Source of the DNA: Desulfobacteraceae bacterium
GTDB lineage: Bacteria > Desulfobacterota > Desulfobacteria > Desulfobacterales > JAABRJ01
Direction: 5' to 3'
DNA: 55,967 bases
NCBI GenBank assembly: GCA_022340425.1
Contig: JAJDNY010000054.1
Span: 1-55,967 of the forward strand
The notes beneath the pieces were generated by a model, which had not been told where the DNA came from, did not search any database, and worked only from the letters and a program-made list of their open reading frames with translations. Below, piece after piece: positions 1 to 55,967 of this stretch; the first letter of the stretch is position 1, and each line of letters opens with the position of its first letter. The position numbers were made by a program, and so were the translations under genes.

Positions 1-116
1 TTTTGGGGACACAGAAGGGTAAAGCAGTTCCGGCCCCGTCCTTTGGGGCACCGATTGCGGTGTGTTAAACTACAGATTTGGCATGCTGTTGAATAGAGAA
101 AGTGAGGAGCGTCCTT

Positions 117-878
117 ATGGCCATGCAACTCGATGACCGCCTGTTTCACCTGTTCGAAAAACCCGCCGCCGGTGTTGCGGTGGAAACCCTCTGCCTGGGC
201 CTGGGCTATACAGCCCTGGCCACCTCCGACGGCGGCACCGGCATCGCCTACACCTACCTCGATGACAAGACCTCCTGCGGGGTGGTCAATAACTACCGCG
301 ATTTCGAGGGCCAATCGGCGCTCGAACTCCTGGCATATTTGCATTCCGCTGATCCCCTGGAGCGCACCATGGCCCTTGCGCTGGTCAATGCCCTCAACCA
401 CCGGGCGGCCCTGGCGCTCCCCGAAGACCCCAAGAACCGGTCGCTCTTCGACTCCCTGGGCATCGGCAGCGGCACCCGGGTGGCCATGGTGGGGCTTTTC
501 GGGCCGCTCATGCGAATTTTCAAGGAGCGCGGCGCCGTCGTGGAGGTCGTCGATCTCCACCGCCGGCTGGGGCAGCCGGCTGAATTTTTGCCCAGACTGC
601 GCGCCTGGGCGGAGGTCCTGATCCTCACCGCGACCTCGATCTTAAACGCCACCACCGAGGAGATCCTGGCGGCGGTGGGCGATGGGGTCAAGACCGTCCT
701 GCTGGGGCCCAGCACCCCGCTTGTCGCCGAGGCCTTCGCGCATCTGCCGGTTCATTTCCTGGCGGGCACGGTGCCGGTGGACCGTGAGGCGGTCTTCAAG
801 GCTGTTCGGCACGGCGCCGGCACTCGCGTGATCCAGAAATACGGACGCAAGGTTTTTATGCCGACCCGCGCTCTCTGA
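117..878 (+). CDS. DUF4213/DUF364 (putative heavy-metal chelation) family protein
   Basis: A 253-residue soluble protein. The N-terminal part (ETLCLGLGYTALATSDGGTGIAYTY) resembles the DUF4213 domain and the C-terminal Rossmann-like half (VAMVGLFGPL, ILTATSILNATTEEIL, LLGPSTPL) resembles DUF364. These domains occur together in proteins thought to act in metal or cofactor handling, but no reaction is established. The frame is open from a GTG at 102, but I choose the ATG at 117 because GAGGAG at 104-109 lies 7 bases before it. It stands alone and converges on the pentapeptide-repeat gene. Family assignment is fairly secure; function is unknown. Confidence 0.85.
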   Translation: MAMQLDDRLFHLFEKPAAGVAVETLCLGLGYTALATSDGGTGIAYTYLDDKTSCGVVNNYRDFEGQSALELLAYLHSADPLERTMALALVNALNHRAALALPEDPKNRSLFDSLGIGSGTRVAMVGLFGPLMRIFKERGAVVEVVDLHRRLGQPAEFLPRLRAWAEVLILTATSILNATTEEILAAVGDGVKTVLLGPSTPLVAEAFAHLPVHFLAGTVPVDREAVFKAVRHGAGTRVIQKYGRKVFMPTRAL

Positions 879-958
879 TGGGATCCGGTCAGTTGCCGGA
901 CATCCGGACCGGCGGGTTTGGTTTTCCCGGACAGGCTGGCGGGCGGGCAAAAAGCCGC

Positions 959-1732
959 TCAGGTGCCTTTGGGCGGCTGCAGCAGGTGAGGATGCTGGGA
1001 TCGCAGGGCTCTCAGGAGATCGCTTTCCAGTTTGGCCCTAAACAGCCCCTTGGCCTGGGCGAGCATCGCGGCGCTCAGCCCTTCCACCCCGGTGAGGTCC
1101 GCCCCGGTCAGATCGGCCCCGTCCAGAAAGGCCCCGTTGAGCATTGCCCCAGAAAGGACGGCCCCCTCCAGGGAGGCGCCGCGCAGGTCGGTCGACCAGA
1201 GGGTTGCACCCCTGAGATCGACCCCCCACAGGAAGGCGTCGCGCAGGCTGGCACCTTGAAGGTCCGCCCCTGCGAGATCCGCCTTTGCCAGGCGGGCGGC
1301 CTGCAGATCCGCCCCCACCAGTCGCGCCCCCGTCAGCTTTGCGGCGCCAAGATCCATGTGGCGCAGGCAGCAGCGTGACAGATCCAGCCGGGCGGCCTGC
1401 AGGGCATTGAGGCGGCGGATGCAGCCGCGGGTGCGATGGGCCGCCTCGGGCGAGGGCCAGCCCCGGAAATCCTCGATGGTGTTTTCCAACTCGGCGATAT
1501 CGGCCTGGCGCCGCAGACGCGCGGCAACCCAGAAAACCGCAAAGCCCGCCAGCACCAGGCTGACCAGGGCGCCGTGGACCGCGGCGAGCAGTAGCAGACG
1601 AAAATTCGGGTCGGAGCGGTACAGGGGGTAGGCCAGGGCGGTAAGCCCGGCGGCCAGCAGAAGCGCGAGGGTCAGCGGCAGGGCGAGGGGGCTGGTGGTG
1701 AACTTGCGCAGGGCTTTTCGGGCCGGCGCCAT
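959..1732 (-). CDS. Membrane-anchored pentapeptide-repeat protein
   Basis: 257 residues. Two hydrophobic segments near the N-terminus (about residues 14-35 and 47-72) are followed by a short linker and then about 20 pentapeptide repeats of the A(D/N)LxG type (for example LTGARLVGADLQAARLAKAD), which fold as a right-handed quadrilateral beta-helix. The C-terminus is a short non-repeat tail. The open frame extends upstream, but the ATG at 1732 is preceded by AGAGGAG at ideal spacing, while the extra 38 residues are Pro/Arg-rich and look non-coding. It probably displays the helix from the cytoplasmic membrane. The binding partner is unknown and nothing nearby suggests one. Confidence 0.85.
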   Translation of the reverse strand: MAPARKALRKFTTSPLALPLTLALLLAAGLTALAYPLYRSDPNFRLLLLAAVHGALVSLVLAGFAVFWVAARLRRQADIAELENTIEDFRGWPSPEAAHRTRGCIRRLNALQAARLDLSRCCLRHMDLGAAKLTGARLVGADLQAARLAKADLAGADLQGASLRDAFLWGVDLRGATLWSTDLRGASLEGAVLSGAMLNGAFLDGADLTGADLTGVEGLSAAMLAQAKGLFRAKLESDLLRALRSQHPHLLQPPKGT

Positions 1733-2034
1733 ATGCTTCTCCTCTCTGCCCCGAGGGGGGCGGGGCGACGGGCTGGTGCCCGGACGATTGCGCTTCGGGG
1801 TGGGGTGGGGTCTTCGCCGGGCGGGGTTTTCGGCCGGCCCCGGCACGGAATGAATGCGCTACGGCACCCTTTATTTTCCTACCCAAGGGGAATCGAAAAA
1901 TCAAGCGCTTGGCCGGCGTTCGGCACGTTTCGGGGCATCTGGCTGGCGGAGGCTTTACCGCCGGGGGTGCAAACAAACCCTGGTTTCCACTGGATCGGGG
2001 CCGTAGGAGGCTGCCGGCGCCATCCGGTGCGGAT
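1733..2034. other. Intergenic region between divergent genes
   Basis: About 300 bases separate the pentapeptide-repeat gene start from the promoter of the next lipoprotein gene. The frames open here on both strands have no convincing ribosome binding site or recognisable product. I see no RNA gene or repeat in it. Confidence 0.4.
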
Positions 2035-2063
2035 TTGACAGTCGCCGATGAACGGCTTACGAT
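2035..2063 (+). promoter_or_regulatory. Sigma-70-type promoter for the DUF1566-like lipoprotein
   Basis: A perfect -35 hexamer TTGACA (2035-2040), a 17-base spacer and a -10 hexamer TACGAT (2058-2063). Transcription would start near 2070, leaving a leader of about 140 bases before the ATG at 2212. Prediction from sequence only. Confidence 0.65.
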
Positions 2064-2211
2064 TTTTGCGGCACGGCCGGCGTCGGCCCGGTGCTATTCG
2101 GCGAAACGTCGCCGGCAACCGGTGCCGCGGGCGGTCAACAATTCTCGGAGGGTCTTGACACCTCGGGCGGCGCCGATGCGGGCCGGCCGGTGAAGGACCC
2201 GGGAGGGCGTT

Positions 2212-2754
2212 ATGCGCATCATTTCCATCGCCGCCGTGACGTTCACGGCGTTTTTCTTGCTGGCCTGCAGTTCGGGACCCAACAGCGAGCGGAAAGCCAC
2301 CGAAGAGGGCTTTCTGGACCCTCAAACCGGACTGATCTGGCTGGCCCTTCGGGAAACCTGCAACCGCAGCTATACGGACGTCAGCGCGGATAAGGTTCTC
2401 GCGGCGGTGGGCTGGCGGGTCGCCACCGTGGATGAAGTCCGCCAACTGCTCGCCCGGTGGTTGCCGGGAGCCGAGGGGGAGTCCCGGACCGATGCCGAGA
2501 GTTACGCACGGGCGGCGAAATTCATGGAGCGCATGGGCTACCAGCACTTCAACCCGGCCTCCGGCAGTAACAATGTCTACGGAATGCTGGCCGCAGACGA
2601 CGGCTCTCCACCGGTGGCCACAGTTTGGACCCGCGCCGAAAACGGAGAGACCCAGTACGGCTGGTTTATCGACCGCTACGTGCATGTGGACCGGAACTAC
2701 CAGGATGATGTGGTGGGGGTTTTCCTGGTGCGGCCGGCAGCCGGGGCGGAGTGA
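2212..2754 (+). CDS. Lipoprotein with DUF1566-like domain
   Basis: 180 residues. A short signal sequence ends in the lipobox LLAC with the lipidated Cys at residue 19, so it should be a lipoprotein of the cell envelope. The rest contains DPQTGLIWLAL, SYTDV and GWRVATVDEVRQLL. That spacing of a Thr-Gly-Leu-x-Trp block followed by GWRxAT is typical of the DUF1566/Lcl C-terminal fold, a surface domain of unclear function. The start is supported by GGGAGG about 8 bases upstream. The next gene follows after a 19-base gap, so they may be co-transcribed although no functional link is evident. Confidence 0.7.
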   Translation: MRIISIAAVTFTAFFLLACSSGPNSERKATEEGFLDPQTGLIWLALRETCNRSYTDVSADKVLAAVGWRVATVDEVRQLLARWLPGAEGESRTDAESYARAAKFMERMGYQHFNPASGSNNVYGMLAADDGSPPVATVWTRAENGETQYGWFIDRYVHVDRNYQDDVVGVFLVRPAAGAE

Positions 2755-2773
2755 AGCAAGGCGGGAGGGAAAG

Positions 2774-3688
2774 ATGACAGCTAAAGATAGAGGAATGGTG
2801 ATGGCCGCGTTTGCGGCCGATGCGCTGGCCCTGGGGGGGCACTGGGTATACAACACCCAGGTGCTGGCGAAGAAGTTCGGCCGGCTGGAGCGCCTTGAGG
2901 CGCCCCTGGCCAAAAACTATCATGGTACCAAGGGGGCCGGCGACTTTACCCACTACGGCGACCAGACCCTGGTGCTGCTTGAATCCATAGCCGCTGCGGA
3001 CGGGTTTGAGCTGGCCGCTTTTGCCGCCGACTGGCGGGCCTTCATGAAAACCTACGACGGCTATATAGACGGCGCCACACGCGGGACCCTGGAAAATTTC
3101 GAAGCCGGCGCCGCCCCCGAGGCCAGCGGGGCGGCCTCAACCGATCTGGCCGGGGCGGTGCGGATTGCACCCCTGGTCTACCGCTACCGGGACGATCTGG
3201 ATGCTCTGCTGGCCGCTGCCCGGGCCCAGACCGCCATGACCCACAATCACCCCCTGGTGGTCGCGGCGGCCGATTTTCTGGCCCATACGGCCTGGGCAGT
3301 GCTGGGGGGCAGCGCCCCGGTCGCCGCCATGCAGCAGGCCGCGGCGGCGGTGGACGGAGTCCCGGAACTGGCGCAGTGGCTGAATGCCGGGTGCGACAGC
3401 CGCAGCCGGGAAACCGCCGCAGTCATCGCCGATTTTGGTCAGGCCTGCGAAATCGAGATGGCCTTTCCCGCCATGGTGCACCTGGTGGCGCGCTATGAAA
3501 ACGACCTCAAAAACGCTCTGGTGGAAAACGTGATGGCCGGCGGCGATTCGGCCGGCCGGGGGATGGCCGTCGGTCTGATCCTGGGCGCCTGGCTGGGGGA
3601 GGCCGCCATTCCCGGCGACTGGGTTGGCGGTATGCGCCAGGCCGAAAAAATCGCTGGGCTGCTGGCGGCGCTCGACCCCAAAGGATAG
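2774..3688 (+). CDS. ADP-ribosylglycohydrolase-family protein
   Basis: 304 residues matching the ADP-ribosylglycohydrolase (ARH/DraG-like) fold. The N-terminal helix GMVMAAFAADALALGGHWVY corresponds to the family's GAFxGDALGxxxE opening, YGDQTLVLLE sits where the metal-binding YTDDTxM loop normally is, and AGGDSAGRGMAVGLILGA matches the C-terminal GGDTDTxAAIxGAxxGA loop. Classical members bind two magnesium ions and remove ADP-ribose from proteins or small molecules. Here the loops read GDQT and GGDSAGR, so metal ligation and activity could differ. The start at ATG 2774 has GGAGGGA directly upstream; the longer open frame is an artefact of overlap with the preceding gene. Confidence 0.85.
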   Translation: MTAKDRGMVMAAFAADALALGGHWVYNTQVLAKKFGRLERLEAPLAKNYHGTKGAGDFTHYGDQTLVLLESIAAADGFELAAFAADWRAFMKTYDGYIDGATRGTLENFEAGAAPEASGAASTDLAGAVRIAPLVYRYRDDLDALLAAARAQTAMTHNHPLVVAAADFLAHTAWAVLGGSAPVAAMQQAAAAVDGVPELAQWLNAGCDSRSRETAAVIADFGQACEIEMAFPAMVHLVARYENDLKNALVENVMAGGDSAGRGMAVGLILGAWLGEAAIPGDWVGGMRQAEKIAGLLAALDPKG

Positions 3689-3732
3689 CCGCCGCCGGAC
3701 GGCCTGCGGGTTCATGGCGCAGCCATCCCTCA

Positions 3733-3750
3733 GGGGGCAGGTCTGCCCCC
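3733..3750. terminator. GC-rich hairpin between convergent genes
   Basis: The stem GGGGGCA/TGCCCCC with a 4-base loop lies between the convergent ADP-ribosylglycohydrolase-like and Fe-S protein genes. It lacks a T-tract, so it may be only a weak or Rho-assisted terminator. Confidence 0.35.
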
Positions 3751-3817
3751 GCCAGATCCTGTTGAAACGCCCGGGGGCATCGTCGCCAGTTTCCTTTACC
3801 GGCAGGAAGCCTGAACT

Positions 3818-4876
3818 TCAGGCCAGACCCCGTTCGCGGGCCATCTTGAGGTAGGTTTGAAAGAGATTGACCGGCGGGACGTAGCGGTCCTCCTCGGGCT
3901 TGGGCAGCAGGCTGAGGGCCTGGAAATCGCAGGCCGTCACGCACAGGCCGCAGCCGATGCAGCGCTCGCGGTCGATCCGGGCGCTCTCGGCGACGGTGAT
4001 CGCCCGCATCTGGCAGCGGTCCGCGCAGCTGCCGCAGGCGGTGCAGCGCTCGGCGTCGACGGCGGCGAAATAGTTGGCGGCCACCGCCCGCGCAGGCTGC
4101 TCCAGGGCGTTGAGGTTCTTCAGAATCTGGCAGCAGCAGCCGCAGCACATGCAGATGTTGGCCGGCTTTTGGGCGTTGCCGGGTTGCAGCACCAGCCCGG
4201 CCTCCAGGCCGACCTGCAGCAGGCCGACGGCCTCCTCCTGGGAGATCGCCCGGCCCAGTCCGTTTTCCTCGTAGAAGTGGGCGCCGGCGCCGAAGGACAG
4301 ACAGACCTCCAGGGGCTTGCCGCAGCCCTTGCCCATCATCTGGTGCTCCCGGCGGCAGATGCACGGCGAGACCACGATCTTGGACTGGCGCCGGATGATG
4401 GCCTCGGCCTGATCGTAGGGCATCACGGCCATTTCGGCTGACATGCTCTGGGAGACCGGGATCACCCGCAGCTGCTTGGTGTCCCGCCCCAGCCAGGCTT
4501 TTCGCATCAGGTGGGGAATGTATTCATTGACGTCGCGGATCAGCTCCTCGCTGAGATCGTTGACGTGGTACTCCCAGATGCCGATCACGAACTGGGCGGC
4601 CATGTAGTGCAGGCGGCCGCCGCGGGTGGTGCGGAAGATCAGCCCCTTGCGGGACATGCGCTCAAGCTCGGGATCGAGCCCTGCGGGGTCCCGCTCCAGG
4701 CGGCGGGCGATCTCCTCGGTGGGCTCGGGTGTCAGGGTGAGGCCTTGGGCGATTTCTGCCTCCTCCGGGGTGAAGAGCCGTTTCAGGATCCGCAGCTCCA
4801 CCCCGCTTTCGGTGGCCGGAAAGCCCGCGGGCAGACGGTCCAGGTGGGCCGCCAGGCGCTGGTAAACGTCGGTCAT
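3818..4876 (-). CDS. Winged-helix 4Fe-4S protein
   Basis: 352 residues. The N-terminal third looks like a winged-helix module (TPEEAEIAQGL...LERMSRKGLIFR). The middle carries cysteine-rich clusters CICRREH, GKGCGKPLEVC and the dense CMCCGCCC. The C-terminus holds two standard 4Fe-4S motifs, CTACGSCADRC and CIGCGLCVTAC. The combination of a helix-turn-helix-like domain and several Fe-S sites suggests an electron-transfer or redox-sensing role, but no substrate can be named. The start at 4876 has AAGGAGA upstream; an upstream ATG at 4969 lacks one. It follows the lipoprotein gene by 106 bases on the same strand. Confidence 0.8.
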   Translation of the reverse strand: MTDVYQRLAAHLDRLPAGFPATESGVELRILKRLFTPEEAEIAQGLTLTPEPTEEIARRLERDPAGLDPELERMSRKGLIFRTTRGGRLHYMAAQFVIGIWEYHVNDLSEELIRDVNEYIPHLMRKAWLGRDTKQLRVIPVSQSMSAEMAVMPYDQAEAIIRRQSKIVVSPCICRREHQMMGKGCGKPLEVCLSFGAGAHFYEENGLGRAISQEEAVGLLQVGLEAGLVLQPGNAQKPANICMCCGCCCQILKNLNALEQPARAVAANYFAAVDAERCTACGSCADRCQMRAITVAESARIDRERCIGCGLCVTACDFQALSLLPKPEEDRYVPPVNLFQTYLKMARERGLA

Positions 4877-4982
4877 GCTGTTCTCCTTGGAAATGACGAT
4901 CGGTAAGGCCGCTTGGTTGCACCCCATCAGCCTTGCACCTGGCCCGGTTCGGCTGTTATTGGGGGCCAAAGCGGCCGGCGGG

Positions 4983-5711
4983 TCAGAAGGCCCTCACCCC
5001 CCGCTGTTTGAGCTGCTCCTGCCGCTGGCGCTGCTCCTCCTGCTGGGCTCGGACCATGGCTTCGAGGTTGTCGCAAAAATAGATCATGATGTGGTATTGG
5101 GCTTCGCCGAAAACGTTGGTGCTGACCGTCACCATCAGGACATCGGCGTTCTCCCGCCAAAAGAGGGTGCGGGCGCCGTTTTCCCCCCAGGCGATTTCCT
5201 CGGGCTGGCCGTATTTTTCGGTGAGCGCCGTCAAGGTTTCCTGGCCCTCCTCGGGCATGTAGATGTTGAAGAGCAGCGGGGTTTGGGTGTGGCCGGAAAA
5301 AACCAGGAAGACCTTTTCGAAGGGGACCTTTTGCCTGCCGGCATGCCGGAACATCAGCTTCTCGGTGGGATGGGCGACGCGTTCGCCGATGGGTGAGTTG
5401 AGCCTGCGGTTGAGTTGGTGAAGCTCGGGGAAGTGCTCCTTGAGAAACCCGCGGTAGTTGACCTCCAGGTCGATGATGCTGCGGGTTTCGGTGGCGTAGG
5501 GGCCGAGCCGGTCCCTGAGATCGCGCCGGATGGCGTCGTTTAAAACGGTGCTGGCGCCGAGGTTGAAGAAGGTGAAGCCCGCCGGTTCGGTCGCCAGCTG
5601 CGGGGGCTTGGAACTGTCGCCGCAGCCGCCCAAAACCGCCGGCAGCAGGCTCAAGGCCAGCAGCAGGAGCAGGGGTGGGGTGCGATCGGGTCGCGTGTTG
5701 AAAAAGGTCAT
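4983..5711 (-). CDS. Lipoprotein of unknown function
   Basis: 242 residues. Signal peptide with a long leucine run and lipobox LGGC (Cys30). The mature part has LGASTVLNDAIRRDLRDRLG followed by a mixed alpha/beta body with VFLVFSGHTQTPLLF and NAPTRTLFWREN-like strands, ending in a charged Glu/Gln/Arg-rich helix. I do not recognise the family. The long upstream extension of this frame overlaps the gamma-carbonic anhydrase gene antisense and is rejected. The ATG at 5711 sits about 40 bases after a predicted promoter shared back to back with that gene. Confidence 0.75.
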   Translation of the reverse strand: MTFFNTRPDRTPPLLLLLALSLLPAVLGGCGDSSKPPQLATEPAGFTFFNLGASTVLNDAIRRDLRDRLGPYATETRSIIDLEVNYRGFLKEHFPELHQLNRRLNSPIGERVAHPTEKLMFRHAGRQKVPFEKVFLVFSGHTQTPLLFNIYMPEEGQETLTALTEKYGQPEEIAWGENGARTLFWRENADVLMVTVSTNVFGEAQYHIMIYFCDNLEAMVRAQQEEQRQRQEQLKQRGVRAF

Positions 5712-5756
5712 CGTTTGCCTCTGCAGTGGTGGGCCGGTTGCGTCCAAGATTTCTGA

Positions 5757-5785
5757 ATCATAACGGAATTTGCCGGGCTTGACAA
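5757..5785 (-). promoter_or_regulatory. Promoter for the lipoprotein, overlapping a divergent promoter
   Basis: On the minus strand TTGTCA (5785-5780), a 17-base spacer and TATGAT (5762-5757) match sigma-70 consensus in 5/6 and 5/6 positions. Its -35 hexamer overlaps the -35 of the plus-strand promoter by five bases, so the two RNA polymerase sites are interlocked. Confidence 0.65.
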
Positions 5786-5807
5786 AAGGTTTTCGTCCGG
5801 ATTTAAC
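5779..5807 (+). promoter_or_regulatory. Promoter for the gamma-carbonic anhydrase-like gene
   Basis: TTGACA (5779-5784), a 17-base spacer and TTTAAC (5802-5807). The start site would be near 5814, about 48 bases before the ATG. The -35 overlaps that of the divergent lipoprotein promoter. Confidence 0.7.
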
Positions 5808-5861
5808 TAATGGGTGCGGCAGTAGTTTCCCCCAAAATCGCCCAGCAAAGAAAGGTTTGCC

Positions 5862-6392
5862 ATGCCCGTCTACGCCTTGGAAGGCATTCGACCCGTCATC
5901 GACCCATCGGTTTATTTGGCCCCCAGCGCCGCCGTGATCGGCAACGTGACCCTCGCTGCACACGCCTCGGTCTGGTTCAACAGCGTCCTCCGCGCCGACT
6001 CTGATGCCATCGTCATCGGGCGCGAAACCAACATCCAGGACTTCACCATGTGCCACGTGGACGCCGGGTGTCCGCTGACCATCGGCGACCGCGTGACGGT
6101 CGGCCACCACTGCATAATTCACGGCTGCAGCGTGGCCGACGACTGCCTGATCGGCATGGGGGCGATCATCATGAACGGCGCCCGGATCGGGCGCGGCTGC
6201 ATCGTGGCGGCCGGCAGCGTGATTCTGGAGAATACCGAGATCCCGCCCTTTTCGCTGGTGGCCGGGGTGCCGGGGGCCGTCAAGCGCAGCCTGCAAGCCG
6301 ACATCATCCCGGTGATCAACGCGTCCGTCGAAATCTACAAGGAGCGCAGCAAGGCCTATCAGACCCCCGGAAACTTCCAGGTCGTGGGGTAA
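5862..6392 (+). CDS. Gamma-class carbonic anhydrase-like hexapeptide protein
   Basis: 176 residues, the usual length of the YrdA/PaaY/CaiE group of gamma-carbonic anhydrase-like proteins. Hexapeptide repeats (IGNVTL, VWFNSVLRAD, IGRETNIQD, IGDRVTVGH, IGMGAIIMNGARIG) form a left-handed beta-helix. The three zinc-binding histidines expected from the family are seen as His65 (CHVDAG), His82 and His87 (GHHCIIHGC). Family members form trimers and some hydrate CO2, but many lack activity; both catalytic loop residues of the archaeal Cam enzyme are reduced here. The gene is monocistronic, with a promoter on one side and a strong terminator on the other. Confidence 0.9.
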   Translation: MPVYALEGIRPVIDPSVYLAPSAAVIGNVTLAAHASVWFNSVLRADSDAIVIGRETNIQDFTMCHVDAGCPLTIGDRVTVGHHCIIHGCSVADDCLIGMGAIIMNGARIGRGCIVAAGSVILENTEIPPFSLVAGVPGAVKRSLQADIIPVINASVEIYKERSKAYQTPGNFQVVG

Positions 6393-6424
6393 CACCGCGT
6401 CTGTGCGCCCCGGTGCCCCAAACG

Positions 6425-6463
6425 AAAGCCCGCATCGGCCAGCCGGGCCGATGCGGGCTTTTT
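6425..6463. terminator. Intrinsic terminator (bidirectional)
   Basis: A perfect 14-bp stem (6427-6440 with 6446-6459) around AGCCG is followed by a T-run and preceded by AAA. It ends the gamma-carbonic anhydrase-like transcript and may also serve the minus-strand gene whose stop codon is at 6506. Confidence 0.9.
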
Positions 6464-6505
6464 GGGTGGTTCAGGAGCCCTTGGGCGACACCTTGGAAAA
6501 GCCCG

Positions 6506-7342
6506 TCAGGCATTTGCCTCGTAGAGATCCGCCAGGGCGCCGAGATGCTGCTTTTCTTCGTTGGCGACCTTGAAGAGAACCTCGCGGGTTTCAGCCACGC
6601 CGCTTTTGTCGGCAAAGCGCAGGTAAAGATCCATGGCCTGGGTTTCCAGCATCATCGCCAGGGTCAGCAACTCCGGCAGGGAGTTCAGGTAGGCCGCGTT
6701 TTGGGCCAGGAAGGCGTCGATTCCGAAGCCGCCTTCCATAATGCCCGAGAGTCTGCCGGTCTGCAGCAGTTTGCCTTCGGGGTCCCCGGGCGCCATTTGG
6801 ACATAGAGCCCCATCAGGGCTTGCTGGTGTTTGACTTCGAAGCCGGCCAGGCGCTGCAACAGGTCGATCAGCGGCTGGTCTTGGGCGCGCTCGGCGGCCG
6901 CGCTGTAGAACCGGCCTAAACCCTTTTCCATGGCCAGCGCGATGGCGATGATCTCAGCTGGGGTCTCGTCGCCGCGGATGAGGTCCAGATTGAGCTCCCG
7001 GGGCCCTTCGGCCGTGAACCCCTTCCAGGCCTTGATGCCGCCCTTGAGGTTGAAGACCTCCCCGAATCCCCTGCCGGCCAGCAGTTGGGCGGCCACCCGG
7101 CTGCGGCCGCCGATGGCGCAGTAGACGACCACCGGTTTTTGCGGGTCCAGCTGACCAACGGCGGTATCCAGTTGGGAAAGCGGGATCAGCTTGGCCCCGG
7201 GCAGATGCGACTCACGGTACTCGGAGGGCTGGCGCACGTCCAGCAGGGTGTAGCCGCCCTCTGGTTTTTGGGCCATGAAGGCCTTGAGGTCCTTGGCGCT
7301 CCAGGATACCAGCGGTGCGAAGAGGGTTTTCAGCAGGGACAT
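6506..7342 (-). CDS. Rhodanese domain fused to ferritin-like (rubrerythrin) domain
   Basis: 278 residues. Residues about 15-105 form a rhodanese domain: LLDVRQPSEYRESHLPGA and the active-site loop CAIGGR with the persulfide cysteine at position 75. Residues about 125-275 form a ferritin-like four-helix bundle with diiron-type spacing (AMEKGLGRFY, FEVKHQQAL, LETQAMDLY, ANEEKQHLGAL). No C-terminal rubredoxin domain is present. The fusion suggests coupling of sulfane sulfur transfer to peroxide or oxygen handling, which is inference. The start at 7342 has GGAG 6 bases upstream; an ATG 12 bases earlier is possible. It lies 67 bases after trpF and may be read from the trp operon. Confidence 0.85.
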   Translation of the reverse strand: MSLLKTLFAPLVSWSAKDLKAFMAQKPEGGYTLLDVRQPSEYRESHLPGAKLIPLSQLDTAVGQLDPQKPVVVYCAIGGRSRVAAQLLAGRGFGEVFNLKGGIKAWKGFTAEGPRELNLDLIRGDETPAEIIAIALAMEKGLGRFYSAAAERAQDQPLIDLLQRLAGFEVKHQQALMGLYVQMAPGDPEGKLLQTGRLSGIMEGGFGIDAFLAQNAAYLNSLPELLTLAMMLETQAMDLYLRFADKSGVAETREVLFKVANEEKQHLGALADLYEANA

Positions 7343-7373
7343 GACGGTCTCCATATGGTGTTCGGTCGAAAAT

Positions 7374-7397
7374 AACGGTTCCGCAAAAAATCCAACT
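7374..7397. repeat. Possible remnant of the 140-bp palindromic repeat
   Basis: ACGGTTCCGCAAAAA followed by TCCAA matches the end of the repeat copy at 35930 in about 21 of 24 positions. The rest of the element is absent. It could be a decayed terminus or chance. Confidence 0.25.
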
Positions 7398-7409
7398 CGA
7401 CCTGCTCGG

Positions 7410-8090
7410 CTAAAAAACCCGTCGCCTGGGAGCCGATGCCAGCCGCGCAGATTCCAGGGCGCGGAAAAAGGCCGCCAGCCGATCGAGGTCCTTGCGTCCC
7501 GGCGACCGTTCCACCCCGGAACTGACGTCCACGGCATCCGGCCAAGCGCCCGCCACCGCGGCGGCCACGTTCTCCGGCGCGAGGCCGCCGGCGATCACCA
7601 GCGGATGGCTTTCGCCCAGGGACCGCGCCGACGACCAGTCCCAGGAGCGGGCGTTGCCGCCGGGCAGCCGGCCGCCGCCGTGCTCCACCAGCAGGGCCAC
7701 CCCGGGGTAGTCCGCCGCCCGGGAGAGGGTCGGCTCCCTCTCCATGAAAAGGGCCTTGAGAACGATCAGCCCCTCCGCCTGGAGGCGGGCAGCCAGCTCC
7801 GGCGGCTCCTGACCGTGAAGCTGGATGGCGCGCAGCCGGCAGTAGGCCACCCGGTCCATGATGGTGTCGAAGCTTTCGTTGACGAAAACCCCGGTCGGCA
7901 CCACCGGCGGCGGCAGCGCAAGGGCGATCTGACGGGCCTGGGCGCGGGTCACGCTGCGGGGGCTGGGGGGGTAGAAGACCAGGCCGATCGCAGCCGCTCC
8001 GGCGGCCGCGCAGGCTGCGGCCTCGTCGGTGCGGGTCAGGCCGCAGACCTTGACCTGCGGCCGTCCGCCTTCCGGCGCCGAACCGGTCAT
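7410..8090 (-). CDS. trpF: Phosphoribosylanthranilate isomerase
   Basis: 226 residues. TIM-barrel enzyme converting N-(5'-phosphoribosyl)anthranilate to CDRP in tryptophan synthesis. KVCGLTR near the N-terminus carries the catalytic cysteine, GLVFYPPSPR, IQLHGQE and the C-terminal AVDVSSGVE phosphate-binding loop are all family signatures. Its ATG overlaps the trpC stop region by 4 bases (8087-8090), which implies translational coupling. It is the last trp gene here; trpB and trpA do not follow, and a rhodanese-rubrerythrin gene occupies their usual place. Confidence 0.95.
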   Translation of the reverse strand: MTGSAPEGGRPQVKVCGLTRTDEAAACAAAGAAAIGLVFYPPSPRSVTRAQARQIALALPPPVVPTGVFVNESFDTIMDRVAYCRLRAIQLHGQEPPELAARLQAEGLIVLKALFMEREPTLSRAADYPGVALLVEHGGGRLPGGNARSWDWSSARSLGESHPLVIAGGLAPENVAAAVAGAWPDAVDVSSGVERSPGRKDLDRLAAFFRALESARLASAPRRRVF

Positions 8091-8878
8091 GGCCCCACCC
8101 CACGCAGGGACCGGAGCAGTGCCGCCGGATCCGGGGCGCGCACGAGGCTTTCGCCGATGAGAAAATTGTGGATTCCGGCCGCCTGCAGGCGCTGGATATC
8201 CGCCCGCGAACGGATGCCGCTCTCGGCCACGGCGCGCTGCCCGGGGCCGAGATGGGCGGCCATCCGCAGCGTGGTTTCCAGAGAGGTTTCAAAAGTCTTC
8301 AGGTTGCGGTTGTTGATTCCCACCAGGCAGGCGCCGCAGGCCAGCGCCGTTTGCATCTCCTCGGGGGTGTGGGTTTCCACCAGAGCCGAGAGGCCCAACT
8401 CGCGGGTGAGCGCCAGGTAGTCGCGCAGCTGGGAGGGCGCCAGAATCCTTACGATCAAAAGCACCGCATCGGCCCCGGCGGCGGCCGCCTCACAGATCTG
8501 GTAGGCCGAGATGGTGAAATCCTTGCGCAGCACGGGCAGGTCAACGGCGGCGCGCGCCGCCCGCAGGTCCTCCAGGCTGCCCTTGAAATAGGGGCCGTCG
8601 GTGAGCACCGAAAGCGCTGCGGCCCCCCCGGCGACGTAGGCCCGGGCCTGGGCGGCGGCGTCCAGGTCGGCGCAGATGACGCCCTTGGAGGGTGAGGCGC
8701 GCTTGATTTCGGCGATGATGTTGGGGCTGCCGGCCGGGGATTGGGCCAGGGCGTCAAAAAATGGGCGGATGTCGCGGCGCCCGGTCGCCTGCATGCGCAG
8801 CCCGGCTTCGGGCACCCTGCGGGCGGCGGTGTCCACCTCGGCCCGCTTGGTTTGGACGATGCGCTCCAGAATGTCCAT
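8087..8878 (-). CDS. trpC: Indole-3-glycerol phosphate synthase
   Basis: 263 residues, the normal length. It closes CDRP to indole-3-glycerol phosphate. Signatures include IIAEIKRASPSKG with the catalytic lysine, LSVLTDGPYFKGSLEDL, VLRKDFTI, GINNRNLKTF and AVAESGIRS. It lies 4 bases after trpD and overlaps trpF by 4 bases, consistent with a tightly coupled operon controlled by the upstream attenuator. Confidence 0.96.
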   Translation of the reverse strand: MDILERIVQTKRAEVDTAARRVPEAGLRMQATGRRDIRPFFDALAQSPAGSPNIIAEIKRASPSKGVICADLDAAAQARAYVAGGAAALSVLTDGPYFKGSLEDLRAARAAVDLPVLRKDFTISAYQICEAAAAGADAVLLIVRILAPSQLRDYLALTRELGLSALVETHTPEEMQTALACGACLVGINNRNLKTFETSLETTLRMAAHLGPGQRAVAESGIRSRADIQRLQAAGIHNFLIGESLVRAPDPAALLRSLRGVGP

Positions 8879-8882
8879 GGCT

Positions 8883-9899
8883 TCAGCCGTTCTCCCGGGA
8901 GAAGCGCACCAGCGCCTCTAGCTTGGCGGCGGCCGCGCCGCTGTCCAGGGCCGACTCGGCCAGGCCCAGCCCTTCGGCCAGGCTGGCGGCTTTGCCGGCG
9001 GCCATCAGGGCGGCTGCGGCGTTGATCAGGACCACATTGCACCGCGGGCCCTTTTCACCGGCCAGGATTTTGCGGGTGATCTCGGCGTTGGTGGCGGCGT
9101 CCCCGCCGGCCATGGTTGCGGGGTCCGCCAGGCTGCCGAAAAACTGCTCGGGGTGAAGGTCGTAGGTGGTCACCAACCCGTCCCTGAGTTCCGCCACGCG
9201 GGTCGGGGCGCAGACCGAGATCTCGTCCAGGCCGTCGTGGCCGTGGACCACCAGGGCCCGCCGGCCGCCCAAAAGCTTCAGGGCGTTGGCGAACATCTCG
9301 GTCAAGGGCCGCGCGTAGACCCCCAAGAGCTGGCAGTTGGCGCCGGCCGGGTTGGTCAGCGGGCCCAGCATGTTGAAGATGCTGCGGATCGCCACCTCCT
9401 TGCGGGCCTTGGCGGCGTGGCGCATGGCGCTGTGGTAGAGGGGGGCGAAGAGAAAACCGATGCCCAGCTCAAAAATGGCCTCTTCGACCAGCTCGGGGTC
9501 GGTGTTTAGGTTGACCCCAAGGGCCTCCAGCAGGTCGGCGCTGCCGCATTGGCTGGAGATCGAGCGGTTGCCGTGCTTGGCCACCGTGACCCCGCAACCG
9601 GCCACGACGAAGGCGGTGGTTGTGGAAATGTTGAAGGTTTGGGCGCCGTCGCCGCCCGTGCCGCAGGTGTCCACCACCACGTCGCCGGGGGTCTGGATGC
9701 GATGGGCCTTGCGGCGCATGGCCTGGGCCGCCCCGGCGAGCTCCTCGAAGGTTTCGCCCTTGGTGGCCAGCGCTCCCATCAGAGCACCGATCTGGGCGTC
9801 GGTGGCCTCGCCGGAGAGCACATGGTCGATCATGGCGCCCATTTCAACGGCAGTCAGGTCACGGCCCTGGACGATTTTATTCAGATTGTCACGGAACAT
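8883..9899 (-). CDS. trpD: Anthranilate phosphoribosyltransferase
   Basis: 338 residues. Transfers phosphoribose from PRPP to anthranilate. The PRPP-binding CGTGGDG motif near residue 80, KHGNRSISSQCGSADLLEALG, and LGPLTNPA are diagnostic. I use the ATG at 9899, two bases after the trpG stop, rather than the longer open frame, because the protein then begins at the usual MFRDNLNKI-type helix. It is a stand-alone protein, not fused to TrpG. Confidence 0.95.
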   Translation of the reverse strand: MFRDNLNKIVQGRDLTAVEMGAMIDHVLSGEATDAQIGALMGALATKGETFEELAGAAQAMRRKAHRIQTPGDVVVDTCGTGGDGAQTFNISTTTAFVVAGCGVTVAKHGNRSISSQCGSADLLEALGVNLNTDPELVEEAIFELGIGFLFAPLYHSAMRHAAKARKEVAIRSIFNMLGPLTNPAGANCQLLGVYARPLTEMFANALKLLGGRRALVVHGHDGLDEISVCAPTRVAELRDGLVTTYDLHPEQFFGSLADPATMAGGDAATNAEITRKILAGEKGPRCNVVLINAAAALMAAGKAASLAEGLGLAESALDSGAAAAKLEALVRFSRENG

Positions 9900-9901
9900 G
9901 C

Positions 9902-10513
9902 CTAATTCTCCTCCCTGGTAGCAGCCGGGGTGCCGGCTTTGGCGGGGTTGGTGGATTTCAGAAAATTGCGCAGCAGGCGCTTGCCCACCGGGGTCATGAT
10001 GGATTCGGGGTGAAACTGGATCCCCTCGGTGGGGTGCGCGCAGTGGCGGATGCCCATGATCTCCCCATCGTCGGCCTCGGAGGTGACCGCCAGGCACTCG
10101 GGCAGATGCGCCCGCGAGACCGCCAGCGAGTGGTAGCGCATGGCCTGAAAGGGCTTCGCGATGCCGCTGTAGATGGCCCGCCCGTCGGCGGACACCATGG
10201 AGGTCTTGCCGTGCATCAGGCGTTTGGCCCCCACCACCGCGCCGCCGAAGGCCGCCGCGATGGCCTGGTGGCCGAGGCAGACCCCCAAAAGCGGCACCTC
10301 GCCGGAGAACTCGCGGATCACCGCCAGCGAGATGCCCGCGGTCTCCGGGCGCCCGGGCCCCGGCGAAATGACGATCCCCGCGGGCGCAAGGTCGCGCAGC
10401 TGCGCCACGCTCACGGCGTCGTTGCGGACCACGGTGACCGCGGCGCCCAGCTGCATGAGGTATTGGACCAGATTATAGGTGAAGGAATCGTAGTTGTCGA
10501 TCATCACGATCAT
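9902..10513 (-). CDS. trpG: Anthranilate synthase glutamine amidotransferase component
   Basis: 203 residues. Class I glutaminase that supplies ammonia to TrpE. The opening IDNYDSFTYNLVQYL, the oxyanion region SPGPGRP, the nucleophile Cys79 in GVCLGHQ, and the His-Glu pair in FHPES are all present. This type can also serve para-aminobenzoate synthase (PabA), but the position directly after trpE with a 4-base overlap assigns it to tryptophan synthesis. Confidence 0.95.
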   Translation of the reverse strand: MIVMIDNYDSFTYNLVQYLMQLGAAVTVVRNDAVSVAQLRDLAPAGIVISPGPGRPETAGISLAVIREFSGEVPLLGVCLGHQAIAAAFGGAVVGAKRLMHGKTSMVSADGRAIYSGIAKPFQAMRYHSLAVSRAHLPECLAVTSEADDGEIMGIRHCAHPTEGIQFHPESIMTPVGKRLLRNFLKSTNPAKAGTPAATREEN

Positions 10514-12009
10514 GTCGCGCTCCTCCCGCTGAAAACGGCTTGGCGGGTGACCAGCTCCAGGGCTTTCTGGATGGCCATGGCCTTGTTGACGGTTTCCCGG
10601 CGCTCGCGCTCGGGGTCGGAGTCGGCCACCAGGCCGGCGCCGGCACGGACCGTCAGGCGGCCGTTTTCGACGCAGGCCGTCCGGATGGTGATGGCCAGAT
10701 CCATGTTGCCGTGAAACGAGATGTAGCCCACCGCCCCGCCGTAGGGGCCGCGGGGGGTTTCCTCCAGCTCGGCGATGATTTCCATGGCCCGGATTTTGGG
10801 TGCCCCGGAAAGGGTGCCTGCCGGAAACGTCGCCCGCAGCAGGTCCCAGACGTCACAGTCCGGCTTGAGGTCGCAGCGGATGTTGGAGACCAGGTGCATC
10901 ACGTGGGAGTAGCGCTCCACCAGCATCAGGTCCGTCACCTGAACGCTGCCCACCTCGGCCACCCGGCCCAGGTCGTTGCGCCCCAGGTCCACCAGCATGA
11001 GGTGCTCGGCGCGCTCCTTTTCATCCTGGAGCAGTTCGTCGGCCAGCGCGCGGTCCTCCTGTTCACTGGCGCCGCGGGGGCGCGTGCCGGCGATCGGGCG
11101 CAGGGTGGCGATGCCGTTTTCCAGGCGCACCATGGTTTCCGGTGATGAGCCCACCAGGGCGATGTCGTCCAGCTGGAGGAAATAGAGGTAGGGCGAGGGG
11201 TTGATGAAGCGCTGGGCCCGGTAGAGGGACCAGAGGTCCGGCGGGTTGGGGCAGACGAACGGCTGGGAGACCACGGCCTGGATGATGTCCCCGGCCGTGA
11301 TGTAGGCCTTGGTGCGCACGACCCGCTGGCGGTAGGCTTCCGGCGGGTGAACAGCCGACAGCTGAAACCGAGCGCTCGCGGGCGCCGCCTCCACCGCCGG
11401 CCGTGCCAGCAGACCCAACAGCGCCCGGAGCCCTTCGGTGGCCGCGGCATAGGCGTCATCGACGTTATGCGCGCCATCGGGAAAGGTGATCTTGACGGCC
11501 AGCAGGGTGTGCCGGATGTTGTCGAAGATCAGTAGCTCATCGGGCACGATGAACTGCGCCAGCGGGGTTTCGAGGGGCAGTTTGTTGGGGATTTTTTCGA
11601 AAAACGACACCATTTCATAGGTCAGATAGCCCACCAGGCCGCCCCAGAAGCGGGGCAATTCGGGTATCTCGGGCGGTCGGAAGCCGGTCATGAAAGCCCT
11701 CAGAACCGCCAGCGGATCCCCGTGGTGGGGCAGCCGGCGCTGGGTTCCGTTTTCCCGGATCTCCACCGCGTCCCGAAAAACCTTGAGATGCGCCCGGGCC
11801 GAGGTTCCCAGAAAGCTGTAGCGGCCCCAGCGCTCGCCGCCCTCGACGCTTTCAAAGAGAAACACCGGCCGGCCGCCGGCGCGCAGCTTGCCCAGAAGGC
11901 TGACGGGGGTTTCGGTGTCGGCCAGGATTTCGATGCACACCGGCACGACGTTGTGGCCTGCGGCCAGCTGCCGGTAGGCACCGGGTTCTGGAAACTGTCT
12001 GATCTGCAT
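10510..12009 (-). CDS. trpE: Anthranilate synthase component I
   Basis: 499 residues. Converts chorismate and ammonia to anthranilate with TrpG. The N-terminal feedback region has VFLFESVEGGERWGRYSFLG, equivalent to the Trp-binding LLES segment. The C-terminal chorismate-binding domain shows SPYLYFLQ, IAGTRPRG, DLGRNDLGRVA, TFPAGTLSGAPKIRAMEII, GPYGGAVGY and AGAGLVADSDPE. The ATG at 12009 is preceded by GAAAGGA. It is the first structural gene of the operon and lies about 60 bases after the attenuator hairpin. Confidence 0.97.
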   Translation of the reverse strand: MQIRQFPEPGAYRQLAAGHNVVPVCIEILADTETPVSLLGKLRAGGRPVFLFESVEGGERWGRYSFLGTSARAHLKVFRDAVEIRENGTQRRLPHHGDPLAVLRAFMTGFRPPEIPELPRFWGGLVGYLTYEMVSFFEKIPNKLPLETPLAQFIVPDELLIFDNIRHTLLAVKITFPDGAHNVDDAYAAATEGLRALLGLLARPAVEAAPASARFQLSAVHPPEAYRQRVVRTKAYITAGDIIQAVVSQPFVCPNPPDLWSLYRAQRFINPSPYLYFLQLDDIALVGSSPETMVRLENGIATLRPIAGTRPRGASEQEDRALADELLQDEKERAEHLMLVDLGRNDLGRVAEVGSVQVTDLMLVERYSHVMHLVSNIRCDLKPDCDVWDLLRATFPAGTLSGAPKIRAMEIIAELEETPRGPYGGAVGYISFHGNMDLAITIRTACVENGRLTVRAGAGLVADSDPERERRETVNKAMAIQKALELVTRQAVFSGRSAT

Positions 12010-12068
12010 CCGCTGCGTCCTTTCAGGTGATTCAAAAAGCTCTCGGTGCGGGGCCGCGGCTTCGGACC

Positions 12069-12106
12069 AAAAAAAACCGCGGCCTCCAGGAGGGTGCCGC
12101 GGTTTT
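12069..12106 (-). terminator. trp attenuator terminator
   Basis: On the minus strand AAAACCGCGGC pairs with GCCGCGGTTTT (11 bp) and is followed by a run of eight T. It lies between the leader peptide and trpE, so it would stop transcription before the operon unless the competing hairpin forms. Confidence 0.9.
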
Positions 12107-12161
12107 GGGTGGTTATCGGTCAGGATCGTTCAGGCTGAGACGAAAACGTCGGCACACCTCC
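12089..12161 (-). promoter_or_regulatory. trp antiterminator pairing
   Basis: GGAGGTGTGCCG (12161-12150), which starts at the second Trp codon of the leader peptide, can pair with CGGCACCCTCC (12099-12089) in the 5' arm of the terminator: 11 base pairs with a single bulged T. The two structures exclude each other. A ribosome stalled at the first Trp codon would leave the upstream arm free and allow read-through. Confidence 0.8.
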
Positions 12162-12240
12162 AGTGGGGGATGCGCCAACATCCGCACGGAACCTGGCGGT
12201 TGTCGAAAATTGCATGGGGGTGAAGGGATTTCACGTTCAT
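12130..12240 (-). CDS. trpL: trp leader peptide
   Basis: A 36-codon frame starting ATG AAC GTG and ending TGA, too short for most gene callers. Trp codons occur at positions 22 and 27 (CWRIPHWRC). There is only a weak ribosome binding site. The position between a TTGACA element and a T-tailed terminator, and the overlap of its 3' half with the antiterminator arm, match the design of Trp-codon attenuation known from enterobacteria. The two Trp codons are spaced rather than adjacent. No other function is proposed. Confidence 0.85.
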   Translation of the reverse strand: MNVKSLHPHAIFDNRQVPCGCWRIPHWRCADVFVSA

Positions 12241-12267
12241 GGGCCTGTCATTTAAAAAAAATTGACT

Positions 12268-12298
12268 GAACTTTGCGGTATCCCGCGGTCTTTGTCAA
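12268..12298 (-). promoter_or_regulatory. Probable trp operon promoter
   Basis: TTGACA at 12298-12293 on the minus strand, 17 bases, then a poor -10 (CAAAGT). Transcription would begin about 20-25 bases before the leader ATG. The -35 is good and the -10 weak, so an activator or a different spacing is possible. Confidence 0.5.
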
Positions 12299-12380
12299 GC
12301 GATTTTTGACTTGCCGCCTTCAGCCCCAAACGCGCGGGGGAGACAGGGCAGGAGCCCCGTGCCCCGCTTTGCGCCCGATC

Positions 12381-13583
12381 TCAGGGCTCTTTGGCCAGAT
12401 GCCGGATTTGGTCCAGCCAGTCGTCGCCGCCGGACGGGGCGCCGTTGTCGGCGGCGGATATGTGTCGTTTGGGCAGCACCACCCGGAAGCGGGCCCCGGC
12501 CCCCAAACGGCTTTCCACCGTGATGCGGCCGCCAAGCTTTTCGACGATCCCGCGGGTGACGAAGAGCCCCAGGCCGGTGCCCTCGCCGGGGGGTTTGGTG
12601 CTGAAGAAAGGCTCGAAGATCTTGTCCAGGTTCTCCTTGGGGATGCCCTTGCCGGTGTCGGCGATCTCCAGGGCGACGCCCTCGCCGTGGGCCTGCAGAC
12701 GCACGTCGATGCGGCCCTCGTCGGCGCTGGCCTGGACGGCATTGGAGAGCAGGTTGATCAGCACCTGGCGCAGCTGGTAGGGGTCGCTCCAGATGGTTTC
12801 CGCCTCGGGGGCGATCTCGCGCTGGACGCTGACGTTGCGGTTGGCGATCTCGCGGTGGAGCAGTTCCAGGGTTTCCGCCACCAGGGAGGGCAGATGGACC
12901 TCCACCACCGCCGCCTCCTGCCGCTGGACCGAGCCCAGCAGCTGGTGGGTGATGCGCCGGGCGCGTTCAATGGCGTTTTCGATCTTGCCGATGGCTTTTT
13001 CGAGGTCCTCCCTGCGCGGAATGTCAGCCATCTGCGGGTTTTTGAGAATCAGCCGCATCCAGCCGGCCGATTCCTTGATGATCGCCAGGGGGTTGTTGAT
13101 CTCATGGGCCACCCCGGTGGCCAGGGTCCCCAGCGAGGCCAGGCGCTCGGTGGCGATCATCTGCTGTTCCATCCGTGCCCGGTAGGCGGCCTCGCGTTTT
13201 TTTTCGGCGGCCCGCAGGATCTTGTCGTGGGCCTGATGGATTTTGCTGACCAGCTGCTCCAGTTCGATCGGTTTGGTGAGATAGTCGAAGGCCCCCGACT
13301 TGATCCCGGCCACCCCGTCGGGGGTGGTGGCGTGCCCGGTCAGGAGAATCACCTCGGTTTCCGGGTATTTTTCCTTGATCCGCCCCAGGACCTCGATCCC
13401 GTTCATGCCGGGCATTTTCACGTCCAGCACGACCACATCCATGGGCTGCTCGGCCAGCAGCCGCAGGCACTCCTCGCCGGTGGCAGCCTCCGCCGGCGTT
13501 ATTCCGCGTTTGGTGAGCCGGCGCGCGATGGCGCGGCGGAAGTCGGCTTCGTCGTCAACCAGCAGCAGTCGGATGGGATCCAT
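12381..13583 (-). CDS. Response regulator-histidine kinase hybrid (REC-HisKA-HATPase)
   Basis: 400 residues without membrane segments. A receiver domain (residues 1-120; LVDDE, phosphoacceptor Asp54 in VLDVKMPG, TGHA, Lys in TKPIE) is followed by a coiled linker (KILRAAEKKREAAYRARMEQQ), a HisKA domain with His160 in VAHEINNPL, and an HATPase domain with N (LLSNAVQA), G1 (IADTGKGIP), F (FEPFFSTK) and G2 (GTGLGL) boxes. The order receiver-then-kinase suggests a phosphorelay intermediate whose kinase is controlled by phosphorylation of its own receiver. It is the last gene of a set with two stand-alone receivers and a Cache-type kinase upstream. Confidence 0.92.
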   Translation of the reverse strand: MDPIRLLLVDDEADFRRAIARRLTKRGITPAEAATGEECLRLLAEQPMDVVVLDVKMPGMNGIEVLGRIKEKYPETEVILLTGHATTPDGVAGIKSGAFDYLTKPIELEQLVSKIHQAHDKILRAAEKKREAAYRARMEQQMIATERLASLGTLATGVAHEINNPLAIIKESAGWMRLILKNPQMADIPRREDLEKAIGKIENAIERARRITHQLLGSVQRQEAAVVEVHLPSLVAETLELLHREIANRNVSVQREIAPEAETIWSDPYQLRQVLINLLSNAVQASADEGRIDVRLQAHGEGVALEIADTGKGIPKENLDKIFEPFFSTKPPGEGTGLGLFVTRGIVEKLGGRITVESRLGAGARFRVVLPKRHISAADNGAPSGGDDWLDQIRHLAKEP

Positions 13584-13640
13584 GGGTGCCTCGGGTGTTG
13601 GGGCGTGGCAGCGCCGGAATCGGGCCTGGCAGGCAAACCC

Positions 13641-14045
13641 TCACGCTCCCGCCGGTGGGGTGGGGCGGGCGGCCCAGGCCTTGGCAATTTTTTTCAGCAG
13701 ATCATCGAGCTCGCAGGGTTTGGTGAGGTAGTCGAATGCCCCCTCCTGCATGCCCTGCTGTGCGGCGGTTGCCGATCCGTGACCGGTCAGCATGATCACG
13801 GCCAGCTCGGGAGCCATCTTTTTGAAGACCCGCAGCACCTCGATCCCGTCCATGTCCTCCATCTTGAGGTCCAGCACGGCGACATCGAAATCGTTGCGGC
13901 GCAGCAGCTGGATCCCCTCGGCGCCCGAATAGGCCTTGGTGACCTTGACCTTGCGCCGCTGCAGGCGATTGGCGAGAACGTCGACGTAGCTTTTCTCGTC
14001 ATCGACGATCAGCAGCCGGATATTTTCGAGCTGAAACGATTGCAT
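13641..14045 (-). CDS. Stand-alone receiver domain protein
   Basis: 134 residues, essentially one CheY-like receiver: acidic pair in IVDDE, phosphoacceptor Asp59 in AVLDLKMEDMDG, MLTGHGS and LTKPCE with the conserved lysine. A short Pro/Ala tail follows. No output domain, so it probably passes phosphate to another protein or acts by binding. It lies 57 bases upstream of the REC-kinase hybrid and 17 bases after the next receiver gene. Confidence 0.9.
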   Translation of the reverse strand: MQSFQLENIRLLIVDDEKSYVDVLANRLQRRKVKVTKAYSGAEGIQLLRRNDFDVAVLDLKMEDMDGIEVLRVFKKMAPELAVIMLTGHGSATAAQQGMQEGAFDYLTKPCELDDLLKKIAKAWAARPTPPAGA

Positions 14046-14062
14046 GGTGCAGAAACCCCCGC

Positions 14063-14494
14063 CTACGTGCGGCGCGATGTAATCTCCTTGATCCGGGCCT
14101 CGATGATCTTCTCCTCGTGCTGGCGCTTTTTGGCGGCCGCCTGCTCCACCTTGCTCAGCAGCAGGTCGATGTCGCAGGGTTTCATCAGATAGTCGTAGGC
14201 GCCCAGCTTCATCCCCTCGATGGCGGTTTCCACCGTGGCATGTCCGGTGAGCATGATGACCTCCAGCAGGGGTGCCACCTTCTTGATCTCCCGCAGGGTC
14301 TCGATGCCGTCCATGCCGGGCATTTTGACGTCCAGAATGACCACCTCCAGATTGCCGAACTTTTTGACCTGCTCCAGGGCTTCCGGGCCGCTGGCGGCGG
14401 CTTCGATGTTGAGGTTGCGCTTGGTGAGACGCTTGGTCATCGTCTCCACGAAACCGGTTTCGTCATCGACCAACAACACATTCGCAAGTGCCAT
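14063..14494 (-). CDS. Stand-alone receiver domain protein
   Basis: 143 residues. Receiver with LLVDDE, Asp55 in VILDVKMPGMDG, MLTGHAT and LMKPCD, followed by a charged helical tail (VEQAAAKKRQHEEKIIEARIKEI) that could be a coiled-coil contact rather than a DNA-binding domain. The start at 14494 has AAAGGAGA 7 bases upstream. It follows the Cache-type histidine kinase gene by 48 bases and is very similar to the receiver encoded at 18423-18848, which has the same relation to a second kinase. Confidence 0.92.
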   Translation of the reverse strand: MALANVLLVDDETGFVETMTKRLTKRNLNIEAAASGPEALEQVKKFGNLEVVILDVKMPGMDGIETLREIKKVAPLLEVIMLTGHATVETAIEGMKLGAYDYLMKPCDIDLLLSKVEQAAAKKRQHEEKIIEARIKEITSRRT

Positions 14495-14542
14495 AGCATT
14501 ATCTCCTTTGGACTGCCGCACTGACGGTGCGCCTGCACCGGG

Positions 14543-16261
14543 TCATGCCGCGGGTTGGGCCGGGCCTTCGGACTGGGGCTGGACCGGCAGCTGGATGCGG
14601 AAGGTCGTACCCATGTCCACAACACTGTTGACGTCGATTTCACCGCCCATTTTCTTGATGATCCCGTAGCAGATCGAAAGCCCCAGACCAGTACCCTTGC
14701 CCACCGGTTTGGTGGTGAAAAACGGGTCGAAAATGCGGCCCAGGTTCGCCCGCGGGATGCCGGGTCCGGTGTCGGCGAATTCGACCATAATCTTGTCGTC
14801 GGCCTGGTGGGTGGAAATTTTGAGCGACCCGCCGGTCTGGTTCATGGCATCCAGGGCGTTGTTGATCAGGTTGAGAAACACCTGCTGCAGTTCGGTCTGG
14901 GAGACCTGCAGCGGGGGCAGCCCCTCGGCCAGCTGGGTTTCCATGGTGACCTTGCTGTAGCGCGCCCGCTGGGCTGAGAGCGACACCATTTCCTGGATCA
15001 GATCATTGATCGCCACATCCTCCACCCGGGAGTCGGTTTTGCGAGCGAAGCTCAGCAGCTTGTGGGTGATTTCCTTGCAGCGCTTGCCCTGGTTTTTGAT
15101 CTGCTGCAGGGCGCGCTGGAATTCGGCCTTGTTTTCGGTCTGGGCAAGGTCTTCGTCCTCCAGCAGATCCTCGATCCAGCCGGCTTCCTCCACCATGATG
15201 GCCACGGGGTTGTTGATCTCGTGGGCGATGCCCGCGGCCAACTCTCCCACCGAGGCCAGCTTGCCGGTCTCGATCACCTGCTGGTTCATCATCTCCTTTT
15301 CACGGTCGGCAACCGCGATGCGCGCCACCATGCGTCCGGTGAGAATGTGGGCCATGGCCACGATCGCGAGGGCGCCGGCGATGAAAATCAGGATGGCGAT
15401 GTTCAGGGTGCGACTGATGTCGGAAAAGGCGTCCTCGGTGCTCTGCTGAAAGACCAGCAGCCACTGGTTATCCTTGAGAAAAGCCGTTGCGAAGATGCTG
15501 GGGACCCCCTTGCGGTCTTCGCGTTCGACAATGTAGGCCGGGCGGGAGGCCCCGGCCCCCCTCTTCAGGAAGTTGGCGAAGTAGCCGTCCTTGGAGAGCG
15601 GGATTTCATACAGGGGCTTGGTCTGAAACTCCAGTTCGCGGTTGAGGATATAGGCGAATCCGGTCTTTCCGACCCGCAGATTTTCCACCAGGGTGTTGAA
15701 AGCTGCGAAATTGATGGTGGCCCGCAGCAGGCAGGCGCTGCCGCCGAAATCCTTGCGCACGGCCACGATGAAGTGCGGCGTGCCGCGCAGCCCCAGAAAG
15801 ACGTCGCTGATGAAGTAGGGGGCCGCAATGGCCTGGCGGAACCATTCGGCTTTGGAATAGTCCGCCTCTGTCAGCAGGTACGGACCGGCATAGGCCACCT
15901 GGCGCCCGTTTTCGTCGATCAGGCCGAGATCCTCGAAAACCCCCCCGTATTCCTGGCGCAAAATCATCAGCAAATCTTTGAGAAACGCCGAATCACTGAG
16001 CTGCTCGCAGTCGAAAACGTCCGCCACAAACCGGATGTCGCCGAGTTTTTCGGACAGGAAGGTGTCGATGCCCTGTTTGTGTTTGAGCACCAGCTCTTCG
16101 AGATGGGCATGGATTTTTTCACGGTAGGAGATTCGAAACTGGTCGAGAATCACCCCGATGGCCACGATCATCGGTGCGAAGGAAACCAGAACCACAATCA
16201 TCACCAGGCGGCGATGAAGATGCTTGTAATATGCGTTTGACAGGAGTCTTTGGTTGTCCAT
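14543..16261 (-). CDS. Membrane sensor histidine kinase with extracytoplasmic Cache-like domain
   Basis: About 572 residues. A transmembrane segment ([19 protein letters not shown]) near the N-terminus and another ([20 protein letters not shown], about residue 295) flank an extracytoplasmic sensor domain of about 250 residues with double-Cache features ([40 protein letters not shown]). The kinase core has His347 in IAHEINNPV, an N box (LINNALDA), [28 protein letters not shown]. The frame is open to 16399, but I prefer 16261, 16 residues before the first membrane helix. It is a clear paralogue of the kinase at 18956-20650. Confidence 0.92.
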
Positions 16262-16365
16262 GCCCGCTTTCTTCAGCTTGGCCGCAATGGGATCCTTTTC
16301 CCGCCCAGGGCCGCGGGACGCGCCGGTGGCGTTCGGTGGAATCGGCATCCCATTGAAGTCATAGG

Positions 16366-16395
16366 AATATAGGTCAATAATTGATCGAAAATCAA
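16366..16395 (-). promoter_or_regulatory. Putative sigma-70 promoter for the Cache-type kinase operon
   Basis: TTGATT (16395-16390), 18 bases and TATATT (16371-16366) on the minus strand, in a local AT-rich patch. It would give a leader of about 95 bases before the ATG at 16261. If the gene used the ATG at 16399, this promoter would be inside it, which is one reason for the downstream start. Confidence 0.55.
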
Positions 16396-16520
16396 GCAAA
16401 AACGGGACACCCGCAGGCCATGGGAGGGTGCGGGTTGAGTTCGCCGCGAGGGCGTTTGAACCCGTCGCCCCGGGGAGCCAAGGCCCACGCCGGGGGTGGG
16501 GGTGCCGGTAGGCTCGCGTG

Positions 16521-16564
16521 CCGCAGGGGCGTCCCCCCCAAGAGGAGGGGACGCCGCCCTGCGG
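16521..16564. terminator. Strong stem-loop after the PstS-like gene
   Basis: CCGCAGGG-GCGTCCCC pairs with GGGGACGC-cg-CCCTGCGG, about 16 bp with a 2-base bulge, starting 7 bases past the stop codon at 16571. There is no T-run, so it may be an mRNA 3'-end stabiliser or a Rho-dependent end. It separates the PstS-like gene from the downstream kinase promoter. Confidence 0.5.
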
Positions 16565-16570
16565 GGAGCT

Positions 16571-17383
16571 TTAGGGGGTGCGCGCGATGGGCAGCATGCC
16601 CTTTTGGCTGAAGAGCTCCTGGGCCTCGGGGGAAAAGGCGAAATCCACGAACGCCTTGACCGGGCCGCTGGGCTCGCCCTTGGTCACATAGGAGAACACC
16701 TGATATAAGGGGTAGGCGGGATCTCCGGGGGGCAGCCCGCCGATCTTGAGTGCCTTGACACCCTCGGTGGTGATGCTGGCGCCCCGGGAGATGAATGATA
16801 TGGCCCCGGGAAACTTTGCGACGATATCGATGACGTCGGTAGATTCGTAGGTCATTAGGTCGTAGACGATTTCCTTGTGTTTCATCACCTGGCGGCGAAA
16901 GTTCTGATTTGCGCCGGTGTCCTTGCCGGGAACAACCACCATGATGGGGGCATCGGCTCCGCCCAGGGCCCGCCAGGTGGTGATGCCCCCGCTGAAAACC
17001 TCCTCTAGCTGATCAATCGTGAGATCCGTCACCGCAGCGTCGGCATGAACAATCACGGCCAGCGGGTCCTTGCAGAATGGGATTTCCACGTAGCCATACT
17101 CGTTGTAGCGGTAATACAGTTGCCGGGTGGTGCTGGCGATGTCGGCGAAACCGTTCATCAGCCGGTTGACCGCCGATGAGGAGGAGGACACGAAGACCTC
17201 CACCGGGATGCCGGTTTTTTTCTGGAACATCTCCACGCCTTCCTTCCCGAAGGCCCGGTAAACCTGTGCGGCCTGGCTGTAGCGCAGGCTGTCCTGGGCC
17301 GAGGCCGCCGAATTCTGCCCCAGGCTGCCCCACAGAAGGATGGTGCCGAGGGTCACTACGAGTAGTAGCGCTTGTTTTTTCAT
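16571..17383 (-). CDS. PstS-like periplasmic substrate-binding protein
   Basis: 270 residues. A signal peptide with likely cleavage after ASA (residue 29) and a PstS-type binding fold: VSSSSSAVNRLMNGFADIASTTRQ matches the phosphate-loop region, and ITTWRALGG, VVPGKDTGANQNFRRQVM, FPGAISFISRG and YPLYQVFSYVTKG follow the family order. Members bind phosphate or similar oxyanions. There is no pstC, pstA, pstB or phoU nearby. Instead it lies between two histidine kinase clusters and has its own sigma-54 promoter, so a sensory rather than transport role is plausible, though inferred. RBS AGGAGG lies 9 bases upstream. Confidence 0.85.
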   Translation of the reverse strand: MKKQALLLVVTLGTILLWGSLGQNSAASAQDSLRYSQAAQVYRAFGKEGVEMFQKKTGIPVEVFVSSSSSAVNRLMNGFADIASTTRQLYYRYNEYGYVEIPFCKDPLAVIVHADAAVTDLTIDQLEEVFSGGITTWRALGGADAPIMVVVPGKDTGANQNFRRQVMKHKEIVYDLMTYESTDVIDIVAKFPGAISFISRGASITTEGVKALKIGGLPPGDPAYPLYQVFSYVTKGEPSGPVKAFVDFAFSPEAQELFSQKGMLPIARTP

Positions 17384-17465
17384 GCCGTGCCTCCTCTGGT
17401 GAACGATAAATGCCGCGAGTGCTTGTTTTCAATGGTTTTGGCGGGAACCTTTGGCGATCTGATTC

Positions 17466-17481
17466 TGCAACCCGTATGCCA
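17466..17481 (-). promoter_or_regulatory. Sigma-54 promoter of the PstS-like gene
   Basis: TGGCAT-acggg-TTGCA on the minus strand. The invariant GG and GC are exactly 10 bases apart, as required for the -24/-12 class. Transcription would start near 17455, about 70 bases before the ATG. A palindrome 103 bases further upstream is a candidate activator site. Confidence 0.82.
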
Positions 17482-17583
17482 TTTGAAGCGATTTATTTTT
17501 GGTTTAACTAGCTTTAAAAACGGGTAATTTTGATCCGAGCGGTTTGCCCCGGGTGTCTTGCCAGGGGGGCTTTGTCGAAATTT

Positions 17584-17598
17584 TTTACATGCTGTAAA
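17584..17598. promoter_or_regulatory. Palindromic enhancer site, copy 1
   Basis: TTTACA-tgc-TGTAAA, a perfect inverted repeat whose centre is about 111 bases upstream of the -24 GG of the PstS-like gene promoter. The same site, with shared flanks (TTTTTACAnnCTGTAAAG), occurs once more, at 21214-21228 upstream of the second sigma-54 promoter. Confidence 0.75.
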
Positions 17599-17722
17599 GG
17601 CGGTTTTTCACGGCCGGTCGGCCTCCGCAGCCCCTGGGTAGGCTTTCCTGTGGCGGGTGTCCACTTCGCGGACCCCAGTCGCATGCGCCGCAATTGAAAA
17701 CACCCCGCCCGGCGGTTGCGAC

Positions 17723-18250
17723 TCAGCCTGTGGCCGGCAGCAGCGTTTGGAGCGACCAGAAGAGCAGAATGATCAGGGCGATGGAGATGGCCACGACCGT
17801 CAGGGCCTGACGGCGGGGCAGACCCAGCCCGCGGGTCATGCCGGTTCCGATCAGCCACCACTTCCAGGCTTCGGTGAGCAGGACCAGCCCGGGAACCCAG
17901 GAGGCCAGGAGGGTGATCCCGGCTGCCAGGGCGTAAATGGTGAAAACCCGCCGGAAGGCGATCTCCCGGCCCCGCATCAGGGTGATGATCAGCCAGCCGG
18001 CGCCGGCGGCGATAAGGGTCATGCCCACGGCGTTGGCGAAATAGATCAGCCCAAGGTACACCGGCTGTGGGCCCGGCTGAGCGATCACACAGGCCCCGGC
18101 AAAAAGGAGGCTGGAAACCACCAGCATGCCCAGGGGACGGCTCCAGCCGGCTTCCGGCGGCAGCTCGGCCAACACGGCGCGCGGGTTGACCGACAGGCGG
18201 GTCAGGGTCGTCAGGTAGAAGCGCAGGGAAAAGGCGGTGCCGGCGTTCAT
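17723..18250 (-). CDS. Yip1-family integral membrane protein
   Basis: 175 residues with about five hydrophobic segments (SRPLGMLVVSSLLFAGACVI, YLGLIYFANAVGMTLIAAGAGWLIITLM, FTIYALAAGITLLASWVPGLVLL, ALTVVAISIALIILLFWSLQ). The N-terminal amphipathic FYLTTLTRLSVNPRAVLAEL and the overall topology match bacterial Yip1-domain proteins, whose function is unknown. It is the last gene of the unit that begins with the receiver at 21051, 3 bases after the 53-residue membrane protein gene, so it is probably part of the same signalling system. Confidence 0.78.
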   Translation of the reverse strand: MNAGTAFSLRFYLTTLTRLSVNPRAVLAELPPEAGWSRPLGMLVVSSLLFAGACVIAQPGPQPVYLGLIYFANAVGMTLIAAGAGWLIITLMRGREIAFRRVFTIYALAAGITLLASWVPGLVLLTEAWKWWLIGTGMTRGLGLPRRQALTVVAISIALIILLFWSLQTLLPATG

Positions 18251-18253
18251 GGC

Positions 18254-18415
18254 CTAAACCACACCCAGACGGTAGAGAACGCCCACTACCAGCATGACCA
18301 GGGTCAAGATGAAAAACAGTTTGCGCTCGGTTTGGCGGCTGAAATAGATCCGGCCGTCGCGGCGCATGAAAGCGCGCTCAGGCTTCGGTCTGGCCTCGAT
18401 TTTTGACGTTGTCAT
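18254..18415 (-). CDS. Small single-pass membrane protein
   Basis: 53 residues: a basic cytoplasmic-looking N-terminus (KPERAFMRRDGRIYFSRQTERK) and one C-terminal membrane segment (LFFILTLVMLVVGVLYRLGVV). The start at 18415 is 7 bases after the stop of the receiver gene and the stop is 3 bases before the Yip1-type gene, which supports it being real and co-translated. Unknown function; perhaps a small partner of the Yip1-type protein or of a kinase. Confidence 0.65.
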   Translation of the reverse strand: MTTSKIEARPKPERAFMRRDGRIYFSRQTERKLFFILTLVMLVVGVLYRLGVV

Positions 18416-18422
18416 GGCGTTT

Positions 18423-18848
18423 TTACTTTTCCCGGGGCGTCTGGTGGTTTTGGATGGCGCGGATCTTCTCCTCCAGGTGCCGCCGTCTTTCAAACGCCTC
18501 GGCGACCTTCTCCAGCAGTTCGTCGATCTCCGAGGGCTTGGTCAGGTAGTCGGTGGCGCCCGATTTCATCCCCTCCACAGCCGATTCGAAGGTGCCGTGG
18601 CCGGTGAGCATGATGACCTCCACCAAGGGGTGGCGCCGTTTAATCTCCTTGAGCGTTGCAATCCCGTCCATCCCGGGCATTTTGACGTCCACAATGGCCA
18701 CGTCAACTGGGTTGCGGTCTATCGTCGCCAGCGCCTCGGCCCCGCTGCCGGCCGTCAGCACGTCATAGCCTTTTCTGCGCAACACTTTCTGGGTGGTTGA
18801 AAGAAAACGCTCCTCGTCGTCCACCAGCAGAATCTTCGGTTTTCGCAT
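18423..18848 (-). CDS. Stand-alone receiver domain protein
   Basis: 141 residues. Receiver with LLVDDE, phosphoacceptor Asp54 in AIVDVKMPGMDG, MLTGHGT, LTKPSE, and a charged helical tail (FERRRHLEEKIRAIQNHQ). No output domain. The start at 18848 has GGGAGAAA upstream; the longer frame has no RBS. It sits 107 bases after the second Cache-type kinase gene, mirroring the 14063-14494 receiver and its kinase. Confidence 0.92.
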   Translation of the reverse strand: MRKPKILLVDDEERFLSTTQKVLRRKGYDVLTAGSGAEALATIDRNPVDVAIVDVKMPGMDGIATLKEIKRRHPLVEVIMLTGHGTFESAVEGMKSGATDYLTKPSEIDELLEKVAEAFERRRHLEEKIRAIQNHQTPREK

Positions 18849-18955
18849 CTTAGTTTCTCCCGGCCGGTTTGGTTGACGGCCCCGGCAACAGGGGGTGCCC
18901 TCTTTCCGTGGGCGGCATGGCGCCGTGCCCCGGCCCAAAAGCGCCGCGCGCCCCT

Positions 18956-20650
18956 TTATGCCGCCGTGGTGGGCAGATCGATGACAAAGGTGGCCCCTTC
19001 GCCGGGTGCGCTCTGAACCGTCATGGCGCCCCCTAGATTCTGGATGATGCCGTAGCAGACCGAGAGTCCCAGCCCGGTGCCTTTGCCCACCGGTTTGGTG
19101 GTGAAAAAGGGCGAGAAAATTTTATCCAGGTTCCCCGCATCGATCCCGCAGCCGTTGTCGTTGACTGTTATCCGGACGCGGCCGTTGCCGGTCGGCGCCG
19201 AGCTGACGGTCAATTCACCGCCCATTGTTCCGTGGCGCGCAATGATGGCGTCCATGGCGTTGTTGAAGAGGTTCAACAGCACCTGCTGGAGCTGGGAGGG
19301 GTCGCCGTGGATGAAAACCGGCCCGTCCTGGATTTCGCGATGGATGGCGATGCCTTCGACGCTGGCCTTTTTGGCCACCATCTCGATCACTTCGGGGATG
19401 AAAGTCTGGATGTCGAAATCCTGGACCGCATCCTCGCTTTTGCGGCCGAAGCGCAAAATCGCGTGGGTGATCTTCGAGCAGCGTGCGATCTGGAGCGAAA
19501 TCTGGCTGACCGAATCTTCGAGATCCTTCAGGTCTTCGGATTCCGGCAGCTGGCCGGAGGCCTTGAGGTCCGCGATGATGGTTTCGATCAGGGCCTGCTC
19601 GCTTTTCATGACCTGTAGCGGGTTGTTGATCTCATGAGCGAAGCCGGCCGCCATTTCCCCCAGCTCGGACAGGCGATGGGCGCGGATGAGCTGTTCGTTG
19701 AGCTGGTTTTTTTCGCGGTCGGTCTGCTGGATGCGGGCCACGATGCGATCGGTCAGGTAAAAGGCCACCGCGATGATGACCGCACCGCCCAGCAGCGAGA
19801 TCAAGAGGATCAGATGGGTGGCGGTGCTGAGGGCCTTGAAGGCGTCGGCCTTTTCCTGGCGCACCACCAGCAGCCAGTTTTTGTTGGTCAGGCGGGTGGT
19901 GGCATACAGGTAGGTGTCCCCCTGTCTGTCGCTTTCGATGAATATTCTGACCCTCTGATCCTCCACCGGATACCAGCCGAAATCGGGGTCCTGCGCCATC
20001 AGGCGGCCGCCCGAGCGGCGCTCGGTTTGAAACGTCCCCTGGGCGCTGAGCAGGAATGCCTCGCCGGTTTTGCCGATTCGCACCCGCCCCGCCAGTTCGT
20101 TGAACATCTGGGTGTCGATGGTGGCCCGGATGACCCACCGCGAGGCGCCGTCCTGTTTGGCCAGGGCGATCACGAAGTGGGGTACTTTGCGGTAGCCCAG
20201 GAAGATGTCGCTGATGTAAACCCCTTTTTCCATCACGGCCTTGAACCAGGGTTCGTCGCGGTAGCTTTTCCATTTGAGTTCAAACGGCCCTTGGTAGGCG
20301 ACGTGCATGCCGCTCTGGTCGAAAACCCCCAGATCGACGAAGGCGCTTGAGCTCTGCTGGAGCAAGGCCAGGGCCCGCTTGAGGGTTTCGGGGCGGCCGA
20401 GGCTCTCGTAGCTGTGGGTGTTGAGAACAAACTCGAGATCGCTGCGGCGCTCGGCCAGGAAGGAATCGATCATGTGGCGGTGGTCTTCGACGATGCGCGT
20501 GATGCTGGCGATGGTGGAGTTTTCCAGGGCCGAGGTGAAATGGTAGTGGCCGATCCAAAGGGCCAGAATAAACGGTACGACCGGCAGCAAGATCATGCTC
20601 GCCAGGAGGATTCGCTTCATTGCCGCGTAATGCTGGTCCTTCTCCTTCAT
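18956..20650 (-). CDS. Membrane sensor histidine kinase with extracytoplasmic Cache-like domain
   Basis: 564 residues, paralogous along its length to the kinase at 14543. Membrane segments at about residues 13-34 and 278-300 flank the sensor domain (VDLGVFDQSGMHVAYQGPF, GVYISDIFLGYRKVPHFVIA, GKTGEAFLLS). Kinase core: His339 in [46 protein letters not shown]. The ligand is unknown; Cache domains usually bind small metabolites. Its ATG overlaps the end of the upstream receiver gene by 4 bases, so both are expressed from the sigma-54 promoter at 21094. Confidence 0.93.
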   Translation of the reverse strand: MKEKDQHYAAMKRILLASMILLPVVPFILALWIGHYHFTSALENSTIASITRIVEDHRHMIDSFLAERRSDLEFVLNTHSYESLGRPETLKRALALLQQSSSAFVDLGVFDQSGMHVAYQGPFELKWKSYRDEPWFKAVMEKGVYISDIFLGYRKVPHFVIALAKQDGASRWVIRATIDTQMFNELAGRVRIGKTGEAFLLSAQGTFQTERRSGGRLMAQDPDFGWYPVEDQRVRIFIESDRQGDTYLYATTRLTNKNWLLVVRQEKADAFKALSTATHLILLISLLGGAVIIAVAFYLTDRIVARIQQTDREKNQLNEQLIRAHRLSELGEMAAGFAHEINNPLQVMKSEQALIETIIADLKASGQLPESEDLKDLEDSVSQISLQIARCSKITHAILRFGRKSEDAVQDFDIQTFIPEVIEMVAKKASVEGIAIHREIQDGPVFIHGDPSQLQQVLLNLFNNAMDAIIARHGTMGGELTVSSAPTGNGRVRITVNDNGCGIDAGNLDKIFSPFFTTKPVGKGTGLGLSVCYGIIQNLGGAMTVQSAPGEGATFVIDLPTTAA

Positions 20651-21051
20651 GCCTCCTCACTTTCCTCCGATGGACTCGGGCCGTGATCGGCGAGAACCTC
20701 CTCCACCACCTGCTTGAGCTGTTCGATGCTGCCGCCCCCTTTTTCCACGAAGGCCGCCGCGGTCACCACGGCCGGACAATCGTCGTAATCCCAGGTGAAG
20801 CTGTGGACCACAACGGGCAGCGACGGCATGGCCTGGTGCAGTTTTTCGAGGATGCCGAGTTCGGGTTCGTCGGGCAGATTGAGATCCAGAATCAGGAGAT
20901 CCGGCGGCGGGTAGTGGTTGACCCAGTTCAACACCTCCCGCCCGTTTTTGGCGAGGCGCACGCGGTAGCCGATCGCCGCCAGCTCCCGTTTCAAAAATTC
21001 CCGGACGTGGCGGTTGCGGTCTGCGATTAAAATCGTGATGCCTTTGTCCAC
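20647..21051 (-). CDS. Divergent stand-alone receiver domain protein
   Basis: 134 residues with receiver fold: Asp56 in LLILDLNLPD is the likely phosphoacceptor and FVEKGGG carries the conserved lysine. The acidic pair is reduced to IADRN, and the Thr/Ser switch position reads VVHSFTWDYDD, so phosphorylation may be atypical. An acidic tail (PSPSEESEEA) ends the protein. First gene of the sigma-54 unit and only 32 bases downstream of the predicted start site. Confidence 0.85.
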   Translation of the reverse strand: MDKGITILIADRNRHVREFLKRELAAIGYRVRLAKNGREVLNWVNHYPPPDLLILDLNLPDEPELGILEKLHQAMPSLPVVVHSFTWDYDDCPAVVTAAAFVEKGGGSIEQLKQVVEEVLADHGPSPSEESEEA

Positions 21052-21093
21052 CGGACCCCTTGTCGATAGGCGATTGCAGATGATGCCGTCTTG

Positions 21094-21109
21094 AGCAACG
21101 CCTGTGCCA
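21094..21109 (-). promoter_or_regulatory. Sigma-54 promoter of the receiver-kinase-Yip1 unit
   Basis: TTGGCAC-aggcg-TTGCT on the minus strand, almost a perfect -24/-12 consensus. Start site near 21083, about 32 bases before the ATG at 21051. Activation would need a bacterial enhancer-binding protein. Confidence 0.9.
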
Positions 21110-21213
21110 AACCGCTGGTTGGCGAGTGGGGATGCAACCTTCTGAAAACGAAGCTTTTTTTTGGGGAAAGCAGCCGGTGGGGCGGTTCTCTGCAGGTCAT
21201 GCTGTCGGGGATT

Positions 21214-21228
21214 TTTACACCCTGTAAA
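21214..21228. promoter_or_regulatory. Palindromic enhancer site, copy 2
   Basis: TTTACA-ccc-TGTAAA, 105 bases upstream of the sigma-54 promoter at 21094-21109. The centre-to-GG distance differs by only about 2 bases from copy 1 at 17584-17598. The shared flanks and spacing suggest that one activator controls both units. The rest of the 21052-21445 gap shows no further gene. Confidence 0.75.
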
Positions 21229-21445
21229 GTGGGGGGTGCCGCTGCCCGGGTACTTCCGGCGATGGCGGAAAGCGGCGTGGCCCGGAGGGGCGGTTTCAGT
21301 TTGGCCCGCGGCCGTCCGATAGGGTAAGCGTTTTCGCCTTCAGCCGTCAGACACCCGGCCGCCCAAACGCGCGGAGCCCGGCAGGCGCGCAGCGCTCCGG
21401 GCGACTCGCCCAAAGGGGACCAGCCACTGGAAGAAAGGCAGCCGC

Positions 21446-21796
21446 GTGAGGACCTTTGTTTTTCAGATTGCCGCCGAACCCGACCCGGCCAGCCCGCTGA
21501 CCTGGAATCTCGGCGGGGCCATCGTCACGGTCTGGGTCCTGGACAAAAGCGCCGATAACGCGGAGGCCCGGGCCACTCATTTCATCACCGGCTATGGTTG
21601 GAAAACCATCGAGCGGCCCGACGCTTTCGAGCCCACCCCGCAGCAAATTGCCGAACTGGATTCCGCCGAGGCCGAAACCTGCCGCAAGGCGCGCGCCTAC
21701 GGGATCGCCGCGCGTTTCGAGATCTGGCCGCCGGTGGACGGCAGCGGCCACCCGGCCTTCCGCTCCCGCCGCCCGCCAACGACCGAGGATGCCTGA
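21446..21796 (+). CDS. Hypothetical protein
   Basis: 116 residues from a GTG codon with AAAGG upstream. It has a short beta-rich start (RTFVFQIAAEPD, GAIVTVWVLDKS), an ITGYGWKTIERPDAF segment and a Pro/Arg-rich tail. No signal peptide, membrane segment or recognised motif. Codon composition matches its neighbours and no competing frame is better supported. Function unknown. Confidence 0.55.
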   Translation: MRTFVFQIAAEPDPASPLTWNLGGAIVTVWVLDKSADNAEARATHFITGYGWKTIERPDAFEPTPQQIAELDSAEAETCRKARAYGIAARFEIWPPVDGSGHPAFRSRRPPTTEDA

Positions 21797-21955
21797 GAGG
21801 CGTCGCACCTTAAAGCTTTCCCCCCGGCCGCCGGCGCTTCAAGCCGGCGCAACGGCCCGCCGATGGCGCGCCCCATTTTGAGGTTGACACACCCCCGCGC
21901 TTGTTGGCACTTAGGACCAGATCCGAATCATAGACGATTGCAAAGGAGGTCCAGT

Positions 21956-22654
21956 ATGCTGGCACGGCGAACTTTTTTGAAGGTCTCAGCCGGGATGGGC
22001 GCCCTGGCGATGTTGCACCTGGCCGGTCTGGGCGGGCGTGGACAGGGCCGGGCCGGGGAAACGGCCATCGACCTGCCCCCCCTGCCGTATCCGGAAAACG
22101 CCCTTGAACCCCATATTTCAGCCCGGACCATCGGGTTTCACTACGGCAAGCACCACCGCGGGTACGTTGACAAGACCCGGGGCTTTGTGGCCGGGACCGA
22201 ATGGGCCCAAATGGATCTCGTCGCCCTGGTTCAGAAAACCGCCGGAAAACCCGAGCAGACCAGTATCTTCAACAATGCCGCGCAGGTCTTCAACCACAAT
22301 TTCTACTGGCTGAGCATGAAGCCCGGCGGCGGGGGCGTCCCCGACGGCAGCCTGGCGGCCGCACTCAACGCCGCCTTCGGCAGCTATGAGGGGTTTGTCG
22401 CCGAATTCAAGGATGCCGCGGCCTCGCAGTTCGGCAGCGGCTGGGCCTGGCTGGTGCGGGATGGCGCCGACCTGAAAATTGTCAAGACCGGCAATGCCGA
22501 TACCCCCCTCACGGCCGGGCTGACGCCTCTTCTGACCATCGACGTCTGGGAGCACGCCTATTACCTCGACTACCAGAACCGTCGGGGGGATTATATCCAA
22601 GCGTTTCTGGACCACCTGGTCAATTGGGAGTTTGCCGCCCGCAACCTGGGGTAG
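21956..22654 (+). CDS. Tat-exported Fe/Mn superoxide dismutase
   Basis: 232 residues. A twin-arginine signal ([10 protein letters not shown]) and hydrophobic stretch precede the mature enzyme, which starts near [18 protein letters not shown]. Predicted metal ligands are His62 (FHYGKHH), His114 (FNHNFYW), Asp196 and His200 (DVWEHAYY), the standard 2His-Asp-His arrangement. Iron is more likely than manganese from the general sequence style, but this is not decisive. A near-perfect AAAGGAGGT sits 5 bases before the ATG. A TTGACA at 21884 lacks a good -10. Export suggests protection of the periplasm of an anaerobe from superoxide. Confidence 0.92.
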
Positions 22655-22740
22655 GACGTCGGCTATGTAGGCGCCGCACGGGTTGGGTGGAAAGTCTGCC
22701 CGGGTTTTCCGGCGCCTCATCGGGGGGGGCAGCGCCCGGT

Positions 22741-22787
22741 CCCGCGGGTTGTTTGCGGCGGACCGGGCGCCGGCCGCATGCCGCGGG
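22741..22787. terminator. Nested inverted repeats between convergent genes
   Basis: CCCGCGG/CCGCGGG (22741-22747 and 22781-22787) encloses TGCGGC/GCCGCA. It lies between the superoxide dismutase and glycogen synthase stops. No T-run. Confidence 0.35.
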
Positions 22788-24302
22788 TCAGGTGCGGATC
22801 AGGGGCCGCTCGAGCATTTTTTCGTAGAGATCGATGTAGTTCTGGGCGGTCACGGCGTGATTGAAGGTCGCGGCGCTCTGGGCCATGATGCGCGCGACCT
22901 GGGCCGCGCGAACGGCCTGGGGCTGGTTGAAGAAGCGCATGGCCTCGGCCGTGGCCCATTGGAGGCCGTTGGGGTCGTAGACCTCGAAGAGGAACCCGTT
23001 GCCGCGGTCGGCGGCGATGTCCAGGTGGGCGACGGTGTCGTGGATGCCGCCGGTGTCATGGGCCACCGGCAGGGCGCCGTAGATCGGACCGATCATCTGG
23101 GGCAGCCCGCAGGGTTCGAAGCGCGAGGGCATCAAGACGAAATCGGCGGCACCGTAGGCCAGGCGGGCAAGATTTTCGTTAAAATCGCAGATGGCGACGC
23201 GCCGGGCGAAATCATGGAAGCCGACGATGTTTTTAAAGACCGTCTTGTATTCGCCGCTGGCCACGAAAACGATCTGCAGCTGCTGGTCCCAGAACTCGGA
23301 GACGACCTTGTAAAGCGACGCGGCCAGCAGCTCGCAGCCTTTCTGGATCGTATCCAGGCGCGAGGGCCAGAAGAAAAGCGGCGCCCGGGGATTGGGGATC
23401 AGCCCCAAACGGTTTTGCAGAAAGTGTTTGTTGGCGGCCTTGCCGGCGACATGCTCGGCGGGGCTGTAGCGCCGGTGCAGGGCCGGGTCCTCCACGGGGT
23501 TGAATGACGGGTCGGGGGCGTTGAGGATCCCCAGCGCACAGCCCGCATGGTACTTGTTGCTGATTTCGTGCTGCAGCGGCTGGGATACGAAGCCGTGGCG
23601 GCCCTCGACGATTTCCCTGAGGAACGTCGGGCTGACGGTGTTGACGAAGTGGGCCGCGAAGACCCCGCTGACCAGCAGGTCAACGGGGTTTTGTTCGCGG
23701 GTCTCCTCGTAATCGTAGGCCATGTTCTCGTAGAAGAGGTGCTGCCAGAAATAGGCCGCGTCGATGCCGCGGTCTTCGATCTGGGCAAGGAAGGTCTTCA
23801 TGGTGTGGATGTTGTGGATCGTAAAGAGGCACGGCGTGCCCATCTGGCGCGACATGGCCGGGATCAAACCCGTCATCCAGTCGTTGCAGTGAATCAGGTC
23901 CGGGCGCACGCGGGGGACGATGTTGTTGATCACCTCGCGTTGGAAGGCCAGCGCGATTTTCATGTTTTCCCAACTGTAGTTGGAATAGACGTGATGCATG
24001 TAGAAAAACGCACGGTCCTCGGCCAGGTGGACGCGGTCGTTGGGCATGACCTGGCGGATCATCTTGAAATCCTTTTTGAGGATCTCCGGCAGCTGGTCGC
24101 TGTACATGCCGCGGTAGTCAGGCATGGCCACGTGCACGTCGGCGCCCTGCTGATAGAGCGCGCTGACCAGGGCGGCCGAAACATCGGCCAGCCCGCCGGC
24201 CTTGGCGGCCAGGTAGTTGGCCATGTTGCCCATGCCGTCGGGCAGGTAGGTCACCTCGGGGGTGACGATCAGGATGCGCGGGTTGCGTGTGGCAGGGGCC
24301 AT
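22788..24302 (-). CDS. glgA: Glycogen synthase (GT5)
   Basis: 504 residues. Transfers glucose from a nucleotide sugar to alpha-1,4-glucan. The N-terminal domain has the nucleotide-sugar loop as AKAGGLADVSAALVSAL (KxGGL type), preceded by a family-specific stretch (YLPDGMGNMANYL) that is longer than in E. coli GlgA. HCNDWMTGLIP and TIHNIHTMKTF follow. The C-terminal domain has the SRFEPCGLPQM box with the E-x7-E-like catalytic region and a GGIHDTV segment. AAAGGAG lies before the ATG. It follows the phosphorylase gene by 53 bases. Whether it uses ADP- or UDP-glucose cannot be told from sequence alone; no glgC is present nearby. Confidence 0.9.
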   Translation of the reverse strand: MAPATRNPRILIVTPEVTYLPDGMGNMANYLAAKAGGLADVSAALVSALYQQGADVHVAMPDYRGMYSDQLPEILKKDFKMIRQVMPNDRVHLAEDRAFFYMHHVYSNYSWENMKIALAFQREVINNIVPRVRPDLIHCNDWMTGLIPAMSRQMGTPCLFTIHNIHTMKTFLAQIEDRGIDAAYFWQHLFYENMAYDYEETREQNPVDLLVSGVFAAHFVNTVSPTFLREIVEGRHGFVSQPLQHEISNKYHAGCALGILNAPDPSFNPVEDPALHRRYSPAEHVAGKAANKHFLQNRLGLIPNPRAPLFFWPSRLDTIQKGCELLAASLYKVVSEFWDQQLQIVFVASGEYKTVFKNIVGFHDFARRVAICDFNENLARLAYGAADFVLMPSRFEPCGLPQMIGPIYGALPVAHDTGGIHDTVAHLDIAADRGNGFLFEVYDPNGLQWATAEAMRFFNQPQAVRAAQVARIMAQSAATFNHAVTAQNYIDLYEKMLERPLIRT

Positions 24303-24355
24303 GGGGTGTGCTCCTTTCTGCGGTCCTCGCTTTTTCCGGGACCACGCGGCGGGCG

Positions 24356-26902
24356 TCAGGCCCAGGTGAGCAAGCCCGGCGTGAATTTCACCCAGTCGTC
24401 GGCCAATGGCGACACCCGGACGGTGAACCCGTAGCGGCCGGCAATCCGGCAGGAGATGCTGCAGGCGTAAAGATAGCGGCCCGGCTCGTAGCAGGCGTCC
24501 ATCTCCATCCGCTGGGTGAAGCTGTTGGCCAGGGCATCCACCGATTTAAGCGGGCCGTAGTAAAGCTCCACGGCCACCTCCTCGGGCTGGAGCTCACCCA
24601 GGTGTACCACGGCGGTGATCCGAAACTCCTCCCCGACGCGGAAAGGGTGGGCCGCCGGGCGCTCGGGGGGTTCGACGAGGATCGCCCCCCAGCGGCTTAT
24701 CAGACGCTCCCGCTGGCGGGCCAGCGCCCGCGCCTCGTGGGCGTCGTCGGCCAGCAGTTCGTTCAGGCGCCGCGCGGCGGGCAGGTAGAAGCGGTGCTGG
24801 TAGTTTTGAATCATCCGCAGGGCGCTGAAATCCCGCATGACCATTTTCATGGCCTCCTTCATCATGCGTACCCAGCGCATGGGGATGTCCCCTTCCGTTT
24901 TTTCATAAAAGGTCGGAATCACGTCGTTTTCCAACACGTTGTAAAGGGCCTGGCTTTCGATGGTGTCCTGGTAGCCCGGATCGTCGAAGTCGTCCCCGTT
25001 GCCGATGCGCCAGCCGCGGTTTTCGGCGTAGCCCTCGCACCACCAGCCGTCGAGAATGCTGACGTTGAGGCCCCCGTTGACCGCGGACTTCATTCCGGAG
25101 GTGCCGCAGGCCTCGAACGGGCGGCGCGGGGTGTTGAGCCAGACATCCACGCCCTGGAGCATCTGGCGGGCGATCCAGGGATCGTAATCCTCCAAAAAGA
25201 CGGCGCGGTTTCTGACCGTCGGGCGGTGGCAAAAGTCGATCAGGCGCTTGATCAGGGCCTTGCCCTCGTTGTCCTTGGGGTGCGCCTTGCCGGCGAAGAT
25301 GATCTGGACCGGGTGGTTTTCCGAGTTCAACAGCGCTTCCAGGCGTTTGGGATCCTGCAGGAGGAGGTTGGCGCGCTTGTAGGTGGCGAAGCGGCGCGCG
25401 AACCCGATGGTCAGAATGCCTGGGTCCAGCACCGATTCCGCCTCGCGGATGACCGCCAGGGGGGCGTTTCGCCGCCGGTACTGCTTGACCATCAGCTCCC
25501 GGCAGGTGCGCACCAGGCGCGTGCGGCTCATCTCGTGGGTGCGCCAGAGCTCCTCTTCGAAAATTTCGTCGATGCGGTTGATGTTAGCCGGGTCGCGCGG
25601 CGGCAGGCTCCAGTCCGGCCCCAGGTAGCGGTCAAAGAGGGTTGAAATCCCCGAGGAGATCCATGAGGGGATGTGCACCCCGTTGGTGATGTGGGTGATC
25701 GGGATCTCGTCCTCGGGGCGGTCGGGCCAGATGTGGGACCACATGCGCCGCGCCACCTGGCCGTGCAGGTGGCTGACGCCGTTGCAGTACTGGGACATGC
25801 GGTGGGCCAGGACAAACATCGACAACGGGGCGTTCGGCCCCGTGCCGGCGGCCTGCCCCCAGGCCAGCACCTGCTCCTCCGGAAGGCCCAGGCGGCGGGC
25901 GAGGGGGCGCAGCACCGGCCGCACCAGGTCGACGGGAAATTCGTCGTGCCCGGCCGCCACCGGGGTGTGGGTGGTGAAGACCGTGGTGCGCGGGACGATT
26001 TCAAGTGCGGTTTTGAGGTCCACCCCGTAGCGGGACACGGTCTGGGCCAGGCGCTCGATGCCCGCAAAGGCGCTGTGGCCCTCGTTCATGTGGCAGACCG
26101 CGGGCGTGATGCCCATGATGCTCAGTGCCTGCATGCCGCCGATGCCCAGCAGGGCTTCCTGGGCCAGACGGGTCCGGCCGTCGCCGGGGTAGAGCCGCGC
26201 GGTCAGGTCCCGCACCCCGGGCGAGTTTTCCGGCAGGTTGGTGTCCAGCAGAAAGAGCGGGATGCGGCCGACCAGCAGCCGCCAGACGGTGGCGAGAATC
26301 TCGCCGTCGGGACCGGCCACCGATAGCCGCATATTCTCGCCGTTGACCTTGGCGTGGCGCAGCGGGATCGTGTAAAGATCGGTCTCCGGGTAGGACTCCT
26401 GCTGCCAGCCGTTCTGGTCCAGGTATTGGTGAAAATAGCCCTGACGGTAAAGCAGCCCGACCCCCACCAGGGGCAGGGCCACGGCCGAGGCCGCCTTGAG
26501 GTGATCCCCGGCGAGGATCCCGAGGCCGCCCGAGTAAAGGGGCAGGCTCTCGTGGATGCCGAACTCCATGGAGAAATAGGCGACGCAGTTGTCCGGCCCC
26601 AGCGGCGCGCTGGAGTTCTCCAGCGGGGCCAGGACGCGCTTTTCAAAGCGCTCCCGGACTTGGTCGAGATGGCCCATGAAGCTGTTGTCACCGGCCAGGT
26701 TCTCCAGCCGGTTCTGGGAGACCCGGGTCAGAAAGACCAGCGGGTTTTCGCCGGAGGCCGCCCACAGGCGCGGGTCGATGCGCCGGAAAAGGTCCACCGC
26801 ATCGCGCTGCCAGCTCCACCAGTAGTTGCGCGCGAGGGTTTCGATAAAAGCGAGCTTCGGAGGGATGGTCGGGTAAACTTGAAAGGTCTGCAAAAGCCCC
26901 AT
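24356..26902 (-). CDS. glgP: Alpha-glucan phosphorylase (GT35)
   Basis: 848 residues. Releases glucose-1-phosphate from glycogen using pyridoxal phosphate. The N-terminal about 110 residues (PTIPPKLAFIETLARNYWWSWQRDAVDLFRRIDPRLW) are a DUF3417-type domain, which defines the long thermophile/bacterial alpha-glucan phosphorylase group. Catalytic regions include CHMNEGHSAF, THTPVAAGHDEF, ITHITNGVHIPSWIS and FEACGTSGMKSAVNGGLN, with the probable PLP lysine at residue 605. A C-terminal beta-rich region (about 720-848) is also typical of this group. The downstream glgA is 53 bases away; a palindromic repeat copy lies directly upstream. Confidence 0.93.
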   Translation of the reverse strand: MGLLQTFQVYPTIPPKLAFIETLARNYWWSWQRDAVDLFRRIDPRLWAASGENPLVFLTRVSQNRLENLAGDNSFMGHLDQVRERFEKRVLAPLENSSAPLGPDNCVAYFSMEFGIHESLPLYSGGLGILAGDHLKAASAVALPLVGVGLLYRQGYFHQYLDQNGWQQESYPETDLYTIPLRHAKVNGENMRLSVAGPDGEILATVWRLLVGRIPLFLLDTNLPENSPGVRDLTARLYPGDGRTRLAQEALLGIGGMQALSIMGITPAVCHMNEGHSAFAGIERLAQTVSRYGVDLKTALEIVPRTTVFTTHTPVAAGHDEFPVDLVRPVLRPLARRLGLPEEQVLAWGQAAGTGPNAPLSMFVLAHRMSQYCNGVSHLHGQVARRMWSHIWPDRPEDEIPITHITNGVHIPSWISSGISTLFDRYLGPDWSLPPRDPANINRIDEIFEEELWRTHEMSRTRLVRTCRELMVKQYRRRNAPLAVIREAESVLDPGILTIGFARRFATYKRANLLLQDPKRLEALLNSENHPVQIIFAGKAHPKDNEGKALIKRLIDFCHRPTVRNRAVFLEDYDPWIARQMLQGVDVWLNTPRRPFEACGTSGMKSAVNGGLNVSILDGWWCEGYAENRGWRIGNGDDFDDPGYQDTIESQALYNVLENDVIPTFYEKTEGDIPMRWVRMMKEAMKMVMRDFSALRMIQNYQHRFYLPAARRLNELLADDAHEARALARQRERLISRWGAILVEPPERPAAHPFRVGEEFRITAVVHLGELQPEEVAVELYYGPLKSVDALANSFTQRMEMDACYEPGRYLYACSISCRIAGRYGFTVRVSPLADDWVKFTPGLLTWA

Positions 26903-26950
26903 GTTGTTTCCTTGGATTTGGCGTTAGGTTCGAAAGATTTTTATGAAGCA

Positions 26951-27091
26951 GAAAAAAGTCAAAAACCAGACGGTTTCGAAAAAAGCGCCAAGTTTAAGGC
27001 GCGCAAATCTCAGCGGCGTGAGGCGTACTTTTGTACGCCGCAGCGACTTCGAGATGCAGCGCAACGCAGAAATTGGACTTACGGAACCGTC
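26951..27091 (+). repeat. Palindromic intergenic repeat, copy A
   Basis: About 140 bp in the gap upstream of glgP. Terminal inverted repeats ACGGTT (26970-26975) and AACCGT (27085-27090) bound a core with GGCGCGCAAATCTCAGCGG, a hairpin GGCGTAC-tttt-GTACGCC (27023-27040) and GCAGCGACTTCGAGATGCAG. Near-identical copies occur at about 35930 (opposite orientation) and 38405. No coding capacity. Confidence 0.85.
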
Positions 27092-27097
27092 GATTTT

Positions 27098-27121
27098 GCA
27101 CCTGGGATAATCCCCGGGTGC
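27098..27121. terminator. Hairpin downstream of the debranching enzyme gene
   Basis: GCACCTGGG pairs with CCCGGGTGC around a short AT loop, just beyond repeat copy A. It could end the minus-strand debranching-enzyme transcript, but no T-tract follows. The remaining gap to 27283 shows nothing recognisable. Confidence 0.35.
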
Positions 27122-27283
27122 CAGGCGCAGGTGCGCTAGTTTTCGGCCGCAAACGGCGCGCCCTTGAGGGGATGGGGGCCTGCCCCCGTTTGGCGTCGCC
27201 CGGTGGTGGGCTCCCCGCCGCTGCGACAGACCAACGGGCTGATTCTTATTCGCTCCGCGGCCAAAGGTCAAGTCCGCTGCCCT

Positions 27284-30200
27284 TTACGACTGCAGCTTGA
27301 GCCAGACCCGCAGCAGCTCGCTGACCCCCCAGGCCTGGGCATCGCAGCCGCGCTGCTGGTGGGGGGCGTCGCCGTCCACGATTTCGGGCATCTGGAGGCA
27401 GCAGCCGCGGTTGAGCAGGCGCGTGCCGCTGGCCAGCCAGGCCAGGGCGGTGGCATGCCCGGCTTTGCCGTATGTCAGGGCCCAGGCCTCGCAGAAGCTC
27501 GGGAAGACCCAGGTCCAGGCCGTGCCGTTGTGGTAGGCGGGTTTGCGCCGGGTGTCTTCATCGCCCAGATAGCGTCCCTGGTAGGGGTTGTGGGGGTCGT
27601 TGAGCAGCTGGTCCTGGTGCAGGATCGGGTGTGGGCGGGAAACCGGCTGGTCCGCCAGGCTGCGAATGGCGCCCGGCACCAGCAGCGTTTCGCAGGCCGT
27701 CAGCACCCGGCGGCAGGCCTCGGGTGCAGACAGCGCACCCAGGGTCAGGGCGAAAAGCTGGTTGGGCCGCAGGGCGTCGTCGATTTCGGCCCGCTGCGGC
27801 GGCGTGTCGGGCGTGGCGTGCAGGCAGTCGGCCAGATAGCCCGCCTGCTCCTGCCAAAAGTGCTGCTGCAGCCCCCGGCGGACGCGCGCCGCTGTTTTTT
27901 GCCACGGCCCGCCGCTCTCCTGTGGGTCGATGCGCTTCAAAACGCTCAGGGCGGCGAACCACAGAGCCTGGATTTCAACGGGATAGCCGGCCCGCAGGGT
28001 CCCGGCCGGAAAATTGGTATCCATCCAGGTAAAGTGGCCGGGGCTGTAAAGCAGCCCGGAGGCGGGGTCCATCCGCACGCCGTTGGGTGTGCCGGCCATC
28101 AGGGCGGCGCCCAGGTCCAGCAGCACCTCACCCAGTCTGCGGCCGCCGCAGTCGCTTTCCAGAAACCGGCGGCTGCGCTGCCTGCGGATCAGGTCGCCGC
28201 AGGCCACCACGAACCACAGCGGTGCGTCCGAGGTGTCGCGGTTGCCGGCATTTTTTCCGTGAATCATGTTGGGCAGGGTGCCGTTTTCGGTGAACTGGCC
28301 GAACTGTTGCAGGACGGCCGCCGCCGCGGCGGTTTTACCGGCCGTGATCAGTCCGCGGACGACGATCAGCGCATCCCGGCCCCAGTCCAGAAACCAGGGG
28401 TAGCCGGCAATCACGGAACGAAGGGCCCCCCGCTTGACGACGTACTGGTCCAGGGCGCCGGCTAAAGCCTCAGCCAGCGGCCAGCGCAGCGGCAGCTCCT
28501 TGGGCGGCGGCAAAACCGTCGTCTGGGCTGCCGGGTCGGAGGCCCTGCGGGCCACGGCGGTCATTTCGACCTGGTCGCCGCCGGCCAATAAACAGGAGAA
28601 GTAGCCGGGGCTGAAGAGGTCCGAGTCCGGGTCCAGGCCGCGGGTGGCCTCCAGGGGGCGGTGCACCATATAGGTCCATTCCGGTGCGGCCGTAAAGCGC
28701 CCCCCGGGCAGCCGGACCGTCAGACCATGGTCCCCGGCGGGTGCGAAGTGAAATCCGTCGGCGGCGGGCTGCACGGCGGCCGCGAAGGTCTTCTCGGGGC
28801 CGGTGTAGGCCTTGGTGGTGTCGTGAAAGCTGCGGTCTTCGACATCCGGTCGCAGGATCAGTTCCACCGGCCGCCGGTCATCCAGGCGCGAGGCTCGGCC
28901 CTCGGCCGGCAGCCGCTGGAAGCGGAGCTGGACGCGGTTCTGCAGGGGGGCCATCGTCAGGGTCAGCGCCAGAAAAACGTGCTGGCCCTGTCCGGTGGGG
29001 ACGTGGAAATGCCATGTGCCCCGGGAGGGGGCGTCCAACCGGAACTGGTGCAGGCAGTCGAAGCTCAGGGCTTGGGAGTAGCCCTGGTAGACCAGCCAGC
29101 CTCGGCAGCGGGTGAAGAGCACCCGCCGGTCCTCGGGCACTTCGGGATCGAGGTTGGCGGCCAGGATGGCGTCATAGCGGCTTTCCAGCCGGCCCCACAT
29201 CACCGGCAGGTGGGTCATCGCGCCGCGGCCGTTGGCGGCCAGGAAGAGGGGCTTGCGACGGCGGATTTCGGTGTGGCTGAAGACCCGCATGGCGGCCGCG
29301 TCGCGGGCTGCCGCCAGCTGCAGCAGCGGGCCCTGGGCGTGGGTGCTGCGGCCGGGGCTGAAAACCGTCAGCTTGAGCTTCTGGCGCTGGTGGCGCCGCG
29401 GGGTTGGCAGCGGGGTAAAGAGGGCGAAGTGGGTGCCGTCCTGCCGGGCGAGGCTTTTTTCGGCGGCCAGCGTCCGACCTTCCTGGATGATGCGGGCATG
29501 AAAGGGGAGCGGCGCGATGACTAGGAGCAAATGGCCGGGGGGCAGCATGACGGTGCGGCGGCAATCCGTCGGCCATTGCCAGCGGGTGATCCGGGGTGGC
29601 GCGTTGTCCGGGCCGGCCTCGCGGCAGAAGGCGGCCGGGTCGGCGGCCAGACGGGCCGCGCCGGCATCGGGGTCGAAGCCGCCGAGGTCGGCCGTTTGGC
29701 TTAAAATCTGGCAGACCTCCAGGGCCTTGGCCCGCAGGCACTGGTGCGCGATGCGCGCCGGCAGCCTCAGGGGATCCGCGGCGCCCTCCAGGAGCGCCAG
29801 GTCCGAAGGCTCCGGGCTCAGGCACATCACCTGGCCGGGCGCCAGGGGCAGCAGCCGGCGGGTGCCGGCCTCCCGGGGCACCACTCGCTGGCCAGTGAGC
29901 AGGTCGACCCACGCTTCGGCCGCGATCTCCACCTGGCGCGGGTTCCAGCCGGCGGTGACCGGCTGCCGGTCGTCGAGGTTGGCCGCCACCAGCAGGCTGC
30001 GGCCGCTGGGTCGGTGGCGGCGGCGCATGACGATGAACTCGCCCTCGCCCTGCTGCATCATCTTGAGTTCGACCTCGGCGTGAAATGCCGGGTGGGTTTT
30101 CAGCAGGTCGCTGAGGCGGCGGATCCAGGCCACCTGGTTGGGTTCGGCGCCCCAGTTGAGGCTTGGCGCCTCGTGAACGATGATCTTCTCGGTGGCGTAC

Positions 30201-31564
30201 CATTCGACGCCGTTGGCGAAGCCGAAGGCGCCGTGGTCGGCCAGCAGCGCGCACAGCGCGGTGCGCATCCGGGCGTAGGCCGGCGAGCGGGCAGCCAGGC
30301 GGTTGTTGTCATGGGTTTCGGCAAAATGCACCATCAGGCCGTCGCTGCGGCTGATCTCCAACGGCTCGGGCAGATAGTATTCGATCTGCCCGCGGTTGTA
30401 GTTCTGAAACAGCTCGGAGTAGGCGGCGTCGAAGTTGGCGCGGCTGAGGATCTTGCAGGTGACCGACATCTTGCCCCCCAGGCCCTCCAGCAGAAAGACG
30501 GTGTCGGGGAACTGGCTGCGCACGCTGGCCACGATGTAGCGCCAGGCCTCAACCGGTATCATATAACCGGCGTCGCAGCGAAACCCGTCGACGCCCCGCC
30601 GGCACCACCGCAGAAAGACCTCGGCCATGTAGCGCCAGAGGTCCTTGTGGCTGAAGTCCAGGCGGGTCAGGTCCTCCCAGCGCACGCCCCAGGCCCCGGG
30701 CACCTCGATGCGGCCCTCGGGGTCGCGGGCCAGCCACTCGGGGTGGGTCTCGTGCAGGCTGGCGGCCCAACCCGTGTGGTTGATGGCGACATCCAGGTAG
30801 AGCCGGGCGTTGCGCTCGTGGACGGCGTCGACCAGTTCGATGAACTGCTCCAGCGGGGTGGCCTTGGGGTCGAATTGCGCCAGGGCCGGATCGACCTCGG
30901 TGAAGCTCAGGGCGGCATACGGGCTGCCGAAGCGGCCCATGCGGGCGTAGGTCGTGGGGGTGGGGTGGATGGGCAAAAGCTGCAGGATGCGGCAGCCCAG
31001 TTCGCCCACGATGAAGTCCAGTTCGCGGATCAGATCGCGGAAGGTCCCCGACGGCGGAATGACCGTGTAGCGGTCCCGGTCCAGGGCCGCGATGCATTTG
31101 CGGCGGGCCGCGTCGGGCTGAAAGCGGCCGCTTTGGTTGGGGCCGAACTGGCGCACGAAGGCATTGTAAACGATGTTGGCGGCACAGGATTCGGCCGGGG
31201 CGACGTTGACCACGGTGTTGTCGCCGGCGGGCCAGACCGGTTCGCTGGCGCCGGTGTCCAGGAAAAAACACTTGGCCTGAAAATGGCCCACCTCGCAAAG
31301 CGGCAGGGTTACCCGGAATCGGCCCGGGGACACCGGCTGCAGGGGGATGTCAAACCAGTCGCGCGCGAGAGGCGGAAGATCGCGGGTGACGGCGTGGATA
31401 ATCTGGCGGCGGGCGAGGTCGGCATGCCCGATATTGGTTCGCACCCAGGCGCTGCCCGCGGCGTCGGCGGGGGCGGTGAGTTCGAAGCTCAGGGTGTCGC
31501 CCCGAAAATGAAGCAGGTGGCGGCCCGGTGCCGGCACCTGGCTGATCTGGTCGGAGATGTTCAT
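27284..31564 (-). CDS. Glycogen debranching enzyme: GH13-like transferase fused to amylo-1,6-glucosidase
   Basis: 1426 residues, the two-domain layout of eukaryotic-type (AGL) debranching enzymes. After a beta-rich N-terminal domain, a GH13-type barrel (about residues 180-480) has all four conserved regions: DVAINHTG, GFRCDAGYM with nucleophile Asp331, FLLEGLGG with acid/base Glu360, and FAETHDNNR. The C-terminal about 400 residues form a GDE_C/amylo-alpha-1,6-glucosidase (alpha/alpha)6 barrel: GYPWFLDWGRDALIVVRGL, TWMDTNFPAGTLRAGYPVEIQALWF, PNQLFALTLGAL and KPAYHNGTAWTWVFPSFCEAW. It should both transfer oligosaccharides and hydrolyse alpha-1,6 branch points. It is upstream of glgP and glgA on the same strand. 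Confidence 0.9.
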   Translation of the reverse strand: MNISDQISQVPAPGRHLLHFRGDTLSFELTAPADAAGSAWVRTNIGHADLARRQIIHAVTRDLPPLARDWFDIPLQPVSPGRFRVTLPLCEVGHFQAKCFFLDTGASEPVWPAGDNTVVNVAPAESCAANIVYNAFVRQFGPNQSGRFQPDAARRKCIAALDRDRYTVIPPSGTFRDLIRELDFIVGELGCRILQLLPIHPTPTTYARMGRFGSPYAALSFTEVDPALAQFDPKATPLEQFIELVDAVHERNARLYLDVAINHTGWAASLHETHPEWLARDPEGRIEVPGAWGVRWEDLTRLDFSHKDLWRYMAEVFLRWCRRGVDGFRCDAGYMIPVEAWRYIVASVRSQFPDTVFLLEGLGGKMSVTCKILSRANFDAAYSELFQNYNRGQIEYYLPEPLEISRSDGLMVHFAETHDNNRLAARSPAYARMRTALCALLADHGAFGFANGVEWYATEKIIVHEAPSLNWGAEPNQVAWIRRLSDLLKTHPAFHAEVELKMMQQGEGEFIVMRRRHRPSGRSLLVAANLDDRQPVTAGWNPRQVEIAAEAWVDLLTGQRVVPREAGTRRLLPLAPGQVMCLSPEPSDLALLEGAADPLRLPARIAHQCLRAKALEVCQILSQTADLGGFDPDAGAARLAADPAAFCREAGPDNAPPRITRWQWPTDCRRTVMLPPGHLLLVIAPLPFHARIIQEGRTLAAEKSLARQDGTHFALFTPLPTPRRHQRQKLKLTVFSPGRSTHAQGPLLQLAAARDAAAMRVFSHTEIRRRKPLFLAANGRGAMTHLPVMWGRLESRYDAILAANLDPEVPEDRRVLFTRCRGWLVYQGYSQALSFDCLHQFRLDAPSRGTWHFHVPTGQGQHVFLALTLTMAPLQNRVQLRFQRLPAEGRASRLDDRRPVELILRPDVEDRSFHDTTKAYTGPEKTFAAAVQPAADGFHFAPAGDHGLTVRLPGGRFTAAPEWTYMVHRPLEATRGLDPDSDLFSPGYFSCLLAGGDQVEMTAVARRASDPAAQTTVLPPPKELPLRWPLAEALAGALDQYVVKRGALRSVIAGYPWFLDWGRDALIVVRGLITAGKTAAAAAVLQQFGQFTENGTLPNMIHGKNAGNRDTSDAPLWFVVACGDLIRRQRSRRFLESDCGGRRLGEVLLDLGAALMAGTPNGVRMDPASGLLYSPGHFTWMDTNFPAGTLRAGYPVEIQALWFAALSVLKRIDPQESGGPWQKTAARVRRGLQQHFWQEQAGYLADCLHATPDTPPQRAEIDDALRPNQLFALTLGALSAPEACRRVLTACETLLVPGAIRSLADQPVSRPHPILHQDQLLNDPHNPYQGRYLGDEDTRRKPAYHNGTAWTWVFPSFCEAWALTYGKAGHATALAWLASGTRLLNRGCCLQMPEIVDGDAPHQQRGCDAQAWGVSELLRVWLKLQS

Positions 31565-31644
31565 GAAGGCATAACCTGCGCTGCAGTGGGGTGAAAGTCG
31601 AAAAAAATGTCACATCGTGTTGATGCCGAACGACGGTCGATAGC

Positions 31645-32322
31645 TCAGCCCTTCCAGAGCTCCACGTCGATCAGACCCAGCCGCGCGGCCTGGCGCACCA
31701 GATCGATGGTGGTGCGCAGATCGAGTTTTTTCATGATATTGGCGCGGTGGTTTTCCACCGTTTTGGGGCTGATGAACAGGCGCTTGGCGATTTCGCGGGT
31801 GGTGAAGCCTTCGGCCAGCAGGCGCATGACCTCCTGCTCGCGGGGGGTCAGCCGGGGATGGGGTGAGGCCGCCGGGGCGGGTGATGTGACCGAAATCTGG
31901 AGCAGATTTTCGACCACCTGGGAGGAGAGGCTGCTGTCCAGAAAAAGTTCGCCGCGGGCCACCGCCGCCAACCCCTTCAAGAGTCCGTCCGAGGCCGATT
32001 CCTTGACCAGGTACCCCCGCGCGCCGGCCTGGAAAGCGGTGGCGATGTAGGTGATCTTGCTGTGCATGCTGATGATTAGGACCCGGCTTTCGGGCAGCAG
32101 TTTGGCCAGATCGCGGGTCAGTTCGATCCCGTTTTTGTCCGGCAGTGAGACATCGACGATGATCACATCGGGTCTCAATTCGGTTGCCAGGTGAATGCCG
32201 GCGCGCGCCGTGTCGGTTTCGCCGACCAGGCGATAGCGCGGCTCGCGCCCGATGATGGCTTTGAGCCCCTCGCGAAAAAGCGGATGGTCATCGATGATCA
32301 GGACGGTTGTTTTCGGATCCAC
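31645..32322 (-). CDS. NarL/LuxR-family response regulator
   Basis: 225 residues. Receiver with IIDDH, phosphoacceptor Asp57 in IIVDVSLPDKNG, SMHS and YLVKES; C-terminal LuxR-type helix-turn-helix LTPREQEVMRLLAEGFTTREIAKRLFISPKTVENHRANI. A DNA-binding transcription factor of the two-component type with no kinase gene directly adjacent. Its position between the CBM48 protein and the debranching enzyme (80 bases upstream of the latter) makes glycogen genes likely targets, by inference. Confidence 0.94.
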   Translation of the reverse strand: MDPKTTVLIIDDHPLFREGLKAIIGREPRYRLVGETDTARAGIHLATELRPDVIIVDVSLPDKNGIELTRDLAKLLPESRVLIISMHSKITYIATAFQAGARGYLVKESASDGLLKGLAAVARGELFLDSSLSSQVVENLLQISVTSPAPAASPHPRLTPREQEVMRLLAEGFTTREIAKRLFISPKTVENHRANIMKKLDLRTTIDLVRQAARLGLIDVELWKG

Positions 32323-32373
32323 GCTACCCCTCCTTTTTGGAGCCGGTTTGGCCGGTGGCTGGTGGCGGGCCCG

Positions 32374-32685
32374 TCAAAATGTCTTGATCACCGAGTTGCA
32401 GGTATCCTCAAAGCAGGTCGGCGCCTGTTTGTCCGCCTCGGGCTCGTTATGCCAGTGCTGCCCGTCGATTAGATAGCGGAATTGAATCTCCCGGTCGGTG
32501 GGCAGATCCAGGGTCAGGGTGAAATCGCCGTTTTTGAGCCGCTTGAAGGGCAGCGCCTCCCGGTCCCAGTCGTGCAGTTCGCTGACCAGATGGACCGTCC
32601 GGGCGGCGGGCGCCGTTTCCGCCGGCAGCCGGAAGGTGACCTTGCAGATCGGCTTGGATTTGAGAAACTGTTTTTTGATGCTCAC
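32374..32685 (-). CDS. Free-standing CBM48/AMPK-beta-like glycogen-binding domain protein
   Basis: 103 residues consisting of one early-set beta-sandwich. KVTFRLPAETAPAARTVHLVSELHDWD..ALPFKRLKNGDFTLTLDLPTDREIQFRYLIDGQHWHNEP matches the glycogen-binding domain of isoamylases and AMPK beta subunits, including aromatic residues (W40, Y71 region, W77) of the carbohydrate site. No enzyme domain is attached. The start has AAGGAGG 6 bases upstream. Lying 51 bases before the NarL-type regulator, it may sense or tether glycogen for the neighbouring regulators or enzymes. Confidence 0.85.
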   Translation of the reverse strand: MSIKKQFLKSKPICKVTFRLPAETAPAARTVHLVSELHDWDREALPFKRLKNGDFTLTLDLPTDREIQFRYLIDGQHWHNEPEADKQAPTCFEDTCNSVIKTF

Positions 32686-32859
32686 AAAGCCTCCTTTTCC
32701 CGTTGCTTCGGGATGAAAAATTCATGCTGCCGACAGCCTGGCGTGGGAAAGGCGCTGGTCTCGGCCTCAAAACCCCGGGCGCCTCCAGTGGGCCGCCTGC
32801 CGCCTGGCGGCCGAAACATAAGCCGGACCGCACGCGGCGCGATACGTTTGGCCGCGCTC

Positions 32860-34290
32860 TTATTTTACCGTGGTTTCGATTTTAAGGCCGTATTTGTCGA
32901 TCCCGGAATGCAGGGTCGGCCGGGAGACTCCCAGCAGCCTGGCGGCCCGCGAGCGGTTGCCGCCGGTGAGGTTCAGGGCCTCGCTGATCAGGATGCTGGC
33001 AAAACGGTCGATGCAGGCGTCAAACAGGTTCTTCTGGCTTTTGGCGGTCAGGGCTTCCACCGCCCACCGGCGAAGGGCCTGATCGGTGGTGCCGGCGCTG
33101 TCGGATGGGTCGCTCGGCTGCCCCCCGCCGCGCAGCGCCGGGCCGATCTCCTCGGGGCCGATGGGCGCGCCGCGGTTGAAGATCAGCAGCTTCTGGATGG
33201 TGTTGCTGAGTTCCCGGATGTTGCCCGGCCAGTTGTAGGTTTTCAGACTCTCCGTAGCTTCGGGGGTGATGCCGGGGTTTTCGACCCCCAGGCTGTCGCC
33301 GTGGCGCGCCAGAAAATATTCCGTCAACAGCGGGATGTCGTCGACGCGCTCCCGCAGGGGCGGCAGCCAGATTGTGACCACCTTGAGTCGATAGTAGAGA
33401 TCCTCCCGGAAGCGGCCCTCCACCAGGGCGGCCTCCAGGTCGCGGTTGGTGGCGGCGATGATGCGCACATCCACCGCGATGGTCTCCCCGCCCCCGAGCC
33501 GTTCTATACTCTTTTCCTGGAGCAGCCGCAAGATCTTTGCCTGGATGCTGAAGGGCATGTCGCCGATTTCGTCCAGGAACACGGTGCCCCGGTGGGCCTG
33601 CTCGATTTTGCCCACGCGGCGGTGGGCGGCACCCGTGAAGGCCCCCTTTTCGTAGCCGAAGAGCTCGCTTTCCAGCAGGTTTTCGGGTATCGCGACGCAG
33701 TTGATGACCAGAAACGGGTTGGCCGCGCGCAGGCTGTGCTGGTAAATGGCCCGAGCGACCAGCTCCTTGCCGGTGCCGGACTCCCCGCGGATGAGCACGG
33801 TGGCATCCGAGGAGGCCACCCGGCCGATGGCCTTGTAGACGTCCTGCATCGGTTTGCTGCGGCCGATGATGGCCTCCCGCGCGGTTTGCTGAAGGCCCCC
33901 GTCGACCACCACCGGTGAGCGCATGAAGTGTCCGGCCTCGATGGCTTTCTGAATCACCGCCAGCATGTCGGGGATGTCGAAGGGTTTGAGAATGTAGTCG
34001 TAGGCCCCCATCTTGGTGGCCTCGATGGCGGTCTCGGTGGTGCCGAAGGCCGTCATGATGATCACCGGCAGCTTGGGCTCGATGCGCTGGATCTGCAGAA
34101 AGGTCTGCAGCCCGTTCATGCCCGGCAGGCGCATGTCAAGGATCACCAGGTCGGGGCTGCGCTGGTCGACCAGCTTGACTCCGGCCTCCCCCGAGGGGGC
34201 CGTTTGAACGGCGTAATCCTCCTCGGTGAGTAGTTTCTCGAAACTGCGCCGCAGCTGGTCGTCGTCGTCGATGATCAGGATCGTGTCCAT
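32860..34290 (-). CDS. NtrC-family sigma-54-dependent response regulator
   Basis: 476 residues. Receiver (residues 1-120, Asp52 in VILDMRLPGMNG), central AAA+ domain with Walker A GESGTGKE, the sigma-54-contacting GAFTGA loop, Walker B FLDEIGDMP and R-finger region NRDLEAALVEGRFREDLYYRL, and a C-terminal Fis-type helix-turn-helix (ALNLTGGNRSRAARLLGVSRPTLHSGIDKYGL). It activates sigma-54 promoters from distant palindromic sites. It lies 11 bases after a histidine kinase gene, its likely partner. It is the only enhancer-binding protein in the window and so a candidate for the palindromes at 17584 and 21214. Confidence 0.95.
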   Translation of the reverse strand: MDTILIIDDDDQLRRSFEKLLTEEDYAVQTAPSGEAGVKLVDQRSPDLVILDMRLPGMNGLQTFLQIQRIEPKLPVIIMTAFGTTETAIEATKMGAYDYILKPFDIPDMLAVIQKAIEAGHFMRSPVVVDGGLQQTAREAIIGRSKPMQDVYKAIGRVASSDATVLIRGESGTGKELVARAIYQHSLRAANPFLVINCVAIPENLLESELFGYEKGAFTGAAHRRVGKIEQAHRGTVFLDEIGDMPFSIQAKILRLLQEKSIERLGGGETIAVDVRIIAATNRDLEAALVEGRFREDLYYRLKVVTIWLPPLRERVDDIPLLTEYFLARHGDSLGVENPGITPEATESLKTYNWPGNIRELSNTIQKLLIFNRGAPIGPEEIGPALRGGGQPSDPSDSAGTTDQALRRWAVEALTAKSQKNLFDACIDRFASILISEALNLTGGNRSRAARLLGVSRPTLHSGIDKYGLKIETTVK

Positions 34291-34301
34291 GGCGGGCGTC
34301 C

Positions 34302-35765
34302 TTATCCGCTCTCGGCGGGCAGGCTGATGGTGAAGGTCGTGCCCCGGCCTTCCCGGGAATCCAGGCTGAGCCAGCCGCCGTGCTCCGCGATGATGCGGGC
34401 GGCGATGCTCAGACCCAGCCCGGTACCCTCCTCCTTGGTGGTGAAGAAGGGCTGGAAGATTCGCTCCTTGAGGGTCTCGGGGACCCCGGGGCCCTGGTCT
34501 TGCACGCGGATGACGGCCTGCTGGCGGGCATCGATGTGCTGCAGCTCCTCGGTGATGCGGATGGCGCCCCCGGCGCTCATGGCCTCGCAGGCGTTGACCA
34601 CCAGGTTGACCAGGACCTCCTTGAGCTGTTCGGGGTCGGCCTGGATCTCGGGCAGCGGCCGCAGGCGCTCGACGCTGATGGTGACGTCGTTTGAGGTCAG
34701 GCGGTGGCGCAGCAACTGGACCACCAGGTCCACCACCTCCGACGGGCTGACCTGCTGCATCTTGAGCTTGGGCGGGCGCGAAAACTCCAGGAAATTCTGG
34801 ACGATGGTGTCGATCTGGTCGATTTCCTCGGAGATCACCTTGAAATCGTCGCGCTGGGTGTCGCTCAGCGCCAGGGTGCGGTCCAGGGAGAAAAGCCGCA
34901 TCTTGACCGAGGTCAGGGGGTTGCGGATGCTGTGGGCCATGCCGGCCGCCAGCTTGCCGACCATGACCATCTTCTCGGTCTGCAGGAGGTGCTCACGGCT
35001 TTTTTCAAGTTCGCTCTGGGTGTGGTCCACGTTTTCGATCAGGCCCCGCACCCGGAGGCTGAGCGCCTTGATCTCGTTGCCGGTGGGAGGCGGGCGGCTC
35101 TCGCGGCCGGCTTCGCGCATCAGCTCGCGCACCGGCCCCAAAATGTTTTTGGCCAGGATAAAGGCCAGCAACAGGACCATCAGCAGGGCCAGCCCCATGG
35201 AGGAGAGGGCGGTCAAGCGCAGGTTCTGGGCTTCGGCGTGGCTGGCCGCGCGGGTGCCTCTGATCTGCTGGGTGTGCAGGGCCTTGTAGCCCTCACAGAG
35301 GGAGAGGAGCCTGAAAAAATGTCCCCGCACCTCTTTGTGCAGGCTGGTGCCGGCTTCGCGCCGGCCCTCTCGATACAAATCGATCACCCGGTCCTTGGTG
35401 TCGATGTAGCGGCCGTATTCGGCCTCGATGGCCGAGATGGCTGCCAGCTGTTCGGGGTTTTCGGCGGTGGCACGGGTCTCCTTGAGGGTTTGCAGAAATA
35501 TCTGCCGGTATTCGCCCAGCTGGCGAAGCCAATCGGGGTCCCCGTCCAGGAAGTAGTAGGAGACAAAGCCCTTCTGGTTGATCAGGGCGGTTTCCAGGGC
35601 CTCGGCGGTCTGGTAGGCGGCGATGTTTTTGGTGACGATGGTCGTCAGCAGGGCTTCCATGCGGTAGGTGTACCAGACCATGACATAGCCGCCGGCAGCG
35701 GTGATGGCCGCGATCAAGGCAAGGATGAGGTAAATTCTGGCGCGCAGGCTGAAGCGGCTTTGCAT
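34302..35765 (-). CDS. Membrane sensor histidine kinase
   Basis: 487 residues. N-terminal membrane segment (IYLILALIAAITAAGGYVMVW), an extracytoplasmic helical sensor of about 155 residues resembling four-helix-bundle MCP-type domains, a second membrane segment (ALSSMGLALLMVLLLAFILA), a HAMP-like linker, HisKA with His278 in MAHSIRNPLTSV and a HATPase domain (LVVNACEAM, VQDQGPGVP, FQPFFTTKEEGTGLGL). The H-box His-Ser-Ile-Arg-Asn-Pro differs from the His-Glu-Ile-Asn-Asn-Pro of the other kinases here and resembles NtrB/AtoS-like partners of NtrC proteins, fitting the adjacent regulator. Confidence 0.93.
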   Translation of the reverse strand: MQSRFSLRARIYLILALIAAITAAGGYVMVWYTYRMEALLTTIVTKNIAAYQTAEALETALINQKGFVSYYFLDGDPDWLRQLGEYRQIFLQTLKETRATAENPEQLAAISAIEAEYGRYIDTKDRVIDLYREGRREAGTSLHKEVRGHFFRLLSLCEGYKALHTQQIRGTRAASHAEAQNLRLTALSSMGLALLMVLLLAFILAKNILGPVRELMREAGRESRPPPTGNEIKALSLRVRGLIENVDHTQSELEKSREHLLQTEKMVMVGKLAAGMAHSIRNPLTSVKMRLFSLDRTLALSDTQRDDFKVISEEIDQIDTIVQNFLEFSRPPKLKMQQVSPSEVVDLVVQLLRHRLTSNDVTISVERLRPLPEIQADPEQLKEVLVNLVVNACEAMSAGGAIRITEELQHIDARQQAVIRVQDQGPGVPETLKERIFQPFFTTKEEGTGLGLSIAARIIAEHGGWLSLDSREGRGTTFTISLPAESG

Positions 35766-35929
35766 GGTGGCTCTCAGGGCTGGATCATAAGGGGTACGCG
35801 GCCTATTCTATCATCCCACCTGCGGCGGCAAGACCGCCTGCGGTTCGAGTGGTGGTGAGGCCGCTTGTGGTCATGGCCGAGCAGCGGCATCCTACACGAC
35901 ATCTTCGAAAAACTCAAAAATCAATTTGG
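35766..35929. other. Upstream region of the kinase-NtrC operon
   Basis: Contains a good minus-strand -10 (TAGAAT, near 35814) without a convincing -35, and a GC-rich imperfect repeat of CCGCCTGCGG type. No gene is seen here. The following 140 bases are repeat copy B. Confidence 0.3.
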
Positions 35930-36070
35930 ACGGTTCCGCAAAAAGTCCAATCTCTGCGTTGCGCTGCATCTCGAAGTCGCTGCGGCGTACCAAAGTACGC
36001 CTCACGCCGCTGAGATTTGCGCGCCTTGAGCTTGAACTTTTTTCGAAACCGTCTGATTTTTGTCTTACTG
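35930..36070 (-). repeat. Palindromic intergenic repeat, copy B
   Basis: Same element as copy A in the opposite orientation. Termini GACGGTTCCG (35929-35938) and ACCGTC (36048-36053), hairpin GGCGTAC-caaa-GTACGCC (35985-36002), and the shared GAGATTTGCGCGCCTT core. It differs from copy A mainly around the loop and in a short CT-rich stretch. It lies between the divergent kinase and CBS genes. Confidence 0.85.
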
Positions 36071-36168
36071 GTTCGTCAATTTGGGCAGTCGCTAAAAGGC
36101 CGCCAGAAGACGTCTCGTTTGGCTCGGGGAACATCGCACCCCGGTCGCTTGGGCGACTCCAAAGAGTT

Positions 36169-36196
36169 TTGATTGATTAGAAAATCGATTCATGAT
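36169..36196 (+). promoter_or_regulatory. Possible promoter for the CBS/beta-helix pair
   Basis: TTGATT (36169-36174), 16 bases, CATGAT (36191-36196), in the only AT-rich stretch of the gap. Modest match; the leader would be about 140 bases. The remaining bases to the RBS show nothing clear. Confidence 0.35.
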
Positions 36197-36344
36197 AGCT
36201 GATTGCTGACCGGCCCCCAAAGGGAACATTTTTTCCCCCGGCGGCCCCCGATGCACCCGCAATCACCATTTACGCGAAGCGGACGGTTGGTTCGCCGAAT
36301 TTCCAACGCCCACCACCGGACAGTCTCAGCGCAGGAGGTTTTCA

Positions 36345-36923
36345 GTGAAGAATTACAGTGTCAAAGACCTGATGGTGCCGATTTCGGAGTATGCCACGGT
36401 GCCCGAGGACGCCACCCTTTTCGAGGCGGTGCAGGCCTTGGAGAGGGCCCAGGAGCAGTTCAACCAAAACCGGTATTCCCATCGCGCAGTTCTGATTCTG
36501 GACAAGCAGAAAAAAGTGGTCGGCAAACTCAGCCAGATGGATTTCCTTGCTGCCCTGGAGCCCCGGGATGCCAACCTCGAGCAGATCCGCAACTTCAAAC
36601 AGTTCGGTTTCACGCGCAAGGCCGTCGCCCTGCAGCAGGAGGAGTATCTCAAGTCCTCGCCGCCGATTCTGGACTTCTATTCCGAAGCCGCCCGCAAGAA
36701 GGTCACGGAATACATGCAGCGTCCCACGGAAGGGGAGTACGTGGATGAAAACGCCTCCCTGGACATGGCGCTGCACCAGTTGACCGCCGGCGCCAACCTC
36801 TCCCTGCTGGTCACCCGGGGCGCCGAGATCGTCGGTATCTTGCGGTTGTCCGATGTGTTTGCCGCCGTTTACCACTCCATGAAGGAATCCGAATTACAAA
36901 AATCTCTTGGGGAAACGCAATGA
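36345..36923 (+). CDS. CBS-domain pair protein
   Basis: 192 residues with two CBS domains (VKDLMVPISEYATVPEDATLFEAVQALE...RAVLILDKQKKVVGKLSQMD and VTEYMQRP...LLVTRGAEIVGILRLSDVFAAV) separated by an insert of about 40 residues. Such pairs bind adenine nucleotides and regulate partner proteins. GTG start with AGGAGG 6 bases upstream. Its stop overlaps the start of the beta-helix gene by 4 bases (ATGA), implying coupling. It is a paralogue of the CBS protein at 47591-48151, which stands at the head of the opposing SLC13/complex I-like run. Confidence 0.9.
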   Translation: MKNYSVKDLMVPISEYATVPEDATLFEAVQALERAQEQFNQNRYSHRAVLILDKQKKVVGKLSQMDFLAALEPRDANLEQIRNFKQFGFTRKAVALQQEEYLKSSPPILDFYSEAARKKVTEYMQRPTEGEYVDENASLDMALHQLTAGANLSLLVTRGAEIVGILRLSDVFAAVYHSMKESELQKSLGETQ

Positions 36924-38341
36924 AAGAACTTCATAAGCTTTTGGACCGGATCGTGCAGCGGGTCAACATCAATCTCCGGGAGCTGGAGTTCGATGTCAAC
37001 CCCCTGGTGAACAAACTTATTCCCGCCGGGCAGATGACCAAGTTCTACGCCTTTTACGGGATCACCCCACATCATGCCCTGAACCTGGTGTTCAAACATT
37101 CCAACCTCTCCGGCAGCTATTTTCTGGGCAAGGTGCGGGTCACCAACTCGCTGCTCTACAAGAGCGATATCCGCGGCGATGAATTGAAGAAAAACGGCGA
37201 TCTCTTCCAATACCAGGATTTCAATATCCCCGTGGACCAGGACGAAGAGATCAGCATCGAAGACAGCTTTCTGATCAAAACCCTGGTGCACAACTACTCC
37301 CACGATCCGGAAACCCTGGAGACCTTTTTCATCAAGGACACCGTCTCCACCCATTACGCCAATATTCACGGCTCGCCTTCCGACGGCAGTTTTCTGGGGC
37401 CCTTCGCAACGGTGGACCTCACCACCATCCGCGACTGTGTCATCGGCGCCTACTCCTATGTGCAGGCCGGGGAGGTCAGCCACCTGAGTATCGATCCGGG
37501 AACGGTCTGGGTGAGAAAGCCGGGAGACTTCAACTTCATGTACCGCTACCCTCTCGGCGAATTGAGCAACTACGTCTATTTTGCCGCCGGCAGCCCGCCC
37601 CAGGGCGTGTTCATGGATTTTCTGGAGGACCGCAAGGAGGCTTTTGAGCGGGTCTTCAACGTGGTCAACATCGAAACCCCGGAGTCGGTTCCGGCCAGTG
37701 CCTCTCTGGACCGCTTCGCGGTGATCAAGCCCAAAACCAAGATCGGTGAAAACGTGCTGGTGGCGCAGCGGGCCTTCCTGCAGAATTCGGTGCTCGGAAA
37801 GGGGGCCAATGCCCAGGAAAACTGCTACATCATCAACGCCAAACTCGAGGGCAACAACGTCACCGCGCACGGGGCTAAAATCATCGAGGCGGACCTGGGC
37901 AAGAACGTGTTCGTGGGATTCAACTCTTTTCTCAGGGGGCGCCCGGGCGCCCGGATCACCATCGGCCAGGAATGCGTCATCATGCCGCACACGATCGTCG
38001 ATGTCCGCAAACCCTTGACGGTCCCCCCCGGCCACCTCGTCTGGGGGTTGGTCCGGAGCCCCCAGGACCTGGAAGCCAACAGCATGCCGCTTAAGGACTT
38101 TGCCAAAATCGACACCCGGGTCTGCAAGGGGGCGATGCTTTTCGAGGGCAGCGGCGGCAGCTTCGTATCGGGGTTCCAGGAGCGGATCCATCACATCCTG
38201 GAGGCCAACGGGGCCTTTTTCGACGGCAAGCTGAAGCGGGGGCACGCCCAGCGCAACCAGAACATCTCCTTCAACACCATTCAGCCCTATCCGGAAGGGG
38301 ACAAAGCAGGGCTGTACCCCACCATCATCATCCAGCCATGA
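36920..38341 (+). CDS. Left-handed beta-helix (hexapeptide) protein
   Basis: 473 residues. Two hexapeptide regions can be seen: about residues 150-195 (LGPFATVDLTTIRDCVIGAYSYVQAGEV) and about 270-375 (IKPKTKIGENVLVAQRAFLQNSVLGKGANAQENCYI..LGKNVFVGFNSFLRGRPGARITIGQECVIMPHTIVDV). The fold resembles acyl- or nucleotidyl-transferase beta-helices, but there is no N-terminal pyrophosphorylase domain and I cannot name a substrate. Translationally coupled to the CBS gene, which suggests that nucleotide binding by the CBS protein controls it. Ends at a strong hairpin. Confidence 0.75.
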   Translation: MKELHKLLDRIVQRVNINLRELEFDVNPLVNKLIPAGQMTKFYAFYGITPHHALNLVFKHSNLSGSYFLGKVRVTNSLLYKSDIRGDELKKNGDLFQYQDFNIPVDQDEEISIEDSFLIKTLVHNYSHDPETLETFFIKDTVSTHYANIHGSPSDGSFLGPFATVDLTTIRDCVIGAYSYVQAGEVSHLSIDPGTVWVRKPGDFNFMYRYPLGELSNYVYFAAGSPPQGVFMDFLEDRKEAFERVFNVVNIETPESVPASASLDRFAVIKPKTKIGENVLVAQRAFLQNSVLGKGANAQENCYIINAKLEGNNVTAHGAKIIEADLGKNVFVGFNSFLRGRPGARITIGQECVIMPHTIVDVRKPLTVPPGHLVWGLVRSPQDLEANSMPLKDFAKIDTRVCKGAMLFEGSGGSFVSGFQERIHHILEANGAFFDGKLKRGHAQRNQNISFNTIQPYPEGDKAGLYPTIIIQP

Positions 38342-38382
38342 AAAAACGTCGGCCCGGCCGCGATCCATGCGCCGGGCCGACG
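38341..38382 (-). terminator. Intrinsic terminator with T-run on the minus strand
   Basis: A perfect 12-bp stem, CGTCGGCCCGGC/GCCGGGCCGACG (38347-38358 and 38371-38382), with a 12-base loop. On the minus strand six T follow, so it best terminates the complex I-like operon after it passes repeat copy C. It may also stop the plus-strand beta-helix transcript less efficiently. Confidence 0.85.
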
Positions 38383-38404
38383 GTCCCTCACTTGATATGC
38401 CGGT

Positions 38405-38543
38405 AGAAAGTCAAAAACCAGACAGTTCCCTATAAAACCCAAGTTAAGGCGCGCAAATTTCAGCGGCGTGAGGCCTACTACTTTACGCCGCAGCGACTTC
38501 GAGATGCAGCGCAACGCGGAAATTGGGTTTTCTACGGAACTGT
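38405..38543 (+). repeat. Palindromic intergenic repeat, copy C
   Basis: Third copy, same orientation as copy A. Here the terminal inverted repeats are ACAGTT and AACTGT, i.e. both arms changed together relative to ACGGTT/AACCGT in copy A. The core (GGCGCGCAAATTTCAGCGGCG and GCAGCGACTTCGAGATGCAG) is conserved while the central hairpin is partly degraded. It abuts the stop codon of the gene at 38545. Confidence 0.85.
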
Positions 38544-38544
38544 A

Positions 38545-39288
38545 TCATTTGAAAAAATTCAACAGTGCGTGCAGGTTGGTCATGGGATGCGGCGGGCAGC
38601 CGGGGATGAACAGATCCACCGGCAGCAGGCTGTCCAGACCTTGGCTGACTTCGGGGCTGCCCCGAAAAGGGCCGCCGGAAAGGGCGCAGCTGCCCACGGC
38701 GACCACCACCCGCGGCTCTGGGGTGGCCTCCAGGGTCTGCAGCAGGGCGGTTTGCATGTTGCGGGAAATGGGGCCGGTGACCACGATGCCGTCGGCGTGG
38801 CGGGGGGATGCGACGAAGTTGATGCCGAAGCGGGCCAGGTCGAAAAACGGGGTGGCCAAGACGTTCAAGTCCGCTTCGCAGGCGTTGCAGCCGGCCGCCG
38901 ACACCTGGCGCAGCTGAAGCGAGCGGCCGAAGAGCTTTTTGAAATGCTGCCGGGATTGTGCGGCCAACTCCGGCAGCTGGCCCTGGGTGATGAGGTGCGA
39001 CTTCTCGGCGACGGCGATTGCAAAATCCCGGGTGAAGGTGACGAAGCGCCCCTGGGAGAGCCGTTCGCAGGTGCCGCAGAAAACGCAGCGTCCCATGTCG
39101 ATGGTTGCGGCCGCCGGGTCGATGGCCTCCTGAGGGCAGGCCGCCGCGCACGCGGCGGCCAGATCGGGCGGGGCGTGCGGGTCGATTTGCGGCCGGCCCC
39201 GGTAGCGCGGCGGCAGCTGGACCTCCGCCTTGGGGTATCTCGACGTTCTGCACCCCTGTTCGAATCTGTTGCGCAGTACATTCAGCAT
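38545..39288 (-). CDS. Complex I/Hyf-like small Fe-S subunit (NuoB-type) with N-terminal ferredoxin-like segment
   Basis: 247 residues. The C-terminal part is a NuoB/HyfI-type domain with the proximal 4Fe-4S ligands CNAC (AAGCNACEADL), Cys in VGSCALSG, and Cys in PGCPPHP. The N-terminal 100 residues carry CAAACPQEAI and CVFCGTCERLS, a shortened ferredoxin-like segment equivalent to the separate HyfH/NuoI protein. It should transfer electrons within the membrane complex encoded upstream. Last gene of the run; it follows the large subunit gene by 17 bases. Confidence 0.88.
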   Translation of the reverse strand: MLNVLRNRFEQGCRTSRYPKAEVQLPPRYRGRPQIDPHAPPDLAAACAAACPQEAIDPAAATIDMGRCVFCGTCERLSQGRFVTFTRDFAIAVAEKSHLITQGQLPELAAQSRQHFKKLFGRSLQLRQVSAAGCNACEADLNVLATPFFDLARFGINFVASPRHADGIVVTGPISRNMQTALLQTLEATPEPRVVVAVGSCALSGGPFRGSPEVSQGLDSLLPVDLFIPGCPPHPMTNLHALLNFFK

Positions 39289-39305
39289 GTTCGCCCCGCT
39301 CTCGC

Positions 39306-40814
39306 TTAAAGGTCAAACCCGCAATAGGACAGGTTGTAGCTTTTGTTGTTCAAGGGGAAATCGGAAATGCCGGTGTTTCTCAGGGACATGGACAACCCGT
39401 TCCAGTTGTGGAAGGAGGGGTCCTTGACCTTGTAGTGGCAGATGCCGCCGGCGGCATCCGTCAGGATGCAGTGGGAGGCCTCGCCGCGCCAGGCCTCGAG
39501 AAGGGTGACCACGACGCTGTCGGGCGCCAGGGGCAGATCGGCCGCATCGATGACCCGGGTCTCGACGGCCTCGGCCAGCAGCGTTTCGATGATCGCGATG
39601 GACTGCATCACCTCATCGGCCCTGACCTTGGCCCGCGCCCAGACGTCCCCCGTGGTCTCGGCCCGCTCGGGGATCTCCAGGCTGCCGTAACGTTCACTGG
39701 GGAAAGAGCGCCGGACATCGTAGGGGATGCCGCAGGCCCGTCCGGCCGGCCCCACCAGCCCCAGTTGGCGGGCATCCGCCCGACTCACCACGCCGCAGCC
39801 TTCGAAGCGCGCCCGGACGCTCGGGGTCCCGAACAGCAGGTCGCAAACGTGCTGCACCTGAGTCTTGAGCTCAGCGATGCGAGCCTTCATGTCGCGGCGG
39901 TTCTCGTCGGTAAGCGCGAAGCGCACCCCGCCGGGCCGCACCAAACCCTTGCCGAAGCGGTTGCCGCAGACCAGCAGGCTCAGGTTGAGGAAATCGCCGC
40001 GCATCCGGCCGCAGTAGTTGGCCGGCGGCAGAAAGGCCACGTCGCCGCTCAAGGCGCCCAGGTCGCCCACATGGTTGGCGATGCGCTCCAACTCAAGGCC
40101 GATGGTGCGGATGGTCTGGGCCCCCGCATCGGGCTGAATCCCGGCGAGGGCCTCCACGGCCTGGGCATGACACAGGCCGTGGCCCACCGCGGTGTCCCCG
40201 GCGATGCTCTCGGCAATCACCGGCAGCCGCTTGCCGGCGGCCTTTAGCAGCAGGTCCTCCACCCCCCGGTGCTGGTAGCCCAGTTGGATTTCCAGGTTGA
40301 GCACCCGCTCGCCGATGCAGTTGAACCGAAAATGGCCGGGCTCGATCACCCCGGCGTGCACCGGGCCAACCGCCACCTCGTGGATCTCATCGCCGGTCAC
40401 CGCATAGTAGGGGTAGCGGCCGGGGATGTCGGCGTCGTAATCGTTGCCGAAAACGTCCGCCACGCCGCGACGGTTGGGGTGGTAGCGGACCATTTTGAGC
40501 CACGGGTGGCCCTCGGGCCGAATTCCATACTGCTCGGCGATTTCGCGCTCGAAGAGGTGAAAGGCCGGGCAGCGCGGGGTCAAGGCCGGGTAGGCCTCGG
40601 GTGCGTCGCAGACCGCGGCCAGCAGGCTTTCGTCGCGCAGCACGGCCATCAGGCGGACGCCGGCCCCATGGGGGAAGGCGAAAAACTGAACCACCTGGCC
40701 GCCGCCTGCAACAATCGCGGCTGCCTGGGCGGCGAAGTCTTCAAAGGACAGATGGGGGATGCTCCCCATGGCGACCGCTTGCCCGTGGCCGATGGTTTTG
40801 AATTGGCTGGTCAT
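39306..40814 (-). CDS. Complex I/Hyf-like large subunit (NuoC-NuoD fusion) lacking [NiFe] ligands
   Basis: 502 residues. The N-terminal domain is NuoC-like (HLFEREIAEQYGIRPEGHPWLKMVRY); the rest is the NuoD/HycE-type large subunit (VGPVHAGVIEPGHFRFNCIGERVLNLEIQLGYQHRGVED). Group 4 [NiFe] hydrogenases have CGxC after the HRG block and DPCxxC at the C-terminus. Here those sites read ESIAGDTAVGH and SYNLSYCGFDL, so the nickel-iron site cannot form. This pattern fits Ehr (energy-converting hydrogenase-related) complexes. Start at 40814, one base overlapping the upstream stop, with GGGGAGA before it; the longer frame is antisense noise. Confidence 0.88.
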   Translation of the reverse strand: MTSQFKTIGHGQAVAMGSIPHLSFEDFAAQAAAIVAGGGQVVQFFAFPHGAGVRLMAVLRDESLLAAVCDAPEAYPALTPRCPAFHLFEREIAEQYGIRPEGHPWLKMVRYHPNRRGVADVFGNDYDADIPGRYPYYAVTGDEIHEVAVGPVHAGVIEPGHFRFNCIGERVLNLEIQLGYQHRGVEDLLLKAAGKRLPVIAESIAGDTAVGHGLCHAQAVEALAGIQPDAGAQTIRTIGLELERIANHVGDLGALSGDVAFLPPANYCGRMRGDFLNLSLLVCGNRFGKGLVRPGGVRFALTDENRRDMKARIAELKTQVQHVCDLLFGTPSVRARFEGCGVVSRADARQLGLVGPAGRACGIPYDVRRSFPSERYGSLEIPERAETTGDVWARAKVRADEVMQSIAIIETLLAEAVETRVIDAADLPLAPDSVVVTLLEAWRGEASHCILTDAAGGICHYKVKDPSFHNWNGLSMSLRNTGISDFPLNNKSYNLSYCGFDL

Positions 40815-42235
40815 CAGAATCTCCCCCCGATAGCGCTGACCGCGTGCATGATCGTCTGGTAGAGGGTGTCCGGCATCCAGCAGCACAGCACCAGGGAGGT
40901 CGCCAGCAGCGCGTACTGGGGCCAGACGAGGCTGGCCGACTCCTTGATCCGGACGGGGGTGTCCCCGGGATCGAAGCAAATTTTGATCACGTTGTAGGCC
41001 AAACCGGCGAAGATCACGCACAGGCTCATCAGGAACAAGACCGCGCCCACGTGGTTGCCCGCCCGGAAGGCGGCGATGATGATCAGGAGCTCCCCGATGA
41101 AGATGCCGAAGGGCGGAAAGCCCGAGATGGCGGCGAACCCGCCGAAAAAGGCGATGAAGGTCCTGGGCATGCGGCCCGCCAGGTCTCCGGTGTGCTGGAT
41201 CAGCCGGCTGCCGAAGCCCAGCAGGATGTTGCCGGAACTCAGAAAGAGGCTCGATTTGATCAGGCTGTGGTGGATCAGGCAGATCATCGCACCGTAGGCG
41301 CCCAGGCCGCCGATACCGGTGCCGAAGGCGATGATGCCCATGTTTTCGATGCTGGAATAGGCCAGCATGCGCTTGTACTCGGTCTGTTTGAGAATGAAGG
41401 TGGCCGCGGCCGTGATCGAGATCAGGCCGAAGACCATCAGGATCGGCCCCGAAAAGCCACCCAGGCCGGCAGCGTGCATGATTTTGTTGGTTTTGAAGAT
41501 CCCCAGGTAGGCGCAGTTCAGCAGCACCCCGGAGAGCAGGGCCGAGGCCGGGCTGGGGGCCTCGCTGTGGGCATCCGGCAGCCAGGTGTGCATCGGCGCC
41601 AGACCCATTTTGGTGCCGTAGCCCACCAGGATGAAGACGAAGCCGGCCTTCAGCCAGAGGGGGTCCAAACTGCCGGCCACATCGGTCAGGGCCGAAAAGG
41701 AGATCGGCGCCTCCACCCCGCCCACGTCCATGGCCACGGTCACCAGCACCGATCCCAGCAGCGCCATGGCGATCCCCACCGAGCAAATGAGCACGTATTT
41801 CCAGGTGGCCTCCAGGGAGGCAGCGCTGCGGTGGGTGTAGATCAGGGGGGCGCTGGCCAGGGTGGTGGCCTCGATGGCGATCCACATCACCATGATGTGA
41901 TCCGAGAGGGTAACCATGGTCATGGTGGCCAGAAAGAGCAGCATGGAGCCGCTGAAGATGTTTTCCGACTGGATCCCGGAGGCCTGCAGATAGGCGTTGG
42001 TGTATATGGAGATCAGGAAAAAGAGCAGCGAAATCACCAGCAGGGAGAGGAGCCCCTCCGGGGTCACCGCAAAATATTCGGGAAACATGGGGGCCAGGCC
42101 ACCGGCCCAGACCATCACCGACAGGACCAGGTGAATGGCGCCGGTGAGCACCAGCAGGGGCCGCCCGATGCGGGCGGGCAGAAAAAACGCGGCGGCACCG
42201 GTTAAAAGCGGGACCAGAAAAACGATCTCAAGCAT
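40814..42235 (-). CDS. HyfF/NuoN-like antiporter-type membrane subunit
   Basis: 473 residues with about 14 membrane segments. The family block WIAIEATTLASAPLIY carries the conserved glutamate of the ion channel, and GTKMGLAPMHTWLPDAHSEAPSPASALLSGVLLN contains the channel lysine and the HTWLPDAHxEAPSPxS signature of NuoL/M/N and Mrp proteins. KRMLAYSSIENMGII carries the second conserved lysine region. It should translocate protons or sodium ions. 11 bases after the HyfE-like gene. Confidence 0.9.
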   Translation of the reverse strand: MLEIVFLVPLLTGAAAFFLPARIGRPLLVLTGAIHLVLSVMVWAGGLAPMFPEYFAVTPEGLLSLLVISLLFFLISIYTNAYLQASGIQSENIFSGSMLLFLATMTMVTLSDHIMVMWIAIEATTLASAPLIYTHRSAASLEATWKYVLICSVGIAMALLGSVLVTVAMDVGGVEAPISFSALTDVAGSLDPLWLKAGFVFILVGYGTKMGLAPMHTWLPDAHSEAPSPASALLSGVLLNCAYLGIFKTNKIMHAAGLGGFSGPILMVFGLISITAAATFILKQTEYKRMLAYSSIENMGIIAFGTGIGGLGAYGAMICLIHHSLIKSSLFLSSGNILLGFGSRLIQHTGDLAGRMPRTFIAFFGGFAAISGFPPFGIFIGELLIIIAAFRAGNHVGAVLFLMSLCVIFAGLAYNVIKICFDPGDTPVRIKESASLVWPQYALLATSLVLCCWMPDTLYQTIMHAVSAIGGRF

Positions 42236-42246
42236 GAAATCTTCAC

Positions 42247-42888
42247 CTATTCCTTTAAGGTTCGCAAACGAGCCGTGTCCACGTCATCGAAGGTCTGTTT
42301 GATGTTCTGCAGGATGACCGCCATGATCATCACGCCGGCCAGCACGTCCAGCAGAATGCCGAATTCCACGATATGGCGGGCGCGGATGGAGAACGTGGTG
42401 CCCACCAGGTAGATGCCGTTTTCCATCATGATGTAGCCCAGGACCATGGCGATGGCGTTGCGCCGGGCCATCAGCAGAAACATGCCGGCCCCCAGGAGGG
42501 AGATCGCCGTGGGCAGCAGCAAGGCGCTGACGCCGCTGGCGGGGGTATCGAAGCGGTGGCTGGCGACGGTGGCCGCGACCACCAGCAGCAGCCCGGCCAG
42601 GATGGAGGCATGGTAGCCGACGATGGGTTCCACCTCCCGTTGGATGGCGACTTTCTGGATGGCCAGATAGATGCACCCGGGAATGACGATGCCGCGGATG
42701 GTCATTGTCGCCAGGGTGAAGAAGATGCCGCCGGTGGCGATGTCCTGGCCGATGAAAAGCGGCACCACGGACACCACGATTCCCTGAAAGGCGAGCACCT
42801 TGATCAGGCCCGGCAGGCGGCTGGAGCCGAAGGAAAAGAGGATTGAGAGCAGCGCCAGCGCCAGTATGGTGTCCACCGTGTGAATCAT
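42247..42888 (-). CDS. HyfE-like membrane subunit
   Basis: 213 residues with about six membrane segments. The C-terminal half (LLPTAISLLGAGMFLLMARRNAIAMVLGYIMMENGIYLVG) resembles NuoK, including the glutamate of the MMENGIYL segment; the N-terminal half is the HyfE-specific extension. Overlaps the HyfC-like gene by 4 bases. A non-catalytic ion-channel subunit of the complex. Confidence 0.88.
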   Translation of the reverse strand: MIHTVDTILALALLSILFSFGSSRLPGLIKVLAFQGIVVSVVPLFIGQDIATGGIFFTLATMTIRGIVIPGCIYLAIQKVAIQREVEPIVGYHASILAGLLLVVAATVASHRFDTPASGVSALLLPTAISLLGAGMFLLMARRNAIAMVLGYIMMENGIYLVGTTFSIRARHIVEFGILLDVLAGVMIMAVILQNIKQTFDDVDTARLRTLKE

Positions 42889-43805
42889 CTCAAAAACTCC
42901 AGGGTGATGATGGTTGCGAAAAAGGCCAGTGCGAAAGAGGTCAGGACGAACTTCGGTACCCGGTCCATGCGGTGGCGCGCCATGACCGATTCGGTGATCC
43001 CCACGGCCACATAGACCAGCAGCAGGCCAAGGGAGAAGATCCCCAGGTTTAACAGCGGGTGGCCCGGCTGAAGGGGCAGGATCAGCCGGGCGACCATGGC
43101 GGCGTAGAAAAAGAGCTTGAGCAAGGCGCCCATTTCGATCAACGCGAAGTCCGGGCCGCTGTGATCCAGCACCATGACCTCGTGGATCATGGTCAACTCC
43201 AGGTGGGTGGCGGGGTCATCCACCGGCACCCGGGCATTTTCAGTCAGCAGGATGATGAAGAGGGCGATCACCACGAAAAGCAAAGGCGATCCGGCCGTCT
43301 GCCAGAAGCCGCGGGGGTTTTCGCCGGCGAAGTAGGCCCCGAGGTTCAGGTCGCCGCTGAGCCGGTAGAAGAGGATCAGGATCATGAACAGGCTGGCCTC
43401 GCAGATGATGGGGAAATAGGCCTCGCGTGCCGCGCCCATGCCCTCGAAGGGCGAGGCGGTGTCCATGGCGGCGGCGATGGTGAAAAAGCGCGCCAGCCCC
43501 AGCAGGTAGAGGACAAAAATCACATCGCCGTCGAAGGTCAGCACCGGCGGCTGACCGCCCATGGGCAGAAAGAGCAGCGCCGTGGCCGCCGCCGCCAGCG
43601 AAACGACGGGACCCAGCTTGAAAAGAAAAGTGGTGCTGGTGCTGTAGACCGACCCCTTTTTGCAGAGCTTGGCCAGGGTATAGTAGTGAATCAGCAGCGG
43701 GGAGCCTTTGCGGCCGCCGAAAAAGGCCTTCACCTTGAAAATCACGCCCGCAAAAAGCGGGGCCGTCAGCAGGGCTAATGCCCACAGCAGGAGGGAATCG
43801 ATCAT
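42885..43805 (-). CDS. HyfC/NuoH-like membrane subunit
   Basis: 306 residues, about eight membrane segments. GVIFKVKAFFGGRKGSPLLIHYYTLAKLCKKG near the N-terminus and ENARVPVDDPATHLELTMIHEVMVLDHSGPDFALIEMGALLKLFFYAAM are the standard HyfC/NuoH loops that contact the small and large subunits. Charged residues of the E-channel are kept. It anchors the peripheral arm to the membrane arm. Confidence 0.92.
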   Translation of the reverse strand: MIDSLLLWALALLTAPLFAGVIFKVKAFFGGRKGSPLLIHYYTLAKLCKKGSVYSTSTTFLFKLGPVVSLAAAATALLFLPMGGQPPVLTFDGDVIFVLYLLGLARFFTIAAAMDTASPFEGMGAAREAYFPIICEASLFMILILFYRLSGDLNLGAYFAGENPRGFWQTAGSPLLFVVIALFIILLTENARVPVDDPATHLELTMIHEVMVLDHSGPDFALIEMGALLKLFFYAAMVARLILPLQPGHPLLNLGIFSLGLLLVYVAVGITESVMARHRMDRVPKFVLTSFALAFFATIITLEFLR

Positions 43806-43886
43806 CGGTGCGTTCCGTCAGAGTTGGGGTGAACGATCTGCATGCGATCCGTGGGGCTCCCCGGCGCGTTTGCGGGGGGCGCCGAT

Positions 43887-45845
43887 CTAGACGAAAAACA
43901 GCAAGACCACGATGGCCAACAGGATGTAGCCGATATAGAGGTGGATGTCGCCGTGCTGAATCCAGCGCAGCTTATCGAACAGCCAGGTCACCGGGGTGAC
44001 CACCGCAGAGTTGAGGTGCAGTTCGACGATGTCATGGACGTGGCTGCGGTAATGGGTTCGGTCCGGGAAGAGCCCCGCCACCGCCGGGTGGTCCTCCTCC
44101 AGCGGGGCCGCCGGTTTGAAGAATTCCAGGATCGAGGCGGCATAGGAAGTCCCGGTGTACTGCATCCGGGCGGTGGGCTGGGTGAACCCGCAGCCCCAGG
44201 TGCCGCTGCACCCGATGGGCTTGCCCTCGTAGAGCAGGCGCCGCAGGGCCCAGACGATCAGCAGGGCCGCCAGCAGAATGGCTGCGGCCAGGGTGATGTT
44301 GGTGGACAGCCGGGCGACGGATTCCAGAGGAATGCGGCCGACCTCCAAACCCAGAGCCGCCGCCGCTTGCAGCGGCATGTAGAGAAAGGCCGCGGGATAG
44401 ACGCCGATCACGGCGCAGGCGGCCGCCAGGACGATCATGGGCAGCAGCATGGCCGCCCCCCCCTTTTCATCCACAGCCTGCGCCGCCGGGCTGCGGGCTT
44501 CGCCCTGGAAGACGACCCCCACCACCTTGCTGAAGCAGGCCAGGGCCAGCCCGCCGATCACGGCCAGGCCGACAATCGCCAGCAGGCTCAGCGCCAGGAC
44601 CGGTGTCTCGGCAGCGACGCCCTCGAAGCTGCCCAGATAGATCAAAAATTCTCCCACAAAGCCGTTAAAGGGCGGCAGGCCGCAGATGGCCAGGGCGCCC
44701 ACGAGAAAGGTGGCCCCGGTCACGGGCATCTTTTTCAGCAGGCCGCCCAGGGCGTCGATGGTGCGGCTGCCGGTTTTGTGGAGCACCACGCCGGCGCCCA
44801 TGAACAGCAGGGACTTGAAAGTCGCATGGTTGAGCACATGCAGCAGGCCGCCCGCAAACCCCAGGAGGGCCATGAGCGGGGTATCGGTGGCGACGCCGAT
44901 CATGCCGATCCCGATGCCGATCAGGATGATGCCGATGTTCTCGACGCTGTGGTAGGCCAGCAGCCGCTTGAGGTCGTGCTGGCCCAGGGCGTAGACAACC
45001 CCCAGAACGCCGGAGACCACCCCGAAAACCAGCACCACCGTCCCCACGGCGGGGGTGTAGAGCTCCAGGATGCCGACCATGCGCAGGATGCCGTAAATGC
45101 CGGTTTTGATCATCACCCCGGACATGACCGCCGAGATATGCGAGGGCGCAGCCGGGTGGGCGTGGGGCAACCAGACGTGAAAGGGGAAGACGCCGGCCTT
45201 GGAGCCGAAGCCGATAAAGGCCAGCCCAAAGACCCACAATTTGGCCGTCTGGGAGAGGCCGGTGGCATCGAATTCGAAACCGCCGCTGCCGCCGTAGAGG
45301 ACCCCGAAGGCGGCCACGATGAACATGGCGCCCACATGCGAAAAGACAAAGTAGAGATAGCCGGCCTTGCGGGTCTCCGGGCGCCGATGATCGTGGACCA
45401 CCAGAAAAAAGGAGGCCAGGGACATGATTTCCCAGGCCAGCAGGAAGGTGATCATGTTGGCCGCGGCCACCACCAGGGCCATGGCGGCCGTCAGCAGGCT
45501 GAAAAAAAAGTAGCTGACGGCGGTGCCCAGGGCTTTGCGGGGGTCGCTCAGGTAGCTGAAGCTGTATACGGCGGAAAGGAGGCAGACGGCAAAGATGGCC
45601 AGCAGAAAAAAGGCGGACAGGCCGTCGATTCGAAAGGCCAGGGTGAGCGTGCTGAGGTAGTCAAAGGAGGCGCTGGCCGCCCCGCCACCCGCAAGGCGGG
45701 CAAAGGCGTCGCGCAGCCCAAAGCAGCAGCCGGCGCCGATGAACGTTGCCCCCAGGATTCGCATCAGGGTGAATTGTCTGAAAAACAGCAGCGGCAGCAC
45801 GCCACCTGAGGCGATGATCAAAAGTGACAGGAAAAATAGGCGCAT
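43887..45845 (-). CDS. HyfB/NuoL-like antiporter-type membrane subunit
   Basis: 652 residues, about 16 membrane segments, first structural subunit of the run. LAWEIMSLASFFLVVHDH has the conserved channel glutamate; GSKAGVFPFHVWLPHAHPAAPSHISAVMSGVMIKTGIYGILR and KRLLAYHSVENIGIILIGIGIGMIG hold the lysines and histidines of the ion path. The C-terminus ends in a membrane helix after a cytoplasmic stretch (CGFTQPTARMQYTGTSYAASILEFFKP) typical of HyfB. Preceded by 190 bases that hold a hairpin, so it may have its own promoter or share that of the SLC13 gene. Confidence 0.92.
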   Translation of the reverse strand: MRLFFLSLLIIASGGVLPLLFFRQFTLMRILGATFIGAGCCFGLRDAFARLAGGGAASASFDYLSTLTLAFRIDGLSAFFLLAIFAVCLLSAVYSFSYLSDPRKALGTAVSYFFFSLLTAAMALVVAAANMITFLLAWEIMSLASFFLVVHDHRRPETRKAGYLYFVFSHVGAMFIVAAFGVLYGGSGGFEFDATGLSQTAKLWVFGLAFIGFGSKAGVFPFHVWLPHAHPAAPSHISAVMSGVMIKTGIYGILRMVGILELYTPAVGTVVLVFGVVSGVLGVVYALGQHDLKRLLAYHSVENIGIILIGIGIGMIGVATDTPLMALLGFAGGLLHVLNHATFKSLLFMGAGVVLHKTGSRTIDALGGLLKKMPVTGATFLVGALAICGLPPFNGFVGEFLIYLGSFEGVAAETPVLALSLLAIVGLAVIGGLALACFSKVVGVVFQGEARSPAAQAVDEKGGAAMLLPMIVLAAACAVIGVYPAAFLYMPLQAAAALGLEVGRIPLESVARLSTNITLAAAILLAALLIVWALRRLLYEGKPIGCSGTWGCGFTQPTARMQYTGTSYAASILEFFKPAAPLEEDHPAVAGLFPDRTHYRSHVHDIVELHLNSAVVTPVTWLFDKLRWIQHGDIHLYIGYILLAIVVLLFFV

Positions 45846-45965
45846 CGGCTTCCTTTTGCTTTTCCGTCCAGTCTATGGGTGGCTTTGGGGCCTGCGCGCG
45901 GCGGGCCAGCATCGGATAGTGGGGATGACCGGTTTCAAGGGCCGCTGGCGGTTGCCTGCGTCCGG

Positions 45966-45997
45966 GGCGGCTTCCCCCCCGCTGGGGAAAAGCCGCC
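45966..45997. terminator. Hairpin between the SLC13 carrier and HyfB-like genes
   Basis: GGCGGCTT/AAGCCGCC with an inner CCCC/GGGG extension, just beyond the SLC13 stop on the minus strand. No T-run. It could reduce read-through from the carrier gene into the complex I-like genes. Confidence 0.4.
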
Positions 45998-46035
45998 CGG
46001 GCGCGTTGCCGGTGACCGGGTTCGGAGCCGCCGGG

Positions 46036-47505
46036 TCAGGGCAGAGTCGTCGGCATGCCCATCAGGGGCCAGAGAATAAAGACCGCAAAACCGGTCACCA
46101 CCATCAGGATGAGACTCGCCGGGAGACCGTAGAGAAAAAACTCTCCGGTGGTGAACTGCTTGGAGTCGTAGGCGATGGCGTTGGGGGCGGCGCCCACCAG
46201 CAGCAGGAAGGGCATGCCGGCGGTGACCAGGGCGGCGAAGAGGATCACCTCCGGGGCGACCCCCAGGTAGGGCGCGATCACGAACGCCACCGGCAGCGAG
46301 ATGGCGATGGCCGCGACATTCATGATGAAGTTGGTCATCACCATCACGAAGAAGGCGATGCTCATCACGAAAACGAACCAGTTGGCCTTCTGGAACATCA
46401 CCAGCCAGTTGACTGCCAGCCACTTGGCGGCGCCGGTCTCCCAGAGGCAGAAGCCGATGCTCATGGCGCCGGAAAAGAGCAGGATGATGTTCCAGGGAAT
46501 GTCCTCGAGGTCGTTGATGTCCAGGATGCCGGTGACAAAGAAGAGGATGGTGGAAGTCAGGATGATGGCGGTCTTGTCCACCGGCTCCAGCATCGGGATG
46601 AACGAGCGCAGGGACATGATCAGGATGCAGGAGAAAACGATCACCATCGCGATGATCTCTTTGCGGGTCAGGCCGCCCAGCTCGGCGTTGAGTTGGATGG
46701 CTTTGGCGCGCAGGCCGGGGATCACTTTCTTTTCGGGCTTGAGAAAGATCATGAAGAAACCCCAGAGCAGAAAGACCATCAGCCAGCCGATGGGGAACAT
46801 GTAGTAGGAGAGCTGGAAAAAGGAGATGTTGGTGCCGACGATATCGGTGAAAAATCCCAGGGCCACGGCCCCGCGGGCGGCCCCCAGCAGCGTGATGATG
46901 CTGCCGGCGCCGGCCACGTAGGCCATGCCGATGAAAAGGCCCTTGCCGAACTTGGTTTTTTTGTCGCCCTCGCCGTAGAGGGCGTAGATCGCCATCAGCA
47001 GCGGGTAGATCGTCGCGGCCACCGCGGTGTGGGCCATGATGTGGGTCAGGGCGGCGGTCACCACGAAGCAGCCGAGGTAGATCATGCTGGTGCGCTCGCC
47101 GACGACGATGAGCATCTTGTAGGCCATCCGGCGGGTGAGACCGGTCTTGGTGAACACCAGGCCGATGACGATCGAGGCGAAGATGAACATGACCGAGGGG
47201 TCCATGAAGTCCTTGAAGGCCACTTTAGCCGGGCGGATCAGGAAAAGCGCCTGCAGGACGCCGATGGCCAGGCTGGTGATCCCGATCGGGACCACCTCGA
47301 AGACCCACCAGGTGCCGGCCAGCAGAAAGACCGCCAGGGCGCCCTTGGCCTCGCGCGAGAGCTCGAAGTGCTTGCCCATGGGGTCGATGGCATCCGGCCA
47401 GGGGGGCGAGTAATAGACGACCACGAACAGGATGATGCCCAGGAAAAGGAACATGAATTTGCGCCAGTTGATGGTCTTGGGGGTCTCGGCGGCGGCACTG
47501 TCCAT
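46036..47505 (-). CDS. SLC13 (DASS) family sodium/anion symporter
   Basis: 489 residues with about 12 membrane segments. Features of the divalent anion:Na+ symporter family include the paired hairpin motifs around MAHTAVAATIYPLLMAIY and MTNFIMNVAAIAISLPVAF and the late AGMPFLLLVGAAPNAIAYDSKQF segment (the SNT-like region is degenerate: NFIMN). Substrates in the family are di/tricarboxylates, sulfate or phosphate; sulfate or a C4-dicarboxylate would fit an anaerobe, but the sequence does not decide. AAGGAGG lies 8 bases before the ATG. Between the CBS gene (85 bases) and the complex I-like genes (190 bases). Confidence 0.88.
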   Translation of the reverse strand: MDSAAAETPKTINWRKFMFLFLGIILFVVVYYSPPWPDAIDPMGKHFELSREAKGALAVFLLAGTWWVFEVVPIGITSLAIGVLQALFLIRPAKVAFKDFMDPSVMFIFASIVIGLVFTKTGLTRRMAYKMLIVVGERTSMIYLGCFVVTAALTHIMAHTAVAATIYPLLMAIYALYGEGDKKTKFGKGLFIGMAYVAGAGSIITLLGAARGAVALGFFTDIVGTNISFFQLSYYMFPIGWLMVFLLWGFFMIFLKPEKKVIPGLRAKAIQLNAELGGLTRKEIIAMVIVFSCILIMSLRSFIPMLEPVDKTAIILTSTILFFVTGILDINDLEDIPWNIILLFSGAMSIGFCLWETGAAKWLAVNWLVMFQKANWFVFVMSIAFFVMVMTNFIMNVAAIAISLPVAFVIAPYLGVAPEVILFAALVTAGMPFLLLVGAAPNAIAYDSKQFTTGEFFLYGLPASLILMVVTGFAVFILWPLMGMPTTLP

Positions 47506-47590
47506 TGCAACAACCTCCTTGATCAGTTGAAACGATCGGATCGGGGGCCCCGTTGCCGGGGCGTTCGCGGGCGTCAGCCCGATCTCGTCT

Positions 47591-48151
47591 TCAGACGAAG
47601 CACTCTTTCATGGTGTGAAAAATGGCGGCAAAGACGTCGGTCAGGCGCAGAATGCCGATGATGTCCTTGCCGCGGGTGACCAGCAGCGACTGATGATGGC
47701 CCAGCACCAGCTGGTGGATGGCCTCGTCCAGGGAGGAGCTTTCCTCGACGAACTCCCCTTCGGTCAGGGCGTGCATGAAATCCTTGACCTTGGCGGTGGC
47801 GGCGGTTTTGCAGATGTCCTTCAGCGGCCGGTCGAAGAGATTGTAGTGCGCCATCATCGATTTCATGAACTTGCGCGAAAACCCCAGACGCGCGAGGGTG
47901 TCGCCGGCCTGCATTTCCTGGTACTTGGGCTCCAGTGCGCGCAGCGCGTCCAGCTGGCCGATCTTGCCGACCACGGCCCCCTGGGCATCCAGCACCAGCA
48001 CGGCGCGGTGGCGGTAGCGGGTCTGGTCGAACTCCGCCTGGGCCTTTTCAAGGGACAAGACCGCCTCGAAAAGGGTCGCGTCTTCGGAAACAGTGGCGTA
48101 CTCGGACAGGGGAATCATGAGGTCTTTGATGGTGTATTCAGCGGATGGCAT
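47591..48151 (-). CDS. CBS-domain pair protein
   Basis: 186 residues. Two CBS domains (IKDLMIPLSEYATVSEDATLFEAVLSLEKAQ..RAVLVLDAQGAVVGKIGQLD and VKDFMHALTEGEFVEESSSLDEAIHQLV..LLVTRGKDIIGILRLTDVFAAIFHTMKE) clearly paralogous to the protein at 36345-36923 over their whole length. Probable adenine-nucleotide sensor for the SLC13 carrier or the membrane complex downstream. Start at 48151 with AAGGAGA upstream; the longer frame is rejected. The upstream 530 bases are a long untranslated or promoter region. Confidence 0.9.
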   Translation of the reverse strand: MPSAEYTIKDLMIPLSEYATVSEDATLFEAVLSLEKAQAEFDQTRYRHRAVLVLDAQGAVVGKIGQLDALRALEPKYQEMQAGDTLARLGFSRKFMKSMMAHYNLFDRPLKDICKTAATAKVKDFMHALTEGEFVEESSSLDEAIHQLVLGHHQSLLVTRGKDIIGILRLTDVFAAIFHTMKECFV

Positions 48152-48684
48152 CGGGGCTCTCCTTGGTTGGAAATGGGGGGGTGCAGGACAAATGGGATGC
48201 GGGGCGCCGGCTAGGTCGCCTCGAAGAGGCTGCGGCAAGGGTGGAAGTCAGGATGGGAAGCGCTGGCTGCGTGGGGCTCAAGGGGCGTCATCCCCTTGGC
48301 AGCGCCGGCACGAAAAAGAGGCCAGGGCCCGCTTGGTTTGAAACCCCCGGCACCCTATGCCTGCAATGCGTTCCATCATCACCCTCTCCCTATTTATTAA
48401 AACAGCAAAAAGACCGCGTTCATTTTTTTTGTGTCAACGTATAATTGACCTTCAGGTAATGGCCGCCGCCGGGCGGCGGGTAAAATCAGCCGGTGAACGG
48501 GTACCATTAATGAAATGAAATTTCAAGCCGGAGAACTTCTGGCGGTTAAAAAAATCCGTGGAAGGGCCCATGCCATAGGAGGCACCCAGAGCGGCGGTTG
48601 CGGAGGAAAATCAGCAAAATTTTCGGGCGGGCACCCGGGCCGCTGTGGCAGCTTGTCCGGGCTTCGCCGGCGGCCCGATCGGTT
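48152..48684. other. Long gap upstream of the CBS-SLC13 run
   Basis: 533 bases without a convincing gene; short frames on the plus strand lack ribosome sites. It holds a nested inverted repeat at 48260-48305 and an AT-rich patch at 48391-48450 with TATAAT on the plus strand (48440-48445) and TTGACA on the minus strand (48437-48432), neither with a good partner hexamer. The promoter of the CBS gene probably lies in this patch. Confidence 0.45.
48260..48305. other. Nested inverted repeat in the CBS gene leader
   Basis: GCGCTG/CAGCGC or GCTGC/GCAGC enclose CAAGGGG-cgtcat-CCCCTTG. A stable stem-loop about 110 bases before the CBS start codon. It could be a terminator-like or regulatory RNA fold; no T-run. 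Confidence 0.4.
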
Positions 48685-49878
48685 TCAGACCACCATGATC
48701 TGCTCATCCAGGCGCGTGAGCTGTTCCACCCCCTCGGGGGTGACGAGGTGGGTGTTTTCGATGCCCACCACCCCCCGACCGGGAAAGACCAGCTTGGGCT
48801 CCAGGGCGAAGACCATTCCGGATTGCAGCGGCAGTTCCTGTCCCTGGGCCAGGAAGGGGAACTCGTCCAGCTCCAGGCCGATCCCGTGGCCCACGAAGCG
48901 GACGCGCCGCTCGTCGGCGCCCATGAAAAACGCCCCGTAGCCCTGGCGCGCGGCGCTCTCCCGGGCCACCTGGTAGAGGCGGCCCGAGGGGATCCCGGGG
49001 CGCGCGGCGGCGGTGACCTCAGTCTGCAGGACCAGCATCGCCGCGTGGGCCCGCTCCAGATCCGCCGGCAGGCGGCCCAGGGAAAAGATCCGGGTGTGAT
49101 CGGCAAGGTAGCCGTTGAAAACGAAGACGTAATCCACCAGGATCGGCTCGTGGCGTTGGATGGGGCGCATGCCCGGGCCCTGGGCGACCGCCGGCCCGAC
49201 CCCCGGGCCGCCGGTGGGTGAGGCCAGAAAGCTGGGGACGGCACCGGACGGGCCGGCCATCAGGTGGCCGTAAAACAGTTCGCTGCCCCACATCCGCATC
49301 CGGACGATGCCCTGATGGCCCAAGGCCCGGGCCCGGGCCTCCACCCGACCGGCCAGCTCGATTTCGCTCATTCCCTCGCGCAGGAGGTCGGGCACGGCGG
49401 CCGCCAACTGGTCGGCGAGGCGCGCCGCCTGGCGGATCATGCCGATTTCCCAATCGGACTTGACCGCCCGCAAGAGACGAATCTCGGTGGAGATGTCGCT
49501 CAGTCCGGCCCCCTGGAAAATTCGACCGTAGGAAAGATAAAGGTTGGCCGGCAGGACGTCCAGTTCCAGCCCCAGGTTTTGGGGCGCGGCCAGGCCGTTG
49601 GCCGTCAGGAGGCCGGGGATTTCCTTGGGGCTGCCGATGGCCGCGATTCGATCCAGCGGGGATTCGGACCGGGCGCGTGCCAGGTCCTTGCGGACCAGTA
49701 GCAGCGGCTCGCCCTGGAGCGGGACCCAGAGGTGGGACTTCTGGATGGTGCCGGCGAAGTAGAACAGGTCGGCGGTTTGCAGGATCAGGGCGGCGTCCAG
49801 CCCCTTGCGGGCCAGCTGCGCCTGAAGGGCGCCGATGCGCCGGGCGATTTCGGAACGGGGGACGGTCGGGGCTTGCAT
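48685..49878 (-). CDS. M24-family metallopeptidase (Xaa-Pro aminopeptidase-like)
   Basis: 397 residues. Creatinase-type N-terminal domain (ARKGLDAALILQTADLFYFAGT) followed by the pita-bread catalytic domain. The five metal ligands are visible: Asp in ILVDYVFVFNGY, Asp in LADHTRIF, His in FVGHGIGLELDE, Glu in FALEPKLV and Glu in VGIENTH. It should cleave N-terminal residues before proline, or another peptide bond, in the cytoplasm. Start at 49878 with AGGAG 7 bases upstream. It is divergent from a peptide ABC transporter, which suggests joint use in peptide uptake and breakdown. Confidence 0.92.
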   Translation of the reverse strand: MQAPTVPRSEIARRIGALQAQLARKGLDAALILQTADLFYFAGTIQKSHLWVPLQGEPLLLVRKDLARARSESPLDRIAAIGSPKEIPGLLTANGLAAPQNLGLELDVLPANLYLSYGRIFQGAGLSDISTEIRLLRAVKSDWEIGMIRQAARLADQLAAAVPDLLREGMSEIELAGRVEARARALGHQGIVRMRMWGSELFYGHLMAGPSGAVPSFLASPTGGPGVGPAVAQGPGMRPIQRHEPILVDYVFVFNGYLADHTRIFSLGRLPADLERAHAAMLVLQTEVTAAARPGIPSGRLYQVARESAARQGYGAFFMGADERRVRFVGHGIGLELDEFPFLAQGQELPLQSGMVFALEPKLVFPGRGVVGIENTHLVTPEGVEQLTRLDEQIMVV

Positions 49879-49959
49879 GGCGGCTCCTGTGGGGAAAACG
49901 GTTTTTGGCGCTGAGGGCGGCTTGGATGCCCCGGGGGCGGAGCGGCGCGCTCCCGGGTG

Positions 49960-49989
49960 ACTATCCTTCAAAGCCCCTTTGGCTGTCAA
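49960..49989 (-). promoter_or_regulatory. Promoter for the M24 peptidase
   Basis: TTGACA (49989-49984), 18 bases, GATAGT (49965-49960) on the minus strand. Start site near 49953, about 75 bases before the ATG. The promoter for the divergent transporter is less clear (a weak TTGCAA/TAAGAA pair at 49999-50027). Confidence 0.55.
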
Positions 49990-50072
49990 GCCACCGGCTT
50001 GCAAAGACCGACGTTTCAGGCTAAGAAACCTCCTGGTGCCCATCGCCGGCGACCCCAAGGAGCGTGTAACCC

Positions 50073-51116
50073 ATGGAGCGGCTGGACTATTTCATCAGAC
50101 GGTTTTTGCTGGTGGTGCCGACCTTTATCGGCATCACCCTGCTGTGCTTCACCCTGATCCAGTTTGTTCCCGGCGGGCCCGTGGAGCAGATCCTGATGCA
50201 GATGAAAGGTCTTGACGCCGGCGAGGCCGGCGGCGACGCCCAGCTGCGGGGGACGATATCCGAGCAGCAGCGCCGGGAGATCGAGGCCCATTTCGGCTTC
50301 GATCAGCCCATCTACCAGCGCTACTGGAAATGGCTGGTGACCGACCGCCTGGGCCTGGGCATGGAATCCTACAAATTCCCCAACCGCACCGCCTGGGAGC
50401 TGATCAGCGAGCGTTTCCGGGTGTCCCTGATTTTCGGCATCACTGGTTTTTTGCTTTCCTACCTGATCTGCATACCGCTGGGAATCGCCAAGGCCCTGCG
50501 GCATGACACGTTCTTCGACCTGACCTCCAGCGTCCTGGTCTTCGTAGGCTATGCCATTCCCGCTTTCGCCTTCGGGATGGTCCTCAAGATGCTCTTTGCC
50601 GGCACCGTCGACGGCCTCTGGGACATTTTTCCCGTGGCGGGCTTCCACTCCGAGAATTTCGCGCAACTCACCCCGGTGGGTAAACTGCGGGACATTTTCT
50701 TGCACATGTTTCTGCCGGTACTCTGTTACGTGATCGGCAATTTTGCGGTGCTGACGCTCCTGATGAAAAACGCCCTGATGGAGCAGATCGGCCGCGACTA
50801 CGTCCGCACCGTGCTGGCCAAGGGCGGCAGCTTCCGGCGGGCCGTCTGGGGCCACGCCCTGCGCAACGCCATGATTCCCATTGCCACCGGCCTGGGATCG
50901 ATCCTGACCGTGATGTTCGCCGGCTCGGTGATCATCGAGCAGGTTTTTGAAATTCCCGGGATGGGCCGTCTCAGCCTGGAGGCCATCGTGGGACGTGACT
51001 ACCCCGTTTTTATGGGCATTCTCTCCTTGACGTCCCTCCTGGGGCTGCTGGGCAACATACTCTCCGATTTTTTCTACGTGCTCATCGATCCGCGGATCAA
51101 TTTCCAGGAAAACTGA
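50073..51116 (+). CDS. Peptide ABC transporter permease (YejB/DppB-like)
   Basis: 347 residues, six membrane segments. RFLLVVPTFIGITLLCFTLIQFVPGGPVEQIL is the classical DppB/OppB opening, and DYVRTVLAKGGSFRRAVWGHALRNAMIPI contains the EAA-type loop that contacts the ATPase. YKFPNRTAWELISERFRVSLIFG and the QRYWKWLVTDRLG region are closest in style to YejB of the Yej (microcin C/peptide) system. AAGGAG lies before the ATG. First gene of a four-gene run with 7- to 37-base gaps. Confidence 0.93.
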   Translation: MERLDYFIRRFLLVVPTFIGITLLCFTLIQFVPGGPVEQILMQMKGLDAGEAGGDAQLRGTISEQQRREIEAHFGFDQPIYQRYWKWLVTDRLGLGMESYKFPNRTAWELISERFRVSLIFGITGFLLSYLICIPLGIAKALRHDTFFDLTSSVLVFVGYAIPAFAFGMVLKMLFAGTVDGLWDIFPVAGFHSENFAQLTPVGKLRDIFLHMFLPVLCYVIGNFAVLTLLMKNALMEQIGRDYVRTVLAKGGSFRRAVWGHALRNAMIPIATGLGSILTVMFAGSVIIEQVFEIPGMGRLSLEAIVGRDYPVFMGILSLTSLLGLLGNILSDFFYVLIDPRINFQEN

Positions 51117-51123
51117 GCGGCCC

Positions 51124-52737
51124 ATGATCGCCAAGAAAATCAAAAACCCGCTGGCCCGCAAGCGGTTGATGCGCTTCAAGGAGGTCAAACGGGCCCACAT
51201 CGCTCTCTGGCTGCTGGCGCTGCTCTATGCCGTAAGCCTCTGCGCGGAGCTTCTCTGCAACAACGTGCCCCTCTACGTGCGCTTCGACGGGCGCTCCTTT
51301 TTCCCGATTTTCGCCTTTTACCCCGAGGATACCTTCACCGGCAACGGCCAGAAAACCCGGGCGGACTTCAAGCAGGTGGCCCGCCTGCCGGCCTTTCAGG
51401 AAAACCCCGGAAACTTCATGGTGTTTCCCCCGATTCCCTTCGGGCCCTTTGAAAGCGTGGACCCCGCCCAGCTGGCGATGGCCGAACGGGTCACCCTGGA
51501 CCTGCGGCCGGAGCCCCTGATCGGGTCGGTGGACCTCGGGGCTGATCTCCGGATCGCTAAATCCCTGGGGTTCGCCCCGTTTGCGGACCTGTCGGCGGCG
51601 GACGAGGCGGTGGGACGGCCCTTCGACGTGTTCTTCGACCTGGACCCCGCCCTGCGCCGGGGGATCGCAGAGCGATTCGCCAACCGGCCGGCGCCGCGTT
51701 TGACGGTGCTCCTGCCGCGGCGCAGCGGCCCGGATTTAAGCCTCAGCTTGGCGCCCTTTGCGCCGCGGCCCCAGCCACCGCGGACCGTGCGGCTGGTCTT
51801 GCGCGAGGCCAAACCGGAAAACGCCCCCGTCCTTGCGCTGGACTTCGGCCCCCAAGCCGAGCCGCTGATGGGGTCCGACGTGGACGGGCTGCCGCCGCTC
51901 TGGGGCGCCATCGCCCCCGCCGACCGCCAGATGCTCAAAAGCCTTGTACTGCAGCGTTTCGGCGGCCCCCTGGAGGCCGTCCGGCTGGTGATCGACAACC
52001 GCGTCTACCAGGCGCGTTTCCTCAAGGAGGATGTCCGTTTTCCCTTCCCGCCGGTGGGGAAACACCTGATGGGGATCGACGGCGCCGGCCGCGACGTGCT
52101 GGCCCGGATCCTCTACGGTCTGCGCACCTCCCTGACCTTCGGGCTGCTGCTGGTGGTCTGCTCCATGGGCCTGGGGGTCGTCGCCGGCGCGCTCCAGGGC
52201 TACTACGGCGGTTTGACGGACATCACCGGCCAGCGGCTGATCGAGATCTGGAGCGCCCTGCCGTTTCTCTATATCATGATCCTGATGGGCTCGGTCTACG
52301 GCCGCAGCTTCGCCCTGCTGCTCTTCTGCTACGGGCTTTTCAACTGGATCGGGATCTCGTACTATATCCGGGCCGAATTCCTGCGGCTGCGCAAACAGCC
52401 TTTCGTGGAGGCCGCCAAATGCATGGGACTCTCCTCGCCCAAGATCATTTTCCGGCATATATTGCCCAATGCGATGGTACCCGTGATCACCTTCTTTCCC
52501 TTTTCACTGGTGGGCGCCATCGGGTCCCTGGCCGCCCTGGACTATCTCGGTTTCGGACTGCCGCCGCCGACCCCCAGCTGGGGGGAGCTGCTCTTTCAGG
52601 CCCAGCAGTACCGCTGGGCTTGGTGGCTGATCCTCTATCCTTCCCTGGCCCTCTTCGTGGTCATGCTGCTGGGGGTGTTCGTGGGGGAGGGGATCCGCAA
52701 CGCCTATGAGCCCAGACGTTACACGCGGATCGAATAG
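51124..52737 (+). CDS. YejE-like permease with an inserted periplasmic domain of about 200 residues
   Basis: 537 residues, far longer than the about 340 of YejE. The N-terminus (CNNVPLYVRFDGRSFFPIFAFYPEDTF, then FPPIPFGP) and the core from about residue 308 (HLMGIDGAGRDVLARILYGLRTSLTFG, EAAKCMGLSSPKIIFRHILPNAMVPV, LDYLGFGLPPPTPSWGELL) match YejE closely. Residues about 110-308, where YejE has only a short link, form an extra region with repeated LDLRPEP, LRIAKSLG, FDVFFDLDPALRRG, LVLREAKPENAPVLALDFG and LVIDNRVYQARF segments. It sits after the first membrane helix, so it should be periplasmic. I do not recognise it. Confidence 0.88.
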   Translation: MIAKKIKNPLARKRLMRFKEVKRAHIALWLLALLYAVSLCAELLCNNVPLYVRFDGRSFFPIFAFYPEDTFTGNGQKTRADFKQVARLPAFQENPGNFMVFPPIPFGPFESVDPAQLAMAERVTLDLRPEPLIGSVDLGADLRIAKSLGFAPFADLSAADEAVGRPFDVFFDLDPALRRGIAERFANRPAPRLTVLLPRRSGPDLSLSLAPFAPRPQPPRTVRLVLREAKPENAPVLALDFGPQAEPLMGSDVDGLPPLWGAIAPADRQMLKSLVLQRFGGPLEAVRLVIDNRVYQARFLKEDVRFPFPPVGKHLMGIDGAGRDVLARILYGLRTSLTFGLLLVVCSMGLGVVAGALQGYYGGLTDITGQRLIEIWSALPFLYIMILMGSVYGRSFALLLFCYGLFNWIGISYYIRAEFLRLRKQPFVEAAKCMGLSSPKIIFRHILPNAMVPVITFFPFSLVGAIGSLAALDYLGFGLPPPTPSWGELLFQAQQYRWAWWLILYPSLALFVVMLLGVFVGEGIRNAYEPRRYTRIE

Positions 52738-52774
52738 AATCCGGGGCGCCGGCCCCAATGGGAGAGAAAGGCCC

Positions 52775-53761
52775 ATGAGCGCTGCCATTCTCGAGGTCGA
52801 CAACCTGACCGTGACCTTCGACACCGATGAGGGCGTTTTCAACGCCGTCGAAGGGGTTTCCTTTGCCGTCGGGGCCGGGGAGGTGGTGGGGCTGGTGGGC
52901 GAGTCCGGCTGCGGCAAGTCGGTGACGGCCCTGAGCATCCTGCGCCTGATCCCGTCGCCGCCGGGGCGGATCACCCAGGGCAGCGTGCGCTTCAAGGGCG
53001 TCGACCTCGCGCGCCTGAGCGCCGCCGAACTGCGCCGGGTGCGGGGCGCCAGCATCGGCATGATCTTTCAGGAGCCGTCGGCGGCCCTTTCGCCGCTTCA
53101 CCGGGTGGGGCGCCAGCTGGTGGAGGCCCTGCGCCTGCACCGCGACATCCCCCGCCAGGCGGCCTGGGAGACGGCCGGCCAGTGGCTAGAGAAGATCCGC
53201 ATCCCGGATGCGGCCGAACGGCTGCATGCCTACCCCTTTCAGCTCTCCGGCGGCATGCAGCAACGGGTCATGATCGCCATGGCCCTGATGCTTGAGCCGG
53301 AGCTGATCATCGCCGACGAGCCCACCACCGCCCTGGACGTCACCATCCAGGCCCAGGTGTTCGCCCTGATCCGGGAGATGCGGCAGGCCAGCACCGCCAT
53401 TTTGCTGATCACCCACGACATGGGGGTCGTCTGGGAGATGTGCGACCGGGTGCTGGTGATGTACGCCGCCCGGATCGTCGAAGCGGGCAGCCGCGAAGAG
53501 ATCTTCGGGAAACCGGCCCATCCCTACTCCCGGGGGCTGCTGTGCTCGATCCCGCGGCTGACCGACAAGCCCGACCGGCTGGCGGCCATCGGCGGTATGG
53601 TGCCCTCGCCGCTGCGCTACCCGCCCGGCTGCCGCTTCAATGACCGCTGCCCCTACGTTTTTGACCGCTGCCGACGTGAAGCCCCCGGCCTGCTGGAAGT
53701 CGCGGGCGGGCATCAGGCGGCCTGTTTCCTGGCCAGAAAACTGGTCCGGACACCCCTTTAA
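52775..53761 (+). CDS. Peptide ABC transporter ATP-binding protein (DppD-like)
   Basis: 328 residues. Walker A GESGCGKS, Q-loop FQEPSAALSP, signature LSGGMQQRV, Walker B LIIADEPTTALD and a His switch THDMG. The C-terminal oligopeptide/dipeptide domain has YPPGCRFNDRCPYVFDRC, four cysteines that in homologues hold a 4Fe-4S cluster or zinc. Start at 52775 with GGGAGAGAAAGG upstream, 37 bases after the YejE-like stop. In the Yej system one fused YejF protein does this job; here it is split into two genes as in Dpp/Opp. Confidence 0.94.
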   Translation: MSAAILEVDNLTVTFDTDEGVFNAVEGVSFAVGAGEVVGLVGESGCGKSVTALSILRLIPSPPGRITQGSVRFKGVDLARLSAAELRRVRGASIGMIFQEPSAALSPLHRVGRQLVEALRLHRDIPRQAAWETAGQWLEKIRIPDAAERLHAYPFQLSGGMQQRVMIAMALMLEPELIIADEPTTALDVTIQAQVFALIREMRQASTAILLITHDMGVVWEMCDRVLVMYAARIVEAGSREEIFGKPAHPYSRGLLCSIPRLTDKPDRLAAIGGMVPSPLRYPPGCRFNDRCPYVFDRCRREAPGLLEVAGGHQAACFLARKLVRTPL

Positions 53762-53779
53762 CCCAGGCGCTGGGACGGC

Positions 53780-54802
53780 ATGCCAACCCCAATCGCAAAA
53801 CCCCCGACGAACCTTGAAAACGGCGCGCGGCCGCTGTTGGAACTGCTGGATCTGAAGACCTGGTTTCCCGTGCGGCGCGGGGTTTTCGCCAAAACCATCG
53901 GTCATGTGCGCGCCGTGGACGGGGTGACGCTGACCATCGCCCGTGCTGAAACCCTGGGCCTGGTGGGCGAATCGGGCTGCGGCAAGACCACCCTGGGGCG
54001 CACGATTCTGGGGCTCGACCCCCCCCACAGCGGCCGCCTGCGCTTCGACGGGCGCGACATCGGCCGGCTGTCGCGGGCGGCAAAGCGGCAGCTCCGGCAG
54101 CGGATGCAGATCATCTTTCAGGACCCGCTCTCCTCGCTCAATCCGCGGATGAACATCCTGGATATCGTAACCGAGGGGCTGCGCGAATTCAGTCTGATCT
54201 CCGACACCCGCGAGGCGCATGCCGTGCGGCTACTCAGGGAGGTCGGGCTCGACGCCGATGCCCTCTACCGCTACCCGCACGAGTTTTCCGGCGGCCAGCG
54301 GCAGCGGATCAACGTGGCCCGGGCGATTTCGCTGCGGCCCGATTTTATCGTCTGCGACGAGGCGGTAAGCGCCCTGGATGTGTCGGTTCAGGCCCAGGTG
54401 ATCAATTTGATGATCGATCTGCGGGAAAAATACGGCCTGGCCTACCTCTTCATTTCCCACGACCTCAGCGTCGTCAGCAATATCGCCGGGCGCGTGGCGG
54501 TGATGTACCTGGGCCGGGTGGTGGAGGAGGGCCCCACCGACAGCATCATCCGCGACCCCCTGCACCCTTACACCCGCGCCCTGATCGGGGCGGTTCCGGT
54601 GCCCGGCGTGCAGCGCGCAAAAGCTCCGCCGCTGACCGGCGAGACCCCCTCACCGCTGGCCCCGCCGCCCGGATGCCGCTTTCACCCGCGCTGTCAGGAG
54701 GCGATGGACGTCTGCCGGCGGGTGGACCCGGGCCGCACACGCTGGGCCGGCCGCCGGGTCTGGTGCCACCTTTACGGAGAGGGCGAGACCCTTTCCTCCT
54801 GA
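53780..54802 (+). CDS. Peptide ABC transporter ATP-binding protein (DppF-like)
   Basis: 340 residues. Walker A GESGCGKT, Q-loop FQDPLSSLNPRM, signature FSGGQRQRI, Walker B IVCDEAVSALDVS, His switch SHDLS and C-terminal PPGCRFHPRCQEAMDVCR. Pairs with the preceding ATPase to drive the two permeases. 18 bases after the DppD-like stop. No solute-binding protein gene follows or precedes in this window. Confidence 0.94.
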   Translation: MPTPIAKPPTNLENGARPLLELLDLKTWFPVRRGVFAKTIGHVRAVDGVTLTIARAETLGLVGESGCGKTTLGRTILGLDPPHSGRLRFDGRDIGRLSRAAKRQLRQRMQIIFQDPLSSLNPRMNILDIVTEGLREFSLISDTREAHAVRLLREVGLDADALYRYPHEFSGGQRQRINVARAISLRPDFIVCDEAVSALDVSVQAQVINLMIDLREKYGLAYLFISHDLSVVSNIAGRVAVMYLGRVVEEGPTDSIIRDPLHPYTRALIGAVPVPGVQRAKAPPLTGETPSPLAPPPGCRFHPRCQEAMDVCRRVDPGRTRWAGRRVWCHLYGEGETLSS

Positions 54803-54838
54803 CCCGCCGGCGGGGAGCCGCCGGCCGCAGGAGGTTTC

Positions 54839-54884
54839 GCAAAAAAAAGCGGAAGTGCGCCCCACTCGGAGCGGACTTCCGCTT
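54839..54884 (-). terminator. Intrinsic terminator with T-run on the minus strand
   Basis: AAGCGGAAGT/ACTTCCGCTT (54847-54856 and 54875-54884) with an 18-base loop. On the minus strand eight T follow, so it ends the gene at 54920. On the plus strand the T-run is poor, but it may partly stop the transporter operon. Confidence 0.85.
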
Positions 54885-54919
54885 CTGATTTCAGAACGCC
54901 GACAGCGCGGCGACCGGGT

Positions 54920-55967
54920 TCAGTGGTCGGCGGCAGCGGTTTCAGCCTGGGGTTCCGCGGCGGCTTCTTCAGCGGCCGCGGCGGGTTCATTTTCCGGTTT
55001 CGCCTCTGCCCCTGTTTCCACTTCTGCAGCCGTTTCCGCCTCCGCCTCTGCCTCTGTTTCCACTTCTGCAGCCGTTTCCGCCTCCGCCTCTGCCTCTGTT
55101 TCCGCTTCTGCAGCCGTCTCCACCGTCACCGCCGGCGGCGCCAAGGGGATCATCTGCGGCGGCTGGCTTTTGACCGCCTCCAGGCGCCGCTGCACCAGGG
55201 CGGCCTGGGCGTCGTCGAGCTTCAGACGGGCGGCCTTCTCGAGATCCGCGACGGCCGCCGCGAGGTCCTCCGGTGTGCCCCGGCTGGCGGCCACCTCGGC
55301 CCGGTAGAGCAGGGTCATCAGCTCGATGGTGGTCAGGCGCGAGGCCACCTGGCTTTTGAGATCATCGGTTACCGCATATTCGCCGGCTTTTTCAAGCTCG
55401 GCCTGGATGGCCTCATAATCGGGCACGCCGCCGGCGGCCAGCAGGTCGTCGGCGCGGTCCATGTAGTATTGGCTGGCCAGGGGGAAAACCTCTTTCTTCG
55501 TGTAGAGGTCTTTGAGCGGTTCGGGGGGCGCGACCCCGGGCAGGGTCAGGATGGGGCCTTCCCCGAGGGGTGCAAAGTGTCCCTGCCAGATTTCCAGCAC
55601 CCCGTCCTGGGTTTGGAGATAGTACTTGCCGCTGTTGACGACGCTGGTTGCGATGATCATCAGCAATACGAGCACAAACCCTGCAACGGCGGCTTTAACG
55701 GCTGTTCCCATAGGGTCGGACCCTTTCGTTTGGGCGGTGGTGTCATAGCTTACGGCAACCTTGGGTTCCTTCTCGGCGGCGGCCTTGCGGGCGGCGGCCT
55801 TTTCGGCAGCGGCCTTCTCCGCGGCGGCTTTTTCGGCAGCGGCCTTTTCAGCAGCGGCCTTCTCCGCGGCGGCTTTTTCGGCAGCGGCCTTTTCAGCAGC
55901 GGCCTTCTCCGCGGCGGCCTTCTCCGCGGCGGCTTTTTCGGCAGCGGCCTTTTCAGCGGCGGCCTTC
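54920..55967 (-). CDS. Membrane-anchored protein with Ala/Glu/Lys repeats (partial)
   Basis: The frame is open from the window's right edge, so the N-terminus is missing. The visible start is about 65 residues of AAAEK pentapeptides, then EPKVAVSYDTTAQTKGSDP, one membrane helix (AVAGFVLVLLMIIATSVV), and an outer part with helical, TPR-like segments (YYMDRADDLLAAGGVPDYEAIQAELEKAG, PEDLAAAVADLEKAARLKLDDAQAALVQ). The C-terminus is a Glu/Ala/Thr/Val tail of three 14-residue repeats. An ATG at 55711 lies just before the membrane helix but has no good RBS, and the upstream frame is continuous and repetitive, so I treat it as internal. Function unknown. Confidence 0.8.
   Translation of the reverse strand, partial: KAAAEKAAAEKAAAEKAAAEKAAAEKAAAEKAAAEKAAAEKAAAEKAAAEKAAAEKAAARKAAAEKEPKVAVSYDTTAQTKGSDPMGTAVKAAVAGFVLVLLMIIATSVVNSGKYYLQTQDGVLEIWQGHFAPLGEGPILTLPGVAPPEPLKDLYTKKEVFPLASQYYMDRADDLLAAGGVPDYEAIQAELEKAGEYAVTDDLKSQVASRLTTIELMTLLYRAEVAASRGTPEDLAAAVADLEKAARLKLDDAQAALVQRRLEAVKSQPPQMIPLAPPAVTVETAAEAETEAEAEAETAAEVETEAEAEAETAAEVETGAEAKPENEPAAAAEEAAAEPQAETAAADH
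55002..55127 (-). repeat. Tandem repeat, three units of 42 bp
   Basis: Three consecutive 42-base units (55002-55043, 55044-55085, 55086-55127) encode the acidic tail, each 14 residues such as AEAEAETAAEVETE. The third unit has diverged. In-frame, so unit gain or loss would change tail length without frameshift. Confidence 0.85.
55771..55967 (-). repeat. Tandem 15-bp repeat encoding AAAEK units
   Basis: About 13 units of 15 bases (GGCGGCTTTTTCGGC-like on the plus strand) run to the window edge, with a higher-order 45-base period repeated at least twice. They encode a continuous Lys-Ala-Ala-Ala-Glu helix on the cytoplasmic side of the membrane protein. Confidence 0.85.

Follow-up and report, generated by a model that had tools for sequence, protein, structure and literature searches.

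The window analyzed here, a stretch of 55,967 nucleotides from a Desulfobacteraceae bacterium, contains a compact block of minus-strand genes in which sensor kinases, receivers, a PstS-like binding protein and a pair of small membrane proteins lie together with no transporter among them, raising the question of what such a set of genes serves. The first-pass annotation described the block as nine genes at 12381-21109, whereas translation and Pfam searches counted ten genes at 12381-21051, and the remaining positions (21052-21109) are a promoter without a gene. All components that had been named are present (two Cache kinases, four stand-alone receivers, a REC-kinase hybrid, a PstS-like protein, a Yip1-type protein and a 53-aa membrane protein). 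The block probably consists of the signalling and accessory genes of a DASS (sodium:sulfate symporter-type) uptake cluster of the Desulfobacterota from which the transporter genes were lost, and this assessment includes the mechanism proposed below. The features on which the analysis rests are as follows.

34302-35765, minus strand: sensor kinase (CHASE3/4HB), with close homologues near the PSTS, DASS531 and DASS617 genes of relatives
32860-34290, minus strand: NtrC-type sigma-54 activator (REC, AAA+ with GAFTGA, Fis HTH); its domains and its homologues near the clusters of relatives make it the proposed output for the block
21214-21228, minus strand: TTTACAGGGTGTAAA, candidate for the first upstream activating site; the extended motif, which includes GACA, is exact (genome and window search)
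21094-21110, minus strand: sigma-54 (-24/-12) site of operon A, TTGGCACAGGCGTTGCT, score 23.5 of 23.5, the best in the window
20647-21051, minus strand: REC1, stand-alone receiver, 134 aa, GTG start (PF00072, E 1.6e-12)
18956-20650, minus strand: HK1, dCache sensor histidine kinase of module A (dCache_1, HisKA, HATPase_c)
18423-18848, minus strand: REC2, stand-alone receiver (PF00072, E 6.9e-32); the mechanical ORF extends to 18938 and the start was set at an internal ATG by similarity
18416-18422, minus strand: gap of 7 bp left by a deletion in the window; in relatives DASS617, often with REC-CBS, stands here (loci of relatives, scar in G001)
18254-18415, minus strand: SMALL, 53-aa protein with one hydrophobic stretch (homologues near DASS617)
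17723-18250, minus strand: YIP, membrane protein of 175 aa with a Yip1 domain (PF04893 at 33.8 bits, cut-off 28.6)
17584-17598, minus strand: TTTACAGCATGTAAA, candidate for the second upstream activating site, with the extended motif that includes GACA (genome and window search)
17466-17482, minus strand: ATGGCATACGGGTTGCA, sigma-54 site of operon B; with a score of 21.5 it ranks second among the minus-strand sites of the window
16571-17383, minus strand: PSTS, PstS-like binding protein (PF12849, E 4.5e-31)
16500-16590, minus strand: stable hairpin region directly after PSTS (MFE -50.8 kcal/mol, z -3.9)
14543 to ~16261, minus strand: HK2, dCache sensor histidine kinase of module B (Pfam); the mechanical ORF extends to 16399
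14063-14494, minus strand: REC3, stand-alone receiver (Pfam)
13641-14045, minus strand: REC4, stand-alone receiver (Pfam)
13584-13640, minus strand: gap of 57 bp, the place of DASS531 in relatives, absent in the window (loci of relatives)
12381-13583, minus strand: RECHK, receiver and histidine kinase hybrid (Pfam)

The block probably forms two operons, A (REC1 to YIP) and B (PSTS to RECHK), because YIP and PSTS lie 339 bp apart and a separate sigma-54 site falls within this stretch. None of the ten reading frames is interrupted, and Rfam and tRNA scans of the window gave no match. The genome to which the window belongs (3.97 Mb in 209 contigs, 97.7% complete) is that of a dissimilatory sulfate reducer, judged by gene content only (dsrA scores 631.7 bits, cut-off 392.85).

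A gene-neighbourhood comparison found the homologous gene order in relatives, where it is arranged around DASS transporters. Module A reads REC1-HK1-REC2-(REC-CBS, DASS617)-SMALL-YIP and module B reads PSTS-HK2-REC3-REC4-(DASS531)-RECHK, the genes in parentheses being those missing from the window. Among the named loci, which are related and in a few cases overlap (e.g., L162 and L253) so that the counts are not independent, and in which genes are labelled by their best BLAST or HMM match to a small query set, a SMALL homologue lies <500 bp from DASS617 in 69 out of 79, YIP lies ≤1.2 kb from DASS617 in 66 out of 73, and an HK1-like kinase is found ≤4.5 kb upstream of DASS617 in 53 out of 58. 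An HK2-like kinase and a receiver directly precede DASS531 in 16 of 20 loci. One locus (L220) carries nearly everything in a single row (PSTS, kinase-activator pair, REC1, HK1, REC2, DASS617, SMALL, YIP, REC-CBS, HK2, REC3, REC4, DASS531), and a locus of Desulfosarcina widdelii (L196) combines Cache kinases and two-component, DASS and CBS-type parts with SMALL and YIP. Across 96 genomes, YIP and DASS617 occur together in 29, YIP alone in 3 and DASS617 alone in 4 (Fisher p 5.5e-17, kinship ignored), and the two genes lie within 0.54 kb of each other in 27 of the 29 genomes with both, the genome of the window being one of the two exceptions. The adjacency of YIP and DASS617 is more than chance. 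The earlier statement that the block holds no permease is correct for the block itself, but the same genes flank DASS transporters in relatives; and the idea that it is transporter-less by nature is contradicted by the ~617-aa protein beside YIP in all 20 fetched relatives and by a deletion scar in a congener.

This scar is found in the congeneric genome G001, where 289 bp between REC2 and SMALL hold fragments of REC-CBS and DASS617. Each fragment scores above all 300 control stretches in a test based on tail and fragment alignments, with 12 random queries for the control comparison and with 60 of the 73 REC-CBS proteins, those carrying the ETGHR anchor; an earlier scar search had one DASS617 query among the matches listed (E 0.047). 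In the window, no DASS transporter is present between REC2 and SMALL or between REC4 and RECHK, and scores for DASS617 and REC-CBS remnants in its three longer intergenic stretches are at control level. No scar of DASS531 was seen in the 57-bp gap between REC4 and RECHK, and neither the genome of the window nor G001 contains a DASS531 match at E ≤ 1e-100. REC-CBS is absent from the block, with a copy on contig C137 of the same genome and the fragment in G001. The C137 copy accompanies the one close DASS617 homologue of the genome, which shares 84% identity with the second, stand-alone copy of genome G011 and 75% with the copy within the G011 cluster. The C137 gene is better read as an old paralogue, because of this stand-alone match and because the DASS617 tail in the scar is unlike the C137 tail (score 23, control level). 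A move of the transporter to C137 instead of a loss was rejected, as G011 keeps its cluster copy next to the stand-alone one that C137 matches, and the tail comparison likewise speaks against a relocated cluster gene. The two proteins tested for family membership, one ~617-aa cluster protein and the C137 copy, are PF00939 transporters. A different DASS permease is encoded in the window at 46036-47505 and is 24-28% identical to the missing ones.

The two kinase-receiver pairs (14063/14543 and 18423/18956) had been suggested to reflect internal duplication. HK1 shares 38% identity with HK2 but up to 59% with one group of kinases from other genomes, and HK2 up to 63% with another. In the phylogenetic tree HK1 falls into a set of 21 rows, 18 of them linked to DASS617 (support 100/98), and HK2 into a set of 23 rows with DASS531-, PSTS- and two DASS553-labelled kinases (support 99/99). 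The tree thus places the pairs in two different modules, which rejects internal duplication; HK1 and HK2 are old paralogues, and the Cache kinases of the block belong to the kinase groups of the DASS clusters.

SMALL has no Pfam match, and of two YIP relatives tested against PF04893 (cut-off 28.6) one scored above (53.8) and one below (24.5). The AlphaFold model of YIP consists of helices only (pLDDT 93.3) and has no PDB match at E ≤ 0.001. A literature search found no report of SMALL and YIP as DASS617 accessory proteins.

A strong sigma-54 site precedes each of the two operons. Both sigma-54 sites carry the GG and GC of the -24/-12 consensus, and the site of operon A has identical bases in G001. 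A palindrome, TTTACANNNTGTAAA (TTTACA-N3-TGTAAA), lies 101-103 bp upstream of both sites; these are its only two places in the 3.97-Mb genome, and its mean count in 100 shuffles of the window was 0.00. The loci of relatives (117) contain 63 copies, 54 of them with a sigma-54 site that is 95-109 bp away in 43 cases, whereas ten hand-picked control palindromes gave 1 match in all. Sigma-54 sites precede HK1 in 34 of 68 cases, PSTS in 11 of 18 and REC1 in 6 of 12, compared with 16 of 712 control ORFs, which are mechanical (≥220 aa) and in many cases not real genes. Internal module genes are the fairer control, and there the counts are 1/81 for DASS617, 1/74 for REC-CBS, 0/26 for DASS531, 0/22 for RECHK and 0/24 for the activator; HK2 (4/27) and the kinase of the activator pair (5/24) were also scored. 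Ten of 33 HK1 sigma-54 units have no palindrome (≤1 mismatch) 85-125 bp upstream. Neither TTTACA nor TGTAAA occurs in the main text of either of two surveys of Desulfovibrio vulgaris. The in-block receivers indeed have no output domain, as first described, but calling the island one without DNA-binding output is misleading. With the sigma-54 sites, the palindromes and the NtrC-type activator at 32860-34290, which together with its kinase is encoded on the same strand as the block, it does not look exempt from transcriptional control.

Whether this activator reads the palindrome was weighed against its recognition by another sigma-54 activator, for example a PrsR-type PEP-CTERM regulator, an explanation that retains an appreciable but minor share of the probability. 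In its favor, palindrome and activator homologue are not associated within the 80 named loci (the palindrome occurs in 7 of 14 loci with a close homologue of at least 550 bits and in 27 of 66 without), and PEP-CTERM motif 1 ends in TTTACA in the published description (PMC1569441). On the other hand, close homologues of the 32860-34290 protein lie near PSTS in 4 of 17 loci and near DASS531 in 7 of 20. The described PrsK/PrsR regulon resembles the present arrangement in its NtrC-type activator, its kinase and a TTTACA-containing site upstream of -24/-12 promoters, and differs in its targets and in its spacing, which averages 62.8 bp compared with ~105 bp here (PMC1569441). The activator scores 430.8 bits against the PrsR model TIGR02915, below the cut-off of 502.6, and on spacing and score, as far as that description goes, a PrsR-type regulator is the less likely reader.

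The loss of three genes in the window, with pieces of two left in the G001 scar, could also mean that the remaining signalling genes are a functionless remnant on its way out, which is unlikely. The retained genes open to comparison are under purifying selection: dN/dS (NG86) is 0.16-0.36 for six comparable genes, with HK1, RECHK and REC4 (0.16-0.20) close to the neighboring trp genes (0.13-0.24). REC1, REC2 and SMALL (0.28-0.36) and a YIP fragment of 41 residues (0.46) are less constrained than the trp genes, as decay would have it, but the frames are all open and both palindrome and sigma-54 units are close to consensus. Conversion of the block into a purely sensory system whose target is the YIP/SMALL pair in the membrane and not a transporter, a reading close to that of the first-pass annotation, is improbable, more so than decay. 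It would account for the retention, in two species of the genus, of SMALL and of YIP (over the 41 residues available in G001) without an adjoining transporter; however, the pair is otherwise tied to DASS617, and the genome still has a DASS617 gene, on C137. An offshoot of the Pho system, in which the PstS-like protein hands phosphate and not sulfate to HK2, is about as unlikely as decay. PSTS has a PstS fold (best PDB match E 1.1e-22) and its best solved relatives are phosphate-binding proteins, and in 12 of 17 fetched loci no high-scoring HK2-like kinase follows PSTS. Against this, PSTS precedes the HK2 module in the other 5, two of which also carry DASS531, it reaches 108 bits against a TIGR02136 cut-off of 206.6, and Pfam searches found no PstC, PstA or PstB among the ten block genes or the downstream trp genes. 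The PhoR/PhoB-PstSCAB phosphate system also has a PstS-fold binding protein near kinases and receivers, but the block lacks a permease and a PhoB-type output domain and has Cache kinases.

Clusters of the kind from which the block probably derives have been published. A DASS-type sulfate transporter cluster of the Desulfobacteraceae is described for Desulfosarcina variabilis 3be13 (30.5 kb), with Cache kinases proposed in its model to be sulfate-responsive (PMC11887813). As presented there, the cluster shares with the block Cache sensor kinases, several two-component genes and the linkage of DASS and CBS-domain genes, and differs in that the window lacks both cluster transporters and REC-CBS. 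Membership in a known characterised operon, named in the first-pass annotation as refuting its reading, therefore applies in part, the class of cluster being published; the DASS-cluster section of that paper mentions neither sigma-54 nor a palindrome, and its main text contains no occurrence of Yip1 or PstS. The nitrate-resistance cluster of Desulfovibrio (DVU0251-DVU0245/Dde_0597-0605), compared by description, likewise joins a periplasmic binding protein, a histidine kinase and a receiver in a poorly annotated locus, but its binding protein is PtxB-like (COG3221) and it includes a PEP-utilising enzyme (PMC4001038).

In the proposed mechanism, the Cache kinases HK1 and HK2 would detect an oxyanion outside the cell (most likely sulfate), possibly together with the PstS-like protein, and would phosphorylate the stand-alone receivers. 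The signal would reach the NtrC-type activator directly or via RECHK, and the activator would bind TTTACA-N3-TGTAAA and start both operons from their sigma-54 promoters. SMALL and YIP would be DASS617 accessory proteins that now serve the C137 paralogue in trans. Sulfate as the substrate of the missing transporters is suggested by their family and by the published expression of relatives. The initial reading as a phosphorelay survives in part: the block is a signalling island in which several kinases and receivers are joined by a binding protein and two membrane proteins, but not a natively transporter-less one. A more specific proposal, that SMALL and YIP are dedicated DASS617 subunits and that a sigma-54 regulon of a few operons (TTTACA-N3-TGTAAA-N7-GACA) controls the C137 DASS617 in trans, is tentative. 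C137 carries a one-mismatch extended site whose distance to the start of REC-CBS is ~50 bp. A GG/GC sigma-54 site is absent from the expected position there, a site of score 20.5 upstream of the extended site lacks the GC, and the stand-alone copy in G011 has no comparable extended site within two mismatches; control of the C137 paralogue is for these reasons uncertain.

The findings bear on the way in which sulfate reducers perceive sulfate and regulate its uptake. The palindrome and sigma-54 unit, shared by both operons and many relatives, offers a testable cis-element with a candidate activator, and the recurrence of the SMALL-YIP pair beside DASS617 points to possible accessory proteins. 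If the tentative proposal of trans control is correct, sulfate sensing and sulfate transport would be encoded apart in this genus. With its probable loss of the transporters, the window represents a natural deletion that helps to separate sensing from transport.

The block comprises ten minus-strand genes (12381-21051) identified by ORF listing, translation and Pfam search: REC1, HK1 (a dCache kinase), REC2, SMALL (a 53-aa membrane protein), YIP (a Yip1-domain membrane protein), PSTS (a PstS-like binding protein), HK2 (a second dCache kinase), REC3, REC4 and RECHK (a receiver-kinase hybrid). The first-pass annotation had the parts right, although they sum to ten genes and not to the nine it gave. 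The first five genes (module A) and the last five (module B) probably form two operons. REC1 (window 20647-21051, minus strand) may be an atypical receiver: its translation reads IAD where VDD is usual, so that of the two acidic residues the first seems to be missing. A stable hairpin (window 16500-16590, minus strand, z -3.9) lies immediately 3' of the PSTS stop codon and may act in mRNA processing or attenuation. The trp operon lies downstream of the block; the upstream side carries the following features.

21863-22654, plus strand: gene for a superoxide dismutase-like protein that carries a Tat-like leader, located between block and glycogen genes (translation reading)
Upstream of the block: glycogen synthase and phosphorylase genes (translation reading)
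Upstream of the block: glycogen-debranching-type protein and LuxR-type response regulator
Further upstream, beyond the glycogen-type and LuxR-type genes, minus strand: NtrC-type activator (32860-34290) with a kinase (34302-35765)

Relatives from the same order as the window's organism were searched for both modules. A YIP match is present in 32 of 96 genomes, and a protein of ~617 residues adjoins YIP in all 20 fetched loci, 19 of which carry a labelled SMALL homologue. Both tested ~617-residue proteins (a cluster example from locus L049 and the copy on contig C137 of the window's genome) are PF00939/PF03600 transporters of the DASS (sodium:sulfate symporter) type, here DASS617, and a 300-residue neighbour in the relatives' clusters combines a receiver with two CBS domains (REC-CBS). 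Of the 96 genomes, 33 contain DASS617 at E<=1e-100; 29 hold both YIP and DASS617, three YIP alone and four DASS617 alone (Fisher p 5.5e-17, a statistic that ignores kinship). In 27 of these 29 genomes YIP follows DASS617 on the same strand at a distance of 64-537 bp; the exceptions are G079, which has a weak YIP match (E 4.6e-4), and the window's genome. A search with DASS617 gave 154 matches, the best 80 of which supplied a set of named loci. In this set SMALL follows DASS617 within 500 bp in 69 of 79 loci with enough sequence and YIP follows it within 1.2 kb in 66 of 73; an HK1-labelled kinase precedes DASS617 by <=4.5 kb in 53 of 58.

Module B has a comparable partner, DASS531, which was found in 30 of the 96 genomes searched and in neither the window's genome nor its congener G001. 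In 16 of 20 fetched loci DASS531 is immediately preceded by an HK2-labelled kinase and a receiver. Besides the window's own PSTS, 18 places score >170 bits in 16 of 96 genomes; PSTS is followed by HK2 in five of 17 fetched PSTS loci (L118, L119, L121, L122 and L126 of the set L118-L134), four of them via REC1, and this order was not seen in the other 12. The row runs on to DASS531 and RECHK in L119 and L126. The window's kinase-activator pair (34302-35765 and 32860-34290) has close homologues in four of the 17 PSTS loci (L118, L120, L121, L126) and seven of the 20 DASS531 loci (L165, L167, L169, L171, L172, L173, L174). Module B, the kinase-activator pair and HK1-REC2-DASS617-YIP stand in succession in L171, and the named locus L220 holds a single row of PSTS, kinase-activator pair, REC1, HK1, REC2, DASS617, SMALL, YIP, REC-CBS, HK2, REC3, REC4 and DASS531.

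The gaps between REC2 and SMALL and between REC4 and RECHK measure 7 bp and 57 bp in the window. The REC2-SMALL gap is 289 bp in G001 and contains a REC-CBS piece straight after the REC2 stop codon, in the same frame, and, after a further stop codon, a DASS617 carboxy-end piece; none of 300 same-length control stretches scored as high as either piece. In G001, too, REC4-RECHK lacks DASS531, and the segment aligns to the window at ~86%. The one close DASS617 of the window's genome adjoins a REC-CBS gene on C137 and shares 84% identity with a stand-alone second copy in genome G011 and 75% with the G011 cluster copy; its tail is not matched by the G001 scar. No DASS617 was found at E<=1e-100 in G001, a genome only 84% complete. 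A further DASS transporter in the window (46036-47505, minus strand, PF00939, 489 aa) shows 24-28% identity to the missing transporters.

NG86 dN/dS values between the window and G001 are 0.20 for HK1, 0.18 for RECHK, 0.16 for REC4 (126 residues), 0.34-0.36 for REC1, 0.31 for REC2, 0.28 for SMALL and 0.46 for YIP (first 41 residues only), against 0.13-0.24 for the trp genes; the retained genes that were compared are thus under constraint, which is weaker for the smaller ones. YN00 values lie below the NG86 values for genes other than REC1, SMALL and the YIP piece. The set leaves out PSTS, HK2 and REC3, which had no near-identical match in a DNA search of G001, where two contigs end before these genes.

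A 55-kinase tree places HK1 in a 21-row set with 18 DASS617-linked rows (support 100/98) and HK2 in a 23-row set comprising 15 DASS531, five PSTS and two DASS553 rows and HK2 itself (support 99/99); each label denotes the transporter closest to the kinase gene, the labelling is not clean, and no group forms a single clade. PSTS has the PstS fold, its nearest solved relatives being phosphate-binding proteins, some of them putative. The predicted YIP model is confident and all-helical (pLDDT 93.3) and has no solved relative at E<=0.001.

Each operon is headed by one of the two best minus-strand -24/-12 (sigma-54) sites of the window; one plus-strand site, within the 27284-31564 gene, also scores 21.5.

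21110-21094, minus strand: -24/-12 site TTGGCACAGGCGTTGCT, score 23.5 of 23.5, heads one operon
17482-17466, minus strand: -24/-12 site ATGGCATACGGGTTGCA, score 21.5, heads the other operon

The genome contains exactly two copies of the palindrome TTTACANNNTGTAAA, a candidate upstream activating site (chance expectation ~0.014 from base composition); both lie here, 103 and 101 bp upstream of the two sigma-54 sites. The 117 fetched loci (1.85 Mb) contain 63 exact copies, and ten control palindromes gave one match in total. A sigma-54 site lies downstream of 54 of the 63 copies (none for nine), at 95-109 bp in 43 of the 54; a module gene follows 43 copies (HK1 16, PSTS 8, REC1 7, REC2 6, DASS553 4, HK2 2) and other or unlabelled genes follow 11. 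Across 51 non-identical units the motif extends past the palindrome into A-rich bases and GACA. The 33 HK1 sigma-54 units carry an exact palindrome 85-125 bp upstream (13), a one-mismatch copy (10) or neither (10). Sites scoring >=21 precede HK1 in 34/68 cases, PSTS in 11/18, REC1 in 6/12, DASS553 in 7/14, HK2 in 4/27, the activator's kinase in 5/24, DASS617 in 1/81, REC-CBS in 1/74, DASS531 in 0/26, RECHK in 0/22, the activator in 0/24 and control ORFs in 16/712. On C137, the REC-CBS gene that adjoins the DASS617 paralogue is preceded at ~50 bp by a one-mismatch extended palindrome (L116:11607-11632); a GG/GC sigma-54 site was not found at the usual distance from it. A literature search that missed most subscription papers turned up no mention of the palindrome in such a context.

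The window's assembly (3.97 Mb, 209 contigs, 97.7% complete; the window is contig C54) encodes a dsrA that scores well above the cut-off, which makes the host a probable sulfate reducer. For 26 sulfate-reducing species, DASS clusters that include CBS proteins and two-component systems are described, with the proposal that the Cache kinases sense sulfate and with regulators named as WalR-type (PMC11887813); PstS and Yip1 do not occur in the main text of that paper. Matched on its description, the loci found here appear to be clusters of this kind. In Desulfobacterium autotrophicum, DASS genes are reported to shift expression with sulfate (PMC5840216), and a Desulfovibrio cluster is described with a comparable mix of parts (PMC4001038). 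The literature search found no paper on Yip1 combined with related words. Elsewhere in the window's genome, a SulP transporter adjoins a receiver-containing ORF and a fragment similar to a Cache kinase (L115, contig C116), an arrangement that resembles the second published type of sulfate-uptake cluster, and a 469-aa DASS transporter is followed by a stand-alone receiver (L117, contig C53).

Whereas the published DASS cluster includes a transporter and a CBS protein, the block lacks both in cis, and it is set apart from the published members because these are two of their defining parts. Phosphate would flow from the kinases to the activator encoded at 32860-34290, which would read the palindrome; the identity of the ligand and the role of SMALL-YIP are likewise putative assignments. 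On the most plausible reading, the block is what is left of a sulfate-uptake island, namely its control and accessory part.
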